DNA from: Haploplasma modicum ATCC 29102
Lineage (GTDB): Bacteria; Bacillota_I; Bacilli_A; Acholeplasmatales; Acholeplasmataceae
Assembly: GCF_000687835.1 (NCBI RefSeq)
Contig: NZ_JHYB01000003.1
Coordinates: 124,001-188,000, forward strand
Direction: 5' to 3'
Length of the DNA stretch: 64,000 bases
Position 1 is the stretch's first letter, and each line of letters opens with the position of its first letter. Shown here in pieces: positions 1-64,000 of this stretch. Below the pieces are notes generated by a model. That model was not told where the DNA came from. It ran no database searches and worked only from the letters and a program-made list of their open reading frames with translations. A program made the position numbers and the translations under genes.

Positions 1-755
1 TAAGGGTGCTTTGGATTATAGAATATGTCTTCTGCAGTTCCAATTTCAACAATTTTACCTGCATACATAACAGCAATTCTATCGGCAACGTTAGCCACAA
101 CACCTAAATCGTGAGTAATAAAAATCACTGATAAGTTTTTCTTTACTTTAAGATCATTAATTAATTCTAAGATTTGTCCTTGAATTGTAACGTCAAGAGC
201 TGTTGTTGGTTCATCGCATATTAATAATTCAGCATCATTTGCAAGAGCAATAGAAATAACTATTCTTTGTCTCATCCCACCAGAAAACTGGAATGGATAT
301 TGGCTATATCTTTTCTCAGCATTATTTATTCCAACTGCTTCCATCAATTCAATAGCTTGTTTTTTTGCCAAATCTTTTGGCATGTTAAGTTTAAAAATCA
401 ATGCTTCCGCAATTTGTTTACCTACTGAAACAATAGGGTTTAATGAACTCATTGGGTCTTGGAAAATCATTGAGATTTTTGAACCACGTACTTCATGGAA
501 CTGATCTTCTGGTAAATGCATTAAGTTTCTATCTTCATACATAATAGAACCTTTTTCATAAATTGAGTTCCCGGCAAGTAATCCTAAGATTGCTCTTGAT
601 GTAACACTTTTACCTGAACCTGATTCACCTACAATTGCAAGTGTTTCTCCTCTTTTTAAATCAAAAGAAACACCTCTTAATGCGTGTAAAATACCGTATT
701 GAGTTTTAAAAGAAATTGTTAAGTCTTCGACTGATAAAATTGTATCTTTATTCAT
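1..755 (-). CDS. oppD: Oligopeptide ABC transporter ATP-binding protein OppD (3' end outside window)
   Basis: The reading frame opens at ATG 755 and stays open to the left edge, giving 251 codons of an ABC ATPase. The N-terminus carries a Walker A motif (GESGSGKS) and further on the Q-loop, the signature region and a Walker B followed by Asp-Glu can be read. The last visible residues (IFYNPKHP) match the family-specific C-terminal region of OppD/DppD proteins. It would energise uptake of oligopeptides through OppB/OppC, with OppF expected just beyond the edge. The start lies one base past the oppC stop, so the genes are translationally coupled. It could be DppD; the substrate class cannot be separated from sequence. 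Confidence 0.93.
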   Translation of the reverse strand, partial: MNKDTILSVEDLTISFKTQYGILHALRGVSFDLKRGETLAIVGESGSGKSVTSRAILGLLAGNSIYEKGSIMYEDRNLMHLPEDQFHEVRGSKISMIFQDPMSSLNPIVSVGKQIAEALIFKLNMPKDLAKKQAIELMEAVGINNAEKRYSQYPFQFSGGMRQRIVISIALANDAELLICDEPTTALDVTIQGQILELINDLKVKKNLSVIFITHDLGVVANVADRIAVMYAGKIVEIGTAEDIFYNPKHP

Positions 756-756
756 C

Positions 757-2172
757 TTACTCAACTCCTCTCAAAGATGGATTAAATGCATCTCTTAAAC
801 CATTACCAAACAAGTTAAATGCTATCATTAATATAGCAATATAAAGTGATGGGAATAATAATACATGTGGATGTAATTGCATAACTTTTTGTCCTTGATC
901 AATTAGCATACCAACACTAGTTGCATCTTTATAATTAATAATTCCTAAGAAAGAATATGATGCCTCAGTAAATACAAAGGCAGGAATTGCTAGAGCATAT
1001 CCTGTAACAATTAAACCTAATGTATTAGGGAAAATATGTTTAACCATAATACGTGCATCTGATGCACCAAGAGTTCTTGCTGCAAGAACATATTCTCTAT
1101 TTTTGAAACGATAAAACTGCATTCTACCGGTTCCATACGAACCTATCCATCCGGTTGCAGTAAAGGCTATAACAACAACCCATAGTTCAGTACCAAATCT
1201 CAAGGTTAATAAGGTAATAACCGTCATGAATGGAATGGATGAAACTATTTCTACAAATCGATCAAATAGTAAATCTAAAACACCACCATAATAACCAACA
1301 ATAGATCCTAATATTAGACCGATTGATGTATTAACAATTAAAACTAAAAGAGCCATAATTAGTGATATTCTTGCACCCTTCCAAATTTCAAGGAATAAAT
1401 CTTCTCCTCTTTCATTTGTTCCAAACCAAAAATATGTATCTTCTGGTAATTGGTTAAGTGCTTGTTTAAATCTATCAACTTTTACGATATATTGATAATT
1501 AGTGATTGAAGGATCATTAATATCCTTTGATTCAATAATATCTAATAATTCAATAATATAATTTTTTTCTAAATATTCTTCAAATTGTTCTTTTGTTAAA
1601 ATAATTTTAACCGATTCATTCGGATCTTTATTTGTACCACTTTTTTCATTTTCTTTTATTATTCCAAAATAATCAATTGGCATATATGAAATAGTGTAGT
1701 TAACAAATTTATAATAATCAACTTTTACTACAAAATCACTTACATTTGCATAGTCCGGATGATTTGGATTATCCATTAGTTCTTGTGGAAGACCTGATAA
1801 GATAATTCCTTCTCCATACTCGTTTTGTGCCATATGTAATAAGAATTCTTTCCCTACTGTTAGTTTTTTTGTCCCATCAAAAATACCAAGTTTTTCTAAA
1901 CCTGGGATTTTCGGTGTTAAAAACTGAAATCTTTGTGCATCAGTTTTGTTATCCTGTGGCAGAGTGTATTTCTTTAAAGAAGGGCCAAAAATTACTAAAA
2001 AGAAAATGAAACATATAATAATGAATGCTACTAAAGATGCTTTATTTTTCTTAAATCTATTCCATGAATCTTTATAATAACCAATTTCGATTGTTTCTAA
2101 TGGTTGATCTTTAATAATGAAGTCATCATCATGACTAAAAACTAATTTTGATTTATCTATTTTTTTACTCAT
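757..2172 (-). CDS. oppC: Oligopeptide ABC transporter permease OppC with enlarged external domain
   Basis: 471-aa inner-membrane permease of the OppC/DppC family. One transmembrane helix (about residues 45-65) is followed by roughly 180 extra residues predicted to lie outside. The canonical core then follows, starting at the FGTNERGEDLFLEIWKGARI segment, with five further helices and the EAA-type loop (ARTLGASDARIMVKHIFPN). Usual family length is about 300 aa, so the insertion is the odd feature. The start overlaps the oppB stop by four bases (ATGA). It forms the translocation pore with OppB. Confidence 0.93.
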   Translation of the reverse strand: MSKKIDKSKLVFSHDDDFIIKDQPLETIEIGYYKDSWNRFKKNKASLVAFIIICFIFFLVIFGPSLKKYTLPQDNKTDAQRFQFLTPKIPGLEKLGIFDGTKKLTVGKEFLLHMAQNEYGEGIILSGLPQELMDNPNHPDYANVSDFVVKVDYYKFVNYTISYMPIDYFGIIKENEKSGTNKDPNESVKIILTKEQFEEYLEKNYIIELLDIIESKDINDPSITNYQYIVKVDRFKQALNQLPEDTYFWFGTNERGEDLFLEIWKGARISLIMALLVLIVNTSIGLILGSIVGYYGGVLDLLFDRFVEIVSSIPFMTVITLLTLRFGTELWVVVIAFTATGWIGSYGTGRMQFYRFKNREYVLAARTLGASDARIMVKHIFPNTLGLIVTGYALAIPAFVFTEASYSFLGIINYKDATSVGMLIDQGQKVMQLHPHVLLFPSLYIAILMIAFNLFGNGLRDAFNPSLRGVE

Positions 2173-3134
2173 GATAATTTTCCACTCCCTACTCTTACTC
2201 TTGGGTCAACAAGAGAATACGAAATATCACCAACGATACTTGATAATAGTCCAATAAATTGACTAAATACTGTAATTAACATTAACAACGCATAGTCACG
2301 TCCATTAAATGCTTGTAAATAAAGTCGTCCTGTTCCATCAACTCTAAAAATCTTTTCAGTAATCATGCCCCCACTTATAACACCAATAATACCAATAAAA
2401 ATTCCTGGTAAAAATGGAACCATAGCATTCTTTAAGGCGTGTCTAAATGTTGCTTGACGTTTAGTTAATCCTTTTGATCTTGCTAGCAACATATAATCTT
2501 GTGTTAATTGTTCTGTTAATTCAGCTCTAACGCTTCTTGCAAAGCCTGGAATACTTGTAATAGTTAATACCGCAACAGGTAAGATATAGGTACTTATACC
2601 ATATAGGAATCCTTTTTCAGCAAATTCCGAACTAGTAGCAATAAATAAACTTGGAGCCCATCCTAATTTAAAGTAAAAAACATACTGTGATAGAATAGCA
2701 GTTACGAAATAAGGTACTGATATAAAAACCATTATTCCAATTGATATAATTGTATCTGGTAATTTGTTTTTCTTTAAGGCTGATAAAACACCTAAACCAA
2801 TAGCAAGTGGAATAGATAAAATATATGGGATTAAGTTAATTTTAATTGTTGCTGGAATTTTACTAAAATAAACACTTGAAACATCTCTTTTTAAAATTGT
2901 TGAGAATCCAAAAGTATGATTTACAAAAATATTTCTAATCCAATAGAAAAATTGAACGACAATAGGCTTGTCCCATCCTTCCATTTTTTTGTAGGTTTCA
3001 TACCAGTCATCACCTGTCATTGGTGGCTGAACGAAATTGTCAGGTAATAATTTTATAAAGTAGAAAACAAGAAATACTGTAATTACAAACGTGATTAACA
3101 TTAATCCTATTCTCTTTAGTAAATATCTTAACAT
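2169..3134 (-). CDS. oppB: Oligopeptide ABC transporter permease OppB
   Basis: 321-aa permease with an N-terminal membrane helix, an extracytoplasmic segment and a C-terminal BPD_transp_1 domain that includes the EAA loop (ARSKGLTKRQATFRHALKN). Length and layout are normal for OppB/DppB. It is preceded by a good ribosome binding site (AAGAGGAG) and its own promoter, and it ends with TGA inside an ATGA overlap with oppC. It pairs with OppC to form the peptide channel in the cytoplasmic membrane. Confidence 0.95.
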   Translation of the reverse strand: MLRYLLKRIGLMLITFVITVFLVFYFIKLLPDNFVQPPMTGDDWYETYKKMEGWDKPIVVQFFYWIRNIFVNHTFGFSTILKRDVSSVYFSKIPATIKINLIPYILSIPLAIGLGVLSALKKNKLPDTIISIGIMVFISVPYFVTAILSQYVFYFKLGWAPSLFIATSSEFAEKGFLYGISTYILPVAVLTITSIPGFARSVRAELTEQLTQDYMLLARSKGLTKRQATFRHALKNAMVPFLPGIFIGIIGVISGGMITEKIFRVDGTGRLYLQAFNGRDYALLMLITVFSQFIGLLSSIVGDISYSLVDPRVRVGSGKLS

Positions 3135-3185
3135 TTTGTCATCTCCTCTTAATTTTATTATTAAATAATAATTATGTTATTTTAT

Positions 3186-3214
3186 ATTTTAACAAAAATA
3201 ATCCTTTTAATCAA
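3186..3214 (-). promoter_or_regulatory. Promoter for oppBCD
   Basis: On the minus strand a TTGATT -35 box (3214-3209) is separated by 17 bp from a TAAAAT -10 box (3191-3186), about 50 bp upstream of the oppB start. It lies downstream of the oppA terminator, so the permease/ATPase genes can be transcribed separately from the binding protein. Confidence 0.6.
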
Positions 3215-3242
3215 CATAAAAATTCTAAAACCTCTTTTTAAT

Positions 3243-3293
3243 GTTCATAAAAAGAATCCTGGAAGGTTTTATTACCCTCCAGGCCTTCTTATT
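3243..3293 (-). terminator. Terminator after oppA
   Basis: The minus strand reads a GC-rich hairpin (CCTGGAGGG / CCTTCCAGG, loop TAATAAAA, flanked by a GAA/TTC extension) and then a T-rich stretch. It lies 20 bases past the oppA stop. It separates the highly expressed binding protein from oppB, a common arrangement for ABC importers. Confidence 0.8.
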
Positions 3294-3314
3294 AAAAATT
3301 AGTTATTCTAATGT

Positions 3315-5924
3315 TTAACCAAAGAAATCTTTGTCTGTGTTTAAGTAACGGTATCTTGCAGCTCCCCATCCAAATCCTGAATGGTATTCTGGCCATGTTA
3401 CTACAACGTTTGGTGCATATATTGTTGCTGATGATCTTGTAACTGTTGGAATAACTGGAACATGCTTAAAGAATACTTTTTCCATTGCAGCAACTACTTT
3501 CCAAACTTCTTGTGTTGCTCCACCAAATGGTTCTGATGCAGTTCCATCATATGGATTATCGTAGTTAATCATGATATCAGCAATATCATTTAATTCCCCT
3601 ACATAAATACCTGCAGCTTTTCCATCTTTTTCTTGTAATGCGTCATATAATCTTAATGTTCCATCTAATTCTTTATCAACATAGTATTGACGAGGATTTT
3701 CCATTAAGAATTCATATGTTGGTGTTAAATCGATTGTTACTTCTTCAAAGTAGTAGTCAGCATATCCTTTTGGATTTGCTTCTGAAACTTTTGATTTATC
3801 ATATGGTTGTGATAATCCTAATGATCCACCACCAATCATATCGCCTAAGAATGCGATAGCTGGGAATTGCCATTGAACACCAGCACTTGAGCCAAATCCA
3901 ACAGCATTCATTGTGATATCAAAGTTCCATTCTCTAATTTCTTTTCTAAATGCTTGACCTGTATTGTATGTAATATTGATTGTTAGTTTATCTTTCCCAA
4001 ATAATTCTTCGTATGATGTTTTAATATAATTTGCTAGTGATTTTGAGAAATCATCATCTTCACTCAACAGTTCAATTTGTGCTGCGCCAGTGTTTCCTGC
4101 TGCTAACCATGCTGCATGTGCATCATTAAATAATGATTTTGCACGGTCCTGCATAAATCCGTTTGTTTCAGAATTAATACCTAATTCTTCTAAAACTGCC
4201 AAGTGATCAGGTGATTGTGAATAGAACAATGGATCTTGTACATATGCTTTTATATCAAGTGGTGTAACCGTTAATGATGGTGTGTTTGGTGCAAATACGT
4301 TTGTTGCATAATAGTTTCTGTTAAATCCATATAACAATGCTTGTCTAAATCTTGCATCAAACATGATTGTTGATTGTTCTTTTTTATCTGTTCTTTCTGC
4401 TAAGTTAATTAAAATATTTGATGGAAAACCATTCCATGAACTAAATACGTTTGGTCTTTCATTGTATTTTGCATAGTAATCTTTGTTTAATCCAGCAACT
4501 GATAATTTACCTTGATCGAACAATTGCATTCTTTGGTGAATATCATCAACAACTTGGATAACTTGACTCTTATAGTTAATCGTTCCTTTTAATACATAAT
4601 CATAATTTTTGTTTAAAACTAACTTTTGATTTTCATCCCATGTTTTAATAATGTAAGCACCATATGATACGAATGGTGACTCTGGTGTACCATAAGTTGA
4701 TTTTGTTTTGTCTGCTGTTAATGATTTTGTAAATTTGTCAGGGTGAACTAAATTCATATCACCAAATCCAACTGCTTGTGATTGACTAATTGCTTCATTT
4801 GTTTTTAACGCAAATGTATAATCATCAATTACTTCAAAACCAACTTCATCCCAAGTTACATCACCTTTATAGTATTCGTAAGCATTTAAGATAGGGAAAC
4901 CATTTTTATTTTCTTCTGTCTTATAGTATAAGTTTGCACGGAAGTTATTTTGTTCTTTTGATAAGAATTGTTTTAATGTAAATTCCCATGTTTTTGCAGT
5001 AACAGGAGTCCCGTCTTCAAATTTAACATCTCTATTTAAGTGGAATACCCATTCTGATTTTTTAATTTTCGTAGCTTGATCACGGTCGTAATTCCCATTT
5101 TCATCTAAGTATTCATTTCCTTCAGCGTCAGTTGGGTATTTTGTAGCACCAACTAATATATATTTATAGTCTAACGCTTCAACAGAGAATTCTTTTCTTT
5201 CAATCTTTGAAAAATCCGCTGGATAATCAGCAACACCTTGTTTGATTGCTAAATCCCAGTCAACTTCTGTCGAGTAAAGAGGTGTTGACATTAAGTCCAT
5301 ATAATCTGATTCATGACTATACTCTGTTGTTAGAGGGTTTAAAATTAATGATGCATCAGATGTAATACTTGAGAAGTATGTTTCACCGTCTGTATATGAT
5401 GCAGTTTTTGAATTAATTGGTTCCCAATATGCATATAGAGTAAGAGCTTTTTTAGTATTTAATGGGAATTTAACTGCTTCTGTTTCTAACCATGTTAATC
5501 CTGGTTTACCTGTAAACCAACCACCAAATCTAAAACCTTCTCTATTTGGTTGTGTTGGAGCAGTAACTTCTCCACCTGTATGTCCTAATTTTAAAGTATT
5601 TACTTGTTCAGCTACTCTTGATCTGAATCTTACAACAACTTCGTCTGTCCAAACAGCATAAAGTTTTGTATCTTTTTTAATTACATTATGTTCGAAATTA
5701 AATTCTTCACCTTTACCTTCTTTGTTTGTAAACCAACCAAAGAAATTTAGTGTTGCGTGTGTTGGAACATTTGGTTCAATCGCAAATTTATTTTTAGCCA
5801 CTATTTGTGTTTCAACTTTAGATCCACCTTGTGTATCAAATGTTACTTTTAGTTCTTTTTTTGAACATGCTACTAAAGTAACTGCTAATATCACAACTAA
5901 TAATCCTGATAATATTCTTTTCAT
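3315..5924 (-). CDS. oppA: Oligopeptide-binding lipoprotein OppA with two N-terminal InlB-type repeats
   Basis: 869-aa lipoprotein: a signal peptide ends in the lipobox LVAC with Cys20. Two repeats of about 65 residues follow (about 27-92 and 100-168). Each carries the F-D-T-x-G-G ... G-W-F-T ... L-Y-A-x-W pattern of the InlB B-repeat (Listeria-Bacteroides repeat). The rest (about 205-830) is a family 5 solute-binding domain, with the W-x-F-x-L-x-x-x-x-F-x-D-G-T-P-like segment (EWVFHLNRDVKFEDGTPVTA) and ALLYGFNR. It captures peptides at the membrane surface for OppBC. The repeat/binding-protein fusion is unusual; most OppA proteins are 540-600 aa. It has its own promoter and terminator and is upstream of oppBCD in the same orientation. 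Confidence 0.95.
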   Translation of the reverse strand: MKRILSGLLVVILAVTLVACSKKELKVTFDTQGGSKVETQIVAKNKFAIEPNVPTHATLNFFGWFTNKEGKGEEFNFEHNVIKKDTKLYAVWTDEVVVRFRSRVAEQVNTLKLGHTGGEVTAPTQPNREGFRFGGWFTGKPGLTWLETEAVKFPLNTKKALTLYAYWEPINSKTASYTDGETYFSSITSDASLILNPLTTEYSHESDYMDLMSTPLYSTEVDWDLAIKQGVADYPADFSKIERKEFSVEALDYKYILVGATKYPTDAEGNEYLDENGNYDRDQATKIKKSEWVFHLNRDVKFEDGTPVTAKTWEFTLKQFLSKEQNNFRANLYYKTEENKNGFPILNAYEYYKGDVTWDEVGFEVIDDYTFALKTNEAISQSQAVGFGDMNLVHPDKFTKSLTADKTKSTYGTPESPFVSYGAYIIKTWDENQKLVLNKNYDYVLKGTINYKSQVIQVVDDIHQRMQLFDQGKLSVAGLNKDYYAKYNERPNVFSSWNGFPSNILINLAERTDKKEQSTIMFDARFRQALLYGFNRNYYATNVFAPNTPSLTVTPLDIKAYVQDPLFYSQSPDHLAVLEELGINSETNGFMQDRAKSLFNDAHAAWLAAGNTGAAQIELLSEDDDFSKSLANYIKTSYEELFGKDKLTINITYNTGQAFRKEIREWNFDITMNAVGFGSSAGVQWQFPAIAFLGDMIGGGSLGLSQPYDKSKVSEANPKGYADYYFEEVTIDLTPTYEFLMENPRQYYVDKELDGTLRLYDALQEKDGKAAGIYVGELNDIADIMINYDNPYDGTASEPFGGATQEVWKVVAAMEKVFFKHVPVIPTVTRSSATIYAPNVVVTWPEYHSGFGWGAARYRYLNTDKDFFG

Positions 5925-5956
5925 TTTTTCTCTCCTTCCAAAATATGGTTTGAGTT

Positions 5957-5985
5957 ATTCTATATCATTTTTTTTCAATAGTCAA
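5957..5985 (-). promoter_or_regulatory. Promoter for oppA
   Basis: The minus strand has TTGACT (5985-5980), a 17-bp spacer and TAGAAT (5962-5957), a near-consensus sigma-A promoter about 33 bp upstream of the ATG. A strong Shine-Dalgarno (GGAAGGAGAG) precedes the start codon. Confidence 0.75.
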
Positions 5986-5993
5986 GATTTTCA

Positions 5994-6030
5994 ACAAAAA
6001 AAACGCATTTCCAAGAATGAAAGCGTTTTC
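5994..6030 (-). terminator. Terminator after the S41-like lipoprotein gene
   Basis: The minus strand reads AAAACGCTTTC, a short loop, GAAATGCGTTTT and a run of eight T. The stem has one bulged base. It lies about 75 bases downstream of the stop of the 6108-7691 gene and just upstream of the oppA promoter. Confidence 0.8.
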
Positions 6031-6107
6031 TTATCATTAAATATTAAATATTTGCCTTAATTATATAATTATTTATGATAAAAATTATACTTAATTCATT
6101 TAAAACA

Positions 6108-7691
6108 CTAATTTATTGATATCTTTAGTTCGTTTGCATCATAAATATTATCCAAATAATAATCGGGGCTAATTCCAGTTTCAATAGATTCATATCTTTT
6201 ATTAGTTAAAACCATATTACTGCTTAAGTTAATTACAGATCCATTAGGGAATATAAAAAATCCAATTGAAGATGCACCGCCACTAGATTTTTGTCCAAGT
6301 GTCTTAATATTTAATTCTTTAGCAATACTTATAGCTAAATTAGCTGCACTAAATGTTACGCTAGATTGTTTAAAATAATATTTGTAATTATCGTATGCAC
6401 TTTTTTCTCCCTTAACTCCATAAGATACTTTCTCATTTGTTAACGGGTTTTTAGCATGGTACCATATTTCATCATTTGTAAATAAAGTAAACATGCGTAA
6501 AACAGCACCTAGATTGCCACCAGTATTTAGACTTAAATCAATAACAATGTTTTTTGTTCCTATTTTTGCATTTTTAATTACTTCTTCTAATTTAACGGGT
6601 GTATCAACATCAAATTCTAATATATATATAATAAGCGTTTCGTTATTATCAATATATTCAAAATCCATATCATTTAAATTTATATAACCATTTTTAACAC
6701 CAAAATGTTTAAATGCACTATCAACTACCAAATCCATTCCATCATAAAAGTTTTTAGTATTTGGGCTCAAATTTTTACTATTAAAGCTAAGACTCCATAA
6801 ATTATTATTAATATAACCTTTTGTTCTGTGTGAACTATGTAGATCATCTAGTTTCATTGTTACATTAAAAATACTTTTGTTTGAGTCTTCTTTTAAAAAC
6901 TCTTCTTTATTTATATAGTCTTTTGCCTTAATAATATTTCTTTCTTCCTTCAACCCATAAAAGTAATCAATAACAAATAAATAGAAATTATAGTTATCTA
7001 GCTTCATCTGATCCGTTTCTTTTTTATTATTATAACTAGACTTTAAGATTTTTTTATAAGATAAATCATCCGTATAAGCAGTATCTATTCCGTATATCAC
7101 ATCACCATTAAAGAAGGTATCAAAATAGCTACCTTGATTAAAAATAAGATTTATTATTGGAAGAGGCATTATGAAATTATCTTCAATGAGTTTTATATCA
7201 AAATCATATTCTGATAAATTATAAGTAATTCCACTACCTTTTGTATATACCGGACCAAGATTAATTAAACCTTCAGAAAAGTTAGTTTCTGTTTCCTTTA
7301 AATATGCATAAAAGAAGTCTTCACTATTAACCTTTATCTCATCTGTTTTAGCATCAATTATCATTTGATAGTTATCTGATTCTAAATTAGATGTCACTTC
7401 AAAGTTAATTAAGATATTTTCTTCTTCCATACTTATAATATACTCAAAGTTATCACTATAATAAATGCCATCTAGTAAATTTAAATAATCCCTAACTTCT
7501 ACATAAGAAAGTGCATCATCCTTGAAATAATATAAGTCAATTACATTATCACTAATTTCATACTCTTGTGAATTGTTTATAAAGTTTGTTTTTACAATCT
7601 CGTCTTTTAATCTTTCATCAACTTTTTTATTGCATGATGCAAGAAGAAAGATTGATAAGATTAAAAGTATTACATTAAATATTTTATTCAT
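6108..7691 (-). CDS. Lipoprotein with C-terminal peptidase S41-like domain
   Basis: 527-aa predicted lipoprotein (signal peptide with LASC, Cys20). The N-terminal 350 residues are not recognised. The C-terminal 150 residues look like the core of S41 (tail-specific/C-terminal processing) proteases. They carry IVIDLSLNTGGN (about 382-393), a candidate nucleophile Ser448 in TFSAAN, a GQKSSGGASS strand and a final ETGISPD segment. No PDZ domain is apparent. A surface protease is the likely role, but the catalytic Ser/Lys pair should be treated as inferred. It overlaps no neighbour and follows the bcp stop by three bases, so it is probably co-transcribed with it. Confidence 0.7.
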   Translation of the reverse strand: MNKIFNVILLILSIFLLASCNKKVDERLKDEIVKTNFINNSQEYEISDNVIDLYYFKDDALSYVEVRDYLNLLDGIYYSDNFEYIISMEEENILINFEVTSNLESDNYQMIIDAKTDEIKVNSEDFFYAYLKETETNFSEGLINLGPVYTKGSGITYNLSEYDFDIKLIEDNFIMPLPIINLIFNQGSYFDTFFNGDVIYGIDTAYTDDLSYKKILKSSYNNKKETDQMKLDNYNFYLFVIDYFYGLKEERNIIKAKDYINKEEFLKEDSNKSIFNVTMKLDDLHSSHRTKGYINNNLWSLSFNSKNLSPNTKNFYDGMDLVVDSAFKHFGVKNGYINLNDMDFEYIDNNETLIIYILEFDVDTPVKLEEVIKNAKIGTKNIVIDLSLNTGGNLGAVLRMFTLFTNDEIWYHAKNPLTNEKVSYGVKGEKSAYDNYKYYFKQSSVTFSAANLAISIAKELNIKTLGQKSSGGASSIGFFIFPNGSVINLSSNMVLTNKRYESIETGISPDYYLDNIYDANELKISIN

Positions 7692-7694
7692 ATT

Positions 7695-8159
7695 TTACTT
7701 TAGTTTTTTAAGCACTCTTAAAACATCTTTAGCATTATCTTTAGCACTTACTTTTGGCATTGTGTGAATTATAATTCCATTTTCATCAATAATGTAAGTA
7801 ATTCTTAATACGCCCATATATTTTTTGCCAAACATTGATTTTTCACCATACGCCTCAAAGTATTTAATTACTTCAAGACTTTCATCTGATAATGTTTTAA
7901 ATGGTAGATCAAACTTATTATTAAAGTTTACATGACTTTCTAAGTCGTCTTTACTAATTCCTAAAACTACAACATCTTCATTTTCATATTCATTAAAATT
8001 ATCTCTAAAGCCACATGCTTGACTATTACAACCTGGCGTATTATTTTTAGGATAGAAATATAATACTATCTTTTTACCTAAATAATCTGATAATCTAGTT
8101 TCATTCCCTAGACTATCTTTTAACATAAAATCTTTTACTTTTGTTCCAACTTCTAACAT
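7695..8159 (-). CDS. bcp: Thioredoxin-dependent thiol peroxidase, Bcp/PrxQ type
   Basis: 154-aa peroxiredoxin. The motif YPKNNTPGCNSQACGFRDNF holds the peroxidatic Cys44 and the resolving Cys49 with the five-residue spacing typical of Bcp/PrxQ. The protein reduces hydroperoxides at the expense of thioredoxin in the cytoplasm. It lies between rluF (two-base gap) and the S41-like lipoprotein gene in one leftward transcription unit. Length is normal for the family. Confidence 0.95.
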   Translation of the reverse strand: MLEVGTKVKDFMLKDSLGNETRLSDYLGKKIVLYFYPKNNTPGCNSQACGFRDNFNEYENEDVVVLGISKDDLESHVNFNNKFDLPFKTLSDESLEVIKYFEAYGEKSMFGKKYMGVLRITYIIDENGIIIHTMPKVSAKDNAKDVLRVLKKLK

Positions 8160-8161
8160 AA

Positions 8162-8944
8162 TTACCTCGCATTTATTTTCTTGTTTAAATTGATTAATTC
8201 ACTATCTGTTAAATAGCGATATTCGCCAACCTTAAGATCACCTAATCTTAAATCCATAATTCTAATTCTTCTAAGCGATACAACATTAAAACCTAATTCT
8301 TTAGTCATTCTTCTAATTTGTCTATTTAATCCTTGTCTTAAAATTATTTTAAACGTTCTATTATCTAATTTCTCTAACGTTGTTTCTAGAGTTTTTTGTT
8401 TCTTATGGGCTGCTTGATTATAGATTGTTACACCACTCGCCATTTTTGTAATAAAATCATCATCAATATCTTTATCTACTGTTACTACATACTCTTTTTC
8501 ATGACCATACTCAGCCCTTAAAATTTTATTAACAATATCACCATCATTAGTAAGTAAGATTAATCCACTTGAATCTTTATCAAGTCTACCAATTGGAAAT
8601 ACTAATTCCTTATAATTTACAAAGTCACGAATGTTTCCTTTTACATTTAAATCATTAGTACAAGTTATACCAACAGGTTTATTTAGCATTAAGTAAATTC
8701 TTGTTTGATTGTTAGTTACTTTTTTACCACTAACCGTTACTAAATCACCCACTTTAACTTTAGAGCCAACTACAGCAACTTCATTATTTATTTTAACCTT
8801 TCCAAGCTCAATAATTTTATCAGCTTCTCTTCTTGAACAATAACCACTATCACTTATATATTTATTAAGTCTTATTTCATCTTTTATTTCATGTTTGATT
8901 AAATCATCTTTGTGTATTTTTTTATCTTGTTTAATTGCTTTCAT
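8162..8944 (-). CDS. rluF: 23S rRNA pseudouridine synthase, RluB/RluF family
   Basis: 260 aa. An S4 RNA-binding domain (about residues 24-72, RLNKYISDSGYCSRREADKI) is followed by the RsuA/RluB/E/F catalytic domain with GRLDKDSSG and catalytic Asp122. The run FPIGRLDKDSSGLILLTNDG and the segment GLNRQIRRM are closest in memory to RluF, which modifies 23S rRNA position 2604 in E. coli. The N-terminus has about 20 extra basic/acidic residues before the S4 domain. It overlaps the aldehyde dehydrogenase stop by four bases. Assignment to RluF rather than RluB is moderately certain. Confidence 0.88.
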   Translation of the reverse strand: MKAIKQDKKIHKDDLIKHEIKDEIRLNKYISDSGYCSRREADKIIELGKVKINNEVAVVGSKVKVGDLVTVSGKKVTNNQTRIYLMLNKPVGITCTNDLNVKGNIRDFVNYKELVFPIGRLDKDSSGLILLTNDGDIVNKILRAEYGHEKEYVVTVDKDIDDDFITKMASGVTIYNQAAHKKQKTLETTLEKLDNRTFKIILRQGLNRQIRRMTKELGFNVVSLRRIRIMDLRLGDLKVGEYRYLTDSELINLNKKINAR

Positions 8945-10293
8945 TTATTCAACCTTTTAATTATTTTTATTTTCTCATCTGTAAATGGCATATATCTAAC
9001 ATTAATATCTACTTTATCACTTCTTTTTAAGACACTTTTTAAGTGGCTAAAAGTTTTAAAAGTTTCACTACCATGATATTTACCTTGTCCACTTAAACCA
9101 ACCCCACCAAATGGAAGGTTCTTATTCGCAAACTGCATTAATGTATCATTGAAAACTATACTTCCTGAACTATAGTTAGTAAGTATTTCTTTTTGTTTAT
9201 TTTTATCATTTGTAAAAACATACATAGTAAGAGGTTTTTCTGCAAGTTTAAATGATTTTAAAAAATCATTTTCTTCTTTATAAGTTATAACCGGTAAAAT
9301 CGGCCCAAATATCTCTTCACTCATTAAACTAGAATCTTTTTTAGCCTTAACTAAGGTTGGTTCTAGTTTTTGTTTTTTATGTTTCCCACCTAAAATTATA
9401 TTCTCTCCTTCTAATAAATTAATTAATCTTTCAAAATGTTTCTCACTTATAATTTTAGGATAAGTATCATTGTTAAGTGGATCTTTATAAAACTTATCTA
9501 CATAATATATAAACCATTTCTTAAATTCTTCTAATCTTAAGGTATTAATAATTAAGTAATCAGGAGCAATGCATGTTTGTCCAGCATTGATTAATTTGCC
9601 GAATACAGCTCTTTTAGCTGCTAACTTGATATTAGCGTCATCTAAAATTAAAAGTGGACTCTTACCACCTAATTCGAGGGTTAGAGAGGTTAAGTGTTTA
9701 CTTGCTTTTTCCATCACAATCTTACCAACAGTTGTACTACCAGTAAAAAAGATATGATCAAATCTTAGATTTAATAATGATTCGCTAACTGATTTATCAC
9801 CATTTATGACCTTAATAAATGATTCATCAAAATTAGTATTTATTAACTCTAAAATTAAGCTACTTGTAGATTTTGAATATTCACTTAATTTTAAGATAGC
9901 CGTATTTCCAGAAGCGATTGCTCCTGCAAGAGGATTAATTGCAAGTAAAAAAGGATAGTTCCAAGGACTAATAATTAAAACATTGCCAAGTGGTTCATAA
10001 ACTTTATAACTTTTACCTTTAAAAAGACTAATTGGTGTTTTAACCTTTTTAGGTTTCATAAGTCTTTTTAGGTTTTTAATTAAATAGTTTATTTCACTAT
10101 AAACCATAGAGATTTCTGTCATATAACTCTCACCATATGACTTACCTAAATCTTCATATAAGGCTTCTTTAATCAAAGTTTCATTATTTTTAATTATTTC
10201 TCTTAAAATAACTAAATTTTTAATTCTAAATTCATAACTTTTTGTATTATGCTCATTAAAGAATTTTTTTTGATTGTCTAATAAAGTTAACAT
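8941..10293 (-). CDS. NAD(P)-dependent aldehyde dehydrogenase (class 3-like)
   Basis: 450 aa with the complete aldehyde dehydrogenase fold. PWNYPFLLAINPLAGAIASG forms the cofactor site, the general base Glu207 is in LTLELGGKSP, and the nucleophile Cys241 is in NAGQTCIAPDY. The short length and C-terminal hydrophobic/basic tail fit the class 3 group (YwdH-type), which oxidises medium-chain or aromatic aldehydes. The exact substrate is unknown. It is first in a leftward unit with rluF and bcp. Confidence 0.92.
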   Translation of the reverse strand: MLTLLDNQKKFFNEHNTKSYEFRIKNLVILREIIKNNETLIKEALYEDLGKSYGESYMTEISMVYSEINYLIKNLKRLMKPKKVKTPISLFKGKSYKVYEPLGNVLIISPWNYPFLLAINPLAGAIASGNTAILKLSEYSKSTSSLILELINTNFDESFIKVINGDKSVSESLLNLRFDHIFFTGSTTVGKIVMEKASKHLTSLTLELGGKSPLLILDDANIKLAAKRAVFGKLINAGQTCIAPDYLIINTLRLEEFKKWFIYYVDKFYKDPLNNDTYPKIISEKHFERLINLLEGENIILGGKHKKQKLEPTLVKAKKDSSLMSEEIFGPILPVITYKEENDFLKSFKLAEKPLTMYVFTNDKNKQKEILTNYSSGSIVFNDTLMQFANKNLPFGGVGLSGQGKYHGSETFKTFSHLKSVLKRSDKVDINVRYMPFTDEKIKIIKRLNK

Positions 10294-10337
10294 GATCTAT
10301 TTCTCCTTTAGTTTATTTTATCATATTAAGGCTTTAA

Positions 10338-10370
10338 TAAAAAAATAAAGGAACTATTATTCCTTTATTA
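10338..10370 (-). terminator. Terminator at the end of the pho operon
   Basis: The minus strand has AATAAAGGAA, loop TAATAG, TTCCTTTATT and a T run, starting immediately after the phoR stop codon. It closes the pstSCAB-phoU-phoP-phoR transcription unit. Confidence 0.85.
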
Positions 10371-11585
10371 TTAGATAATTACGGTGAAAATACTATATAA
10401 ATCTTCCTTTGATTCGACTTGAATCGTTCCTGAATATTTATTTACAATATGTTTAACGATTGCTAAACCAAGTCCGGTTCCAGGCGTTTTTCTAGTTTCA
10501 TTAATACGGTAAAACCTTTCAAAGATTCTATCAATTTCTGTATAAGGAATTCCTTTTCCTGTATCCTTTATTTCAATCTTTGTTTTATTAATATGTTTAC
10601 TAATGTTTATTGAAATTAAGCCATTTTCCTTATTATATTTAATGGCATTTTCAATTAAATTTCTAAATAGTTTATATATATCTCTTTTATCAGCTTTAAT
10701 TAAATAATCATCACCAGTTAAATTAATTTTAATATTTTTGCTTGTTAATAAGTCATAAAGATTATCAATTACATCTAAAATAATAGTTTTGACATAAACA
10801 TCTTCAAGGGGTTCATCAAAGAAAACTTCAAGTCTACTTAACATTAACATATCATCAACGAAGAGTGTCATATAATCTGTTAGTTCAATCATTTTACCAC
10901 TTAGTTTTTTCGCTTCATCTTCGTTGACGATTTCTGAATTAATTAATTCTGCATACCCTTTTAAAACGGTAATTGGAGTTTTAAGTTCATGGCCAGCAAA
11001 ACTAAAGAAATCTCTTTTCATATGTTGGAGTTGAATTTTTTCTGTTAAATTATCGATTAAAATTAAAACATGTTCATCTTCATCTAAAACATAAGGAAAT
11101 GTTTTTACTTCTAAGTGTTTATGATTAATCATGTATTCATTTTTAATCATTTTTTGTTCTTTAAAAGTTTTTTCAATTTGTTCTTTAATTTTAATATCTC
11201 TAATCTTTGAGTAATAAGTTAAGTCTTCATTTATTACTAAATCTAAAAAAGTAATAGCAAGCTCATTTAAATATCCTAGATTACCATTTTTATAGATTAG
11301 TATTAAACCTTGACCGGTAAAGTTACTAATTAGATTTAACTGATTATTCTTCTTATCTAGTTCATTTTTTATTAGCCTTATTTGTTTTTCAAACTCATTT
11401 TTTTCTAACTCATTTTTTTCATTAAAAATATTACCATAGTATTTATATATAAGAAAAAAGATTAACTCTAAGCCCAAAATAAATAAAACTAATAACATAG
11501 TAAGATCAACTAAATCAGTGAAGGCGTATATAATTAAAGATAAAATTAATACTAAAAAATTAATAATTAATAATAACTTTTTCAT
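10371..11585 (-). CDS. phoR: Phosphate-regulon sensor histidine kinase PhoR
   Basis: 404-aa sensor kinase. Two close membrane helices occupy about residues 4-48 with almost no external loop. A short coiled segment and a PAS-like region follow (about 85-180). The HisKA domain carries the phosphorylated His199 in FAGHELKTP. The HATPase has the N box (NLIENAIKYN), G1 (DTGKGIP) and G2 (TGLGLAIV). The lack of a sensing ectodomain fits control through PstSCAB/PhoU. It overlaps phoP by four bases and is the last gene of the pst-pho operon. Confidence 0.93.
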   Translation of the reverse strand: MKKLLLIINFLVLILSLIIYAFTDLVDLTMLLVLFILGLELIFFLIYKYYGNIFNEKNELEKNEFEKQIRLIKNELDKKNNQLNLISNFTGQGLILIYKNGNLGYLNELAITFLDLVINEDLTYYSKIRDIKIKEQIEKTFKEQKMIKNEYMINHKHLEVKTFPYVLDEDEHVLILIDNLTEKIQLQHMKRDFFSFAGHELKTPITVLKGYAELINSEIVNEDEAKKLSGKMIELTDYMTLFVDDMLMLSRLEVFFDEPLEDVYVKTIILDVIDNLYDLLTSKNIKINLTGDDYLIKADKRDIYKLFRNLIENAIKYNKENGLISINISKHINKTKIEIKDTGKGIPYTEIDRIFERFYRINETRKTPGTGLGLAIVKHIVNKYSGTIQVESKEDLYSIFTVII

Positions 11586-12232
11586 AAACTAAATCCAACG
11601 CCTCTAATTGTTTCAATTTCGAAATTAGCATCTTTAATTTTAGCTCTTAAAGACTTCATATGGACATCTAAGGTTCTTGTTTCAACGGAATTATCCATCT
11701 GCCAAATTTCGTTAAACAAGGTTTCTTTAGTAACAACCTTACCTTCATTTTTAAGTAATAAAGCAAGAATTTCAAATTCTTTAGTTGTTAGATTAATTTC
11801 TAATTTATTAATATAACATTTATAGATTTCCCTATTTAGTTCTAAGTTTCCTTTAACATATATTTCTTTTGAACCAACACTTCTAAGTTTTGCATTAATT
11901 CTTGAAGTTAATTCTAAAATACCAAATGGTTTAGTAATATAATCATCTGCACCCATATCAAGAGCTTTAACTTTATCCATTTCACTGTTTAAGGCTGATA
12001 GCATAATGATTGGTAAATCTTTATAAAACTCTCTAATTTTTTTTATTACTTCAAATCCTGACATATCCGGTAGCATTATATCTAATATTACTAAATCAGG
12101 GGTTTGTTTTTCTAGTGCTTTTAAAAAGTCTTTAGCAAGATCAAATCCTTTTTGTAGGTATCCTGCATGAGTAATTGTTTTTTCGATGATATATGCAATT
12201 TGCTCATCATCTTCTAAAAAATATATTAACAT
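11582..12232 (-). CDS. phoP: Phosphate-regulon response regulator PhoP/PhoB (OmpR family)
   Basis: 216 aa. The receiver domain holds the acidic pair Asp8/Asp9, phospho-acceptor Asp51 (LVILDIMLPDMSG) and Lys in DDYITKPF. The C-terminal winged-helix domain has LTTKEFEILALLLKN and the recognition segment ETRTLDVHMKSLRAKI. Context next to PhoR, PhoU and PstSCAB makes it the phosphate regulator, expected to bind the repeat array upstream of pstS. It ends with TGA in an ATGA overlap with phoR. Confidence 0.95.
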   Translation of the reverse strand: MLIYFLEDDEQIAYIIEKTITHAGYLQKGFDLAKDFLKALEKQTPDLVILDIMLPDMSGFEVIKKIREFYKDLPIIMLSALNSEMDKVKALDMGADDYITKPFGILELTSRINAKLRSVGSKEIYVKGNLELNREIYKCYINKLEINLTTKEFEILALLLKNEGKVVTKETLFNEIWQMDNSVETRTLDVHMKSLRAKIKDANFEIETIRGVGFSL

Positions 12233-12240
12233 AAACCCTC

Positions 12241-12906
12241 CTAAAAAAGTGGTGTTGTTTTATGTTCACCTGTAATTATGAACTTAGTCCACTCTGCCAA
12301 GTTTACAGCATGATCAGCAATACGTTCCATATACTTTGCAACCATAATTACCGATACTGCATACTCTGGTTCTATTGTATCATTTTTTATTTGTTCTGTA
12401 ATACTTTTCATTATTTGATTAAACTGATTATCAACAATATCATCATCAGTTATTACTTGTTTTGCCATAGCTAAATCTTGTTTGACAAAAGCATTAATAG
12501 CATTTAGAACCATTTGATAGGCTGATTCACTCATTAAGGTTGTATTTGTTAATATTCTCTCATTTTTAATATTACCAATATGTAAGGTTTGTTCTGCAAT
12601 ATCTCTTGCGTGATCGCCGATTCGCTCTAAATCAGTAATTAGTTTTAAGATTCCTGTTACCATTCTAAGATCACTTGCATATGGTTGTTCCTTCCAAATA
12701 AATCTTAAAGCTTTTTTAGAAATATCTTCTTCTAATCGATCTACTTCAATATCAAGATTTACTAATTCATATGCTAGAGGTAGATTATTAGTCTTAAAAG
12801 CTTTAAAGGACTCACTAATATTATTTAAAACTAAATCCGCCATTTTTACTACTTCATTTTTTAATTCTTCAATGGCTTTTACCATTGATGGTCTAAGTAT
12901 TTTCAT
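12241..12906 (-). CDS. phoU: Phosphate signalling protein PhoU
   Basis: 221-aa all-helical protein made of two PhoU repeats. Each contains an acidic/His metal-binding pattern of the form ERIGDHARDIAE and ERIADHAVNLAE. It links the Pst transporter to PhoR and dampens phosphate uptake. It lies nine bases after pstB and eight bases before phoP, with full-length family size. Confidence 0.97.
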   Translation of the reverse strand: MKILRPSMVKAIEELKNEVVKMADLVLNNISESFKAFKTNNLPLAYELVNLDIEVDRLEEDISKKALRFIWKEQPYASDLRMVTGILKLITDLERIGDHARDIAEQTLHIGNIKNERILTNTTLMSESAYQMVLNAINAFVKQDLAMAKQVITDDDIVDNQFNQIMKSITEQIKNDTIEPEYAVSVIMVAKYMERIADHAVNLAEWTKFIITGEHKTTPLF

Positions 12907-12915
12907 AAATTCCTC

Positions 12916-13668
12916 CTATCCAAATTTACCCGTTATATAATCTAAGGTTTGTTTATTAGTTGGATTTGTAAACATTTTTTCTGTTTCGCCAAACTCAATT
13001 AACTCACCCATGTAAAAAAAAGCTGTCTTATCTGATACTCTTGCTGCTTGTTGCATACTATGCGTTACAATAATTATTGTATAGTCTTTTTTTAGTTCTA
13101 AAATTAACTCCTCGATTTTTAATGTCGCAATTGGATCTAGTGCACTTGTTGGTTCATCCATTAAAATAACTTCAGGCTTTAATGCTAGCGTTCTTGCGAT
13201 ACAAAGTCTTTGTTGTTGGCCACCCGATAATGATAATGCTGATTTTTTTAAATCATCTTTAACTTCATCATAAAGTGCTGCTTGTTTTAGCGATGATGAT
13301 ACAATTTCATCTAAAATGTTTTTATCTTTAATCCCATGTGCTCTTGGTCCATAAGCGATATTATCATAAATGCTCATTGGAAATGGATTAGGTTTTTGAA
13401 ATACCATTCCAACCTTTGATCTAAGTTCTATAATATCGTATTTGTTTTTATAAATATTATCTCCGTAATACGTAACTAATCCATCAATCTTAGTGCCAGT
13501 TATTAAATCATTCATTCGGTTTAATGTTCTAAGAAGGGTTGATTTACCACAACCAGATGGTCCAATAAATGCTGTTATTTCTTTTTCTTTAATCGCTATT
13601 TTTATATTTTTTAAGGCTTTTTTATCGCCATAATATAAATCTAGATTATCAATTTCAAATGTATTCAT
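12916..13668 (-). CDS. pstB: Phosphate ABC transporter ATP-binding protein PstB
   Basis: 250-aa ABC ATPase with Walker A (GPSGCGKST), signature ([16 protein letters not shown]) and Walker B ([13 protein letters not shown]). The segment LNRMNDL is typical of PstB. The ATG at 13668 is chosen over the in-frame GTG at 13680. The ATG is preceded at the right distance by GAGGAAA, which itself overlaps the end of pstA. It powers high-affinity phosphate import through PstA/PstC. Confidence 0.97.
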
Positions 13669-13676
13669 GTATTTCC

Positions 13677-14918
13677 TCACTTATATTTTTTCTTTAGACT
13701 GTAAGTAATATATTTAACTATTAAGTTAAGGGTTAAAACTATTACTAATAAAATAATTGATATTGTGCTAGCAAGGGCAAAGTTTGGTCTCTCACCACTC
13801 ATTGCTGACCAAATATGAACAGAAAGTGATGTCCCATTACCAAAGATACTAATATCATCTTTTACTACTGACCCAATTGCATATATTAATGCAGCTGACT
13901 CTCCCATGATTCGTCCTATTCCAAGAAGGGCTGCTGATAGAATTCCTGGAATTGCATTAGGTAACATTACCTTAAACGTTGTTTGCGTCTCGTTTGCTCC
14001 AAGAGCAAGTGATGCAAGCTTATAATCCTTAGGAACTAAATCTAGGGCTGCTTCTGTTGCTCTTATAATTACCGGTAAAATAATGACTGAGAGAGTTAAG
14101 GCTCCTGATATTAAATTACCACCACTTATTCTTCCCCCAGATAATTTAACCGTTAGGGGAATAAAAAATGCTGCTCCCATTAGACCAAAAATTATACTTG
14201 GAACTCCTGTTAACATATCAATAAAACTTCTAAGAAGATTGGTAATCTTATTTTTAGGAGCAAGTTCATGTAAGTATAAGGCACTTCCTATTCCAATTGG
14301 AAGACCGATTAAAAGTGTTAATACAATTAGGTATAGAGTTGTTATAATTGAACCTCTTATTCCTCCACCTAAAATCATCGGTGTAATATTAGCAATATAA
14401 TAAGTCTCTTCTAGTCTCTCAACAAGTACGCTTGCGCCTTCTCTTATATCAAAAATAATGTTTGTAGCATTTGGATTATCAATTAAATCATCACCGAATA
14501 AGAGTAGTCCTACATCAGATAATACATCACCACTTTTTAGTCTAAATATTTCACCACTATTATTTCCCTTACCGATTGCTTTTGTAAAGGGTGAGTTTTC
14601 ATCAACATAGTTTATGGTAATAGTTTTATTTCCCTCTAAGCTATATGTATCAATGAAAGAGACTCCGTACCTTTTAGAAAAATACTCATTTTCTTTTGTC
14701 TCATACGTAAAGTTATTAGTTCTATCAACTGGATCAATTCTCATAGAAACACTTGCTGTATTACTATTATCACCTAGTATGATATCTATACTTAGTAATG
14801 GTAGTCCTTTTACCAAAACAAACACTAAGATTGAACCAAGTATTAATACTGAAACTAATGATGACAAATAGGTAATTATTTTAATTACTAAGTCTTTTTT
14901 TCTTTGATTAGATTTCAT
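13677..14918 (-). CDS. pstA: Phosphate ABC transporter permease PstA with large external insertion
   Basis: 413 aa, compared with about 280-300 for typical PstA. The first membrane helix (about 12-36) is followed by some 140 residues predicted to be extracytoplasmic. The conserved permease core then follows, including [20 protein letters not shown] and the EAA loop ([20 protein letters not shown]). It ends in TGA just before pstB and overlaps the pstC stop. The enlarged loop parallels OppC and MalF in this window. Confidence 0.95.
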
Positions 14919-15828
14919 AGTTTGCCACCTTATTTTTTATTTTATTTAGTACGATATTAAAAAATAATATAACAATAATAAGAACAAGCCCCATTGTAAA
15001 TCTAATTTCAAAATCAAGTGAACCTTCAGAGACTTCCTTAAAGCCAATTAAGATTCTAGAAGCTAGCATGTTAGTAGTTTTGAAAAAATCAAAGTTAGGA
15101 CCACTTCCAGAAGCACCAGATACTAAACTAACTGCAGTAGCCTCACCAAGTGCTCTACCAACTGCTAGAATAATTCCTGCAAATATTCCACTTTTAGCAG
15201 CTTTTAACGTAACGTTGAAGGTTGTTTGAATCTCGGTTGCTCCTAGTGCTAAAGAGCCCTCTTCTATATTTTTAGGAACTCCTTTTAGGGCTGTTACACT
15301 CATCATTGTAATAGTCGGAAGAATCATAATACTTAGTACTAATATTGTATTAAGTAGCGATAAGTTACCAGTAATCGGGGTAATTTTCCTAAGAATGCTT
15401 GCAATAAAGCCTTGGCCAAACATCCCTATTACAATACTTGGAACAGCTGCTAGCATTTCTACAATTATTTGAAAAACATGAGATAATCCTTTAGGTGATA
15501 ACTTAACAATAAATATAGCTGTTAAAATTCCAATTGGCGTTGCTATTATGATACTTAAAAATACGTTAAAAATTGTATTAATAATTAAATAACCAATCCC
15601 GTAAAAAAACCTTCCCCCATATTTAAGTCCAAATAAAAACTCAAAAACATTTATTTTAACGCTAATACCATCTACTAAATAAGTGCTAAAAAGCGGACGA
15701 ATTCCTCGTTCCGCAATTTGGAAAATAATTAGGATAATTACCGATGCTGAAGTAATGGTTGCTATTAGTAGTAAAGCATAAATTATTTTATGATTTATTT
15801 TTTTGGCATCAATTTTTTTATCTTTCAT
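14908..15828 (-). CDS. pstC: Phosphate ABC transporter permease PstC
   Basis: 306-aa permease with six predicted membrane helices and the EAA-type loop (GSLALGATEIQTTFNVTLKA). The segments MLAAVPSIVIGMFG and GRALGEATAVSL are PstC/PstA family hallmarks. It follows pstS by 13 bases and overlaps pstA, and it forms the phosphate channel with PstA. Length is normal. Confidence 0.96.
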   Translation of the reverse strand: MKDKKIDAKKINHKIIYALLLIATITSASVIILIIFQIAERGIRPLFSTYLVDGISVKINVFEFLFGLKYGGRFFYGIGYLIINTIFNVFLSIIIATPIGILTAIFIVKLSPKGLSHVFQIIVEMLAAVPSIVIGMFGQGFIASILRKITPITGNLSLLNTILVLSIMILPTITMMSVTALKGVPKNIEEGSLALGATEIQTTFNVTLKAAKSGIFAGIILAVGRALGEATAVSLVSGASGSGPNFDFFKTTNMLASRILIGFKEVSEGSLDFEIRFTMGLVLIIVILFFNIVLNKIKNKVANYEI

Positions 15829-15841
15829 TATAAACCTCTAT

Positions 15842-16771
15842 TTAATATCTTGTAACAAACATAAATGGTCTTTTTAACTGATATGTATTGTTTAATACGT
15901 TTTCTGTTGAAGCAATAACTCCTTCAAAACTCAATCCCTTTACTCCACTATTTTCAATTGATGAAAGTGAAGCATAGCCTAATCCATTTAAATCATTTTT
16001 AACATTAGTTAACATTGCCCCATTAGATTCTACTTCCATAAAACCATCTACTAATACTGCATTATCTTTTTCTGCTTTTTTAAAACCAATTCCACTAAAG
16101 AATGCTTCTCTAGTTCCTGATGTTGTATCTCTTGTATATACTTTAATATCTAAGTTATCACCACTAATTTGATTAAAGTTTGTAATTGTTCCATTATAAA
16201 TGTTTGTTAGAGTCTCTTTCGATACATCATTTATTAAGTTGTTTAAATTTGCAATCGCAACAACTGCATCATATGCTAATCTACCACTTATTTTGTTTCC
16301 GATAAGTTTGTTTTCATCATCTGAAAAATCTCTTGATGCAAACCCAATATGAATTTTATTAGCACTTTCACTTTCAGTACCAACAGTTCTTTTTACTGCA
16401 TCACCACTTCCTGTATGTTCATGACTTGCAATAAAGTTACCTGCAAGTGGTGAAAATTGAACAGATAGAGCTTTTGCTACTGATTCAACAGATGTTGATC
16501 CCCCAAACTTAATTGTGATATCACTATTATCTAATTTAGTAACTGGATGATTTTCTTTAACTTCATCCCATGACTTATCAGTTGCAGTAACTAAAACAAT
16601 TCCACCTTTTCCTTGAATAGTAGCCTTTCCTTCACTTGTTTCCATAAAACTAACAAATGCCTTTACTATTAATTCTTCCTTTTCTGCCTTAGTATAATCA
16701 ACTTCTTTTTGTTTACATCCTGCTAAAGTTAATACTGATATACTAAATATTACAAATAATATCTTCTTCAT
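15842..16771 (-). CDS. pstS: Phosphate-binding lipoprotein PstS
   Basis: 309-aa lipoprotein with signal peptide and lipobox LAGC (Cys19). Phosphate-binding segments include KFGGSTSVE, HTGSGDAVKR, IGFASR and TRDTTSGTREAFF. It is the first gene of the pst-pho operon and has a strong Shine-Dalgarno (TGGAGGAAAT). It is anchored at the outer face of the membrane and delivers phosphate to PstCA. Confidence 0.96.
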   Translation of the reverse strand: MKKILFVIFSISVLTLAGCKQKEVDYTKAEKEELIVKAFVSFMETSEGKATIQGKGGIVLVTATDKSWDEVKENHPVTKLDNSDITIKFGGSTSVESVAKALSVQFSPLAGNFIASHEHTGSGDAVKRTVGTESESANKIHIGFASRDFSDDENKLIGNKISGRLAYDAVVAIANLNNLINDVSKETLTNIYNGTITNFNQISGDNLDIKVYTRDTTSGTREAFFSGIGFKKAEKDNAVLVDGFMEVESNGAMLTNVKNDLNGLGYASLSSIENSGVKGLSFEGVIASTENVLNNTYQLKRPFMFVTRY

Positions 16772-16802
16772 TTTATTTCCTCCATTTTTTTAATTCACTT
16801 AT

Positions 16803-16867
16803 ATTATAGGAAATAAAAAACTCTACAATAACCATTAAAAGTAAAGGTAATGTAAAGTTTATGTAAA
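16803..16867 (-). promoter_or_regulatory. PHO-box-like promoter of the pst-pho operon
   Basis: On the minus strand three direct repeats TTTAC(A/T) start exactly 11 bp apart (16867, 16856 and 16845 reading leftwards). They lie upstream of a perfect TATAAT -10 box at 16808-16803. No good -35 box sits 16-18 bp from the -10. The 11-bp phasing of TTTACA-like repeats is the known arrangement of PhoP sites in Bacillus. PhoP binding here is an inference, strongly supported by the operon context. Confidence 0.8.
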
Positions 16868-17011
16868 AAATTTGATGTAGTAAAAGCAAATTGGTTTTTA
16901 TGTGAATCTTTCGTCTCAATAATAAACCAAAAAATGTTTGAGCCAGAAAATTTATGACAATATATTTGATACTCAATTTAATTATTTGTAGATAAGATTT
17001 ATACTTAAACA

Positions 17012-19417
17012 TTATACTTCTGTTAAAACATAATAAATAAGTTCAAAAATCTTAACAAAATAAATATTCTTTAAGTTGTTAAATCCTATCAAACTATTGT
17101 GATGAAGATATTTATTTCTATCATCCTGTAATAATACCTTTATTCTATTTGATAAATCATTATAGTGTACATTATTAGTATTAAAATTTCTTTCAAGTAT
17201 ATATCTAAAATCATTAATAGTTAAACCTTCTCTCCATCTATCAACTTTAAGATTTATCGATTTAAACTGATTATTTTTTTTTATCATCAATGTATTGCTA
17301 TCATTATTCAAACTAGTCTTATATTCAATTAGGTTTGCAATTAGGTTTTCTAATGATTTAGTTAGCAATACATAAATAAATGTCCAATCAATCGAGGTTT
17401 TATCTTTAAAAAGATTTTCTTGATTAATTTCATAATAATCTAATAAATATTTTGAAAGACCTAATGTATAAGTCCAATCATATAATTTATTAGTTTTTAA
17501 TTTTTCCATTCTATCTTCTATTTCTACTCTTGATAGTTTTTTAAAATTTGAATAAAAAGTACTTGATGAAATCTCAAAATATAAATAATTAATAATATCT
17601 ATTTTAGTATTAGAAAAATCGAACGATGATATAGCATTTATTTTTTCTTCATTTAATGTTTCTTCATTTGTTTTTTTATCACCATACTTCTCACCAACTA
17701 ATATTTTTAATTTATCCAAGGCTCGTAAAGCTTTGTTTTTTTCATAAATTCTCTTTTCTAAAAATTCAATTTTTTCTACCTCCCTAGTAAATCTGCATTT
17801 AGGAAAATCAGTACATCCATAAAAAAAACTAGATATTCCTTTTCTTATAGCAAGAGGTTTACCGCACTCATCACATATTTCTTCGGTTTCAAAAGATGTA
17901 TTATCAAAATCTTTTCTATATAAATCTAATTTTTTTTCTGACTTATTACCTAAATCTATTATTTTACTTAATTTTGAAAATTCATTAGGATAATTTCTTA
18001 ATTTTAATTTCAAATCTCCAAAAAGAATGAGGTCTAGAACATCAGGATTTGCTTCACCGATAACTTTTTCAATTGTTTCCGTAAGTTGTAAATTAAATGT
18101 TTCTTCCACATCGTATTTTAAATCTCTCTTGATCCTACTAATAAAGTTGTAAAGATCAAATAATTTTTGCTGTTCTTCCTTTTTCAGATCAATATTTTTT
18201 TCTAATGATTCAATTTTATTATAAAGTTTCTCATAAATTTTAATTTTTTTATCATTAATTAAATTTTGATCCCTAATAGCTGTAGATATTAGCTCATTAT
18301 TATTACTATTAAATAAATCGAAATCTTCATGTTTAAAATACTCATTTATATTTTTTTTTATGTTCATTTGATCTTTTTCTAGTGTATTTAGTTCATCAAT
18401 TTCTGATATAGTAATATTTTTATAGTAATATTCATATGGGTTTTTTATAATATAGTTTGATTCTTCTTGATCAATATCTATTGTTTCCTTTAAATCAGCT
18501 AATTTAATATTTTCAAGATATTTAAGATTAGATAGTCTAAATTTATTAAGTTTATTCTTTGGAAATATACTATCAAAGATATTAATAAATTTAGGCGTAA
18601 TAGCATAAATTTTTGATGTTAGATAGAAATTATCGACTTTATCAAAATCAAATGATAGTAATAAAACTGCCTGAAAATATATTTTATAAAAATCATAATA
18701 GGATACATTTAAATCATATAAAAAATAACTATTATTTGAAAAGAAACTGTCTAAAAACTCAATAAGTTTTTTTACTTGTTCGTTATTATAATTATTTTCA
18801 TTTAGTAGAAATCGTGAAATTATTTTAAAATGATATATAATGTTTTTCTTATAATATCCTAGTTCTTCTTCACTAGGAAAATGAATTAAATTAAAATCAA
18901 ATTTTAAATAGTATAATTCTAATAATTTTGTTTGAATTTTTCTTTTTTCTTTTTTGTTTCTATTTTCTGTTCTTATTAAGTCCATTAACCCATTAATAAG
19001 AGAAAATATAAAAATATTTTCTTTACCGTAAGGTTCAAAAAAACCTGTTGTATAAGTAAGATATCCTTTTTCCCTGAACTCATTAAATATATTTTTAATT
19101 TGTTCGTTAAATTTTTTAAAATCAATAACATTAATTTCAATTTCAAAAACTTCAAAAATTAGTAATTTAACATACTCTAAATATGTGATTTTTCTTAATT
19201 TCATAATTTTAAAAATTTTTACAAATTTATTTAAATCTTGATCACATTCATCAAATATGATTTGATGCTCAAAATCATAAAAATAATTATACGAGTATCT
19301 TAAATTTATTGAATAAAATAATAAGTTAAATAATAAGTTTGCATTATTTGCTGGACTCATTACTATCCTATCATTAAAATTAAACATTTCTTTGTTTAAA
19401 AAATCATAATAGTTCAT
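17012..19417 (-). CDS. Large unknown protein with topoisomerase-type zinc ribbon and HEPN-like C-terminus
   Basis: About 800 aa, not recognised as a named family. It is Asn/Lys/Ile-rich and mostly helical, with coiled-coil stretches around residues 350-470 and 545-600. Near residue 515-545 a CDECGK...YGCTDFPKCRF pattern matches the C4 zinc ribbon of topoisomerase I tails. The C-terminus carries DDRNKYLHHNSL, an R-x4-H motif as in HEPN RNase domains, placed in a helical context. The ATG at 19417 is preferred over the upstream in-frame TTG because it follows the stop of the 34-aa leader ORF by two bases. It neighbours an insertion sequence and a defence-like locus, so a defence role is possible but unproven. 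Confidence 0.7.
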   Translation of the reverse strand: MNYYDFLNKEMFNFNDRIVMSPANNANLLFNLLFYSINLRYSYNYFYDFEHQIIFDECDQDLNKFVKIFKIMKLRKITYLEYVKLLIFEVFEIEINVIDFKKFNEQIKNIFNEFREKGYLTYTTGFFEPYGKENIFIFSLINGLMDLIRTENRNKKEKRKIQTKLLELYYLKFDFNLIHFPSEEELGYYKKNIIYHFKIISRFLLNENNYNNEQVKKLIEFLDSFFSNNSYFLYDLNVSYYDFYKIYFQAVLLLSFDFDKVDNFYLTSKIYAITPKFINIFDSIFPKNKLNKFRLSNLKYLENIKLADLKETIDIDQEESNYIIKNPYEYYYKNITISEIDELNTLEKDQMNIKKNINEYFKHEDFDLFNSNNNELISTAIRDQNLINDKKIKIYEKLYNKIESLEKNIDLKKEEQQKLFDLYNFISRIKRDLKYDVEETFNLQLTETIEKVIGEANPDVLDLILFGDLKLKLRNYPNEFSKLSKIIDLGNKSEKKLDLYRKDFDNTSFETEEICDECGKPLAIRKGISSFFYGCTDFPKCRFTREVEKIEFLEKRIYEKNKALRALDKLKILVGEKYGDKKTNEETLNEEKINAISSFDFSNTKIDIINYLYFEISSSTFYSNFKKLSRVEIEDRMEKLKTNKLYDWTYTLGLSKYLLDYYEINQENLFKDKTSIDWTFIYVLLTKSLENLIANLIEYKTSLNNDSNTLMIKKNNQFKSINLKVDRWREGLTINDFRYILERNFNTNNVHYNDLSNRIKVLLQDDRNKYLHHNSLIGFNNLKNIYFVKIFELIYYVLTEV

Positions 19418-19419
19418 AT

Positions 19420-19524
19420 TTATAACCAAAATAAAATATTATTAGTAGTAATATTTTTAATCTTTTTTATTAAATTTTCTGGTGTTTTTATTGTCAAAAC
19501 ATAATCCAAATATTTTCTTTTCAT
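19420..19524 (-). CDS. Small upstream ORF (34 aa), possible leader peptide
   Basis: The ATG at 19524 is preceded by a strong Shine-Dalgarno (AGGGGGA, seven bases away). The frame runs 34 codons to TAA at 19422-19420, two bases before the ATG of the large HEPN-like protein. The peptide starts MKRKYLDYVL and ends NNILFWL, basic at first and hydrophobic at the end. No homologue is recognised. The good ribosome binding site and tight stop-start junction argue for translational coupling. The downstream gene has no comparable site of its own. Confidence 0.6.
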   Translation of the reverse strand: MKRKYLDYVLTIKTPENLIKKIKNITTNNILFWL

Positions 19525-19545
19525 TATATTATCCCCCTAAATTTT

Positions 19546-19583
19546 AAAAATGTTGTAATTTATAATTTAATTATAACATTTTT
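19546..19583 (-). promoter_or_regulatory. Long AT palindrome with -10-like box upstream of the leader ORF
   Basis: The arms AAAAATGTTGTAATT (19546-19560) and AATTATAACATTTTT (19569-19583) form an imperfect inverted repeat with one mismatch in about 15 positions. It contains TATAAT on the minus strand. It sits about 20-60 bp upstream of the small ORF start. It may be an operator for autoregulation or an RNA hairpin in the leader. Confidence 0.45.
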
Positions 19584-19652
19584 ACATTAAGTATATCTAT
19601 AAATCAATAATTACATTTGATAATTTTATTTTCAATCTATTGCTTCTATAAA

Positions 19653-21293
19653 TGTCAAGTTAAGAATGGACAAATGGAGGTGAGGACAAAAAGTTGGACT
19701 TAATAAAGGAGCTTTTAAGATGATATTTAACTCTGAGCAGAAAAATATAGCAATCAATTTATTGGTAAAACTTGACTTTCAATATACAAAAACAATAATA
19801 ATGTTAGGGTATCCTTCAACAAAAACATTGAAAAAGTGGTATTTGTATTATTTAGAGAAGGGTTATTTTGTAAACAAGAAAACAACTAGAGTACGATTTT
19901 CCAAAGAAACAAAATCAAAAGTATTAGAATATTACTATGAAATCGGTGAAAACATTTCTAAAACAGTTAGATATTTTGGTTTTCCATCTAGAGCAACATT
20001 ATCAAAATGGATTTCAGAATATGATAAAAATAAACCTAGTCATTGTTTAGCTAATAAACCTGTAGTAAAATATAACAATACTTTAGTAAAAGAGATAACA
20101 AAAGATATCATTTTAAATGATGTACCTTTACATAGAGCAAGTAGTTATTTGAATATTTCTGCTACTACTTTATATAATTGGAGAAACAAACTACTAACAA
20201 ATGCAGGTGCAATTATGAATAAAATAAAAGGTGAAAGTAATACTACTGAAAATATTTTAGAGGATAAAATAAATACTTTACAGAAGAAATATAATGATTT
20301 GCAGTTAGAATATGATATTTTAATCAAAGCACAAGAAATATTAAAAAAAGAAAAGGGCGTAAGCATTAGTAATTTAACTAATAAAGAAAAAGCTGATATT
20401 GCTTATGCCCTAAAAGATAATTATCAGCTTAATGTGTTATTAAAAGTACTCCATTGTGCAAAAAGCACATACTTCTATCATTATAACAATAGGGATAAGA
20501 AAGATCCCTATGAACAACTAAGAAAAGAGCTTCATAATGTTTTCAACTCAAACTATCAAGCTTTTGGATATAGAAGATTGTATGATTATTTTAAAAAAAC
20601 AAGTTTAAAAGTTTCTGAAAAAATTATAAGACGTTTGATGAAAGAAGAAAATATAATAGTTGTTAATCATAAAAAGAAAAAATATATGTCCTATCTTGGA
20701 GAGATATCTCCTGCAGTTGATAATCTACTCAAACGAGATTTTAAATCTGATAGACCTAATAAAAAATGGTTAACAGATATAACTGAATTTCATATACCAG
20801 CTGGTAAAGTCTATTTATCACCAATTATTGATTGTTATGAAGGCTATGTTGTAAGTTGGACTACTGGTACCACACCAAATGCTAATCTAGCAAATAAAAT
20901 GTTATTAAATGGAATTAAAAAACTAAATAAAAATGAAAAACCAATAATCCATAATGACAGGGGTTGTCATTATAGATGGCCCGAGTGGATTAATATTACC
21001 AAGAACAACGGACTTATAAGATCAATGTCAAAGAAAGGTTGTTCACCTGATAATTCTGCATGTGAAGGTTTTTTTGGTAGAATAAAAAATGAATTTTTCT
21101 ATGGAAGAGATTGGACTAACGTAAGTATTAATAATTTTATTATACTTCTTAATAAATATTTAACTTGGTATAATAATTCTAGAGGAAAAAGAAGTTTAAA
21201 CGGACTTACTCCAAATGAATATAGGAGTTTATATTACAAATAGAAAGTCCAATAAATAGTCCGCACCTCCTATTGTGTACTCTTATTTAAACA
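19653..21293 (+). mobile_element. Complete IS3-family insertion sequence (about 1641 bp)
   Basis: Imperfect terminal inverted repeats of about 49 bp run from 19653-19701 and 21245-21293. Both start TGT and share blocks TAAG, GGAGGTG, GGAC and TTGGACTT. The element carries a single intact DDE transposase gene. The outermost TGT...ACA ends fit the IS3 family. No clear target-site duplication was found at these boundaries. An outer TATAAA/TTTATA pair is inverted, so the real ends may be a few bases further out. Confidence 0.88.
19720..21243 (+). CDS. IS3-family transposase, OrfA and OrfB joined in one frame
   Basis: 507 aa. The N-terminal 190 residues contain repeated helix-turn-helix segments (GYPSTKTLKKWY, GFPSRATLSKWI, NISATTLYNWR) and a leucine-rich coiled coil, equal to OrfA. 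The rest matches OrfB: an HTH_21 segment (AFGYRRLYDYF) and the rve integrase core. DDE residues are seen in LTDITEFH, IHNDRGCHY and DNSACEGFFGRIK. Most IS3 elements need a -1 frameshift between OrfA and OrfB; here the fusion is direct. The gene is intact, so the element may be active. Confidence 0.92.
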   Translation: MIFNSEQKNIAINLLVKLDFQYTKTIIMLGYPSTKTLKKWYLYYLEKGYFVNKKTTRVRFSKETKSKVLEYYYEIGENISKTVRYFGFPSRATLSKWISEYDKNKPSHCLANKPVVKYNNTLVKEITKDIILNDVPLHRASSYLNISATTLYNWRNKLLTNAGAIMNKIKGESNTTENILEDKINTLQKKYNDLQLEYDILIKAQEILKKEKGVSISNLTNKEKADIAYALKDNYQLNVLLKVLHCAKSTYFYHYNNRDKKDPYEQLRKELHNVFNSNYQAFGYRRLYDYFKKTSLKVSEKIIRRLMKEENIIVVNHKKKKYMSYLGEISPAVDNLLKRDFKSDRPNKKWLTDITEFHIPAGKVYLSPIIDCYEGYVVSWTTGTTPNANLANKMLLNGIKKLNKNEKPIIHNDRGCHYRWPEWINITKNNGLIRSMSKKGCSPDNSACEGFFGRIKNEFFYGRDWTNVSINNFIILLNKYLTWYNNSRGKRSLNGLTPNEYRSLYYK

Positions 21294-21426
21294 TTTATAA
21301 TAGTGTGTTTTATTATTAAAATACTCTACTGATATATAGTTATACTACTTGCATGTCCGTTAACACCTATTATCGGTAATAGTAAATTAATTATAGAATA
21401 ATATTAATAATATCTGTTCTACATAA

Positions 21427-21463
21427 TAAAAAAATCTCACTTAACTTTTATGTTAAATAAGAC
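21427..21463 (-). terminator. Terminator of the putative defence operon
   Basis: The minus strand reads TCTTATTTAAC, loop ATAAAA, GTTAAGTGAGA and then seven T. It lies about 50 bases after the last PC4-like gene and ends the leftward unit. The surrounding 21294-21516 stretch has no other feature that I can see. Confidence 0.8.
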
Positions 21464-21516
21464 TTTATATATTTACTAAGTTTAGATGTCTAAATTATTA
21501 AAAACATGAATATTTA

Positions 21517-21795
21517 TCATGTGGTCTCTTCTTGAAATTGAAATATAGCTTCAAGTATTTTATATACTTCATTTTTTTCAACTGAAATTCCATTCATCAT
21601 CCTATTTCTTTTAATATTATACTTTCTAAAATCAATAACCTCTTCTTTGATTGGTGAATTTTTCCAAATAAGCTTACTAATTCTTTTAACAATGTTTTTA
21701 TTCCCAATTCTACAATATTCTTTTGTTATTATGTAATAATCATTTTCTTCTAATGGTTTTATTATAGACTCTAAAATCACATCATCTATGTTCAT
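21517..21795 (-). CDS. PC4/YdbC-like putative ssDNA-binding protein, copy 2
   Basis: 92 aa. The pattern NIVKRISKLIWKNS ... IDFRKYN ... MMNGISV matches the neighbouring 84-aa protein. It resembles the PC4/YdbC fold, in which basic strands bind single-stranded DNA and a DIRKY-type motif and a KGI turn are conserved. It starts in an A-TAATG overlap with the upstream copy, with GAGGAGA as ribosome site. It is the last gene of the putative defence operon. Function is inferred from the fold pattern only. Confidence 0.6.
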   Translation of the reverse strand: MNIDDVILESIIKPLEENDYYIITKEYCRIGNKNIVKRISKLIWKNSPIKEEVIDFRKYNIKRNRMMNGISVEKNEVYKILEAIFQFQEETT

Positions 21796-22049
21796 TAATC
21801 TTTCTCCTCTAAAATCATTTTTATTGCATTTTTAACATCATCTATTTCGTCTATTTTAAAACTAATTCCTTTGTAATATTCATTTTTCTTTTTATTATAC
21901 GTTCTAATATCAAAGTACGGGGTATCACCTACAGATTTCCAAATCACTTTTGATACTCTTTTGATTATATTGCCGGTACCTATGTCAACATAAATTTTTT
22001 TAACAATCATTAATTCGTTTTCAAATATGGGGCTTTTATTTTCATGCAT
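21795..22049 (-). CDS. PC4/YdbC-like putative ssDNA-binding protein, copy 1
   Basis: 84 aa with NIIKRVSKVIWKSVGD, FDIRTYNKKKNEYYKGISF and a C-terminal helix. This is the clearest PC4-like pattern of the tandem pair (FDIR-Y ... KGI). The Shine-Dalgarno GAGGTGA is inside the end of the upstream gene. PC4-like proteins bind ssDNA or melted duplex. In this operon it could act with the helicase/SMC pair. This role is an inference. Confidence 0.65.
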   Translation of the reverse strand: MHENKSPIFENELMIVKKIYVDIGTGNIIKRVSKVIWKSVGDTPYFDIRTYNKKKNEYYKGISFKIDEIDDVKNAIKMILEEKD

Positions 22050-22053
22050 AATT

Positions 22054-22533
22054 TCAATTCACCTCAAAACTTATTCCTTGCTCTTTTATTATATTGTCAC
22101 ACCACTTAATCCAACTTTTAACTGTACTGCCTCTCCTTTTAGCAGTAACTTTTGAAAGTTTATATATGTTTTGAATTTCTGTTTCAACAAATTCTAAATT
22201 TCTATTTTTATAATACATGTAGAATATGTGGTTTTCTAAAATCAATTTAACAAAAATAATAAAAATATTTTTCAAAGGGAAACTCATAACAAACTTTGCT
22301 AATTCAGTTGTTTTGCCATCTTCAATTAATCCAAGAAAAATCATGGCATCTTTATAATAATCTTGTTGCCTTTTTGATAGTTCAGTTTCGACCTTAAATA
22401 ATGCACTTTGGAATCTTTTATATGTCATTTCATCAAGTTTTTTAATAATATAATATATATTATTCGCTTGTGGGAACTTATATTCTTGCGGTTTCTTAAT
22501 GTTCAAAATTACTGATATTTTGGCCATCTTCAA
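22054..22533 (-). CDS. Unknown protein with winged-helix-like segment shared with the methyltransferase tail
   Basis: 159 aa, starting at TTG 22533, which overlaps the TGA of the preceding gene; GAGGAG lies nine bases upstream. The segment LSKRQQDYYKDAMIFLGLIE, a following short helix ending in MSFP, ILENHIF and TVKSWIKW make a pattern often seen as an accessory domain in restriction-modification proteins. The same order (YLNTLRYLGLI ... ELMNKEVF ... ITKKWVSYF) occurs in the C-terminus of the methyltransferase at 27468-28715. No catalytic motif is visible. Likely a DNA-recognition or interaction subunit (inference). Confidence 0.6.
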   Translation of the reverse strand: MKMAKISVILNIKKPQEYKFPQANNIYYIIKKLDEMTYKRFQSALFKVETELSKRQQDYYKDAMIFLGLIEDGKTTELAKFVMSFPLKNIFIIFVKLILENHIFYMYYKNRNLEFVETEIQNIYKLSKVTAKRRGSTVKSWIKWCDNIIKEQGISFEVN

Positions 22534-23066
22534 TCTAAAATCTCCTCAATTAATATATCATTCATCTTCTCATTCGGACTTAAAGAACTTTCCAAAACCT
22601 CCTGAATTGCATCGGCAACATTAACATTCTTATCGTCATAAACGAACATAATATCATATAAAATATCAATTCCTCCGAGCATATATTCATAGAAAGTGAT
22701 TATATTTGTTAGTTCATAAAACTTTTTATCATTAGTGGACGTAACTTCAAACGCCATCTCAGGAATAACCTCATCATATTGCTTATCTAAATTATCTAGT
22801 ATAGTAATTAAAGCATAGTAAGAATCCATCTCTGTTCGATACTTATCATAAGTAGTTCTTAGCGAGAATTCTCTTGAATACTCTGTGTCATCTGCAGCTT
22901 TATTGACTTCCAATGTGACTCTCTTTTTATTAATCACTCCTAAAAGAGATAAAAGAAAATGTAAAGAGTGAAATTTATTATCTTGTTCAAATCGTTTCTC
23001 AATTTCTTTATATTTTTTAGAGTTGTATTTCAATCTAAAATCTTGTACATTATTAATTCTTGACAT
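22530..23066 (-). CDS. Unknown defence-operon protein between SMC ATPase and wHTH-like protein
   Basis: About 178 aa, mainly acidic and helical, not recognised. The ATG at 23066 is preferred: AAAGTGGTGA lies eight bases upstream and the gene then starts just after the SMC stop. The N-terminal part (FRLKYNSKKYKEIEKRF, FHSLHFLLSLLGV) is followed by an acidic C-terminus. Position directly after a DndD-like ATPase suggests a partner subunit. I considered DndE, but it is longer and lacks a convincing match. Confidence 0.6.
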   Translation of the reverse strand: MSRINNVQDFRLKYNSKKYKEIEKRFEQDNKFHSLHFLLSLLGVINKKRVTLEVNKAADDTEYSREFSLRTTYDKYRTEMDSYYALITILDNLDKQYDEVIPEMAFEVTSTNDKKFYELTNIITFYEYMLGGIDILYDIMFVYDDKNVNVADAIQEVLESSLSPNEKMNDILIEEILD

Positions 23067-23067
23067 T

Positions 23068-25110
23068 CTATAATTCACCACTTTCGTTTATATATGTTGA
23101 TAAATTTACTAATTCAATTTCGTTATAATCAACCGATCCTTCCTCATTTAAATATAATTCATACGCTTTCCCAACATTGTCACCTATTGATGCAATCAAC
23201 TCATTCTTTAATTGCTTTTTAAAAGACAAGAATATTAATTGCTCCATATTGTTTAAGCTATGTTTTGATAGTCTATTTATATGAGTTGAGTCTAAGTTTG
23301 ATAATGCGGCGTCCATTATTATTCCATATTTCGAATCCTTATCAATATCATTTGATAATTCTTTTGCGGTTTCAATCAATGCTGATATTAAAGATATTGA
23401 TACAACCACATTTTGACCAGTTGATAAAACACTAGTTACATCATTTTCATTAATATCAAATATTTTAATGTTATAGAACTCATCTATTTCGGTTCGATAT
23501 TTACCTTGCATTACCTTTGAAAGTGTTTCTTGAAAATGTTTACCTAAAGTTTCACACGCCTGTTTGTTTTTTTCATCTCTAGTTTTTTCTGTGATTTCAA
23601 TCACCTTTTCTAGAACCTCAATTACCCTCATAATTTTTTTATTTTGAATGTTATTTTGATTAATTTCCAAAAGTTTCCTATCTTGCTTTCTAAGTTTGTC
23701 TTCAACCGAGTCTAAAACCCTTTTTTGTTCTCCTCTAGATTCTCTAAGATCCATCATTTTATCGCTAGCTTTATCAATTTCACTTGAGTAATTTATGTTA
23801 TGTTCTGTTTCAAGTCTTTTAATATTAATTTCAAGATTTTTAATCTCACCATTTATTTGTTCAAGCTCATATTTTTCTCCACTTATTTTATTGTGCATAT
23901 CACTTTGTTTAACAAACATATCATTAAATTCTTTAGCTCTATTAAACATTTGTTGTATTTCACTTAAATTATGAGCTGTTTCAAATGGAAGTGCACTACT
24001 TTTCAAAGACTCGATTTTATGACGTTTCAAATGATTAACCGAAATTTCTTCTCCACAAAGACAAATCCCACTAGACAATATATCTTCAATTGTATCTATA
24101 TGAAGGTTTCTATACCTAACCTTGCTTTCAAAATCTTTGTTTGCAAAATCATTATATGATGTATATACTGAATTAAGTATTTTATTAATATAAACTGATA
24201 AACTTTTCGAAATATAATCCTCAGACAATTCATCTATTCGTTCTTTTTTTTCATCATAATCTTTTTCAAGGTTTTTTAATCGATCATTCAATTTTTTTAT
24301 TTCCTCAATTTTTGATTGCATGACACGGCTGCTATCTATAATTTTCTTTTGTACAGATATTTGATCGTCAATCTCAGAAATTTTACTTATTAAATTTTGT
24401 TTTGCTATTTCAAGCTGTTTATTTTCGTTAATAATTTTATTATCTTGATCAGTAGCCCCCTGTCTCCGTCCATATAGTTTTCCGATTACTGTAGATGACT
24501 TCCCTTTTGTACCTAACAAATCAATTAATTCATCATATTTTTTTATATCTAGAATTCCAAGTATTGACTCTTTTAAATCCGACTTAAAAGCCCTATCTGT
24601 AATGTTTCTCTCCATTCTCTCACCATCAAACATAAATATATAGGATAAACCTGGGGGAAGAATACTATGCATCTTATCTAATGCCTTAGAAGTGTCAATA
24701 TCTCTATATCCAGCAATTTCATCCGAAATTCTCAAAATAAATCTTTCTTCTTTAAAACTATTTATTTTACCATTAAGTTTCTGAAAAACTTCTTCTCTTC
24801 TTGCTATAAAGGTGTTTCCTTCGTGATAAAACTCTACTTCTACAAACATTTGTGCTTCCTCAACCTCTTTTAAATCTTTTTGTAACGAGTTGTTTAAAAG
24901 ATTGTCTGGCTCTGGAAGATTTAAATAATTTGCTGAAGAACCAAAAAAACAGTATCTAATAGATTGCAATAATGTGGTTTTCCCAACACCATTGTCTGCC
25001 ATTACTAATGTTATGTTTTGAGAATTATTATTATCTGGTACTGCAAAATCTATGGTTACTTCATTTTTATATTGTCTAAAATTTTTTAGCTTAATTTTTC
25101 TAAAAATCAT
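23068..25110 (-). CDS. DndD-like SMC/Rad50-type ATPase
   Basis: 680 aa. Walker A is DNGVGKTTLL (about 39-48). Long coiled coils flank a hook region with ICLCGEE near residue 350. The signature is LSTGQ, and Walker B/D-loop reads IIMDAALSNLD. The Glu after the Walker B Asp is replaced by Ala, and FMFDGERM is close to the F-DGE motif of DndD proteins. This class couples ATP hydrolysis to DNA handling in phosphorothioation and several defence systems. The gene starts inside the end of the 46-aa ORF, with TTGGAGGA as ribosome site. No DndB, DndC or DndE is visible nearby, so a canonical Dnd system is not supported. Confidence 0.85.
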   Translation of the reverse strand: MIFRKIKLKNFRQYKNEVTIDFAVPDNNNSQNITLVMADNGVGKTTLLQSIRYCFFGSSANYLNLPEPDNLLNNSLQKDLKEVEEAQMFVEVEFYHEGNTFIARREEVFQKLNGKINSFKEERFILRISDEIAGYRDIDTSKALDKMHSILPPGLSYIFMFDGERMERNITDRAFKSDLKESILGILDIKKYDELIDLLGTKGKSSTVIGKLYGRRQGATDQDNKIINENKQLEIAKQNLISKISEIDDQISVQKKIIDSSRVMQSKIEEIKKLNDRLKNLEKDYDEKKERIDELSEDYISKSLSVYINKILNSVYTSYNDFANKDFESKVRYRNLHIDTIEDILSSGICLCGEEISVNHLKRHKIESLKSSALPFETAHNLSEIQQMFNRAKEFNDMFVKQSDMHNKISGEKYELEQINGEIKNLEINIKRLETEHNINYSSEIDKASDKMMDLRESRGEQKRVLDSVEDKLRKQDRKLLEINQNNIQNKKIMRVIEVLEKVIEITEKTRDEKNKQACETLGKHFQETLSKVMQGKYRTEIDEFYNIKIFDINENDVTSVLSTGQNVVVSISLISALIETAKELSNDIDKDSKYGIIMDAALSNLDSTHINRLSKHSLNNMEQLIFLSFKKQLKNELIASIGDNVGKAYELYLNEEGSVDYNEIELVNLSTYINESGEL

Positions 25111-25240
25111 ACTTATCCTCCAAAATCTTAATAATCTTTTCTGTTTTAGTTGATTTACTTATTTTGTCTGTTGCATAAAGAATCTCTTCTACCTCATTTA
25201 AAAGTTCATCCATTAATTTTTCTATATTTTTATCAGTCAT
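25100..25240 (-). CDS. 46-aa protein coupled to helicase and SMC genes
   Basis: The ATG at 25240 overlaps the end of the helicase gene by eight bases, and the TAG at 25102-25100 lies 11 bases inside the SMC gene. The peptide (MTDKNIEKLMDELLNEVEEI at its start) is acidic and helical. Tight overlaps on both sides, and a gap between the two large genes that it exactly fills, support a real gene. Small proteins beside DndD-like ATPases occur in other DNA-modification clusters, as far as I recall. No function can be assigned. Confidence 0.7.
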   Translation of the reverse strand: MTDKNIEKLMDELLNEVEEILYATDKISKSTKTEKIIKILEDKYDF

Positions 25241-27347
25241 ATACTTTTACCCCTTCTCTTAAGTATAATTTTTCAAATCTTTCTAACTTGTAATTTAACT
25301 CATCTTTATTTTCCGCCAGCTGGGAAAATTCATAAAATCTTTGTAATTCTTTCCTGTTAAGGCTAGTAAAATCTGTGTTATTATCGTTTTCTTGAAGAAC
25401 GATAAAATCATATATTTCCGCCTTTTCTTTTGCTTTCCCGTTTTCATCATAATGCTTTCTTAGAATTCTACCCCTTCTTTGTATAAATTCTCTTGGATTT
25501 GTAGAACTAGCCATTATTATCGCTCTTTCAATTGATGGTATATCTACACCTTCATCTAGACACCTTATTGCTAAAAGGGTAGAGTAAGTCTTGTCCTTAA
25601 ATGCTTTAATTGATGAAATTCTTTCCTCTTCAGATTCTTTACTTGTATATCTGGAAAACCTAATATTCCTTTTGGATAATATTTTACCTACACTGTCTAT
25701 TTGTTTCATAAAAATTTCATCTTCTTGTTTGTCTTGGTATCTTAAATCATCATTTTTAAGTGTTTGATTTATTTCGACTTCTTTTTCTGACGTAATCCCA
25801 CTATATATTACAAGATTCCCTTTTTTTTCTATTTCATCAATAATATTGTCCAAGATAACTAGTTTATTCATAGCACCATAAATTACTCGGGCTCTTTTAA
25901 ACAATAAAGAACTAATAATAGGGTCGTTTGAAAATTCAACATCCTCATCTGAACCTATCATTTTAACAATTTTGTGCGTGATTTCCTTATAACTTTCCAC
26001 TTCTGAATCTGTTAAATCTACGATTATCGGATGATAACTATAATTTACTAAGTATCTATTTTTTATAGCTTTCTCTAAGTCATATTTAAATATTACTCCA
26101 CCAAAAAAATCATAAAGTACTCTTGTAAGCTCTTTATTTCCATAAACTTCTGGTGTAGCACTCAAGCCAAGAATCATATTTGGATTTGGTAAGCTTCTTA
26201 CTTTGTTATATGTTCCAAATCGATGCATTTCATCAGCAATCAAAAAATAATCACCTTTAAGTTTATCCAATTGTCGTCTAAATTTGTCAGAATAGAAACT
26301 TTGTATTGTTACTAATACAAGAGATTGTTGCTTTTCACTATATTTATATAAACCAATTTCATCTTTAAGTTGAATTTCCCATCCAGGATTTTTTGAATAA
26401 CATTTTAGTATTTTTGAATACTCATCCTTCATTTCGTTTCCCCATTGATTTAACAATGTAATATCAGGTAAAACAACTATAGTAAATAATTTGTTACAGG
26501 AAGTTCTTAAAATATTATTTATGTATATTGCTGTTTTAGTTTTTCCTGTTCCTGTTGCCATTTCCAATATACCTCTTTTATCAATAAGCCATCTTTCTGC
26601 AGCTTCTATCTGATAATCTCTCGGCTTAAATCTATTAGGAATTTTATCTTCATCAAGTATACTATCAAACAACTCGTCAATACTGTCATTTGTTTTAAAT
26701 TTATTTAAAAAATCAGCAGGTAGTATTTCATTTATATTTGTGAATTTAACATTATTCATTTTGTTTTCCCAATAATTCTCAAAATCTTTAATGTTTTCCT
26801 CAACATACATATTCCCCAATTTATCCCAGCTTTTGAATATCATAAATGATTCTGTATTCAACTTTAATGCAGACAAAGTCTCGTTGTTTGAACCTATCAT
26901 TGATATTTTATTACCATTATTGTCATAGAAAATTCCTATTTTATCGTGAAATATTCCTTTTTCATTAACTGGTTCAGCAATTTTAATTTCTAAAACACCT
27001 TTTTTCAAAAGATAAAATAGTATTTGTGATGATTTTATACTTCCCTCATCTATTAAAAAATTCTCAAACATATTCTCGGTTATTTTAGTTAAGTTTTCTC
27101 TTGATTCAATAACAGCATTTAAATCTTCAATTGTTAAAACAGGTGAAATAATAAGTCTCATAACTCCATCATTTAATACAAACTTTCTTAAACCTTGTAT
27201 GTAACCTAAAAGAGCAGCAGACGAAAAGTATCCTACTGCCCGATCATACTTCTTTGATTTATTTAAAGTTGGTACATAAAAATCATTAATAATGTCATTA
27301 TTTATAGAACTATATTTTATTGTTATTTCTAAATCTTTAAATGACAT
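25233..27347 (-). CDS. PLD-nuclease/superfamily 2 helicase fusion
   Basis: About 704 aa from the ATG at 27347, which has GGAAGTGAT upstream. Residues 1-200 form a phospholipase D-like nuclease domain with a single HxK motif (FHDKIGIFYD, His134 and Lys136) and IGSNNET. Residues 235-660 are an SF2 helicase: RDYQIEAAERW, Walker A ATGTGKT (264-270), DEMH (372-375), LGLSATPE, CLDEGVDIP and QRRGRILRKH. Such fusions act as restriction or defence effectors. A single HxK suggests dimerisation to complete the nuclease site. The gene follows the methyltransferase by about 120 bases and ends in TGA. Confidence 0.88.
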   Translation of the reverse strand: MSFKDLEITIKYSSINNDIINDFYVPTLNKSKKYDRAVGYFSSAALLGYIQGLRKFVLNDGVMRLIISPVLTIEDLNAVIESRENLTKITENMFENFLIDEGSIKSSQILFYLLKKGVLEIKIAEPVNEKGIFHDKIGIFYDNNGNKISMIGSNNETLSALKLNTESFMIFKSWDKLGNMYVEENIKDFENYWENKMNNVKFTNINEILPADFLNKFKTNDSIDELFDSILDEDKIPNRFKPRDYQIEAAERWLIDKRGILEMATGTGKTKTAIYINNILRTSCNKLFTIVVLPDITLLNQWGNEMKDEYSKILKCYSKNPGWEIQLKDEIGLYKYSEKQQSLVLVTIQSFYSDKFRRQLDKLKGDYFLIADEMHRFGTYNKVRSLPNPNMILGLSATPEVYGNKELTRVLYDFFGGVIFKYDLEKAIKNRYLVNYSYHPIIVDLTDSEVESYKEITHKIVKMIGSDEDVEFSNDPIISSLLFKRARVIYGAMNKLVILDNIIDEIEKKGNLVIYSGITSEKEVEINQTLKNDDLRYQDKQEDEIFMKQIDSVGKILSKRNIRFSRYTSKESEEERISSIKAFKDKTYSTLLAIRCLDEGVDIPSIERAIIMASSTNPREFIQRRGRILRKHYDENGKAKEKAEIYDFIVLQENDNNTDFTSLNRKELQRFYEFSQLAENKDELNYKLERFEKLYLREGVKVYD

Positions 27348-27467
27348 TTTATCACTTCCTATTTTAATTTTATACATTTAAACTATTTCTTTTATGCATC
27401 TATTATATTTTAAGTAAATTTTATACAATAAAAAACTATTAAAAATTATTATACAATTATTATAGAT

Positions 27468-28715
27468 TTAGTTAATTTCAAAATAAGATACCCATTTTTT
27501 GGTAATTTTCACTTTTTCTTCTAATAACTCCTTTGAATAATTTTCAAACTTATTACTAATAACATCCTTTACCCTTTTAGAAAAATCTTTTTCGGTTGTA
27601 TCCATATTAAAAACTTCCTTAAAGACTTCTTTATTCATTAGTTCATTATATATATATTTTTTAATTGCGTTATTAGAACTTTTCTTTAGTTTTTTTCCTT
27701 TTTTAGTGAAATTTTTTTTATTAGTAATTAGGCCAAGGTATCTTAAAGTGTTTAGATATTTTTGTAATGAATCATCTTCGTATATTTTAATGTTATTTGT
27801 AGAAATAATTTTCATCAGCTCATCGAAGGAAATATCTTCAGGAAAATTTGTGCCATATCCTAGTATAATAATTTCTTTCCCGGATTTTCTTGAAGAACCA
27901 TTACTATTTATTGTTCTAAGTGTATTTATATGTTCAATGTTGAAAAATATTTCATAATTTATATCATTTTCAAATAGTTCAATTACTCTGTCTGTTGCAT
28001 TATTTGATATTATCACATAAGCTCCTTTAGAAATTTGTTTATCCAACATTTTTTTAAGTTCTTTGAAATCATCAAATGTAAATCCCTCTTTTTGATATCC
28101 CGTAAAGCCATTTTCTCCACCATAATCATAAGGTGGATCAACATAAATTATGTCTCCTTTTTTTACTTTCATAAGTGCATCTTTGTAATTTCCGCTTAGT
28201 ATTTCTACACTTTTGGAAAAATAACTTGATAATTTATAAATGTTTTCTTCTTCATAAATGCTAGGATTTTTATACTTGCCTTCTGGAGTGTTGAATTCAC
28301 CTCTTAAATTTACTCTATACAAACCGTTATAGCATGTTTTATTGAGAAAAATAGTTCTTGCAGCCTTTTCATAATCTTCCATATTGTTATATTCTTCTTT
28401 ATCTCTGTCTATTTTACGAATATCATAATAATAATTTTCTATTTCATTATATTTTTTTTTGTGTTCAGAAAGTTTTTCAATTAATTTTTTAGGATTATCT
28501 TTTACAATTTTATATGCATTAATTAGTTCGTTGTTTAAGTCATTAATTATAGTTTTATCGTGCTTTAACTTAATAAATATTGAGCCGCCACCAACAAACG
28601 GTTCATGAAAAGTATAATCACCACTATTGAACTTAGTAAACATATGAATTTTTTCAATAATTATATCGGAAATCTGTCTTTTACCGCCTGCCCATTTAAC
28701 AAATGGTTTCATCAT
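27468..28715 (-). CDS. Dam-like DNA adenine N6-methyltransferase with C-terminal extension
   Basis: About 415 aa of the D12 class. Motif X/I is KPFVKWAGGKRQ and FHEPFVGGGSIF, motif IV is YVDPPYD, and KTCYNGLYRVNLRGEFN is the usual target-recognition neighbourhood. Dam proteins have about 270-300 aa; here about 130 more follow and resemble the small protein at 22054-22533. The ATG pair at 28715 follows AGGAGA and is preferred over the in-frame TTG at 28736. It probably protects host DNA from the helicase-nuclease downstream. The recognition site may be GATC, but this is not provable from sequence. Confidence 0.88.
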   Translation of the reverse strand: MMKPFVKWAGGKRQISDIIIEKIHMFTKFNSGDYTFHEPFVGGGSIFIKLKHDKTIINDLNNELINAYKIVKDNPKKLIEKLSEHKKKYNEIENYYYDIRKIDRDKEEYNNMEDYEKAARTIFLNKTCYNGLYRVNLRGEFNTPEGKYKNPSIYEEENIYKLSSYFSKSVEILSGNYKDALMKVKKGDIIYVDPPYDYGGENGFTGYQKEGFTFDDFKELKKMLDKQISKGAYVIISNNATDRVIELFENDINYEIFFNIEHINTLRTINSNGSSRKSGKEIIILGYGTNFPEDISFDELMKIISTNNIKIYEDDSLQKYLNTLRYLGLITNKKNFTKKGKKLKKSSNNAIKKYIYNELMNKEVFKEVFNMDTTEKDFSKRVKDVISNKFENYSKELLEEKVKITKKWVSYFEIN

Positions 28716-28749
28716 TTCATCATTCTCTCCTATCAATTGTTTATTAACT

Positions 28750-28779
28750 ATTATAATTATATCATAAAGAAAGTATCAA
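28750..28779 (-). promoter_or_regulatory. Promoter of the methyltransferase gene
   Basis: Minus strand TTGATA (28779-28774), an 18-bp spacer and TATAAT (28755-28750), about 35 bp upstream of the ATG. This is the only good promoter seen ahead of the putative defence operon. A second weak one may lie in 27348-27467. Confidence 0.6.
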
Positions 28780-28844
28780 CACAATTTCGCCAATTAATTG
28801 AAAAAATATATACCTTATAATTATATTTATTTTATATTGAATAA

Positions 28845-28882
28845 AAAACCACCTCTAAGCTTGCAGCTTAAAAAGTGGCATT
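28845..28882 (-). terminator. Terminator after the V-ATPase subunit D remnant
   Basis: The minus strand has CCACTTTTTAAGC, a short loop, GCTTAGAGGTGG and six T. It lies directly after the stop of the subunit D remnant. Confidence 0.75.
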
Positions 28883-28886
28883 TTTT

Positions 28887-29449
28887 CTATTTATTTCTCT
28901 TAGCTCTTTCAGCTAATACCTTTTCCATAACAATATCCTTACTCTTCATAATTCTAACTGTATTACTACGTTCAGTATCTTCAAGTTTCATTGTTATTCT
29001 TTTAATATTATCTCTTAAGTCTGGAATCATTACATTTTCAATAACGTTAACTCTTCTTCTATTTTTTGCTATTTCTTCCGTCATTAAGTGAATACTTTGT
29101 TCCATTTCGGATAGTTTAATTAGTTTAGGAAATAGATCATTCATTTTATTTTCTACTTCATTAATTTCCATTGGTGCACTTATTTCACTATATATTTGAT
29201 TACCTTTTGTATCAATTTCTTTTAAATCAATTTTAGGTATTTCAACAGTCATAATTGATTTATGTTTATAATCAATTTCAATTTTACTACTAAGAATCAT
29301 TAACATTTCATAAATGTCTACTAAGGCCTTTTTTTGTTTCATTTTAACAAACACACCTAAAACATCAGAAAAAAGTAAATCAACTTCTTCACTTAATTCC
29401 CTAGTTTCATTAATTCCATTCTTGTTGGATTAATTTGGCCTTTGTTCAT
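28887..29449 (-). pseudogene. V-type ATPase subunit D, internally deleted remnant
   Basis: The C-terminal 155 codons carry the subunit D signature (AKNRRRVNVIENVMIPDL, then ITMKLEDTER). A normal N-terminus with ATG at 29449 and a strong AAGGAG site reads MNKGQINPTRMELMKL and then hits TAA. In another frame ELSEEVDLLFSDVLG leads into the rest. The helix that normally joins the two parts (about 33 codons) is missing, and the join is out of frame. Subunit D forms the central stalk of V-type ATPases, so the product would not work. No other V-ATPase genes are in the window. Confidence 0.85.
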
Positions 29450-29606
29450 AGTTACTCCTTATCTTTGTAATAATATTTATCATTATTTTTTATAAAAACT
29501 TGTTGGTTTTATATCGTTTTCATAGTTTTTACTATTGAAATTTCTATTTTCTAAAAAAATAAGTGGTTTTTATGCTAAAAACAGTCAAAAGCGTCATTTT
29601 TTGCAT

Positions 29607-29638
29607 AAAAAAAAGGTCTGATACATATGTATCAAACC
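29607..29638 (-). terminator. Terminator hairpin left of the decayed insertion sequence
   Basis: The minus strand reads GGTTTGATACATATGTATCAG and ACC followed by eight T. It contains the palindrome TGATACATATGTATCA. It would terminate leftward transcription from a gene that once lay to the right, where the decayed element now sits. The rest of 29450-29646 shows no gene. Confidence 0.7.
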
Positions 29639-29646
29639 TATACTAT

Positions 29647-31127
29647 TGAATCGACTCTATTAAGTTGGAGATAAAATCAATTAATCCACACCTATTATAA
29701 TTCATTTATTATTTTATGTCTATAATCAACAGGACTCATTTTTAATTTAGACACTATTCTTGTTGTATTATAGTAATTTATATACTCATCAATTGCTGCT
29801 AGTAAATCATCAGCATTTTTATATTTGTGTTCATGGCCATACCACATTTCTTCTTTCATTCTTCCAAAAAAAGTTTCAGTTGGACTATTGTCAAACAGTT
29901 CCCTTTTCTACTCATTGATTGAATAATCCCTAACTTTTATAAACGTTCTCTATACCTAGAGTTTTGATATTGCACTCCTTGATCAGATTGGATCATCATC
30001 CCTTTTATTTTATTTCCATGTATCTTTTCAAGGTCATCTAACATTAACATTTTTTTATCCATTTTCACGTCTTTTCCTGCCTTATAAGCTAGTACCTCAC
30101 GTGAATCAAAATCAATAATTGGCGATAGATAAACTGACTCTTCATCCAAAGGAAACACACTTATATCTGTACCTGCTTTTTCATATGGAAAAGATTTTTG
30201 AAATTTTGACTCATTTCATTAACTTTTACTCCTCCCATATCACCTTCATATGAATTATATTTGCGCCAGTTTCTTTTTTTAATCTTAAGATATTCCTTTT
30301 CCCTCATTATATCGTTTACTTTGTTTTTGCCAATATGATAGCCTAACTTTATAAGTTCTATATGAATTCTTTGATAGCCCATTATTTTCTTATGTTTGTC
30401 TTTATAAAGATAATCTATCACTTTTTTAATCTCTTCATATTTATCTGGTTTCTCTTATTTAAACTCTGATAAATGATATTAATATACTGAACTTGCCATT
30501 CCTGTTATTTCTAGAAGGATTTCTAATTTAAACTCTTTCCTTAACTCCATAACAATTAAAGCTTTTTCTTTATTTGTTACACCTTCTAGTTTTTTGGTTA
30601 AGGATTGAGATTTTTTTAAATACTCTATCTCCGCTCTTAATCTTTGGTTTTCTTCAATAAGTTTTTTATCAACTATTACTTTTGCTCTTTCATCTTTTAA
30701 AACATAATTCTTTCAGGGTAAGTATCTTCTATTCCTGCTTCTCCTTTAGCTCTATAAATCTTTAACCATCCACCTAGTATAGTTGGATCTAATAAACCTA
30801 AATCTAAAGAAACACTTCTTATTGATTCTCCATTTTTTAATACTCTTGAAATCGCTAATAGTTTTGTATCTCTATAATATATTTTATCTTCCCGATTTAA
30901 AAAACATCTTTCCCAAATTTCTTATAAAAATTTATTAAATACTTTAAATTTCCTATATTATAATTTCCGTTATCTTCTGAAATATGTGATAGAGATTTTT
31001 TGTTTAAAACATGTTCCTCACACATCTTTAGTTTTTCTTCTAATGTTAATCTCATAAAAAAAGACTCCTTTGTTTAAGATTAGGTATGGTTATTATACCT
31101 TATCTCCAACTTTTGGGAGTCAGTTCA
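29647..31127 (-). mobile_element. Decayed IS150-like (IS3-family) insertion sequence
   Basis: The ends share TTGAATCGACTC / CTGAACTGACTC followed by AAGTTGGAGATAA as inverted repeats, giving an element of about 1.48 kb. The minus strand carries recognisable OrfA and OrfB pieces broken by several frameshifts and stops. The right end lies only eight bases beyond the 3' CCA of tRNA-Leu. It is unrelated in detail to the intact element at 19653-21293. Confidence 0.85.
29690..31057 (-). pseudogene. IS150-like transposase remnants (OrfA and OrfB)
   Basis: Reading leftwards, an OrfA start (ATG 31057, MRLTLEEKLKMCEEHVLNKK) is broken and continues in other frames with helix-turn-helix pieces (GLLDPTILGGWLKIYRAKGE). 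OrfB pieces follow: HTH_21 (GYQRIHIELIKLGYHIGKNK, 30161-30421), the rve part with LSPIIDFDSRE and IQSDQGVQY (29937-30158), and finally DNSPTETFFGRMKEEMWYG to the C-terminus (29690-29920). The DDE acidic residues are present but lie in at least three disconnected frames, so no active enzyme can be made. Confidence 0.88.
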
Positions 31128-31135
31128 GTTTTGTA

Positions 31136-31219
31136 TGGTGCGGGTGACAGGAATCGAACCTGCACGCCAATGGCGCTAGATCCTAAGTCTAGTGCGTCTG
31201 CCAGTTCCGCCACACCCGC
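31136..31219 (-). tRNA. tRNA-Leu (anticodon UAG)
   Basis: 84 nt with acceptor GCGGGTG/CACCCGC, a long variable arm typical of class II tRNAs, anticodon loop CTTAGGA and T loop GTTCGAT. The 3' CCA is encoded. The decayed insertion sequence abuts its 3' side. Confidence 0.95.
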
Positions 31220-31241
31220 GCAACAACTATTATACATCTAT

Positions 31242-32126
31242 TTAGTTGTCTTTGTCAATATCTTTTGAAACTTTACGTGATTTTATTTTATTTAACAGTG
31301 GTCTACCGAAAAATACTAAGGCTGTTGTTAGTGTTGATACAACCGCATAAAGAATAAGTGTTCTAGTTAATACGTTATTATATTTTGAAAGAGTTGTAAA
31401 ATCTGGTGTTTTTGTTCTCTCTTCTAATTCATATTTTTCAATGATGGATTTATAGGCATCAGTATTACCATTGAAACTATTTGAAATGATTGTTTTTCCT
31501 TCTATTTTGTATTCAGGTTCACTTGCTGAGTTTAGGTCATATAAATCATCGTTGTTTATTTCTAGGAAACTATCGTCTAAGACTTTATCTTCTTTAATTC
31601 CTTTGAAGTTAATTTGATTGATTTTACTTAAACTTGTTGAATTATTTTGTGTATCGTTATAAAATTTGACTTCACTAAAATAAATAGGTTCGGCTACAAA
31701 TCCTTTTAATATTCCCTCTTTGAATTTTAGGTTATAATTGTTTGAAATAAATGTACTACTGTTTTCTTTTATTTCTAATCTTATTCCATCAAAATTTTCT
31801 TTTGAGCTAAAATCATGAAGATATAACATTATTCCTTCTGTTACTGATTTTTTGCTTTCTTTTGTGAAATGATAAATATAAACTTTAAAGTTAATATCTT
31901 CACTATTATAAACAAATCTATAAATCGGTTCTTCTAAGTATTTGTTTGAACCAACAATTAACATTGTATTATCAACAAAGTCTGTTATTTTTCCTTCGTT
32001 TAAATTTACTAGTGCTTCTTGTTCAAAGAAATTTCTTGTTCTATCCATTAAGGCATTTGAGATAAACATAAATCCTATTAATAAAACCATTATTCCATAT
32101 ATTATTTTAAATGCTGTGCTTCTCAT
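31242..32126 (-). CDS. Membrane-anchored protein with external domain, paralogue of the 59875-61089 protein
   Basis: 294 aa: one N-terminal membrane helix (about 8-28), about 220 external residues, a second helix (about 250-272) and a short basic/acidic tail. No known domain recognised. NKYLEEPIYRF and YKSIIEKYELEERTKTPDF match DKYLKDPIYLA and VKTKYELEDNYKNLDL at similar positions in the 404-aa protein at 59875-61089, so the two are probably paralogues. This copy lacks the SAP/Rho-N-like C-terminus. Function unknown. Confidence 0.75.
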   Translation of the reverse strand: MRSTAFKIIYGIMVLLIGFMFISNALMDRTRNFFEQEALVNLNEGKITDFVDNTMLIVGSNKYLEEPIYRFVYNSEDINFKVYIYHFTKESKKSVTEGIMLYLHDFSSKENFDGIRLEIKENSSTFISNNYNLKFKEGILKGFVAEPIYFSEVKFYNDTQNNSTSLSKINQINFKGIKEDKVLDDSFLEINNDDLYDLNSASEPEYKIEGKTIISNSFNGNTDAYKSIIEKYELEERTKTPDFTTLSKYNNVLTRTLILYAVVSTLTTALVFFGRPLLNKIKSRKVSKDIDKDN

Positions 32127-32213
32127 CTAATCACTTCTTTCTATCTTTATATATAATACCTTTTAATTACTCTTTTTACAAGATAATCAAAAAATAATTG
32201 AATAAATAAGTAT

Positions 32214-32254
32214 TTAAAAAATGGTCAATTGAATTATAAATTCAGTTGACCATA
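32214..32254 (-). terminator. Terminator after malQ
   Basis: The minus strand has ATGGTCAACTGAAT, a small loop, ATTCAATTGACCAT and TTTTTAAA. The stem is about 14 bp with one GT pair. The T-rich flank on the other side might also terminate rightward transcripts. Confidence 0.85.
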
Positions 32255-32259
32255 TTATT

Positions 32260-33726
32260 TTATCTGTTTCTTCCATAAAGATTTGTGAAGTGTCTTACCT
32301 TATTTATTAGTTTTTCTGTTTGATAATCTTTATTTAAGCGCCATTGCCAATTACCACCAAGTGTTGAAGGTGTATTCATTCTTGCTTCACTTCCTAAGTT
32401 TAAGTAATCTTGCATTGGAATGATACTTATTCGTGCTTTTGATTTTAACGTTTCTTTAATTAAAGAATCGGTTGCTAAGTCTAGGTTATCACAATTAATA
32501 TAATCAAGGCAATAAGTTAAATCATTTTCATTTAGCTTTGTAAACCATTCTTTTGTTGTTTCATTATCATGAGTTCCTGTATAAGCAATTGAATTTTCTG
32601 AGTATAAATGAGGAATATAATCACTTTCTTCTCTTGAATCAAAAGCAAACTGCAATAGCTTCATTCCTGGATAGTTTGTTTCCTTAAGCAGTGCTCTAAC
32701 CTCATCAGTAATAACTCCTAGATCTTCAGCTATAATATTAAGGTTACCTAACTCTTCACTAACTTTTAATAATAGTTCCCTTCCTAATGCTTTTTCCCAT
32801 TTACCGTTTTTTGCTGTTTCTTCATTTGCTGGAATGCTAAAATAGTTAACAAATCCAATGAAGTGATCTACTCTAATCATATCAAAAAGATTAGTTTGAT
32901 GTTTAATTCTTTCAATCCACCATTTAAAGTTTTCTTCCCTATGTTTTTCCCAGTTGTATAATGGATTCCCCCATAACTGTCCATCTTTTGAGAAGTTATC
33001 TGGTGGTACTCCTGCAACATGGGTTGGTTTATTATCTTTATCTAATTGGAATAATTTAGGATTTGTAAAACAATCACTACTGTCATATGATACATATATT
33101 GGAATATCACCGATTATTTTAATGCCTCTTCTATTTGCATACTCTTTTAGATTAAAATACTGGAAATAAGCAATATATTGCATAAACATTTGGAAGTTAA
33201 TTTCATCGTGATATTTTTCCTCTAACTCTTTAATAGTTAATGGATCTCTTAGTCTTACTTCATTTGGCCAATAAAGAAGCGAGATATCGTCATATCCCTT
33301 CTTAATAGCCATAAAAAGTGCATAGTCATATAACCAGTCATTATTTCTTACAAACTCTTTAAATTCATGTTTATTTAAGTCAAAGTTTTTAAATGCTTTT
33401 CTAAGAATAAGATATCTTTCTTGATATAGTCTTCCGTAATCTATTTTATCTTCAAACTCAGATATTTTAATATCTTCTATTTTCAATAAATGATCAATTA
33501 CTAAAAAGTCTAGATCAATAAAATATGGGTTTAATGCATTTGATGAAAAACTTTGATATGGTGAATCACCATAAGATGTTGGTCCGAGTGGTAAAATTTG
33601 CCAATAAGTTTGATTTGTTTTTTCTAAAAAATCAACAAACTTATAAGCTTCTCTTCCAAATGTACCAATTCCATGCTCACTAGGTAGACTTGTTACGTGT
33701 AATAATATTCCTGTTTCCCTTTTCAT
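32260..33726 (-). CDS. malQ: 4-alpha-glucanotransferase (amylomaltase, GH77)
   Basis: 488 aa. The GH77 N-terminus (GILLHVTSLPSEHGIGTFG) and WQILPLGPTSYGDSPYQSFS are characteristic. The nucleophile Asp is in DMIRVDHFIGFVNYF, the acid/base Glu in IIAEDLG and the third Asp in YTGTHDNETTKEWF. The enzyme transfers glucan segments between imported maltodextrins and releases glucose in the cytoplasm. It overlaps the alpha-glucosidase gene by four bases (ATGA). Length is normal. Confidence 0.97.
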   Translation of the reverse strand: MKRETGILLHVTSLPSEHGIGTFGREAYKFVDFLEKTNQTYWQILPLGPTSYGDSPYQSFSSNALNPYFIDLDFLVIDHLLKIEDIKISEFEDKIDYGRLYQERYLILRKAFKNFDLNKHEFKEFVRNNDWLYDYALFMAIKKGYDDISLLYWPNEVRLRDPLTIKELEEKYHDEINFQMFMQYIAYFQYFNLKEYANRRGIKIIGDIPIYVSYDSSDCFTNPKLFQLDKDNKPTHVAGVPPDNFSKDGQLWGNPLYNWEKHREENFKWWIERIKHQTNLFDMIRVDHFIGFVNYFSIPANEETAKNGKWEKALGRELLLKVSEELGNLNIIAEDLGVITDEVRALLKETNYPGMKLLQFAFDSREESDYIPHLYSENSIAYTGTHDNETTKEWFTKLNENDLTYCLDYINCDNLDLATDSLIKETLKSKARISIIPMQDYLNLGSEARMNTPSTLGGNWQWRLNKDYQTEKLINKVRHFTNLYGRNR

Positions 33727-35399
33727 TTGAATACCTCCAAGACAACCGACTCATACGGTCTTAATTTAATTATATTATTTTTTATTAAGATATCTTCATA
33801 ATTTTTTAATAAAATGTTTTTTACTTTATAAGTAACTTTATACTCATATACATCTTTAGAAAAAGAGTTAATTACTAATATCTTTTTATCATTACTTTCT
33901 CTTTCATAAATATATAAATTAGGATCTTTTAATTTTAATTGTTTATATTTACCGAAAACTAAAACTTCTTGATATTCACTATTTTTTCTAAGTTCTAGAA
34001 TTTTTTTATAATGGTGCCAAATAGATGATTCATCACTAATGTTATCTAATACATTAATATCTTTATAGTTACTATTTATTAATACTTTAGGTTTAACCTT
34101 ACTAAATCCAGCAAACTCACTATTTTCCCACTGGATTCCCGTTCTAGCGTGATCTCTAGAACTCTTAGCAACAATTCTCAACTTTTCTTTTTCACTTAAA
34201 TCTTTATCTAACGAATGATAATGATTAATACTTGAAACATCATTAAACTCACTAAATTTTGTAAAATGATAATTTGTCATACCGATTTCTTCACCTTGAT
34301 AAATAAACGGTGTTCCTCGCATTAAATAAAGTGCGGTTGCAAGCATTTTCGCAGACTCCTTAAAAAATGCTAAGTCACCATAATGGCTCATTAGTCTTGG
34401 TTGATCATGGTTTAACCAGTTTAGTGGTAACCACCCTTTATCCGTAAAGGCCGTTTGCCAATTATTAAATACTCTCTTAAGTGATAAAACATCAGTCTTT
34501 AAATCCTTATAGTCAGTAATATCATTAAGATTATTGCACCAATTATGATCAAAATTAAATACCATTGATAATTCAAATCTATCAAATGCACTATATTTTA
34601 ATCCTGACTTAATTGAGGCTGCACCTCCAACTTCACCTATTGTTAAAGCATCATATTTACTAAATAGTTTTTCATTTAATTCTTTTAAATATGTATGTAC
34701 TTTAGGAAGATTAGAAAACTTATTCCAATCTAGAACTATTTCATTACTTTTAGTTGAATCAATAAAAGGTGCTCTATCTAAATGACTTACAGCATCAATT
34801 CTAAAACCATCAACACCTAAATCTAACCACCATTTACCAACATTAATCATTTCATTTCTTACTTCTTTGTTTTTCCAGTTTAAATCAGGCATTTTATTTG
34901 AAAAAATTTTCATATAAAACATATTTGTTTGTTGATCATAATTCCAAGCACTTCCCGAGAAAAAAGAACCCCAGTTTGTTGGTGGCATTAATTTATCATT
35001 AACTAACTTACCCTCTTCCCAAATATAATAATCCCTTTTATCATTATTTATACTACTTCTTGATTCAATGAACCAAGGATGTTCATCTGATGTATGATTT
35101 AAGACAAAATCTAAAATTATTTTAATATCTAAAGTTTTAGCTTTCTTCAATAATTCTTTAAAATCATCTAAGGTACCAAACTCTTTTGCTACATCAAAAA
35201 AATTTCTTACATCATATCCATTATCATCCATCGGCGAATCATAAAAAGGACAAATCCAAATTAAATCAATACCAAGTTCTTTCAAATAATCTAACTTTAA
35301 AGTAATACCTTTAATATCACCAATTCCATCATTGTTAGAGTCAAAGAAACTTCTTGGATAAATTTGATAACCGTTTCTAGTCATCCACCACTTTCTCAA
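33723..35399 (-). CDS. malL: Cytoplasmic alpha-glucosidase / oligo-1,6-glucosidase (GH13)
   Basis: 558 aa of the GH13 oligo-1,6-glucosidase/alpha-glucosidase group. YQIYPRSFFDSNNDGIGDIK is followed by DFVLNHTSDEHPWF, nucleophile Asp in DGFRIDAVSHLD, general acid Glu in LTIGEVGG, and NHDQPRLMS. No signal peptide. The start is a TTG; MRKWWMTRNGYQIYPRSF lines up with normal family N-termini. It hydrolyses short maltodextrins to glucose. It shares a 100-bp divergent intergenic region with the neopullulanase-like gene. Confidence 0.92.
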   Translation of the reverse strand: MRKWWMTRNGYQIYPRSFFDSNNDGIGDIKGITLKLDYLKELGIDLIWICPFYDSPMDDNGYDVRNFFDVAKEFGTLDDFKELLKKAKTLDIKIILDFVLNHTSDEHPWFIESRSSINNDKRDYYIWEEGKLVNDKLMPPTNWGSFFSGSAWNYDQQTNMFYMKIFSNKMPDLNWKNKEVRNEMINVGKWWLDLGVDGFRIDAVSHLDRAPFIDSTKSNEIVLDWNKFSNLPKVHTYLKELNEKLFSKYDALTIGEVGGAASIKSGLKYSAFDRFELSMVFNFDHNWCNNLNDITDYKDLKTDVLSLKRVFNNWQTAFTDKGWLPLNWLNHDQPRLMSHYGDLAFFKESAKMLATALYLMRGTPFIYQGEEIGMTNYHFTKFSEFNDVSSINHYHSLDKDLSEKEKLRIVAKSSRDHARTGIQWENSEFAGFSKVKPKVLINSNYKDINVLDNISDESSIWHHYKKILELRKNSEYQEVLVFGKYKQLKLKDPNLYIYERESNDKKILVINSFSKDVYEYKVTYKVKNILLKNYEDILIKNNIIKLRPYESVVLEVFK

Positions 35400-35493
35400 T
35401 CAAATCGCCCGCCTTTACTATGTATATTTTATCATAAGTTTTTAACTAGTAAATTGTGTTATCGGTCTCACAATGAAAGCCCTTTTAAAAATG

Positions 35494-35499
35494 TTATAA
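35494..35499 (+). promoter_or_regulatory. -10 box of the neopullulanase-malR unit
   Basis: TATAAT at 35494-35499 is immediately followed by an ATG (35501) that is too close to be the start. The real start is therefore the ATG at 35516. The leader would be only about 10 bases with a weak GGTGAT site. The opposite strand has TTTACT with a 16-bp spacer to TAAAAT for malL. Confidence 0.55.
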
Positions 35500-35515
35500 T
35501 ATGGTTGGTGATAAT

Positions 35516-37306
35516 ATGAATATACATGCTTTATTACATAGGTCAAAATCTGAATATGCCTATGCTTATGATGAATCCAGAGTTCATTTAACTCTAAGAA
35601 CTGCAAGAAATGATTTAAAAGAAGTTAAACTTATTTACGGGGATCCTTTTGAATGGAACAAAAATGGTTGGGTTTATAAGAAAGAAAAAATGGTAAAAAG
35701 ATATCAAACAAGTGACTTTGATTATTATTTTGCTGAGGTTTCATTAGTAGATTTAAGAGTAAAATATATTTTTAGTCTTAAAGATAATAATGGGAATTTT
35801 AGTCTTTATGGGGCTAAAAGGTTAGTTACTAATCCAACTATTGAAGATACATTTAATCTATCAAACTACTTTAATTACCCATATATCAATTATGAAGATT
35901 TACACCACTCACCTAAGTGGATTAAAGATACTACTTGGTATCAAATTTTCCCAGATAGATTTTATACTAGTGATCCAAAATTAAGCTTTGATACATATCC
36001 AGTTAGAAATAACCAAATATTTGGTGGTAATCTAAAAGGAATTATGGAAAAAATTCCTTATTTAAAGGAATTAGGTATTACAGGGATTTATTTTACTCCA
36101 ATCTTTGAAGCAAGAACAGCTCATAAATACGATACAATTGATTACTTTAAAATTGATCCTTCATTTGGAACTAATGAAGACTTTAAAATGTTAGTCGAAG
36201 AATGTCATAAAAATAACATTAGGATAATGTTAGATGGTGTTTTTAATCATTGTGGTTTTTTACATCCATATTTTTTAGATGTCATTAAAAACAATGAAAA
36301 TAGTGTTTATAAAAATAGTTTTCATATTTTAGATTATCCAGTCCTTAATTTTCCTCTAGATGAAAATGGTGAACCTAAACTTAAAGATGAACTTGGAAAT
36401 CACTACTTAAATGAAGATAATAAATTAAATTATAGAACGTTTGCTTATACTCCTTTTATGCCTAAGTGGAATACTGATGATATTTATACTAAAATTCACT
36501 TAAATGAAGTAATTAGATACTGGCTAGAAGAATATAACATCGATGGATGGCGCTTAGACGTTTCAAACGAAATTAGTCATGACTTTTTAAGAGAGATTAA
36601 GAAAACAGCAAGAAAAGCTAACCCAGATAGTTTTATTCTTGGAGAAAACTGGGATCAATCACTTCCATGGCTATTAGGTGACCAAATGGATTCTGTAATG
36701 AATTATGATTTAGCTTATCCAATTTGGGAATATTTTGAACATAAAATAGATCTACAAACATTTAAAGATATCATTAATACTTACTTAGCATTAACACCTA
36801 AAAATGTGATTAATAATATGTTCAACTTAATTGATAGTCATGATACAGTTAGAATACTAAGAAGATTAAAAGACAATAAAGACCGTGTGAAATTAGCTTA
36901 TTTATTTATGTTCTTATCGGCAGGTGCACCAAATATTTATTATGGTGGGGAAATTGGTTTAACAGGAAATCATGATCCTGATAATAGAAGACCAATGATT
37001 TGGGATAAAGACAAACAAGATTTAGAACTCTTTGATTTTATAAAGAAGCTTATAACTTTAAGAAATAATTATGAGGTATTTAAATTATCTGATTATAATT
37101 TTATTGATGGGGACGTATTAGCATTTACTAAGGAAATAGATGGAAAAACATTATTAGTAGTTATTAATAATTCTACTGATAGTATTAATTTTAACTTGAA
37201 TGAAAATCTTAGTGATACATATCTAAATCTCTTTACAAATAAAACGATGTTTTATGATAAAATAAGTTTAGATAAATACAAATTTATTTTACTATATAAG
37301 GAGTGA
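35516..37306 (+). CDS. Neopullulanase / cyclomaltodextrinase-like enzyme (GH13_20)
   Basis: 596 aa. The N-terminal about 125 residues form the CBM34-like domain of maltogenic amylases and neopullulanases (AYDESRVHLTLRTARNDL). The GH13 barrel follows with WYQIFPDRFY, LDGVFNHCGF, nucleophile Asp in DGWRLDVSNEI, Glu in LGENWD and DSHDTVRIL. No signal peptide, so it acts inside on cyclodextrins, pullulan fragments or maltodextrins. The next gene, the LacI-type regulator, follows after four bases and is likely co-transcribed. Confidence 0.92.
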   Translation: MNIHALLHRSKSEYAYAYDESRVHLTLRTARNDLKEVKLIYGDPFEWNKNGWVYKKEKMVKRYQTSDFDYYFAEVSLVDLRVKYIFSLKDNNGNFSLYGAKRLVTNPTIEDTFNLSNYFNYPYINYEDLHHSPKWIKDTTWYQIFPDRFYTSDPKLSFDTYPVRNNQIFGGNLKGIMEKIPYLKELGITGIYFTPIFEARTAHKYDTIDYFKIDPSFGTNEDFKMLVEECHKNNIRIMLDGVFNHCGFLHPYFLDVIKNNENSVYKNSFHILDYPVLNFPLDENGEPKLKDELGNHYLNEDNKLNYRTFAYTPFMPKWNTDDIYTKIHLNEVIRYWLEEYNIDGWRLDVSNEISHDFLREIKKTARKANPDSFILGENWDQSLPWLLGDQMDSVMNYDLAYPIWEYFEHKIDLQTFKDIINTYLALTPKNVINNMFNLIDSHDTVRILRRLKDNKDRVKLAYLFMFLSAGAPNIYYGGEIGLTGNHDPDNRRPMIWDKDKQDLELFDFIKKLITLRNNYEVFKLSDYNFIDGDVLAFTKEIDGKTLLVVINNSTDSINFNLNENLSDTYLNLFTNKTMFYDKISLDKYKFILLYKE

Positions 37307-37310
37307 TTTT

Positions 37311-38279
37311 TTGAAACCAACAATTAGAGATGTTGCTAAAAAGGCAAATGTTAGTGTGTCTACTGTATCTAGAGTTATTAATCAAAAAGGTTATGTTCAT
37401 AAAGATACAAAAGATATTATTTTAAAGATTATTGATGAGTTAGGTTTTGTTCCAAATCAGTTAGCTAGAAGCTTATCAAGTAGATCATCAAAAATCATTG
37501 GTGTTATTGTTCCACATATTGGACCGACTTTTTACGGGGAATTGCTGGAAGGTATTGAACTACAAGCAGCATCAAGTGGTTATAAAACAATGTTTTGTCA
37601 TACTGGTGATGATCCTGAACGTGAATTAGAATATTTAAGATTCTTTGAAGAATATAGTGTTGATGGTTTAATTATAGCTTCTAACTTTACTAATAAAGAT
37701 AAATTAGAAACTCTAAATATCCCAATTATTACAATCGATCATATTTTAGATGAAAATATTCCCTCAATTACTTCTAACAACATTAGAGGTGGTGAACTTG
37801 GAGCAAGTGCCTTAGTAAAACGTGGCAGAAAAAATATTATGGTCTTTCGCGGTCCATCTTTCTTACTAACAACTGTTGAACGTACTATTGGTGCCTTAAA
37901 TGTGTTTAAAGATAATAATTTATATGTTGATATTTTTGATTTTGACTTAGTAAAGCCTGATACAAAATTAATTGAACAAATTCTTATTAACAATCCAAAA
38001 ACTGATGCAATATTTGCATTTTCTGATACAATAGCCCTAGCAACAATGAATATCATTAAAAAGATTGGAAAAAAAGTTCCTGAAGATATTTCTATTGTTG
38101 GCTATGACAATACTGCTTTTGCTAGTTGGTCATCACCAAGGCTATCAACTATTAATCAACCTGTAAGACTAATGGGGCAACAAACATTTATAAAGCTTGC
38201 TAGACTAATTAGAAACTATGAATTAGAAACACTTCATGATGTCATTGATGTTGATTTAATTGAAAGAGATTCAATTTAA
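37311..38279 (+). CDS. malR: LacI-family regulator, probable maltodextrin regulator MalR
   Basis: 322 aa. The N-terminal LacI helix-turn-helix reads TIRDVAKKANVSVSTVSRVI with the hinge helix PNQLARSLSS. A periplasmic-binding-like effector domain follows (about 60-320). The start is TTG with AAGGAGTG ten bases upstream. It lies inside the glucan cluster, so maltodextrin-responsive control is likely. The shared TGNNAACGNTT motif at 48.4 and 54.7 kb would be its candidate operator. A role as CcpA-like global regulator cannot be excluded. Confidence 0.88.
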   Translation: MKPTIRDVAKKANVSVSTVSRVINQKGYVHKDTKDIILKIIDELGFVPNQLARSLSSRSSKIIGVIVPHIGPTFYGELLEGIELQAASSGYKTMFCHTGDDPERELEYLRFFEEYSVDGLIIASNFTNKDKLETLNIPIITIDHILDENIPSITSNNIRGGELGASALVKRGRKNIMVFRGPSFLLTTVERTIGALNVFKDNNLYVDIFDFDLVKPDTKLIEQILINNPKTDAIFAFSDTIALATMNIIKKIGKKVPEDISIVGYDNTAFASWSSPRLSTINQPVRLMGQQTFIKLARLIRNYELETLHDVIDVDLIERDSI

Positions 38280-38285
38280 TATTTA

Positions 38286-38311
38286 TCCCTAGTATTCTAG
38301 GGATTTTTTTA
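38286..38311 (+). terminator. Terminator after malR
   Basis: CCCTAG, loop TATT, CTAGGG and ATTTTTTT directly after the malR stop. Confidence 0.85.
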
Positions 38312-38317
38312 TGTAAA

Positions 38318-38356
38318 AAAAACTAAAGTCTATTAATAATAGTCCTTAGTTTTAAT
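38318..38356 (-). terminator. Terminator after the cytoplasmic pullulanase gene
   Basis: The minus strand has AAAACTAAGGACTATTA, a short loop, AATAGACTTTAGTTTT and more T. It ends the leftward mal operon that begins at 48.4 kb, facing the malR terminator. Confidence 0.8.
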
Positions 38357-38369
38357 TTTAGTATTGTTT

Positions 38370-40301
38370 TTATCTACTTTTCAATAAGATATAAACACCT
38401 GGTTTATTTATTATGAATGAATCTTTTTTAATATTTACTTCTTTATTTTTAAATATTAGTTTGCCATCAAATTTAATCTTTCTTCGTTTGTAGTCATTTA
38501 TTAAGATATGTTCTAAAATAATTCCATTATGCTCAACAACATATCTTAATACTTTTTTATTATATGTAATTGATGCATCACTTGGATTTTTATAATGATC
38601 TAAATATTTCTTTCTTATCTTTAATATTTCTTTAAAGTTAGTAATGTTTTGTCCTTTAAAGTTCCATTTAATAGCATTTAATTTTTCACTACTTTTATAG
38701 GAGTTTTCATCTCCTTCTTTTGATCTGTAACTTTCTTGCCCAGCATGATAAAAAGGAATTCCCATGCTTATAGCAATAATACTATTCCCAAAATCAAGAT
38801 AATCTTTAATTTTATCTACTTTAGTTTTAGTTAGAAGCATTCTATCAAATGCTGTTAAGTTATCATGACATTCAATATAATTAACACTTTTGTTAATACT
38901 ATCAAATAAATTAGGACTACCTACTAATAATTTAAATACTTTATCAATATTTTTGTTGTTGCCATTTAGATAACCTTTATTATTTCCATGAAGATCACCT
39001 TTTAGTGTATCTCTAAAAAAGTCATTAAAATGAGCATATCCATCTAACATATGTTGATTACTCATATTAGCAGCAACTTCCTTAATGGTTGTATCCATAT
39101 TCCAACCTTCACCATACAACATAATATATGGATTGATTTTTCTTAGTTTCAACTCAATTTCTCTCATTGTTTCTAAATCCATAAGTCCCATTAAATCAAA
39201 TCTATATCCGTCTATTTTGTAATTCTTAGTAAAATGAATTAACGAATCAACAATTAATTTTCTAACCATAAATCTAGTTGTTTCAATATCATTGCCACAA
39301 TATGAACTATTAGTCATTTTATGGTCTTTGTCATGTCTATAAAAATAGTTAGGTACTATTTTATTATAAGGATAAGTTTCATGATTAAAAACATGATTAT
39401 AAACAACGTCCATGTTAATTCCTAACTTAATACTATGAGCATAAGAAATTACTGACTTAAATTCATTAATTCTTGCATAGGGATATTTAGGATTTTTGCT
39501 GTACCAACCTTCAACACTAAAATAATTACTTGGATTATATCCCCAGTTATAGTACTTTTCTTTATCTAAGTCATCGACATCTTCAAAGTCAAAGACAGGT
39601 AAGAGTTGAAGATTTGTAATTCCTAAGTTTTTTATGTAATCAAGAATTGTAGAATTTAATATTTTGCTTTTTTCAGTTAAACCTTTAAACAGTCCCTTAT
39701 TTTTAACATCTAGGTTTAAGGTTAAATCCCTAACATGACCTTCATAAATTACAGCATCAGCATATTCTTTAATCTTAATAGGTGTTTTATCTAGTTTGAT
39801 TGTTTTACTAAAGTCAATAATATAACATTCACCTTCTGCAATTGAAAAACAGTAAGGATCTAAAACAGCTTCATAAGTATCTTCAATCTTAATTTTATAG
39901 TAATACTTTTTATCAAGTAAATCTTCATTAATTGTTAAGTGCCAGATTGGTTGTTGATATTTCATTTGATATTCTAATTCATCGATTACAATAATTATAT
40001 CTTTAGCAACTGGACTAAAAATCTTAAAACTAGTTTCTTCTTTACTATATTTATAGCCAAGAGTCCCATCATAACGATATTTTTGGTCAAACTCATTAGT
40101 TATAGTAACATTTCCTAAAAGTAGTGGAATCGCTACTTCATTAATTACTATTTCATCTCTTAAATGTAGTTCTATTTCTTTATCAGTTTCATATAAATTA
40201 TCTGATATTTTTTTTAACTTATATTTTGGTAACAAAATTTTATTAATTGGTTCGTTAGTTTCAACTCTAATTAAATTTAAATTATCAACATATGCTTTCA
40301 T
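38370..40301 (-). CDS. pulA: Cytoplasmic type I pullulanase (GH13_14)
   Basis: 643 aa with no signal peptide. A CBM48-like domain (about 85-165) precedes the barrel. The type I pullulanase signature YNWGYNP, nucleophile Asp in DGYRFDLMGLMD, acid/base Glu in LYGEGWNM and YIECHDNLT are all present. It debranches imported branched dextrins at alpha-1,6 links. It overlaps the upstream amylase gene by four bases and is the last gene of the leftward operon. Confidence 0.95.
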   Translation of the reverse strand: MKAYVDNLNLIRVETNEPINKILLPKYKLKKISDNLYETDKEIELHLRDEIVINEVAIPLLLGNVTITNEFDQKYRYDGTLGYKYSKEETSFKIFSPVAKDIIIVIDELEYQMKYQQPIWHLTINEDLLDKKYYYKIKIEDTYEAVLDPYCFSIAEGECYIIDFSKTIKLDKTPIKIKEYADAVIYEGHVRDLTLNLDVKNKGLFKGLTEKSKILNSTILDYIKNLGITNLQLLPVFDFEDVDDLDKEKYYNWGYNPSNYFSVEGWYSKNPKYPYARINEFKSVISYAHSIKLGINMDVVYNHVFNHETYPYNKIVPNYFYRHDKDHKMTNSSYCGNDIETTRFMVRKLIVDSLIHFTKNYKIDGYRFDLMGLMDLETMREIELKLRKINPYIMLYGEGWNMDTTIKEVAANMSNQHMLDGYAHFNDFFRDTLKGDLHGNNKGYLNGNNKNIDKVFKLLVGSPNLFDSINKSVNYIECHDNLTAFDRMLLTKTKVDKIKDYLDFGNSIIAISMGIPFYHAGQESYRSKEGDENSYKSSEKLNAIKWNFKGQNITNFKEILKIRKKYLDHYKNPSDASITYNKKVLRYVVEHNGIILEHILINDYKRRKIKFDGKLIFKNKEVNIKKDSFIINKPGVYILLKSR

Positions 40302-41587
40302 ATTTTATTAATAACCTCAGTCTTTATAATAATTGGTTCAAGATAATCACTTATTAGATTATTTTTAATATTAATCATATCATTATTGATTAGATTTAAA
40401 TATAGACCATCTTTTAATGGTACTTTAATACTTTTACTATTTTCAAGATTAAAAATACCTAACATAAATGTATGATCTTTAAGATATGAAAAGACAGCTT
40501 CATTTTCATGTTCTAGATTAAAAATTCCATCTTTAAATACTAAATCTTTCTTAATTTCATTTAATGTCTTAATATAGTCTTCAATTGAATTCTTTTCATC
40601 CCACATAATTAAATCCGTCTCAAATAAGTCTGGTCGGTGCTTAATTTGATGTTCTTGACCGGCATAAATCATCGGCATTCCTTTAATGAAAAATTGCATT
40701 GCAGTTAAGTTAATTAATTGATTTTTGTTTTTGGCTTTGCTTGCAATTCTAGCTTGATCATGGTTTTCAAATGATCTAAGTTTTACATAATTTTTGGGAT
40801 AAATACTTTCTTGTTCAATTATTTTTGTAAGCCATCTATTTAATGGCATACTTCCATCTAAATAATTATCCATATATTTAAAAATATCATAGTCATAACA
40901 AACATCAAAGACGTCATACATTTGTGAATCACTTGATGCATCAAAACCTAAGTCTCTTATATACTTAATGAAACTTAATTCAACTGATTCTGTTAACCAT
41001 AAAATATTTTCATTAACCTTATTTACTTGAACTCTTGCATCACTCCAAAAATCAATTGGTAATAGTGGTGCAACATCACATCTAAAACCATCAACATATT
41101 TAGCCCAATATTTTAAGACGTCAATTAAATATTCTCTAACCTCTAAATTGTTTAAATCTAGATCTGTGATATCACTCCAGTCACCGACTCTATTTGCAAA
41201 TAAACCATTTTCATTTTTATAAAACCACTCTGGCTTATGCTTTACTAAATAAGAATCTCTTGATGTATGATTAAAAACAATGTCCATCATTAAATCCATA
41301 CCACGTTTATTTACTTCTTTTTTAAGTAAGATTAGATCTTCCAAGTTACCAATATTTTCATCTATTTCATAGTAATCAATAATAGAATAAGGGCTCCCGA
41401 TGGAACCCTTTCTAGAAATTTTACCGATTGGATGAAATGGAAGTAAATATACAATATCAAAACCCATATTTTTAATACGATCTAAATCAGTTAGAAGACC
41501 TTTAAAGTCTCCAGTTTTACTATGTTGCCTAACAAAAACTTGATAAATTGATTTATTTCTTAAATTAATATTTGTATTTAATGCCAT
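40298..41587 (-). CDS. Cytoplasmic GH13 alpha-amylase-type enzyme
   Basis: 429 aa from the ATG at 41587, which has AGAGGTGAT upstream; an in-frame earlier start would overlap malG. GH13 motifs: FNHTSRDSYL, nucleophile Asp in DGFRCDVAPLLP, Glu in LWLTESVE and FENHDQARI. No signal peptide. It is shorter than most alpha-amylases and has a small C-terminal domain. It probably cuts imported maltodextrins; the exact product pattern is unknown. Confidence 0.88.
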   Translation of the reverse strand: MALNTNINLRNKSIYQVFVRQHSKTGDFKGLLTDLDRIKNMGFDIVYLLPFHPIGKISRKGSIGSPYSIIDYYEIDENIGNLEDLILLKKEVNKRGMDLMMDIVFNHTSRDSYLVKHKPEWFYKNENGLFANRVGDWSDITDLDLNNLEVREYLIDVLKYWAKYVDGFRCDVAPLLPIDFWSDARVQVNKVNENILWLTESVELSFIKYIRDLGFDASSDSQMYDVFDVCYDYDIFKYMDNYLDGSMPLNRWLTKIIEQESIYPKNYVKLRSFENHDQARIASKAKNKNQLINLTAMQFFIKGMPMIYAGQEHQIKHRPDLFETDLIMWDEKNSIEDYIKTLNEIKKDLVFKDGIFNLEHENEAVFSYLKDHTFMLGIFNLENSKSIKVPLKDGLYLNLINNDMINIKNNLISDYLEPIIIKTEVINKI

Positions 41588-41603
41588 TATATCACCTCTA
41601 TAA

Positions 41604-42992
41604 TTATCCTTTTGTTGCTCCAGCCATGATTCCTTCAATTAAATATTTTTGGAAAACCATGTAAAGTATCGCAATTGGCATACCAACAATTAATGATGCA
41701 GCTGCAAAGGCAGAATAATCAATATTGTTAATATCATTAATAAAGTTAAATATACCAACAGCTAAAGTCCATTGCTGCTGAATATCATAATCAACTGGGG
41801 CACCTTTTGGTGGATGGTTTAATAAATAACCTGGTAGCATATAATCCATCCAAGGACCCATAAACATTGATACAGCAACAAAGGTTAAAATTGGAATAGA
41901 AAGTGGCAAGATAATTGATGTAAATATTTTTAATTTACTTGCACCATCTATCTCTGCCGATTCGTCTAAATCTCTTGGAATTTGATCTAGGAAACCTTTA
42001 ATTAACCAAAGGTTACCAGGAATACTGCCACCAATATAAAGAATGGTTAATGCCGTTGGTTTACCTAATAGGCCAAACTTCCAAAACAATACATACATTG
42101 CAAGTAATCCCATAAATGAAGGGAATGCTTGAAGTACTAAAATAGATAGTAATCCTGCTTTCTTTCCTTTAAAATTATATCTAGCAAAAACGTATGCAGC
42201 ACCACTAATAATTACAGTACCAGCAACCATGTTAATTAAAGCAATAATAATTGTATTTTTATACCACATTGTAAATTTAGTTTCACTAAATAGTCTTACA
42301 AATGCATTAAATGTTGGTTTGTCTGGCCAGATTGAGTTTGGAACACCCGATTTTAAATCACTAAATGCCATACCAAAGATATAAATAACTGGTATTATAA
42401 CGATAATTGCCATTAATGCTACTTGGCCCTGAATTAATATTCTACTAATAATGTTTTTAGGCGTAAAGCAATCAATTAATCTTCTTCCTTTAACAAAGGT
42501 TCGTTTGCTTGGACACATTTTATTAACTATAAAGAAACTTGCAATTGGAATTAAACCAATTAATGCAATCTTTAAATTTTCTGTATCTCTCTTTTTTCCG
42601 AAATCAACAGTTAATCCTTGATTTAATAATATTAATAATAAAATCAAATAATAAAGTACTGCTTTTCTAATTAAATTATTTTTGGTTTGTAAATATAATA
42701 TTAAAATAACTGGTACTAAAACTATAACTATTAATAGTGAAATTACAAATGTTATACCAATTCTTTTTAATACTTGTTCTCTAGTAAATAAATATTTTAT
42801 ATTTTCTTTCTTATATTCTCTACTTCTAATTTCAAGCTTCTTAACATAGATATATCCATATACTGGAATATATGATAGTAATTTTGTTCTTTTATCATCA
42901 ATATTTTTCATTTTTAAAATATCATTATTTAAGAAATATTGAAATAATAACGCCCAAACAATTAAAAATAATATTATAATTAATCCTATCAT
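41604..42992 (-). CDS. malG: Maltodextrin ABC permease MalG with N-terminal membrane extension
   Basis: 462 aa. The last about 275 residues are a normal MalG permease with six helices and the EAA loop (ESAEIDGASKLKIFTSIILP). The first about 185 residues are extra, with about four predicted membrane helices and a basic loop (KKLEIRSREYKKENIKYLF). MalG is usually about 280 aa. The gene follows malF by two bases. It forms the sugar channel with MalF and is energised by the ATPase at 54742-55929. Confidence 0.93.
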   Translation of the reverse strand: MIGLIIILFLIVWALLFQYFLNNDILKMKNIDDKRTKLLSYIPVYGYIYVKKLEIRSREYKKENIKYLFTREQVLKRIGITFVISLLIVIVLVPVILILYLQTKNNLIRKAVLYYLILLLILLNQGLTVDFGKKRDTENLKIALIGLIPIASFFIVNKMCPSKRTFVKGRRLIDCFTPKNIISRILIQGQVALMAIIVIIPVIYIFGMAFSDLKSGVPNSIWPDKPTFNAFVRLFSETKFTMWYKNTIIIALINMVAGTVIISGAAYVFARYNFKGKKAGLLSILVLQAFPSFMGLLAMYVLFWKFGLLGKPTALTILYIGGSIPGNLWLIKGFLDQIPRDLDESAEIDGASKLKIFTSIILPLSIPILTFVAVSMFMGPWMDYMLPGYLLNHPPKGAPVDYDIQQQWTLAVGIFNFINDINNIDYSAFAAASLIVGMPIAILYMVFQKYLIEGIMAGATKG

Positions 42993-42994
42993 AA

Positions 42995-45457
42995 TCAGTC
43001 CCCCTGGAATGCTCTTGTCTTAGATAAGTTCCATGCTGTAATGGATCCTACAAACAAGAAGACTAAAACGCTAAATGCCGAAGCCATATTATAAATACTG
43101 TAATCTACCGTTAAACTATACATCCAAGAAATTAAAATATCGGTAGATCCCGCATAACCCCTAGATGCAAGTCCTGTATTCGGTCCCCCACCCGTTATAA
43201 AATAGATTACCCCAAAGTTATTAAAGTTCCCTGAAAATGTCATAATTAAAATTGGAGCGGTTGAATATAATACAAGTGGAATCGTTATTTTAGTTATTTT
43301 TTGGAATCCGGTTGCACCATCAATATCTGATGCTTCATAAAGTGTCTTATCAATTGCTGTCATAATTCCAGTCATTAAAGCCATAAAATATGGGAAACCT
43401 AACCAAATATTTACAACAACTAAAGTTGTTTTAACAAAGTTGGTGTTAAATGCATTAGTAAACCACTGAATGTTTTCATTTCCTAGCCAGAAATATTTTA
43501 AGAATCCCGTCATTTCACTAAACGGTTTACCTAATATTCCAATGTTTTGTAAGATATTATATACGCCAATATCTCTTAATATTTGGTTAATAAAACCAAC
43601 TTCTTTAAACATAACTGAAAACACCATTTGTGATAGTAGTGCTGGAATTGCCCATGGAAGAATTAGAATAGTTCTCCATAATTTTCTTAAAACAACTTTA
43701 TCACTGTTTAAAATTAAAGCTTGAATAAATCCACCGAAAAATACGGTAACTGTTGATAAAACTGCCCATATAATAGTCCAGCCTAGAACACCCCAAAATG
43801 CTTTACCAAATGACGAACCTAGACTACTATTAAAATCAAATAAAGCAATAAAGTTTTTAAGCCCTACATAATTAAAGTTCTCAACCATTGATTGGTTACC
43901 ACTGATTGATGTAAATGCAATAATAAATCCAAACAATATCGGCATAATTGAAATAAACGCTAAAACAAATAATGCTGGAGATAATACTATATATTCAAAA
44001 CCATTATCCCATACAGATTTAAAATATTCTTTTGTCTTAAAAACTTTTTCTTCTTTTCTTCTTTGTTCTTGAACTTTGTATGCGTCCATTGCTGACCATA
44101 CATTAAAAATAAAGAAGAATAAAGAAAGAATTACTGCAATAAGTCCTTCAATTAACATCATAGTTGAGATATGTCCCTGGATTGGAACACTTTCCACTAA
44201 ACTTATATATTGACTTATGTTATCTTTACTTGTTGCTTTACCGATCATTGCTTCTCTAAGTGCATTATAACTAGTAAAGTTTTGTTTTTTTGCATTACCT
44301 AGTGTTACAACTGACCAATAACCTTTAATAAACATTCCTGCCTTATCATGAAAGAAATTATCATACTGTAAGACAAAATTGTCCCTAATATCAGGATTTA
44401 TTTCAAAATAAACCTTCAACATTAACTTTTCAAAATCAGTTGCATTATAGTTGTTACCTGGTGTTCTAAATGTTTGACCCATTGTAAATCTAAAGATATT
44501 CATAATTTTTGGTTCTTTATACTGTAATCTAACCCCATTATGTAATAATGATGGCTCATAGTACTCAAAGAAATCTGTTTCAGATATATAAATTGGTCCC
44601 TGGATCACTTTTTTAGTTAAAGTTATGTTTTCTAACGAATATTCAAGTTTATTATCAAAATTTATTTTGATAAACTTAACTTCTTTTGTTTCTCCTTCTT
44701 TAATTTCTACTGATAAATAGATATTATTATTTTCATCAGTAAAAAAACTATTTAATTTATTTACTTCTATTAATCCATCATTTTTGTCTAAAACAATTGG
44801 ATTTTCAATCATATTATTTGTAAACAAATTTGTTTGAACATACTCTTTTTTGACTGACTTGTCTGGAAGTTCTGTTCTTAGTTCATAGAAAAATATTTCA
44901 CTTTCTTCGTTATAGAATAAAACTTCTTTTGTTTTAATATTTTTGTAATTTGTTGAATCAAAATCCTCATAAGAAATAACATCACCATTTTTTAAGTTAG
45001 TATAGGTTCTAGGACTTGACTTGGATAGTTGCATTGCAAAATATTTTAATGCTTTATCTTCCGTTAAGTTCTCCATTCCTTTAATATCGTATTTTCCTTT
45101 TGATTCATTAAAAACAACATCTACACCTATTTCATCCAAGTATTCTTCAAACTCTAAATCTAAATATCTTGCTTTATCACTAGAAGAAACAGATGAATTG
45201 ATTTTGACTCCATAATAGTTCTCAAGCATTGAATTATACCAAGAATCACCAAAATCCTTACCTGGTATTTTATTATATGCAACTTGATTTTCATACTCTT
45301 CTTTAACAAAATAATTACCTGTTTGCAATTCTAAACTAATAAATAAAGCAAATATTAGAAAAAAGAAAATTGCTTTTAGCACTTGTTTATTTAAAAGTTG
45401 TCCTAAACCTGGTATTATCGCTGATGCTGTCCCTTTTAAATAGCTCTTTTTTTTCAT
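42995..45457 (-). CDS. malF: Maltodextrin ABC permease MalF with large external domain
   Basis: 820 aa, compared with 430-520 in most bacteria. The N-terminus (SAIIPGLGQLLNKQVLKAIF) is a short PGLGQ-type membrane segment also seen in other MalF-like proteins. About 370 residues follow that are predicted outside, then the permease core with EASDIDGATGFQKITKITIP (EAA loop) and several helices. It pairs with MalG. The external domain may hold or receive MalE. Confidence 0.93.
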   Translation of the reverse strand: MKKKSYLKGTASAIIPGLGQLLNKQVLKAIFFFLIFALFISLELQTGNYFVKEEYENQVAYNKIPGKDFGDSWYNSMLENYYGVKINSSVSSSDKARYLDLEFEEYLDEIGVDVVFNESKGKYDIKGMENLTEDKALKYFAMQLSKSSPRTYTNLKNGDVISYEDFDSTNYKNIKTKEVLFYNEESEIFFYELRTELPDKSVKKEYVQTNLFTNNMIENPIVLDKNDGLIEVNKLNSFFTDENNNIYLSVEIKEGETKEVKFIKINFDNKLEYSLENITLTKKVIQGPIYISETDFFEYYEPSLLHNGVRLQYKEPKIMNIFRFTMGQTFRTPGNNYNATDFEKLMLKVYFEINPDIRDNFVLQYDNFFHDKAGMFIKGYWSVVTLGNAKKQNFTSYNALREAMIGKATSKDNISQYISLVESVPIQGHISTMMLIEGLIAVILSLFFFIFNVWSAMDAYKVQEQRRKEEKVFKTKEYFKSVWDNGFEYIVLSPALFVLAFISIMPILFGFIIAFTSISGNQSMVENFNYVGLKNFIALFDFNSSLGSSFGKAFWGVLGWTIIWAVLSTVTVFFGGFIQALILNSDKVVLRKLWRTILILPWAIPALLSQMVFSVMFKEVGFINQILRDIGVYNILQNIGILGKPFSEMTGFLKYFWLGNENIQWFTNAFNTNFVKTTLVVVNIWLGFPYFMALMTGIMTAIDKTLYEASDIDGATGFQKITKITIPLVLYSTAPILIMTFSGNFNNFGVIYFITGGGPNTGLASRGYAGSTDILISWMYSLTVDYSIYNMASAFSVLVFLFVGSITAWNLSKTRAFQGD

Positions 45458-45484
45458 ACTCTCCTCTTTTCTATAAAAATAAAT

Positions 45485-45515
45485 TAGGGTGCAGTATTTA
45501 CTGACACCCTGATTT
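45485..45515 (-). terminator. Hairpin between malE and malF
   Basis: The minus strand reads AGGGTGTCAGTA, loop AA, TACTGCACCCT and a T-rich tail. It lies between malE and malF, so it probably reduces readthrough and gives more binding protein than permease. Confidence 0.75.
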
Positions 45516-45532
45516 ATCTTTGTCTAATAATT

Positions 45533-46867
45533 TTAAGATGTTAATCCGGATAGTGTTCGGTATGATGCTTCTGCTTCTTTAGTTGCAGTTAAAATATCTT
45601 TTCCAACATTCCAAACTTCTTTAATCATTGTTTCACCTGGTCCCCAGTAGTATGTTACTTGAGGTATTGTTGGCATTGGGATAGCACTTTCTAACTGTTT
45701 TGACATAGCCATTAAGTTTTTATCTGCTTTAATGCCTTCAATGTTATCTAATAATTCAGTTTTTAAAGCTGGCAATTTAGATTTCATTTTGTATTGTAAT
45801 TCCATTGCGATGTCTGAGTTTAAGAATTCAACGAACTTAATTGCATCTGCTTGATTTTTTGAATATTTATATACTGCAGCCATCATAGCACCTGCAAATG
45901 GTTTTGCTTCTTTTCCATTAATTGTTGGAAGACTTGCCACTTCATAGTCAATTCCTGCTTTAAGGTATGCTTCGTGATTCCATGGTCCTCCAATAACGTA
46001 AGGAATTTTACCTTCTTCAAATAATTTCCCACCTTCAATTGAATTATGATCACCAGTACCTGTTGTAATTGGTTGTAATTCAGTTTTCATCCATGTTAAA
46101 GCATCTTTTGCATTTTCAAATCCAACAGCACTTGGATCATTTAAATTTTCACCGAATGGTAAGAAACCAAATGCTGAATAGATGTGTTGAATAAAGTAAC
46201 TATCTGCCCAGTGACTTGAGATACCTAAATAATAGTTACCGTTTACTGCATTAGTTATTCCTGAAGCATCTTTCTTATCATTCCAAATTTTTGCAGCAGC
46301 AATTAATTCTTCATATGTTGCAGCTGGTGTTTCAACAAACTTTTTATTGTAGAATAAACCTACTGACTCAATTGACATTGGTACTGCATATAACTTAGGT
46401 TGTGCATTAGGATTACTTGGATCAAATGATCCAGTTGATTCGTCATAGTATAGTGTTGCAATACTTGTTCCTAATTCGTGTGTACGTTCTTCAATTTTTT
46501 CTTGTGTTGCTGTTGGTAATGGTAGTACTAAATCTTCTAAAACAGCTTGTGATAAGTGGTCATGTGGGAATTGGAATACGTCAGCACCATTTCCTGAAGG
46601 ACCAAATGTCTTTAAGTGTTCTCTACCATCAACAGAACCTTTATGTTGATGTTCAACTTGAATGTTTGGATATAATTTATTGAATTCTTTAATTACTTCT
46701 TTCATGTAATCGCCATTTTCATCATCAATCCAAACTCTAATTTTGCTCTTTTGTCCATATTGTTCTGAAAAGTCAATAATTTCACCGTTCTTACCAACAT
46801 TTTTATTACATGATACAAGTAGAACTACAGATGTTAAAATAATTAATATTCCTAATAGTTTTTTCAT
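45533..46867 (-). CDS. malE: Maltodextrin-binding lipoprotein MalE
   Basis: 444-aa lipoprotein from the ATG at 46867 (GGGGGGAAG upstream), which removes 11 non-signal residues. The signal peptide ends in the lipobox LVSC. The mature part is a family 1 solute-binding protein: KIRVWIDDENGDYMKEVIKE, YAVPMSIESVGLFYNKKF, GPWNHEAY and AFAGAMMAAVYKYSKN-type segments. It binds maltodextrins outside and hands them to MalFG. It follows the CBM41 gene by 13 bases and so belongs to the operon starting at 48.4 kb. Confidence 0.94.
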   Translation of the reverse strand: MKKLLGILIILTSVVLLVSCNKNVGKNGEIIDFSEQYGQKSKIRVWIDDENGDYMKEVIKEFNKLYPNIQVEHQHKGSVDGREHLKTFGPSGNGADVFQFPHDHLSQAVLEDLVLPLPTATQEKIEERTHELGTSIATLYYDESTGSFDPSNPNAQPKLYAVPMSIESVGLFYNKKFVETPAATYEELIAAAKIWNDKKDASGITNAVNGNYYLGISSHWADSYFIQHIYSAFGFLPFGENLNDPSAVGFENAKDALTWMKTELQPITTGTGDHNSIEGGKLFEEGKIPYVIGGPWNHEAYLKAGIDYEVASLPTINGKEAKPFAGAMMAAVYKYSKNQADAIKFVEFLNSDIAMELQYKMKSKLPALKTELLDNIEGIKADKNLMAMSKQLESAIPMPTIPQVTYYWGPGETMIKEVWNVGKDILTATKEAEASYRTLSGLTS

Positions 46868-46880
46868 AGTTCTTCCCCCC

Positions 46881-48347
46881 TTATTTGACTTTCTGAACAC
46901 GGAAAATGAATGTTTCTTCTGTTACATTACCCCATGTGTCTTCAACTCTTAATACAATTTTATAGTCGCCTAAAACATTTGTATTAATTTTTGAGAATTC
47001 CCCTTTTGGAACGAAAACTAATTTTGTTAAATCGCCATCTCTATCATCTGTAGAGATGAATCCTGGGAATTTATTTTGGTCAAATTTTTTATTCCATTCT
47101 ACAATAATAATACGGTCTCCTTCTTCTTCCCCTACGATTTCACTTGGTGAAACAAAAGAAATAACTGGAGCTTCTTTATCTAAATCTATTGCTAATGATG
47201 CTTTTTTGTTATCCTCTGTTGTTAATTTTAAATCAAATGTTACTACATATTCTTTAGTGTTATCTAAGTTTGCATCCAAGATAATAACAAATTTATTTAA
47301 TGTTTCAGCAGCAGCATTGAACTGAACTTCTTTAATCTTAACTACTGCTCCTGCACTATCTTTAACTGTAAACCATGAAGCAACTTCTTTTGTTGCTGCT
47401 TCTTTATCTACAGCATCTTTAACTGGATTTGCAACGTTTGAAGATGTTTCAACAAAAACTTGATTTGGTCTTGGTGCATATGTACCAGTTAATAAACCTT
47501 GGTTATCTCTTCCCATAGGAAGTAATCTAAATGAAAATGCTTCACGTGCAAATTCTTCAACACTATATACAACGTTATCATTCTTTGTATATGCATCACC
47601 CTTACTATATACATAAGCAACGCCAACTTGACCTAAAGCAGCTGTTGTTTCTTCGCCAATTGCATTTTTAAATGTAACGTCACCTGTTTTTTTGTTTTCA
47701 TCTCCACCAGCATAAATTAACATTCCTAAATCAGCGTTTGATGATGAAATCATTGCAACCTTAATTTCTGAAATTGCTGTATGTGACCCACCTTTAGTAA
47801 ACACTTTTGCTGGTTCTCCCCATCCTGGATCAGCATCTGAATTCCACATGTGAACGCCTAAGTTTTCCTCATATTTATTTGCAGGGTCTGCATAAACTAA
47901 TAATAAATTATATTTATCATTTTTAGCTGCATAGTATGCTGGATTAGTTGCTGATGTTGCTGCACCTTGGAATACATAAATATGATGTGTTTGATCTTTT
48001 GCAAAGTCATCTAATTTTATTTTAACATCATCTGTTTGTTTTCCATTCCAGTCTTGACTACTGTTATTTTCGGTATCTGTAAACTTAACAGCTATAAAAC
48101 CTAATTCCCCTTGAACTGGCATATTTTCATATTTGAAGAATATCCCAAAATCATCGGTTCCTGTTGGTTTTGCCATTGGACCTGCTGTTCCACCCCATGC
48201 ATGAGCTCCTATATTAGTATAGTCACTCTCCCAATTTTGATAATGAACTATAAATGTCGCTTTATCTGCTTCTTCTGCAGCAAATAAAAATGAAGACATT
48301 AAAATTCCTGAAAATATTATCGATAAAGATAATAATAGTTTTTTCAT
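46881..48347 (-). CDS. Secreted two-CBM41 alpha-glucan-binding protein, no catalytic domain
   Basis: 488 aa with a signal peptide (cleavage near LFAAEE, no lipobox). Two CBM41-like (pullulanase-associated) repeats follow at about 30-140 and 145-260. They share FIVHYQNWESDYTNIGAHAW and YNLLLVYADPANKYEENLGV with a later conserved strand ending in HIYVF or AYVYS. Residues about 300-480 form Ig-like/DUF5011-type modules (ISFVSPSEI, FISTDDRDGDLT, YKIVLRVEDTWGN). There is no GH13 barrel. It probably binds starch or glycogen near the surface pullulanase and MalE. It is the first gene of the leftward mal operon. Confidence 0.85.
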   Translation of the reverse strand: MKKLLLSLSIIFSGILMSSFLFAAEEADKATFIVHYQNWESDYTNIGAHAWGGTAGPMAKPTGTDDFGIFFKYENMPVQGELGFIAVKFTDTENNSSQDWNGKQTDDVKIKLDDFAKDQTHHIYVFQGAATSATNPAYYAAKNDKYNLLLVYADPANKYEENLGVHMWNSDADPGWGEPAKVFTKGGSHTAISEIKVAMISSSNADLGMLIYAGGDENKKTGDVTFKNAIGEETTAALGQVGVAYVYSKGDAYTKNDNVVYSVEEFAREAFSFRLLPMGRDNQGLLTGTYAPRPNQVFVETSSNVANPVKDAVDKEAATKEVASWFTVKDSAGAVVKIKEVQFNAAAETLNKFVIILDANLDNTKEYVVTFDLKLTTEDNKKASLAIDLDKEAPVISFVSPSEIVGEEEGDRIIIVEWNKKFDQNKFPGFISTDDRDGDLTKLVFVPKGEFSKINTNVLGDYKIVLRVEDTWGNVTEETFIFRVQKVK

Positions 48348-48394
48348 TTCTTTCCTCCCTAAACTATTTTATTTTTTTTGAATATTACATTTTT

Positions 48395-48431
48395 ATAATA
48401 TCACATAACCTAGATAGTGTAAACGCTTTAG
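48395..48431 (-). promoter_or_regulatory. Promoter of the CBM41-malEFG operon with operator over the -35
   Basis: Minus strand TTTACA (48423-48418), a 17-bp spacer and TATTAT (48400-48395). The -35 overlaps the motif TGTAAACGCTTTAG (48418-48431, plus strand), which resembles catabolite-responsive or LacI-type operators. Binding there would block this promoter. Confidence 0.7.
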
Positions 48432-48445
48432 GAGGTTTTCCTTTT

Positions 48446-48490
48446 TGCAACCGTTACCACATTGAACCATATATTTTTATAAACTATAAT
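48446..48490 (+). promoter_or_regulatory. Promoter of the surface pullulanase with adjacent operator
   Basis: TTGAAC (48462-48467), a 17-bp spacer and TATAAT (48485-48490). Immediately upstream, 48446-48459 reads TGGTAACGGTTGCA on the minus strand, a second copy of the TGNNAACGNTT motif. One regulator could thus control both divergent units. Confidence 0.7.
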
Positions 48491-48520
48491 AAGCATATCA
48501 AAACTTCGGGAGGGGAAAAA

Positions 48521-51451
48521 ATGAAAAAAATATTTATTGCTTTAATTACTACTATGATTGTTTTTCTTAATTTTTTAGTTTTAGTTCAAGCAAACACGAA
48601 TAATATGAAATTAGTAGTTCATTATTATAGATATGATAATAACTATGAAGGATTCAATTTCCATTTATGGGAAAAGGAACCAAAAGATATGCCTGGAAAA
48701 GATTTTGAATTTTATGAAAATGATATTGATGAATTTGGAGCATTCAGGGAAGTCAATTTATCTGAAGAAAATTTAACTAAGACAACCAAATTCGGAATAA
48801 TTATTAAAAAAGGCGGTTGGGAAGGATACCGTGAACCAGGGGGAGATAGGTTCTTTGAGGTTAGTAAAATGCAAGTGAAAGACAATAAAATTCATGCTTA
48901 CTTTGTTGAACAGGACTTAAATATTGGTTTATCTGATGATGATATTTTAAATAACATTCCAGATAAACGACCAAAAATATTAACAACTTACTTTGAGAAA
49001 AATTTAGATGTTAAAATTAATTTAACTTCTATTGCAAATAAAGTGGAAGTTTTAGAAGATGATATTTTAATTTCAACCTTAATTGAAGAAAATAAAAATT
49101 TAACTTTAAAAATAAATAAAGAAATTGATTTAGTTAAAAGCTATAAAGTTAAAGCTTACTTTGATGATAATGTTATCTCAGTAAAAGATATTTCAATTCA
49201 TAACTTATATGATACAACTATTTTTGAAGACAATTATACTTATGATGGAAAACTTGGTATTACATATCAAGAAAATAAAACAATTTTTAGACTTTGGGCT
49301 CCACTTTCAAGTAATGTTGTTTTAAATCTTTATAACCAGGGCCATCCTAAATATAATAATAAAGGTGAAAAGAGTGAAGAAATAACCCCATATGCAACAT
49401 ATCCGTTAAACAAAATTGAAAAAGGTGCTTGGGAAATTATTTTAGATGGTAATCTTGCTAATAAATACTATACATTTAGCGTTACAAACCAAGGAATAAC
49501 AAATGAAGTTACTGATCCTTATTCCTACTCAACAGGAGCAAATGGGCTTAGATCAATGGTTGTTGATTTTAATAATCAAAACCCTATCGGTTGGAATTAC
49601 AATGATAGACCAAACAATGTAGTTAATTTAACAGACTATATTGTATATGAATTACAAGTAAGAGATTTAACTACTCACAGTTCATGGAATGGTAGTGAGG
49701 AAAATAGAGGGAAATTTTTAGGATTCACCGAAGATAACACTACTTATACAAATAAAGAAGGAACTACAGTTACAACAGGACTTGCACATTTAAAAGAACT
49801 TGGAATTAATGCAGTTCAATTACTACCAATCTTTGATTTTGGTTATGTTGATGAAGCTGAAATGGCAACAAATCCCCTATATACAAATACCTTTAACTGG
49901 GGTTATATGCCTTATCACTTCAATACTTTAGAAGGTTCATTTTCTTCTAATCCTTTTGATGGTAATAAACGAATTAATGAATTTAAGCAATTAGTACAAA
50001 CTCTCCACAATAATGATATAAGAGTAATTATGGACGTTGTATATAATCATACTGGCGAATCTGAAAACTCAAATTTCCATAAAATAATTCCTGGGTATTA
50101 TCACCGACTAAATAGTTCTGGTTCATTTTCAAATGGTAGTGGAACTGGAAATGAAACAGCAAGTGAGAGATCAATGGTTAGAAACTTTATGTTAGATTCA
50201 ATTAAGTTTTTAGCAACAGAATATAACTTATCCGGTTTTAGATTTGATTTAATGGCTCTACATGATGTTGAGACTATGAAACAAATTGAAGAAATGTTAT
50301 ATGAAATTGATCCAACAATTGTTATTTATGGTGAGCCTTGGGATGCAGGTGGTGCAGCAATTGATAGTAGTAATGCTGCAGGTAAAAATAACATAAAAGA
50401 ATTTAATAATGTTGGTGCATTTAATGATAATACTAGAGACGCAATAAAAGGTTCTGTTTTTGATGAAAAAGATGGTGCATGGTTACAATCAGCAAAACCA
50501 GAAAATCATGTTGAAAATATAAAATATGGTATTACTGGTGGAGTTAATCACCCACAAGTAAATGTCGACAAATGGCATTTAAGTCCAAACCGAACAATTA
50601 ATTATGTTAGTGCTCATGACAATAATACCTTACATGATAAACTTAGATTAACTGGAATTAAAAATGATGAAAAAGTAGCAAAAATGCAAATACAGGCCAA
50701 TGCAATGATCTTAACTTCTCAAGGAATTCCATTCCTTCATGCAGGCGTTGATTTTATGCGTTCTAAGCCGTTAGAATCTGGTGGTTATGACGATAACTCA
50801 TATGAATCACCAGACTCTGTAAATCAGCTTAGATGGGACAAAAAAGCAAGCAACGTTATGGTATTTGAATATTATAAAGCATTAATTAGTATTAGAAAAA
50901 ATTATCAACAATTTAGAATTAATAATGCTAATGATATTATTAATCACTTACGTTTTGTTGATACAAAAAATCCAAATATCATTCATTTTGAAATTACCTT
51001 ACCAAATATGCCAAAAGTAATTGTTGTCCATGTAGGCAATGTTGCTATACCTTATACCTTTAAATTTAATGATTCTAATAAATATAAGGTACTTACTACT
51101 TATACTGATGCTTCTGTCTTTGGTTTAAATATTGTAGATAATAAATCAACTGTTTTAATGAATACTTCACAAATATATATTGAAAATAAAGATATTTCTG
51201 AGGTTAAAGTAAAAAAACAAAATGTTACAATAAAGGAAAATTATAACTATGATGTTTTAGATAATATTAAAATTGACTTAGATAAATATGATGTTATTTA
51301 TAAATCAACATTTGACTCATCTAAACAAGGAAAATATTTAATTAATATCCTTGTTAGAGATAAAGAAGGTAATTTATTAAAGCTTGAGTATTATTTAAAA
51401 GTTGGAAAAGATTATAGCGATGTTAAAATAAAAGGAGAAATTACAGTATGA
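48521..51451 (+). CDS. Secreted type I pullulanase (GH13_14)
   Basis: 976 aa from the ATG at 48521, which has CGGGAGGGG upstream; the longer open frame reads through the promoter. The signal peptide ends near LVQANTNN without a lipobox. Domains: CBM41 (about 30-140), CBM48 (about 240-340), GH13 barrel with TFNWGYMPYHF (variant of YNWGYNP), VVYNHTGESENSNF, nucleophile Asp in GFRFDLMALHD, Glu in IYGEPWDAGG and SAHDNNTLHDK. An all-beta C-terminus with a DUF5011-like last part follows. It debranches extracellular starch, glycogen or pullulan for MalE. Confidence 0.95.
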   Translation: MKKIFIALITTMIVFLNFLVLVQANTNNMKLVVHYYRYDNNYEGFNFHLWEKEPKDMPGKDFEFYENDIDEFGAFREVNLSEENLTKTTKFGIIIKKGGWEGYREPGGDRFFEVSKMQVKDNKIHAYFVEQDLNIGLSDDDILNNIPDKRPKILTTYFEKNLDVKINLTSIANKVEVLEDDILISTLIEENKNLTLKINKEIDLVKSYKVKAYFDDNVISVKDISIHNLYDTTIFEDNYTYDGKLGITYQENKTIFRLWAPLSSNVVLNLYNQGHPKYNNKGEKSEEITPYATYPLNKIEKGAWEIILDGNLANKYYTFSVTNQGITNEVTDPYSYSTGANGLRSMVVDFNNQNPIGWNYNDRPNNVVNLTDYIVYELQVRDLTTHSSWNGSEENRGKFLGFTEDNTTYTNKEGTTVTTGLAHLKELGINAVQLLPIFDFGYVDEAEMATNPLYTNTFNWGYMPYHFNTLEGSFSSNPFDGNKRINEFKQLVQTLHNNDIRVIMDVVYNHTGESENSNFHKIIPGYYHRLNSSGSFSNGSGTGNETASERSMVRNFMLDSIKFLATEYNLSGFRFDLMALHDVETMKQIEEMLYEIDPTIVIYGEPWDAGGAAIDSSNAAGKNNIKEFNNVGAFNDNTRDAIKGSVFDEKDGAWLQSAKPENHVENIKYGITGGVNHPQVNVDKWHLSPNRTINYVSAHDNNTLHDKLRLTGIKNDEKVAKMQIQANAMILTSQGIPFLHAGVDFMRSKPLESGGYDDNSYESPDSVNQLRWDKKASNVMVFEYYKALISIRKNYQQFRINNANDIINHLRFVDTKNPNIIHFEITLPNMPKVIVVHVGNVAIPYTFKFNDSNKYKVLTTYTDASVFGLNIVDNKSTVLMNTSQIYIENKDISEVKVKKQNVTIKENYNYDVLDNIKIDLDKYDVIYKSTFDSSKQGKYLINILVRDKEGNLLKLEYYLKVGKDYSDVKIKGEITV

Positions 51452-51795
51452 AAAAAATATTACTAATCCTCTCCATCTTATTTATTAGTCTAAGTCTTGT
51501 ATCATGTAAGGATAAAAAATATGATGCAAAGATTCTAGAACAAGAATTAAATGGTAATACATATACTTTTAAACTTGAAATCTATGAAAAAGATAGAGAC
51601 AAAATAGAAGTTATTGCACAAAGTTCAGCAGTTAATATCTACGATAAATTAGATGAAAAAATAGGAACAAAAACTAGATACTTAAATATTACTTTTGTTA
51701 ATCAAAATAAAGATATATTAACTGTAAAATATATTATCAATCAAAATGAATTTAATCTAGGACTTAAATTACTAAATAAAACTTGGCATAATTAA
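51448..51795 (+). CDS. Small lipoprotein of unknown function
   Basis: 115 aa with a signal peptide and lipobox LVSC (Cys20). The mature part is small and beta-rich, with no recognised family. It overlaps the pullulanase stop by four bases and is followed by a terminator, so it is produced together with the pullulanase. It might help to retain or fold the enzyme at the surface; this is only a guess from context. Confidence 0.75.
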   Translation: MKKILLILSILFISLSLVSCKDKKYDAKILEQELNGNTYTFKLEIYEKDRDKIEVIAQSSAVNIYDKLDEKIGTKTRYLNITFVNQNKDILTVKYIINQNEFNLGLKLLNKTWHN

Positions 51796-51799
51796 AGTA

Positions 51800-51832
51800 A
51801 AATCTCCTTTTATAAGGAGATTTTCTTATATT
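51800..51832 (+). terminator. Terminator of the pullulanase-lipoprotein unit
   Basis: AAAATCTCCTT, loop TTAT, AAGGAGATTTT and CTTATATT, just after the lipoprotein stop. Confidence 0.85.
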
Positions 51833-51863
51833 AAAAAGACTTAAGAATTTCTTAAGTCTTTTA
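51833..51863 (-). terminator. Terminator after the DUF1189 gene
   Basis: The minus strand has AAAAGACTTAAGAA, ATTCTTAAGTCTTTT and a T-rich tail. It faces the preceding terminator. Confidence 0.8.
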
Positions 51864-51864
51864 C

Positions 51865-52683
51865 TTATGCTAATATTTTCTTTCCTTGTGTTAATAGCAC
51901 TAACATTACAATCATCCCACTTGATAGTTGAAACACAACTGGAGCAAATGGTGTTGACATTAAACCTACAATAAAGGTTAAAATTGCTGGAACACCAAAA
52001 CACATCATTACAAATTTTAAACCATCTTTAAAATTAAGGAAGTTTTGATATCCAAATCTAAACAACTGAACTAAAAGAGCAAGAATTAATGCATAGATAA
52101 TATTTACACTAATTTGGATAATATTGTTTCTTACTAAAGTATATAGAATAATATCTTTTTTAAAAGATTTCTCTGTACTACTTGCAAACTCTTTATAAAG
52201 ACTAATTTTCTCTTCTCCAGTTGCAAGATTTATATCGTTTAATCTAAACTCATCTTTACTAAATCCTTCATAACCTATTCCTTCTAAAACATTTCCTTCA
52301 TTATCGACATAAATAATTGTATTTTCACTAAATATTAAAGAGTTATGGTTAGTTTTAGGATCAACCTTTTCTTTATTATTAAAGATATAATTAATTCCAT
52401 CATGAATAAATAAATATACATCCTCTGAGTTAGATACTAATTTTCCTCCTTTAATAACTAAATCAGTTGGTAATTCCCAGTCAAGAGGAACTCCTTTATC
52501 AAAACTCTCCACAATAAAATCTAGTCTTGAACCCTCATTTTTTACTACTTCATATGAGGCAGGAAAATTAGATATAAGAATTAAAATAATGAAAAATATT
52601 GATAATTTGAATAAACTTTTCTCTTCTGATTTAAGTATACTTTTCAGTTTTAACGAATCAAAGAAGTATTCAATTACAAACAT
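51865..52683 (-). CDS. DUF1189 membrane protein, YvdJ-like
   Basis: 272 aa from the ATG at 52683. One N-terminal membrane helix (about 28-45), an external domain and three or four C-terminal helices fit the DUF1189 family. The Bacillus maltodextrin cluster contains a DUF1189 protein (YvdJ), so the same association recurs here. Role unknown. The start overlaps the amylase stop by one base (TGATG). Confidence 0.75.
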   Translation of the reverse strand: MFVIEYFFDSLKLKSILKSEEKSLFKLSIFFIILILISNFPASYEVVKNEGSRLDFIVESFDKGVPLDWELPTDLVIKGGKLVSNSEDVYLFIHDGINYIFNNKEKVDPKTNHNSLIFSENTIIYVDNEGNVLEGIGYEGFSKDEFRLNDINLATGEEKISLYKEFASSTEKSFKKDIILYTLVRNNIIQISVNIIYALILALLVQLFRFGYQNFLNFKDGLKFVMMCFGVPAILTFIVGLMSTPFAPVVFQLSSGMIVMLVLLTQGKKILA

Positions 52684-54170
52684 CAAAATCCCCCCATGTT
52701 TTTATATTCTTTTAGTTTAAAAACAACCATTCCGAAAGCTTCTAATTCTTTACTTCCATAAACTACTTCAAAGTCTAAATCAAGATTAATTGTTTTATCA
52801 GATAAGTTGTTAATTACTAAAACTGTTTCTTTAAAATTTGAATCATTAATACTTCTATAATATCCTTGTATCTGACTAGTATTATTTTCATATGATGCAA
52901 ACTCGTTTCCATACATTAAACTTGGAAGGCTTTTTCTTAAACTAATTAATTTTTTATAGTGATTAAACATTGAGGTTTCATCTTTTTGTTGTTCTACTAT
53001 ATTTTTAGTATTTTTATTTGAACCATCATTTGATAACCATTTTGTTGTTCTATCATCGCCCCATAGTAGTGGTTGTCTTCTATATTCATCATAGACAACC
53101 TTACCATTTATTTCCGCACCTTCATATCTAACACCTTTTAACCCGATTTCATCACCATAATAAATAAAAGGCGATCCAGGTAGTGTCATCAAGATACCTA
53201 CTGCTGATTTTAACCTATTAAAATCATTATACATTGATGCTACTCGGTCCATATCATGATTTCCTAGGAAAGGTGAATCTACATACTGATTATTCACCTT
53301 ATAATACTCAGAATACATTCTTTCTAAGTTTTTACTCAATAAATACTGGCTACTTCCTGAACCTACTTTATTTTTTAACTCATTTTGTAAATAAAAATTA
53401 AAATATGAGTTTCCACTTATCGCATAATCTTTGACAATATTATAGTCATTAATGAAAACTTCACCTACTAAAAATAAATTTTTATTTTTAGCTTCGATAT
53501 AATCATTTAATTTACTCATAAATATTTTATTGTATGCTGGAGCAAATGAAAGACCAGATTCTTCAAAGAAATGACCAACCGCATCTAATCTAAATCCATC
53601 AACCCCAAGATCTACATATGTATCAATTATTTTATATATTTCATTTAATACTTTAGGGCTATTTAAGTTTAGATCAACCATTCCCCCTGGAAATGATTGA
53701 TAAGCTTGACCATTTTGCCAAACATAATAATCTCTATATTCACTATCTTTATTGTTTATAGCATCTAAATACCAAGGATGGGTGTCTGAAGTATGATTTA
53801 TTACTAAATCTAGAATTACCTTTATATTTCGCTTTTTAGACTCTGCTAAAAGTTCTTTTAAATCATCCATTGTTCCATACTCTTCATTTATTTGATAATA
53901 ATCAGTTGTATCATAACCGTGATATGATGGTGATTTAAATATTGGCAATAACCAAATTCCTGTAACACCTAAGTCTTCTAGATAATCAAGATTATTGGTA
54001 ACCCCTTTTAAATCCCCAATCCCATCTTGATCACTATCAGCAAAACTTCTTACAAATAAACTATAATAAATATCATTTTGATAAATTTCACTATAGTTAA
54101 CTTCTTTTTTACAAGAAACTAAGTACAATGACATTAACAAAATAAAAACACTTATAAATATTTTTTTCAT
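52683..54170 (-). CDS. Surface-anchored GH13 alpha-amylase lipoprotein
   Basis: 495 aa. A signal peptide with lipobox LVSC (Cys20) is followed by a GH13 barrel: IYYSLFVRSFADSDQDGIGD, DLVINHTSDTHPWY, nucleophile Asp in DGFRLDAVGHF, Glu in LVGEVFIND and LGNHDMDRVASM. It is close to the alpha-glucosidase/oligo-glucosidase group but exported. It would cut starch at the cell surface into dextrins for MalE. It lies between the RDD gene (no gap) and the DUF1189 gene. Confidence 0.92.
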   Translation of the reverse strand: MKKIFISVFILLMSLYLVSCKKEVNYSEIYQNDIYYSLFVRSFADSDQDGIGDLKGVTNNLDYLEDLGVTGIWLLPIFKSPSYHGYDTTDYYQINEEYGTMDDLKELLAESKKRNIKVILDLVINHTSDTHPWYLDAINNKDSEYRDYYVWQNGQAYQSFPGGMVDLNLNSPKVLNEIYKIIDTYVDLGVDGFRLDAVGHFFEESGLSFAPAYNKIFMSKLNDYIEAKNKNLFLVGEVFINDYNIVKDYAISGNSYFNFYLQNELKNKVGSGSSQYLLSKNLERMYSEYYKVNNQYVDSPFLGNHDMDRVASMYNDFNRLKSAVGILMTLPGSPFIYYGDEIGLKGVRYEGAEINGKVVYDEYRRQPLLWGDDRTTKWLSNDGSNKNTKNIVEQQKDETSMFNHYKKLISLRKSLPSLMYGNEFASYENNTSQIQGYYRSINDSNFKETVLVINNLSDKTINLDLDFEVVYGSKELEAFGMVVFKLKEYKNMGGF

Positions 54171-54635
54171 TTATAACCCCTTCTTTTTTAGTGATTCTGA
54201 AGTCCCTAAAAAATGTTCTTCTCTTTTTTTTACGTCTCTTTTTAATGTACTAATTACTTTTGTCTTAAATATATAATCATGAATAGTTCTGCTTGTTCCT
54301 TTTTCAGTTAAAGCAAAATAACAAACAAGACTATATATACCAAAAGTTGATATACTTAGAATCATTTTAAAAAGTTCTCTTAAAATTAATACATAGGTAT
54401 TTGTGTTACTATCATCTAGATTAACTACTTTAATTCCTTGAATTCTCTTTCCAAATGTTTGTCCTTTTGATAAAATCAATGGAACAATACTAGTTAAAAC
54501 AAATACAAGTAAAACAAGTAAGTATTTTAAACCTAATTTACCTTGAATCCCTAGCCCTACTAGCAACATTGTTATTGCAAGTGCTGAAATATCAATTGAA
54601 AAAGCAATAACTCTTCTCTCAAATCTTGGAACCAT
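54171..54635 (-). CDS. RDD-family membrane protein
   Basis: 154 aa with the RDD pattern FERRVIAFSIDISALAITM and GQTFGKRIQGIKVV, and three membrane helices. It is the first gene of the unit with the surface amylase and the DUF1189 protein. RDD proteins have no defined role in this setting. Confidence 0.85.
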   Translation of the reverse strand: MVPRFERRVIAFSIDISALAITMLLVGLGIQGKLGLKYLLVLLVFVLTSIVPLILSKGQTFGKRIQGIKVVNLDDSNTNTYVLILRELFKMILSISTFGIYSLVCYFALTEKGTSRTIHDYIFKTKVISTLKRDVKKREEHFLGTSESLKKKGL

Positions 54636-54662
54636 GAAAACACCTCTTTAAAGCAATTATAA

Positions 54663-54690
54663 CATAAACAAAACTATGATAACGTTTTTA
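54663..54690 (-). promoter_or_regulatory. Promoter/operator of the RDD-amylase unit
   Basis: Plus strand TGATAACGTTTTTA at 54677-54690 is a third copy of the TGNNAACGNTT motif. It overlaps the -35 region of a minus-strand promoter whose TATAAT lies about 15-16 bp further left. The unit thus seems to share a regulator with the divergent promoters at 48.4 kb. Confidence 0.55.
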
Positions 54691-54701
54691 TTTATTGGCA
54701 T

Positions 54702-54733
54702 GAAAAAAACAATGCCTGTTTATAAGCATTGTT
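54702..54733 (-). terminator. Terminator after malK
   Basis: The minus strand has AACAATGC, loop TTATAAACAG, GCATTGTT and TTTTT, just after the malK stop. Confidence 0.85.
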
Positions 54734-54741
54734 TATTTGAA

Positions 54742-55929
54742 TTATTCAGCTGTTGTTACTTCTGCAACTGGAGCAAATTTTAATCTCTTAATACCATATG
54801 GTTGTGTTTCAAGATTAATTGGTTGTCCTTTTTCGTATCTTAATCTTAGGTGTGTTTCTGGATCAAAGAAATGAATTTTAGCTGGATTAATTGCCATCTT
54901 CATCTTATCACCAATTCTAATACCTGCTTTACCGTCAATTACAGCACACACATTTGAATTGTTTAAGTTCATATAAACGTTTGTTTCTGAACCTAATAAT
55001 TCAGCTACGTCTACTTCAATATTTAATGTAGTATTTGGGAATTTTTCTAATTCTGAATCGTGAATATCTTCTGGTCTAAATCCTAATGTTACTTCTTCGT
55101 CAATTAAGTGGAAGTCTTCTAAGATTTTTACTTGTTCTTTTGGTAAAGTAATCATTTGGTTATTAATATATAATTCACCTTTTTTGTTTACTTTAACATC
55201 AATAAAGTTCATTGGTGGAGTTCCCATGAATCCTGCAACGAATTTGTTAATTGGTGAATCATAAATCTCTTTTGGTGATGCAACTTGTTGAATAAATCCA
55301 TCATGCATAACAACGATTCTATCAGCCATTGTCATAGCTTCAATTTGATCGTGAGTTACGTAAATTGTTGTTGTTTCAATTTGACGGTGTAATTTAATTA
55401 ATTCACCACGCATTTGAACTCTTAACTTAGCATCTAAGTTTGATAAAGGTTCGTCCATTAAGAATACTTTAGCATTTCTAACGATAGCTCTACCTAAAGC
55501 AACTCTTTGTCTTTGTCCCCCTGATAAAGCAGCTGGTTTACGTTTTAAGTATTCTTTTAAACCTAAAATTTCTGCAGCATTTTGAACTTTATCATCGATT
55601 TCATTTTTTGGCATTTTTCTAAGTTTTAAACCGAAAGCCATGTTATCATAAACAGTCATGTGTGGATATAACGCATAACTTTGGAAAACCATCGCAATAT
55701 TTCTATCTTTTGGTGCTTGATCGTTTACTAAATCTTCATCAATGTATAATTCACCTGATGTAATTTCTTCTAGTCCAGCAACCATTCTAAGTGTTGTTGA
55801 TTTACCACAACCTGATGGTCCAACTAAAACGATAAATTCTTTGTCTTTAATTTCTAAGTTAAAATCAAAAACAGCTTGTACTCCATTTGGATATACTTTG
55901 TTAATATTTCTAAGTAATAAATTAGCCAT
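54742..55929 (-). CDS. malK: Sugar ABC transporter ATPase, MalK/MsmX/UgpC type
   Basis: 395 aa. Walker A is GPSGCGKST, signature LSGGQRQRVALGRAIV and Walker B VFLMDEPLSNLDAKLR. The C-terminal TOBE/OB regulatory domain is present (about 235-370). It is monocistronic, apart from malEFG, as for the multitask ATPase MsmX of Bacillus. It should energise MalFG and perhaps other sugar importers. Confidence 0.95.
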   Translation of the reverse strand: MANLLLRNINKVYPNGVQAVFDFNLEIKDKEFIVLVGPSGCGKSTTLRMVAGLEEITSGELYIDEDLVNDQAPKDRNIAMVFQSYALYPHMTVYDNMAFGLKLRKMPKNEIDDKVQNAAEILGLKEYLKRKPAALSGGQRQRVALGRAIVRNAKVFLMDEPLSNLDAKLRVQMRGELIKLHRQIETTTIYVTHDQIEAMTMADRIVVMHDGFIQQVASPKEIYDSPINKFVAGFMGTPPMNFIDVKVNKKGELYINNQMITLPKEQVKILEDFHLIDEEVTLGFRPEDIHDSELEKFPNTTLNIEVDVAELLGSETNVYMNLNNSNVCAVIDGKAGIRIGDKMKMAINPAKIHFFDPETHLRLRYEKGQPINLETQPYGIKRLKFAPVAEVTTAE

Positions 55930-55975
55930 TTGTAAGCCCTCCCATTTTTATTACTTTAATTATAACAATTTTTAA

Positions 55976-56002
55976 AAATAAAAAAAATGTGCAATTTGCA
56001 CA
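55976..56002 (-). terminator. Terminator after the PucR-type regulator gene
   Basis: The minus strand has the palindrome TGTGCAAATTGCACA followed by seven or more T, starting two bases after the stop. Confidence 0.85.
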
Positions 56003-56003
56003 C

Positions 56004-56570
56004 TTATTTAATAATTGGATAAATCAAAAATGCATCGCTAAAATGTTTCATATTAAATCCTGTTTCTAGGTAAAATTTATCAAGTCTTTGATTTAGTGTA
56101 TTTCTGTGCAAAAATAATTCTTTGGCTGCAATACTACTATTTTGATTACATTCTAAAAACATTTTAATTGTATAATAAATTTCTTGATTTTTATAATATT
56201 TATTTAAAATTAACTTTTTAATGTTCTCATCGATATTACCATCACTTAATTTAAGTAAGTCATGATTATTAATATATTTTTTAGGAATATACTTTGTTTC
56301 AACTATTTTACTAAAAAGTTTAATCGATTTATCAACTTCTTCAATATTTTTATATTCAATGGATTCATAAACAAGTAAGTTTTGCGATAAATCAGCAATT
56401 AATATATTTACGATATCACTAATCTCATTAAAACTAGATTCATAATAAATTATAAGCACATTACTACTTTCTGTATATTTAATAATATTTAATGATGTGC
56501 TAAAAACTTCAATAAAAACCGGAATTTGATCTTCAATGTTTTCTAAGCTTTTTATATACAAATACTTCAT
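56004..56570 (-). CDS. PucR/CdaR-type regulator, short form
   Basis: 188 aa from the ATG at 56570 (GGTGAT upstream). The C-terminus has the PucR helix-turn-helix pattern: TIKMFLECNQNSSIAAKELF followed by LHRNTLNQRLDKF. The N-terminal part is not recognised and is much shorter than in CdaR proteins. It lies between malK and pgcA, divergent from the latter, so control of one of these genes is plausible. Confidence 0.8.
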   Translation of the reverse strand: MKYLYIKSLENIEDQIPVFIEVFSTSLNIIKYTESSNVLIIYYESSFNEISDIVNILIADLSQNLLVYESIEYKNIEEVDKSIKLFSKIVETKYIPKKYINNHDLLKLSDGNIDENIKKLILNKYYKNQEIYYTIKMFLECNQNSSIAAKELFLHRNTLNQRLDKFYLETGFNMKHFSDAFLIYPIIK

Positions 56571-56758
56571 AATTATCACCAACTTCTATTTTATTATAAC
56601 ATTATTGATTAAAAAATATTATTCTATTTAATTATATTTAGTTTTTAAAAATAAAACCCTTACCATTTATTAAGATTCCAACTTCTAAAATTGTAATAAA
56701 ATGCTTTTTACGATATAATAATAAATGAAATAAAACTTTTAAAGACGGGATGATTGTT

Positions 56759-58414
56759 ATGTATAATAAAAATTATGAATTATGGAAAAATGCCAATTTA
56801 GAACAAGAGTTAAAAGATGAATTAAATAACTTAACTGAAGAAAAGATAAACGAAGCTTTTTATAAAGATTTAGATTTTGGAACAGGTGGACTTAGAGGAA
56901 TTATGGGAGTTGGTACAAATCGTATTAATTCAATTACCATTAAAAAAAGTACACAAGGATATGCCGACTATTTAAATGAAAACTTCACTAATCCAAGTGT
57001 TGCAATTTCATATGATAACCGTATAAACTCAAAAAAATATGCAAACATTGCAGCAAGAGTTCTTGCAGCAAATAATATTAAAACATATTTAGTTAGCGAG
57101 CTTAGACCTACACCTTATCTATCTTTTTTAATTAGACACTTTAAAACTTCAGGTGGAATAATGATAACAGCAAGCCATAACCCAAAAGAATATAATGGTT
57201 ATAAGGTATATGAACCACATGGTGGACAGTTAAACTTAGAAAACTCAGAAAAAGTAATTAAGAAAATAAGTGAAGTTACAAATATTTTTGATATTAAAGA
57301 ACTAGATAATAATCTTATAAATGTTCTAGATTTAAATTCCTTAGATACTATCTATCTAGATTTAGTAAAAGGCATCGAATTAAATAAATTTAGTAATCCT
57401 GCAACAATACTTTACTCACCACTTCACGGTACAGGAAGTACATTGATTCCTAGACTATTAGAAGAATTTTCTTATAATTACTATTCATTTTTACCACACA
57501 TGATAAATGATGGTAATTTCCCTAATACTAGATCTTCAAACCCAGAAGAAAAAATTGCATACATTGATCCAATCGAATACGCTAAAGAAATTAAAGCAGA
57601 TTCAATCATTTTAACCGATCCAGATGCAGACAGAATCGGTGCTGCAGTTTATCATAATGGTGAATATATAATATTAAATGGTAATCAAATTGCTGTAATA
57701 ACACTAAATTATTTACTAGAAAATAAAAAAGATATCAAAAATGGTTATATTTTCATGTCAAATGTAACAACTGATTTAATTAAAGTAATAGGTGAAAGCT
57801 ATAATATCAATGTAGTTAAAACATTACCTGGCTTTAAATTTATTGCCGAACAAATGGATAAACTAGATAAAGAAAGCACTTATGTATTTGGTTGTGAAGA
57901 GTCAAACGGTAATATTATTAGTCCATTTGTACGTGATAAAGATGCCGTACAAGCAACTTTAATGTTGTCTGAAATTTCAAGTTATGTAAAAGCAAATAAC
58001 ATGTCAATGATTGATTATTTAGATAATATTTATCAAAAATATGGATATTTTATTGAAGATACTTTAAGCTTTAATTTTAAAGGGATCGATGGACCTGATA
58101 AAATGAATGACTTAATGGAGTATTTAAGAACTAATCATTTAGAAATAAATGGTTTTGAATTAGAATCAATAGAAGATAATAAGACTATGAAAATAACTAA
58201 TTTAAAAACTAATGAAGTTAAAACTAGTAGTCTAGCTAAATCTAATATTATAAAATTTGTTTATAGTGATAAAAGCTGGATCATGGCAAGACCAAGTGGT
58301 ACCGAGCCTAAACTTAAGATATATATTTCAGTAAATGATAAAAATATTTCTGATGCTAAAAATAAGCATCAAGCAATTAAGGAAGTTATAAATAATTTAA
58401 TCAATAATAACTAA
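56759..58414 (+). CDS. pgcA: Alpha-phosphoglucomutase / phosphomannomutase
   Basis: 551 aa. GTGGLRGIMGVG is near the N-terminus, the phosphoserine loop is TASHNPKEYNGYKVY, the Mg-binding loop DPDADRIG, the sugar loop GCEESNG and the phosphate loop RPSGTEPKLKIY. It interconverts glucose 1-phosphate and glucose 6-phosphate, linking glucan breakdown to glycolysis. A TATAAT box about 45 bp upstream is clear. The ATG at 56759 suits GGGA eight bases upstream better than the ATG at 56750. Confidence 0.95.
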   Translation: MYNKNYELWKNANLEQELKDELNNLTEEKINEAFYKDLDFGTGGLRGIMGVGTNRINSITIKKSTQGYADYLNENFTNPSVAISYDNRINSKKYANIAARVLAANNIKTYLVSELRPTPYLSFLIRHFKTSGGIMITASHNPKEYNGYKVYEPHGGQLNLENSEKVIKKISEVTNIFDIKELDNNLINVLDLNSLDTIYLDLVKGIELNKFSNPATILYSPLHGTGSTLIPRLLEEFSYNYYSFLPHMINDGNFPNTRSSNPEEKIAYIDPIEYAKEIKADSIILTDPDADRIGAAVYHNGEYIILNGNQIAVITLNYLLENKKDIKNGYIFMSNVTTDLIKVIGESYNINVVKTLPGFKFIAEQMDKLDKESTYVFGCEESNGNIISPFVRDKDAVQATLMLSEISSYVKANNMSMIDYLDNIYQKYGYFIEDTLSFNFKGIDGPDKMNDLMEYLRTNHLEINGFELESIEDNKTMKITNLKTNEVKTSSLAKSNIIKFVYSDKSWIMARPSGTEPKLKIYISVNDKNISDAKNKHQAIKEVINNLINNN

Positions 58415-58441
58415 AAGGGAATCCATTTGGATTCCCTTTAC
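58411..58441 (+). terminator. Terminator after pgcA
   Basis: AAAGGGAATCC, loop ATTT, GGATTCCCTTT. It overlaps the 3' end of the convergent antiporter gene and may serve both directions. Confidence 0.85.
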
Positions 58442-59613
58442 TCTACTACTAGTAATTTATCATGTGTCTTATCTATTAAAATCGCTCCAAGAGGCGCTGT
58501 TAAAAGTATTGATAATATGGCAATACTTAAGACTAGTGATCCGACATTTAAGTTCTCACTTAAAGCAACTGCCCCAATTGATGCTTGGACTGTCGCTTTT
58601 GGAAGATATGCAAAACACACAAAAAGTTTTTCTCTTACATTTAATTTACTTAGTAAAAGACTAATAAATACTCCAATAGTTCTAAAAGATAAACCGATAA
58701 AAAGTAATAAAACGGGCATAAGGTTAAGTGTTTTAACATAACTTAGTTTTAGTTCAAGACCAACTAAAACAAATAAAATGATCTCAAATACTCTCCACAT
58801 TCTCTTATAATTTTTTTCTAAATTATCTGCTAGGTTCTGATCTCTCGCAAGAATAAATATCCCAATTGTTACAATACTTATTAGACTTGAGAAATTAATT
58901 GGTGCATTAATTTTATTTTCTAGAAAAACCATAAGTAATGATACTATAAGCAAGATAATTACATTTATGATATTATTTTTAATTTTTTTAAATATCAAAA
59001 TAAGTACTAGACCAATAATAATTCCAATAACTACTCCAAGTATTATTGATACTGGAATATTTATTATACCTATAAAGTCTATTTTATTATTTTTAATAAT
59101 CCCCAAAACTGTATAAAATATAACAATAACAATAATATCATCAACTGATGCTCCTGCCATAACAAGTTCTGGTATATTTTTATTATTACCATATCCTTTT
59201 TCTTTTAAATCAATCATTCTTGGGACTATAATTGCCGGAGATACTGCGGCTAGTACAGAACCTAATAGAAGTGCTTCTAAATGCGTTATTTTAAGTAGTA
59301 TAGGTCCAAAGATTAATATACCTATAATCTCAAAAAAAGCCGGAATAAAGCAAATTAAGATAGCACTAATACCTAATTTATAAATCTCTTTATATCTAAG
59401 TGATAACCCACTTCTAGTAAGTATTATGATAAGAGCTATTTGTCTTAAGTAAGGGGCTATTTTAAACATACTTTCATCGATTAAGTTTAAAATTGATGGT
59501 CCTATTAATATACCAGCTATTATCATTCCAATTAAACTAGGAAGTTTGATTTTATTTGATATATAGCCAAAGACAAAACCTATTATTAAAATTATAATAA
59601 AACTTAGTATCAT
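58438..59613 (-). CDS. Cation/proton antiporter, CPA2-like
   Basis: 391 aa from the ATG at 59613, preceded by AAAGGTG. It has 11-13 predicted membrane helices in the Na/H exchanger fold. The first helix pair (YISNKIKLPSLIGMIIAGIL, IGPS) and AAVSPAIIVP with GASVDDIIVIV are typical; the Asp-Asp is the likely ion site. No C-terminal TrkA domain. It would exchange Na or K for protons across the membrane. Confidence 0.88.
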   Translation of the reverse strand: MILSFIIILIIGFVFGYISNKIKLPSLIGMIIAGILIGPSILNLIDESMFKIAPYLRQIALIIILTRSGLSLRYKEIYKLGISAILICFIPAFFEIIGILIFGPILLKITHLEALLLGSVLAAVSPAIIVPRMIDLKEKGYGNNKNIPELVMAGASVDDIIVIVIFYTVLGIIKNNKIDFIGIINIPVSIILGVVIGIIIGLVLILIFKKIKNNIINVIILLIVSLLMVFLENKINAPINFSSLISIVTIGIFILARDQNLADNLEKNYKRMWRVFEIILFVLVGLELKLSYVKTLNLMPVLLLFIGLSFRTIGVFISLLLSKLNVREKLFVCFAYLPKATVQASIGAVALSENLNVGSLVLSIAILSILLTAPLGAILIDKTHDKLLVVE

Positions 59614-59699
59614 TTCTTTCACCTTTTCTATGAACAACCAGTTATAACTCATCAATAACTATAGTATACGATACTTTGATTATAAATTATGAATAAAAA

Positions 59700-59722
59700 T
59701 AAAAAAAGGCTCTAATGAGCCT
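59700..59722 (-). terminator. Terminator after tRNA-Trp
   Basis: The minus strand reads GGCTC, loop ATTA, GAGCC and TTTTTTT, 12 bases past the tRNA 3' end. Confidence 0.85.
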
Positions 59723-59733
59723 ATAAATTTTAA

Positions 59734-59809
59734 CTGGCAGAGACACAAGGATTCGAACCCTGACCAACGGTTTTGGAGACCGTTGTGCTACCGTTGACAC
59801 CATGCCTCT
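59734..59809 (-). tRNA. tRNA-Trp (anticodon CCA)
   Basis: 76 nt with acceptor AGAGGCA/TGTCTCT, anticodon loop CTCCAAA, T loop GTTCGAATC and encoded CCA. The CCA anticodon reads UGG only, in line with TGA being a stop here. Confidence 0.95.
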
Positions 59810-59874
59810 AAATTGCGACAATAAGATTATAACATAATACCTATTGTCGTGCAAGTTTATATTTTAATTACTTT

Positions 59875-61089
59875 TTATAAATTATTTTTTATTAAATCGA
59901 TTAGTTCTTGTTTTCTAAGTGTTGAGTATCCTGTAAGATTCATTTCTTTAGCAATCTCTTTTAACTCTGTAACAGTTTTTGTTGAATAATCAATATTTTC
60001 AATAACTTTTTCTTCGATTACTACTTCTTCTAATTCATCTTCAATAACCGGTTCTTCAAGTGTCATGATATCATCATTTTTGCTTGTTTTAAAGCCTTTA
60101 AACTCTTCAGCGTTAGTTTGTACTACTTCAACATCTTCAGATCTATTTTGACGCATTTTTTCTAAATTTTTGTCTTTAACAAAATTGATTGTAGGTTTTA
60201 AGAAATATAGTAAATATGTAACAACAATAATAACTACAAATAATATTGTATTTGTTTTATTACGATATTTATTAAATTCAGAAAGTTTTTCAGGATACAT
60301 TTTACCTAAAAGATCTAAATTTTTATAATTATCTTCTAACTCATACTTAGTTTTTACTCCACTAAAATTGTTTGACGATAAAACATTATCAACTTTTTTA
60401 AATGTATCATTACCTATCATATCATTTGCATCATCATTTTTAATTTTGGCAATTAATGTTTCTTGGAAAGTTTCTTCGTCAGATATTTTCTTTGTTCCAT
60501 CAACTAAAGTAAGTTTAATTTCATTAATCTTATTGCCACTTTTTACTTCTTGCTTCCCTTTTTCATCTTTTATGACAAAGTTGAAAACTGTTTTTCCTTC
60601 TTCAATAGTTTGTTCAACTATTGTAATTGGCATTTGTTTTGTCAAATCAATATTGAAATATGAACTTGCTGGTGTTTCAATGTCATCAATATAAATATCA
60701 ATTTTAACAACTGCAGTCATATTATTTGCTTGAAAAGCCTCATAATCATTTAATATTGATTTGTAATCAATTCCTAAATCTCTAAAATAAAATAACAATA
60801 ATGTATGTTCTGTATTTTTTTGAGATGCTTTTGCTTGTGTGATTGAAAATTCAAATGGGAATTTTTCATCATTACTTGTTGCTAAATATATTGGATCTTT
60901 TAAATACTTATCAACTAAGTTTGCAGTCATAAATACTTCCATATATTTTTCATAGTCATAATCTTCTACAAATTCTTGACTATATTTTTCATAATATTTT
61001 AACTGTCTACTAAAGCTTGCATAACTCATTACGTATGATGCTATAAGAAATACAACAAAAACATAAAGTCCTCTTCCTATCCATTTCAT
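59875..61089 (-). CDS. Membrane protein with external domain and cytoplasmic SAP/Rho-N-like tail
   Basis: 404 aa: an N-terminal membrane helix (about 7-25), an external region (about 26-285), a second helix (about 290-308) and a cytoplasmic tail of 95 residues. The tail is acidic (EDELEEVVIEEKVIE) and ends with TVTELKEIAKEMNLTGYSTL and RKQELIDLI, the helix-turn pattern of SAP or Rho-N domains that bind nucleic acids. It is a probable paralogue of the 31242-32126 protein. It might connect the membrane with the nucleoid, which is an inference. Confidence 0.78.
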   Translation of the reverse strand: MKWIGRGLYVFVVFLIASYVMSYASFSRQLKYYEKYSQEFVEDYDYEKYMEVFMTANLVDKYLKDPIYLATSNDEKFPFEFSITQAKASQKNTEHTLLLFYFRDLGIDYKSILNDYEAFQANNMTAVVKIDIYIDDIETPASSYFNIDLTKQMPITIVEQTIEEGKTVFNFVIKDEKGKQEVKSGNKINEIKLTLVDGTKKISDEETFQETLIAKIKNDDANDMIGNDTFKKVDNVLSSNNFSGVKTKYELEDNYKNLDLLGKMYPEKLSEFNKYRNKTNTILFVVIIVVTYLLYFLKPTINFVKDKNLEKMRQNRSEDVEVVQTNAEEFKGFKTSKNDDIMTLEEPVIEDELEEVVIEEKVIENIDYSTKTVTELKEIAKEMNLTGYSTLRKQELIDLIKNNL

Positions 61090-61170
61090 TTATAACACAC
61101 TCCTTTACTTATACATCATACTATAATTTTTATACTTAAACAACAAAATTAAATAAAAACATAATTTCAC

Positions 61171-61198
61171 TTTACAATTAAGATATTTATAGTATAAT
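61171..61198 (+). promoter_or_regulatory. Promoter of tRNA-His
   Basis: TTTACA (61171-61176), a 16-bp spacer and TATAAT (61193-61198), about 20 bp ahead of the tRNA. Confidence 0.7.
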
Positions 61199-61218
61199 TA
61201 TAAGTGCGCAATATATAT

Positions 61219-61295
61219 GGCGGTTGTGGCGAAGTGGTTAACGCATCGGCTTGTGGCGCCGACATTCGGGGGTTCGATCCCCCTCAGCCGCCCCA
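61219..61295 (+). tRNA. tRNA-His (anticodon GUG)
   Basis: 77 nt including the extra 5' G(-1) paired with C73, as typical of tRNA-His. Anticodon loop TTGTGGC, T loop GTTCGATC, CCA encoded. Confidence 0.95.
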
Positions 61296-61305
61296 TAAAT
61301 TATGT

Positions 61306-61333
61306 TTGCATTTTTCCTAATATATGTTATAAT
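61306..61333 (+). promoter_or_regulatory. Promoter of tRNA-Gln
   Basis: TTGCAT (61306-61311), a 16-bp spacer and TATAAT (61328-61333), 17 bp before the tRNA. It gives tRNA-Gln its own transcript. Confidence 0.65.
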
Positions 61334-61350
61334 ATTATAGGAAATAATCT

Positions 61351-61425
61351 AGGCCCATAGCCAAGCGGTAAGGCAACGGACTTTGACTCCGTCACTCGTT
61401 GGTTCAAATCCAGCTGGGCCTGCCA
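61351..61425 (+). tRNA. tRNA-Gln (anticodon UUG)
   Basis: 75 nt with acceptor AGGCCCA/TGGGCCT, anticodon loop CTTTGAC, T loop GTTCAAATC and encoded CCA. Confidence 0.95.
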
Positions 61426-61436
61426 TACAGAACTTT

Positions 61437-61465
61437 AACTGCTCTATTGAGCAGTTTTTATTTTA
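61437..61465 (+). terminator. Terminator after tRNA-Gln
   Basis: AACTGCTC, loop TATT, GAGCAGTT and TTTATTTT. Confidence 0.85.
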
Positions 61466-61514
61466 TATATACTTAGAGACATTTAAATCTTCACTTTTAA
61501 TTATGCAAATATAT

Positions 61515-61545
61515 TAAAGAAAGCCACATTAAAGTGGCTTTTTTG
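61515..61545 (-). terminator. Terminator after the patatin-like gene
   Basis: AAGCCAC, loop, GTGGCTT with T-rich flank on both strands, about 20 bases past the stop at 61569. It may act in both directions. Confidence 0.8.
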
Positions 61546-61568
61546 TTTCATTATTTTTAAACTTATAT

Positions 61569-62372
61569 TTAGATTTTCCATTTGCCATTATCAATAATTT
61601 TTTCATCTTCTAATTTTTTTATTATTTCTAGTGCAGTATTATATCCTAATTCAATTCTTGATTCTAAATTTTCTAAACTAAAATCTAACATACCAAATGG
61701 AGTATGAGCAATTGAAACTTTTGGAGAAAAGTCAATTAATAAAGTCTCTTTATTTTTTACTTCTATTTTGGTGTGATTGTTAAGTGCAATAGATAAAATA
61801 ACATTACACTCTTCATCTTCTAACGCATTAATTGGCACATTGTTTAACATGCCACCATCAACATAGAAATTACCATTAATTTCTGTTGCTCCAAAGATAA
61901 CAGGAACTGAAGAACTTGCAAGTACTACCTTATGAGGATCAGTTTCCTCATTTAGACAAAACAAAACTGATTCCATCTCTTTTTTATTCATTTGGCTTTT
62001 AAGACTATTATCTTTAATTAATGATGTTGCAACATAACCTTTTATATCACTATTAATTACTTTTTCTTTATCTGATTTTTGAATTAAGATATCATACATT
62101 TTTGTTTGATCAAACATCCCTAGTCTATCCGTTTTAAATCAATCAAATGATTCCTTATATAATATATTGTTATCAATTGATCTCCAAACATCATACATCA
62201 TATCATAAGGCATTTTTTCCATTATAAGGCAGGCATTAAATGCTCCAATCGAGGTTCCTGATACAACTTTTAACTCATCAAGTAAGTTATACTCTTTTAA
62301 AGCTTTTAAAACACCCAATTGATAACTACCTTTTGCTCCGCCACCACCTAAAACTAAACCAAGCTTAACCAT
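61569..62372 (-). pseudogene. Patatin-like phospholipase/esterase interrupted by one in-frame TGA
   Basis: Two open parts lie in the same frame: 62372-62139 (77 codons then TGA) and 62138-61569 (189 codons). The first has the oxyanion loop GGGGAKGSYQLG and nucleophile Ser in GTSIG. The second has the catalytic Asp in VDGGMLNN. With TGA read as one residue the protein is 267 aa, normal for small RssA-type patatins. The context ESFD-stop-FKTDRLG would suit Trp. The downstream ATG at 62117 has no good ribosome site. A recent nonsense mutation or sequencing error is most likely; readthrough is possible. TGA clearly stops translation elsewhere in the window. Confidence 0.85.
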
Positions 62373-62783
62373 CTATTTCACCCTTAATATTTTATTACTT
62401 AAAATTTCTAATATATTTTTATCTTTTTGATACGTAATAATTTTTCTTGCATCATCAAATGGTAACCATGATGCTTCAAATAATTCTTCTTCTTGAATTT
62501 TTATTTCATTTGTTAATGCTTTCGCTAGAAAAATTGTTACTTCTTTTAAAACACCCAAAACCGGCTCATATGCTATTACTGAAAAATGATTATCAAATAT
62601 ATCAATTTCAACACCTGTTTCTTCTAAGACTTCTCTTTTTGCTGTTTCAACTTTCGTCTCATTTTCTTCCATATGTCCTTTAGGAAAACCATAGTTGCCG
62701 TTCTTTTGTTTTATTATTAAATAATGGATTTCATCATTAATATAGTGATACACTAATGCTCCACATGAATATTCATCAAACAT
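62373..62783 (-). CDS. Nudix hydrolase, diadenosine tetraphosphatase-like
   Basis: 136 aa from the ATG at 62783, chosen because GAGGAG precedes it by five bases. The Nudix box G-x5-E-x7-REVLEETGV is complete (start GHMEENETK, end REVLEETGVE). YHYINDEIHYLIIKQKNG and FPKGHME resemble bis(5'-nucleosyl)-tetraphosphatases. It would cleave dinucleoside polyphosphates or related compounds. It abuts the patatin-like gene. Confidence 0.88.
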   Translation of the reverse strand: MFDEYSCGALVYHYINDEIHYLIIKQKNGNYGFPKGHMEENETKVETAKREVLEETGVEIDIFDNHFSVIAYEPVLGVLKEVTIFLAKALTNEIKIQEEELFEASWLPFDDARKIITYQKDKNILEILSNKILRVK

Positions 62784-62829
62784 AATACTCCTCATTTCTT
62801 ATTATAAAAAAAGGAAATTAATCCTTTAA

Positions 62830-64000
62830 TTATAAAATATTTTCATATCCTTTTTTGCCAAGTAGCGCAAACATATTTTTCTTATATGTTTCAACTCCTG
62901 GTTGATTGAATGGATCTACATCAATTAAATACGCACTCATTGCACATGCAAGTTCAAAGAAGTATATCATCTTACCAAATGTTTTTTCTGAAATATCTTC
63001 AAGTTCAATTAAAATATTCGGTACATTTCCAGACACGTGAGCAAGCATTGTTCCTTCTAGTGCTTTATCATTTACATATTTTAATGATTTTCCTGCTAAA
63101 TAATTTAAATCATCTAAGTCATTTTCTTCTTTTTCGATTATAACATCTTCATCAATCTTATTTATCTTTAAAACTGTTTCAAATAGATGTCTTTCACCGT
63201 CTTGAATATATTGTCCTAGTGAGTGTAGATCTGTTGTAAAGTTTGCACTTGCTACAAATAATCCTTTTAAGTCTTTACCTTCTGATTCACCAAATAATTG
63301 TTTCCACCATTCAGCAATAAAAATTAAGTTAGGATCATAGTTAACTAACATTTCAATTTTTTTGCCTGATTTATATAATAAATATCTAATTGCTGCATAT
63401 AAATATACATCGTTTTTTGTGATATCTGGATTTAAGGAATTATTGTAAATTTCTCTTGCCCCTTCAATCATATCTAATATATTATAACCTTTAACTGCAA
63501 ATGGAAGTAATCCAACTGGTGTAAGTACACTAAATCTTCCACCCACATCATCAGGAATAACAAACATATCATATCCTTCATTTTTAGCAAGTGTATATAG
63601 TGAACCTCTTTTAGCATCGGTTGTTGCTATAATACGTTCTTTGTGGTTTTTACCATATTTTTCAACTAAGATTTTTTTTAAGATTCTAAAAGCAATCGCC
63701 GGTTCTGTTGTTGTTCCTGATTTAGAAATTACATTTACTGAAAAATCCTTATCACTTAAATAATCTATTAAATATTTTAAGTATCTTCCTGAAATATTAT
63801 GCCCTGCATATAAAATTTCAACACCATTTTTTTCAAATGGTTTATCTAAAAATTCTATCCCCGCTTTACTTCCTGCATATGAACCACCAATTCCAATTAC
63901 AACTAATACTTGGCTGTTATTTTTTATTCTATCAGCAACTTTCATGATAGCATTAATTTCTTCCATATTTGTTTGATTTGGCAAATCAAACCATCCTAAA
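62830..64000 (-). CDS. pgi: Glucose-6-phosphate isomerase (5' end outside window)
   Basis: The frame is open from the right edge (first residues [11 protein letters not shown]) to the stop at 62830, about 390 residues. SIS-domain features: [63 protein letters not shown] and the C-terminal [20 protein letters not shown] with KK. It converts glucose 6-phosphate to fructose 6-phosphate, downstream of the glucan pathway and PgcA. The real start lies beyond 64000. Confidence 0.97.

Follow-up and report, generated by a model that had tools for sequence, protein, structure and literature searches.

HEPN endoRNases are defined by an R-x4-6-H motif in which the residue after the arginine is usually polar (N, D or H); the motif lies at the end of helix 3 in a four-helix fold, before the last helix, and some HEPN families are reported to be fused to zinc ribbons (PMC3710099). 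In ABC-ATPase/DndE neighbourhoods, endoRNases including HEPN proteins are reported at the boundaries, where they are probably backup suicide effectors (PMC10853773). We analysed a stretch of 64,000 nucleotides from Haploplasma modicum ATCC 29102 (hereafter the window), which covers bases 124001-188000 of contig 3 in a genome of 1.22 Mb (10 contigs, 99.75% complete). An orphan gene in this window encodes a protein of 805 amino acids and is the next cellular gene after a Pbe-Dam operon on the same strand. The favoured reading, to which we give somewhat less than an even chance, is that the protein is a dormant accessory effector located at the edge of a restriction island of Pbe type that includes Dam methylation. 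The large ORF and the parts discerned in its product are the following:

17012..19429, minus strand: orphan ORF, 805 aa from TTG at 19429 or 801 aa from ATG at 19417
17012..17512, minus strand: candidate HEPN-like helical domain, residues 640-805, from a low-confidence model
17102..17119, minus strand: R-N-K-Y-L-H motif, R771 to H776, a candidate HEPN R-x4-H active site
17771..17881, minus strand: topoisomerase-type C4 zinc ribbon, residues 517-553, with C519/C522/C539/C545

The ATG at 19417 is more likely to be the start than the TTG, and codon usage is coding-like across nearly all of the ORF. The product is laid out as a helical N-terminal part of about 500 residues, the zinc ribbon and a helical C-terminal domain. 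Pfam recognised the ribbon and no other domain; the match to Zn_ribbon_Top1 (PF01396) has an E-value of 3.9e-11 and 43 bits against a Pfam cut-off of 32. The first-pass annotation had described a topoisomerase-type ribbon, an RNKYLHH motif near the C-terminus and long coiled coils. The first two are present as described, and the coiled-coil idea rests on long helices in a full-length AlphaFold2 model of very low confidence (pLDDT 35). AlphaFold2 was run on single sequences without homologues, and the full-length model was set aside as useless beyond helix tendency. A further ORF at 16773-17012, beginning on the stop of the large ORF, was rejected as a gene because of its non-coding codon usage.

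R771-N-K-Y-L-H776-H is the sole R-x4-H in the protein, which has seven histidines in all, and N772 supplies the polar residue after the arginine, a feature that is weak by itself. Across shuffled copies of the protein, R-x4-H is expected 0.23 times (P = 0.21) and RN-x3-H has a P of 0.027; R[NDH]-x3-H within the last 80 residues occurs in one of the 45 long frames of the window, the 805-aa ORF. Judged by sequence, the R-N-x3-H motif is near chance on its own and is suggestive of HEPN, not proof of it. The structure prediction of the C-terminus that the first-pass annotation had suggested gave a pLDDT of 46 for residues 640-805, with four or five helices and no significant fold match. In this low-confidence model R771-H776 sits at a helix end and is followed by a final helix of 25 residues, a placement that would fit the HEPN helix order. 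A PDB fold search with the C-terminal model returned no match at E ≤ 0.001, the HEPN chains 1jog and 7ae6 appearing only at E 5-9. Likewise, no HEPN profile matched the protein in Pfam, NCBIfam, PADLOC or PHROGs, in searches whose HMMER filters hide very weak matches. The HEPN fold of the C-terminus is thus unproven, neither confirmed nor refuted; metal-independent RNase activity, another mark of the superfamily, is likewise a putative property of the protein.

An appreciable possibility, clearly below an even chance, is that RNKYLHH is a chance match and that the product is a large helical zinc-ribbon nucleic-acid-binding protein of the island (a sensor, a scaffold or another nuclease) and no HEPN RNase. 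The shuffling values (P 0.21 for R-x4-H, 0.03 for RN-x3-H), the missing profile and fold matches and the ribbon as the only recognised domain all agree with it, whereas the N after R and where the motif falls with respect to the last two helices would fit HEPN, and HEPN RNases are reported in this operon context (PMC10853773). A toxic RNase appears plausible chiefly because of the Pbe and Dam operon context, relatives of which are reported to carry boundary HEPN RNases (PMC10853773).

Missing homologues are the main obstacle for the 805-aa protein. The whole protein was searched in 61 relatives, its C-terminal 250 aa in 160 genomes of the order, its N-terminal 510 aa in 395 genomes of the class and a ribbon-masked version in 392 genomes of the phylum; the C-terminal part was also searched in 90 genomes from the order of the genome with the nearest PbeC. 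Plasmids, phages, GTDB contigs and IMG/VR were covered as well; for the GTDB contigs, the queries were the default peptides and, in addition, a pattern centred on RN[KR][YF][LI]HH. Alignments for some of the GTDB and IMG/VR patterns had artificial rows that steered the choice of pattern, and these rows are not evidence. Beyond the ribbon, no collection searched yielded a relative: some searches came back empty, and the others returned just the ribbon or matches due to chance or to coiled coils. A weak match to the C-terminal part in L051 was dismissed, as it falls on a DEAD-box helicase.

The operon next door comprises the following genes:

21517..22049, minus strand: two small ORFs of 92 and 84 aa, the second weakly PC4-like (E 8e-5, below cut-off)
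22054..22533, minus strand: DUF7226 protein, 159 aa (Pfam E 1.1e-13)
22530..23081, minus strand: protein in the DndE-like (PbeD) position, 183 aa, directly after the ATPase
23068..25110, minus strand: PbeC, a CxC-type ABC ATPase, 680 aa (PADLOC PbeC E 4e-74; CLC motif in the sequence)
25233..27377, minus strand: PbeA-like PLD (HKD)-nuclease/SF2 helicase, 714 aa (PADLOC PbeA E 1e-198)
27468..28736, minus strand: Dam-family adenine methyltransferase, 422 aa (TIGR00571 E 8e-69, above cut-off)

Both proteins that mark a PbeABCD system, the PbeA HKD-nuclease/helicase and the CxC-type ATPase, are present, and by its sequence the operon appears to be a bona fide Pbe-type (CxC ABC-ATPase/DndE) system that looks complete over 21517-28736. 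The PbeA-like protein also matches dnd_restrict_1 (E 5e-117), below the curated cut-off of that model. The 183-aa protein matched no DndE or PbeD profile in PADLOC and other profile searches and is taken for DndE from its position; its homologues stand directly after the ATPase in L042, L045, L046 and, weakly, L043. DndC is absent from the genome, which has the Dam-type methylase instead (phosphorothioation genes are optional in bacteria). The two small ORFs and the DUF7226 protein are possible, hitherto unreported parts of the Pbe-Dam system. Both small ORFs resemble one 101-aa ORF in L042 and look like adjacent paralogues; PC4 is a single-stranded DNA-binding protein.

The nearest relatives of the Pbe-Dam operon are found in L042, another genome of the class, and on plasmids of lactic acid bacteria; among 160 genomes of the order, PbeC was found nowhere else. 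L042 holds the set in a slightly different order, with identities of 43% for PbeA, 39% for PbeC and 38% each for the 183-aa protein, the DUF7226 protein and Dam, and Lactiplantibacillus and Leuconostoc plasmids carry the helicase, ATPase, 183-aa and Dam genes. Dam counterparts lie near the corresponding operon in L042, L045 and L046. On one Lactiplantibacillus plasmid (NZ_CP040377; L045 1-10553) a block of PbeA, a small protein, PbeC and the DndE-like protein occurs twice in tandem with identical protein accessions. The 805-aa protein is absent beside the related operons in L042-L046 and its ORF has the lowest GC content among the 45 genes of the window (20.6%, against 25-28% for the larger genes of the operon); it is therefore not a core or conserved component of the Pbe system.

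The surroundings of the gene and the operon contain three further landmarks:

19647..21299, plus strand: IS3-like insertion element with 55-nt terminal inverted repeats at 19647-19701 and 21245-21299
19720-21243, plus strand: transposase ORF of this element, 507 aa
31136-31219: tRNA-Leu, a probable border on the other side, with broken transposase pieces

The IS3-like element, whose end sequences occur again elsewhere in the genome, is upstream of the 805-aa gene and stands between it and the Pbe-Dam operon. The gene sits between tRNA-Leu and the pst operon, a probable hotspot, and is missing at the pst locus of the congener G001. Around the operon and the gene, the region looks like a mobile defence island, and the stretch 28887-31219 is a probable island border and integration hotspot. 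In that stretch, an ORF for V-type ATP synthase subunit D lacking its first 65-80 residues or so is followed by transposase-like fragments and the tRNA-Leu.

The link of the 805-aa gene to the Pbe system is positional only, because an IS lies in between, the gene has its own promoter and the lowest GC, and it is missing from the related L042 operon. The same facts could mean that the gene is an orphan of unrelated origin, a passenger that reached the hotspot by itself and is not functionally tied to the Pbe-type system. We regard this as a substantial possibility, though not the probable one: the gene is on the strand of the operon and is the next cellular gene after it, and boundary effectors differ among systems (PMC10853773), both of which weigh against an independent arrival.

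Upstream of the large ORF, four elements would control its expression under the effector reading:

19570..19599, minus strand: promoter-like site TAGATA-18-TATAAT with extended -10 TGTTATAAT, 10/12 matches, the best promoter-like site
19545..19584, no strand assigned: imperfect palindrome, a candidate operator, 40 bp; two arms of 16 nt, matching at 15/16, around an 8-nt loop
19533..19538, minus strand: AGGGGG ribosome-binding-like site of the leader ORF, 8 nt before the leader ATG
19420..19524, minus strand: 34-aa leader ORF MKRKYLDYVLTIKTPENLIKKIKNITTNNILFWL, with its stop 2 nt before the ATG at 19417

A palindrome of 38 bp that includes a -10-like box had been noted earlier; it measures 40 bp, and the extended -10 falls inside it. 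No other dyad in the 64 kb combines 16-nt arms with 15 matches or more (about 0.07 expected by chance per window, 0.002 in the local intergenic stretch), and the genome holds no second perfect copy. The extended -10 sequence is over-represented in the window (10 copies against 4.1 expected), with several copies just upstream of genes; one at 35492-35500 directly abuts an ORF start at 35501. An RNA hairpin formed by the palindrome was considered and rejected: transcription from this promoter would start inside the dyad, in its loop, so that the RNA would lack part of the hairpin. Shuffled versions fold nearly as well as the 201-nt RNA (z -1.2). Because of this predicted start, a putative DNA operator is a better reading of the dyad than an RNA hairpin.

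The first-pass annotation had also assigned the only strong ribosome site to the small ORF, and this holds: the sequence ahead of the leader ATG (TTTAGGGGGAT) contains AGGGGG, while neither start of the large ORF (TTG or ATG) is preceded by a Shine-Dalgarno match. G-rich sites akin to AGGGGG also precede the ORFs 41604-42992 and 51865-52686. The leader has a codon score of 3.6 per 33 codons, compared with medians of -4.5 for open non-coding and 8.1 for coding stretches; a score this high is reached by 11.7% of open non-coding stretches, so that its codon usage appears compatible with coding and is not decisive. The junction between leader and large ORF, TAA-AT-ATG, has the normal geometry of re-initiation, and the sequence is consistent with leader control of large-ORF translation.

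The 34-aa ORF could also be a former N-terminus of the large protein, split off by a one-base frameshift (a mutation or an assembly error) somewhere in the short stretch that is open in both frames. A longer original N-terminus is possible because the large frame opens just 3 codons before the TTG; the frames overlap by less than 20 nt, the only good ribosome site belongs to the leader, and the leader's codon score is coding-compatible. We consider such a split unlikely, given the ordinary re-initiation arrangement at the junction, an overlap in which inspection revealed no canonical slippery heptamer, and the good assembly. It concerns the leader alone and is compatible with the other readings. 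The suggestion of the first-pass annotation that the 34-aa peptide is an antitoxin neutralising the large protein is very improbable: the upstream order and overlap recall toxin-antitoxin operons and the peptide is basic (net charge +5), but it has no similarity to any family and no homologue, its 34 residues give no hint of a folded or DNA-binding domain, and translational coupling explains the junction better.

For the reading as a dormant boundary effector, we infer a course of events from what the locus displays directly (ORF, ribbon, motif, leader, dyad with promoter, and island context), each functional step being conditional. A dedicated repressor would bind the dyad over the -10 and keep transcription low. 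Ribosomes would enter at the leader site, read its 34 codons and start again at the ATG that lies 2 nt beyond the stop, so that the large protein would be made sparingly. The ribbon and helical regions might detect or bind nucleic acid that comes from invaders or from a restriction reaction that has failed, and the C-terminal helical domain might cut RNA with R771/N772/H776, stopping growth once the primary restriction system is defeated. Consistent with this sequence of events are the Pbe-type operon next door, the N after R and the place of the motif before the last helix, the dyad over the promoter, the absence of the gene from the congener's pst locus, and the ribosome site on the leader rather than on the large ORF. 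The observation in the first-pass annotation stands as a whole, all the features it named being present on the minus strand; of its interpretation, the toxic RNase is plausible, chiefly through an operon context that it did not cite, and the antitoxin found no support. A bolder proposal, which we think has little chance of being right, is that the protein belongs to an undescribed class of HEPN suicide RNases, large and with a zinc ribbon, which are kept silent by a re-initiation leader together with an operator of their own and which guard a methylation-linked CxC-DndE system in small-genome bacteria.

Should the C-terminus prove to be a HEPN RNase, a very small genome would provide a concrete and testable example of a suicide effector at the boundary, next to a CxC-DndE (Pbe) system; an operator and a leader ORF may then determine the dosage of this effector. 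The Pbe operon described here, which has a Dam-type methylase in a genome that lacks DndC, bears on whether such ATPase systems need phosphorothioation.

Set against known systems, the 805-aa protein shares with topoisomerase I the C4 zinc ribbon (PF01396; residues 517-553, above the Pfam cut-off), whereas it has no topoisomerase catalytic domain. Its 34-aa leader differs from translationally coupled leader ORFs in lacking conservation in any known relative, the coupling being putative, and is like them in having a good ribosome site on the leader only and a stop 2 nt before the next ATG. From the HEPN endoRNases of R-M and Dnd-type islands (DUF4145-like and others; PMC3710099) the protein is set apart by the absence of a profile or fold match, by the roughly 500 unassigned residues before the ribbon and by belonging to no known family; in common with them it has a C-terminal R-N-x3-H, predicted with low confidence to lie at a helix end before the last helix, a zinc ribbon, as in the fusions reported for some of them, and a defence-island setting. 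Compared with the boundary backup endoRNases of DndDE and CxC-DndE (PbeABCD) systems (PMC10853773), its RNase activity is putative, an IS lies in between, and the system has a Dam-type methylase and no DndC; what they share is the position at the edge of a CxC ABC-ATPase/DndE operon.
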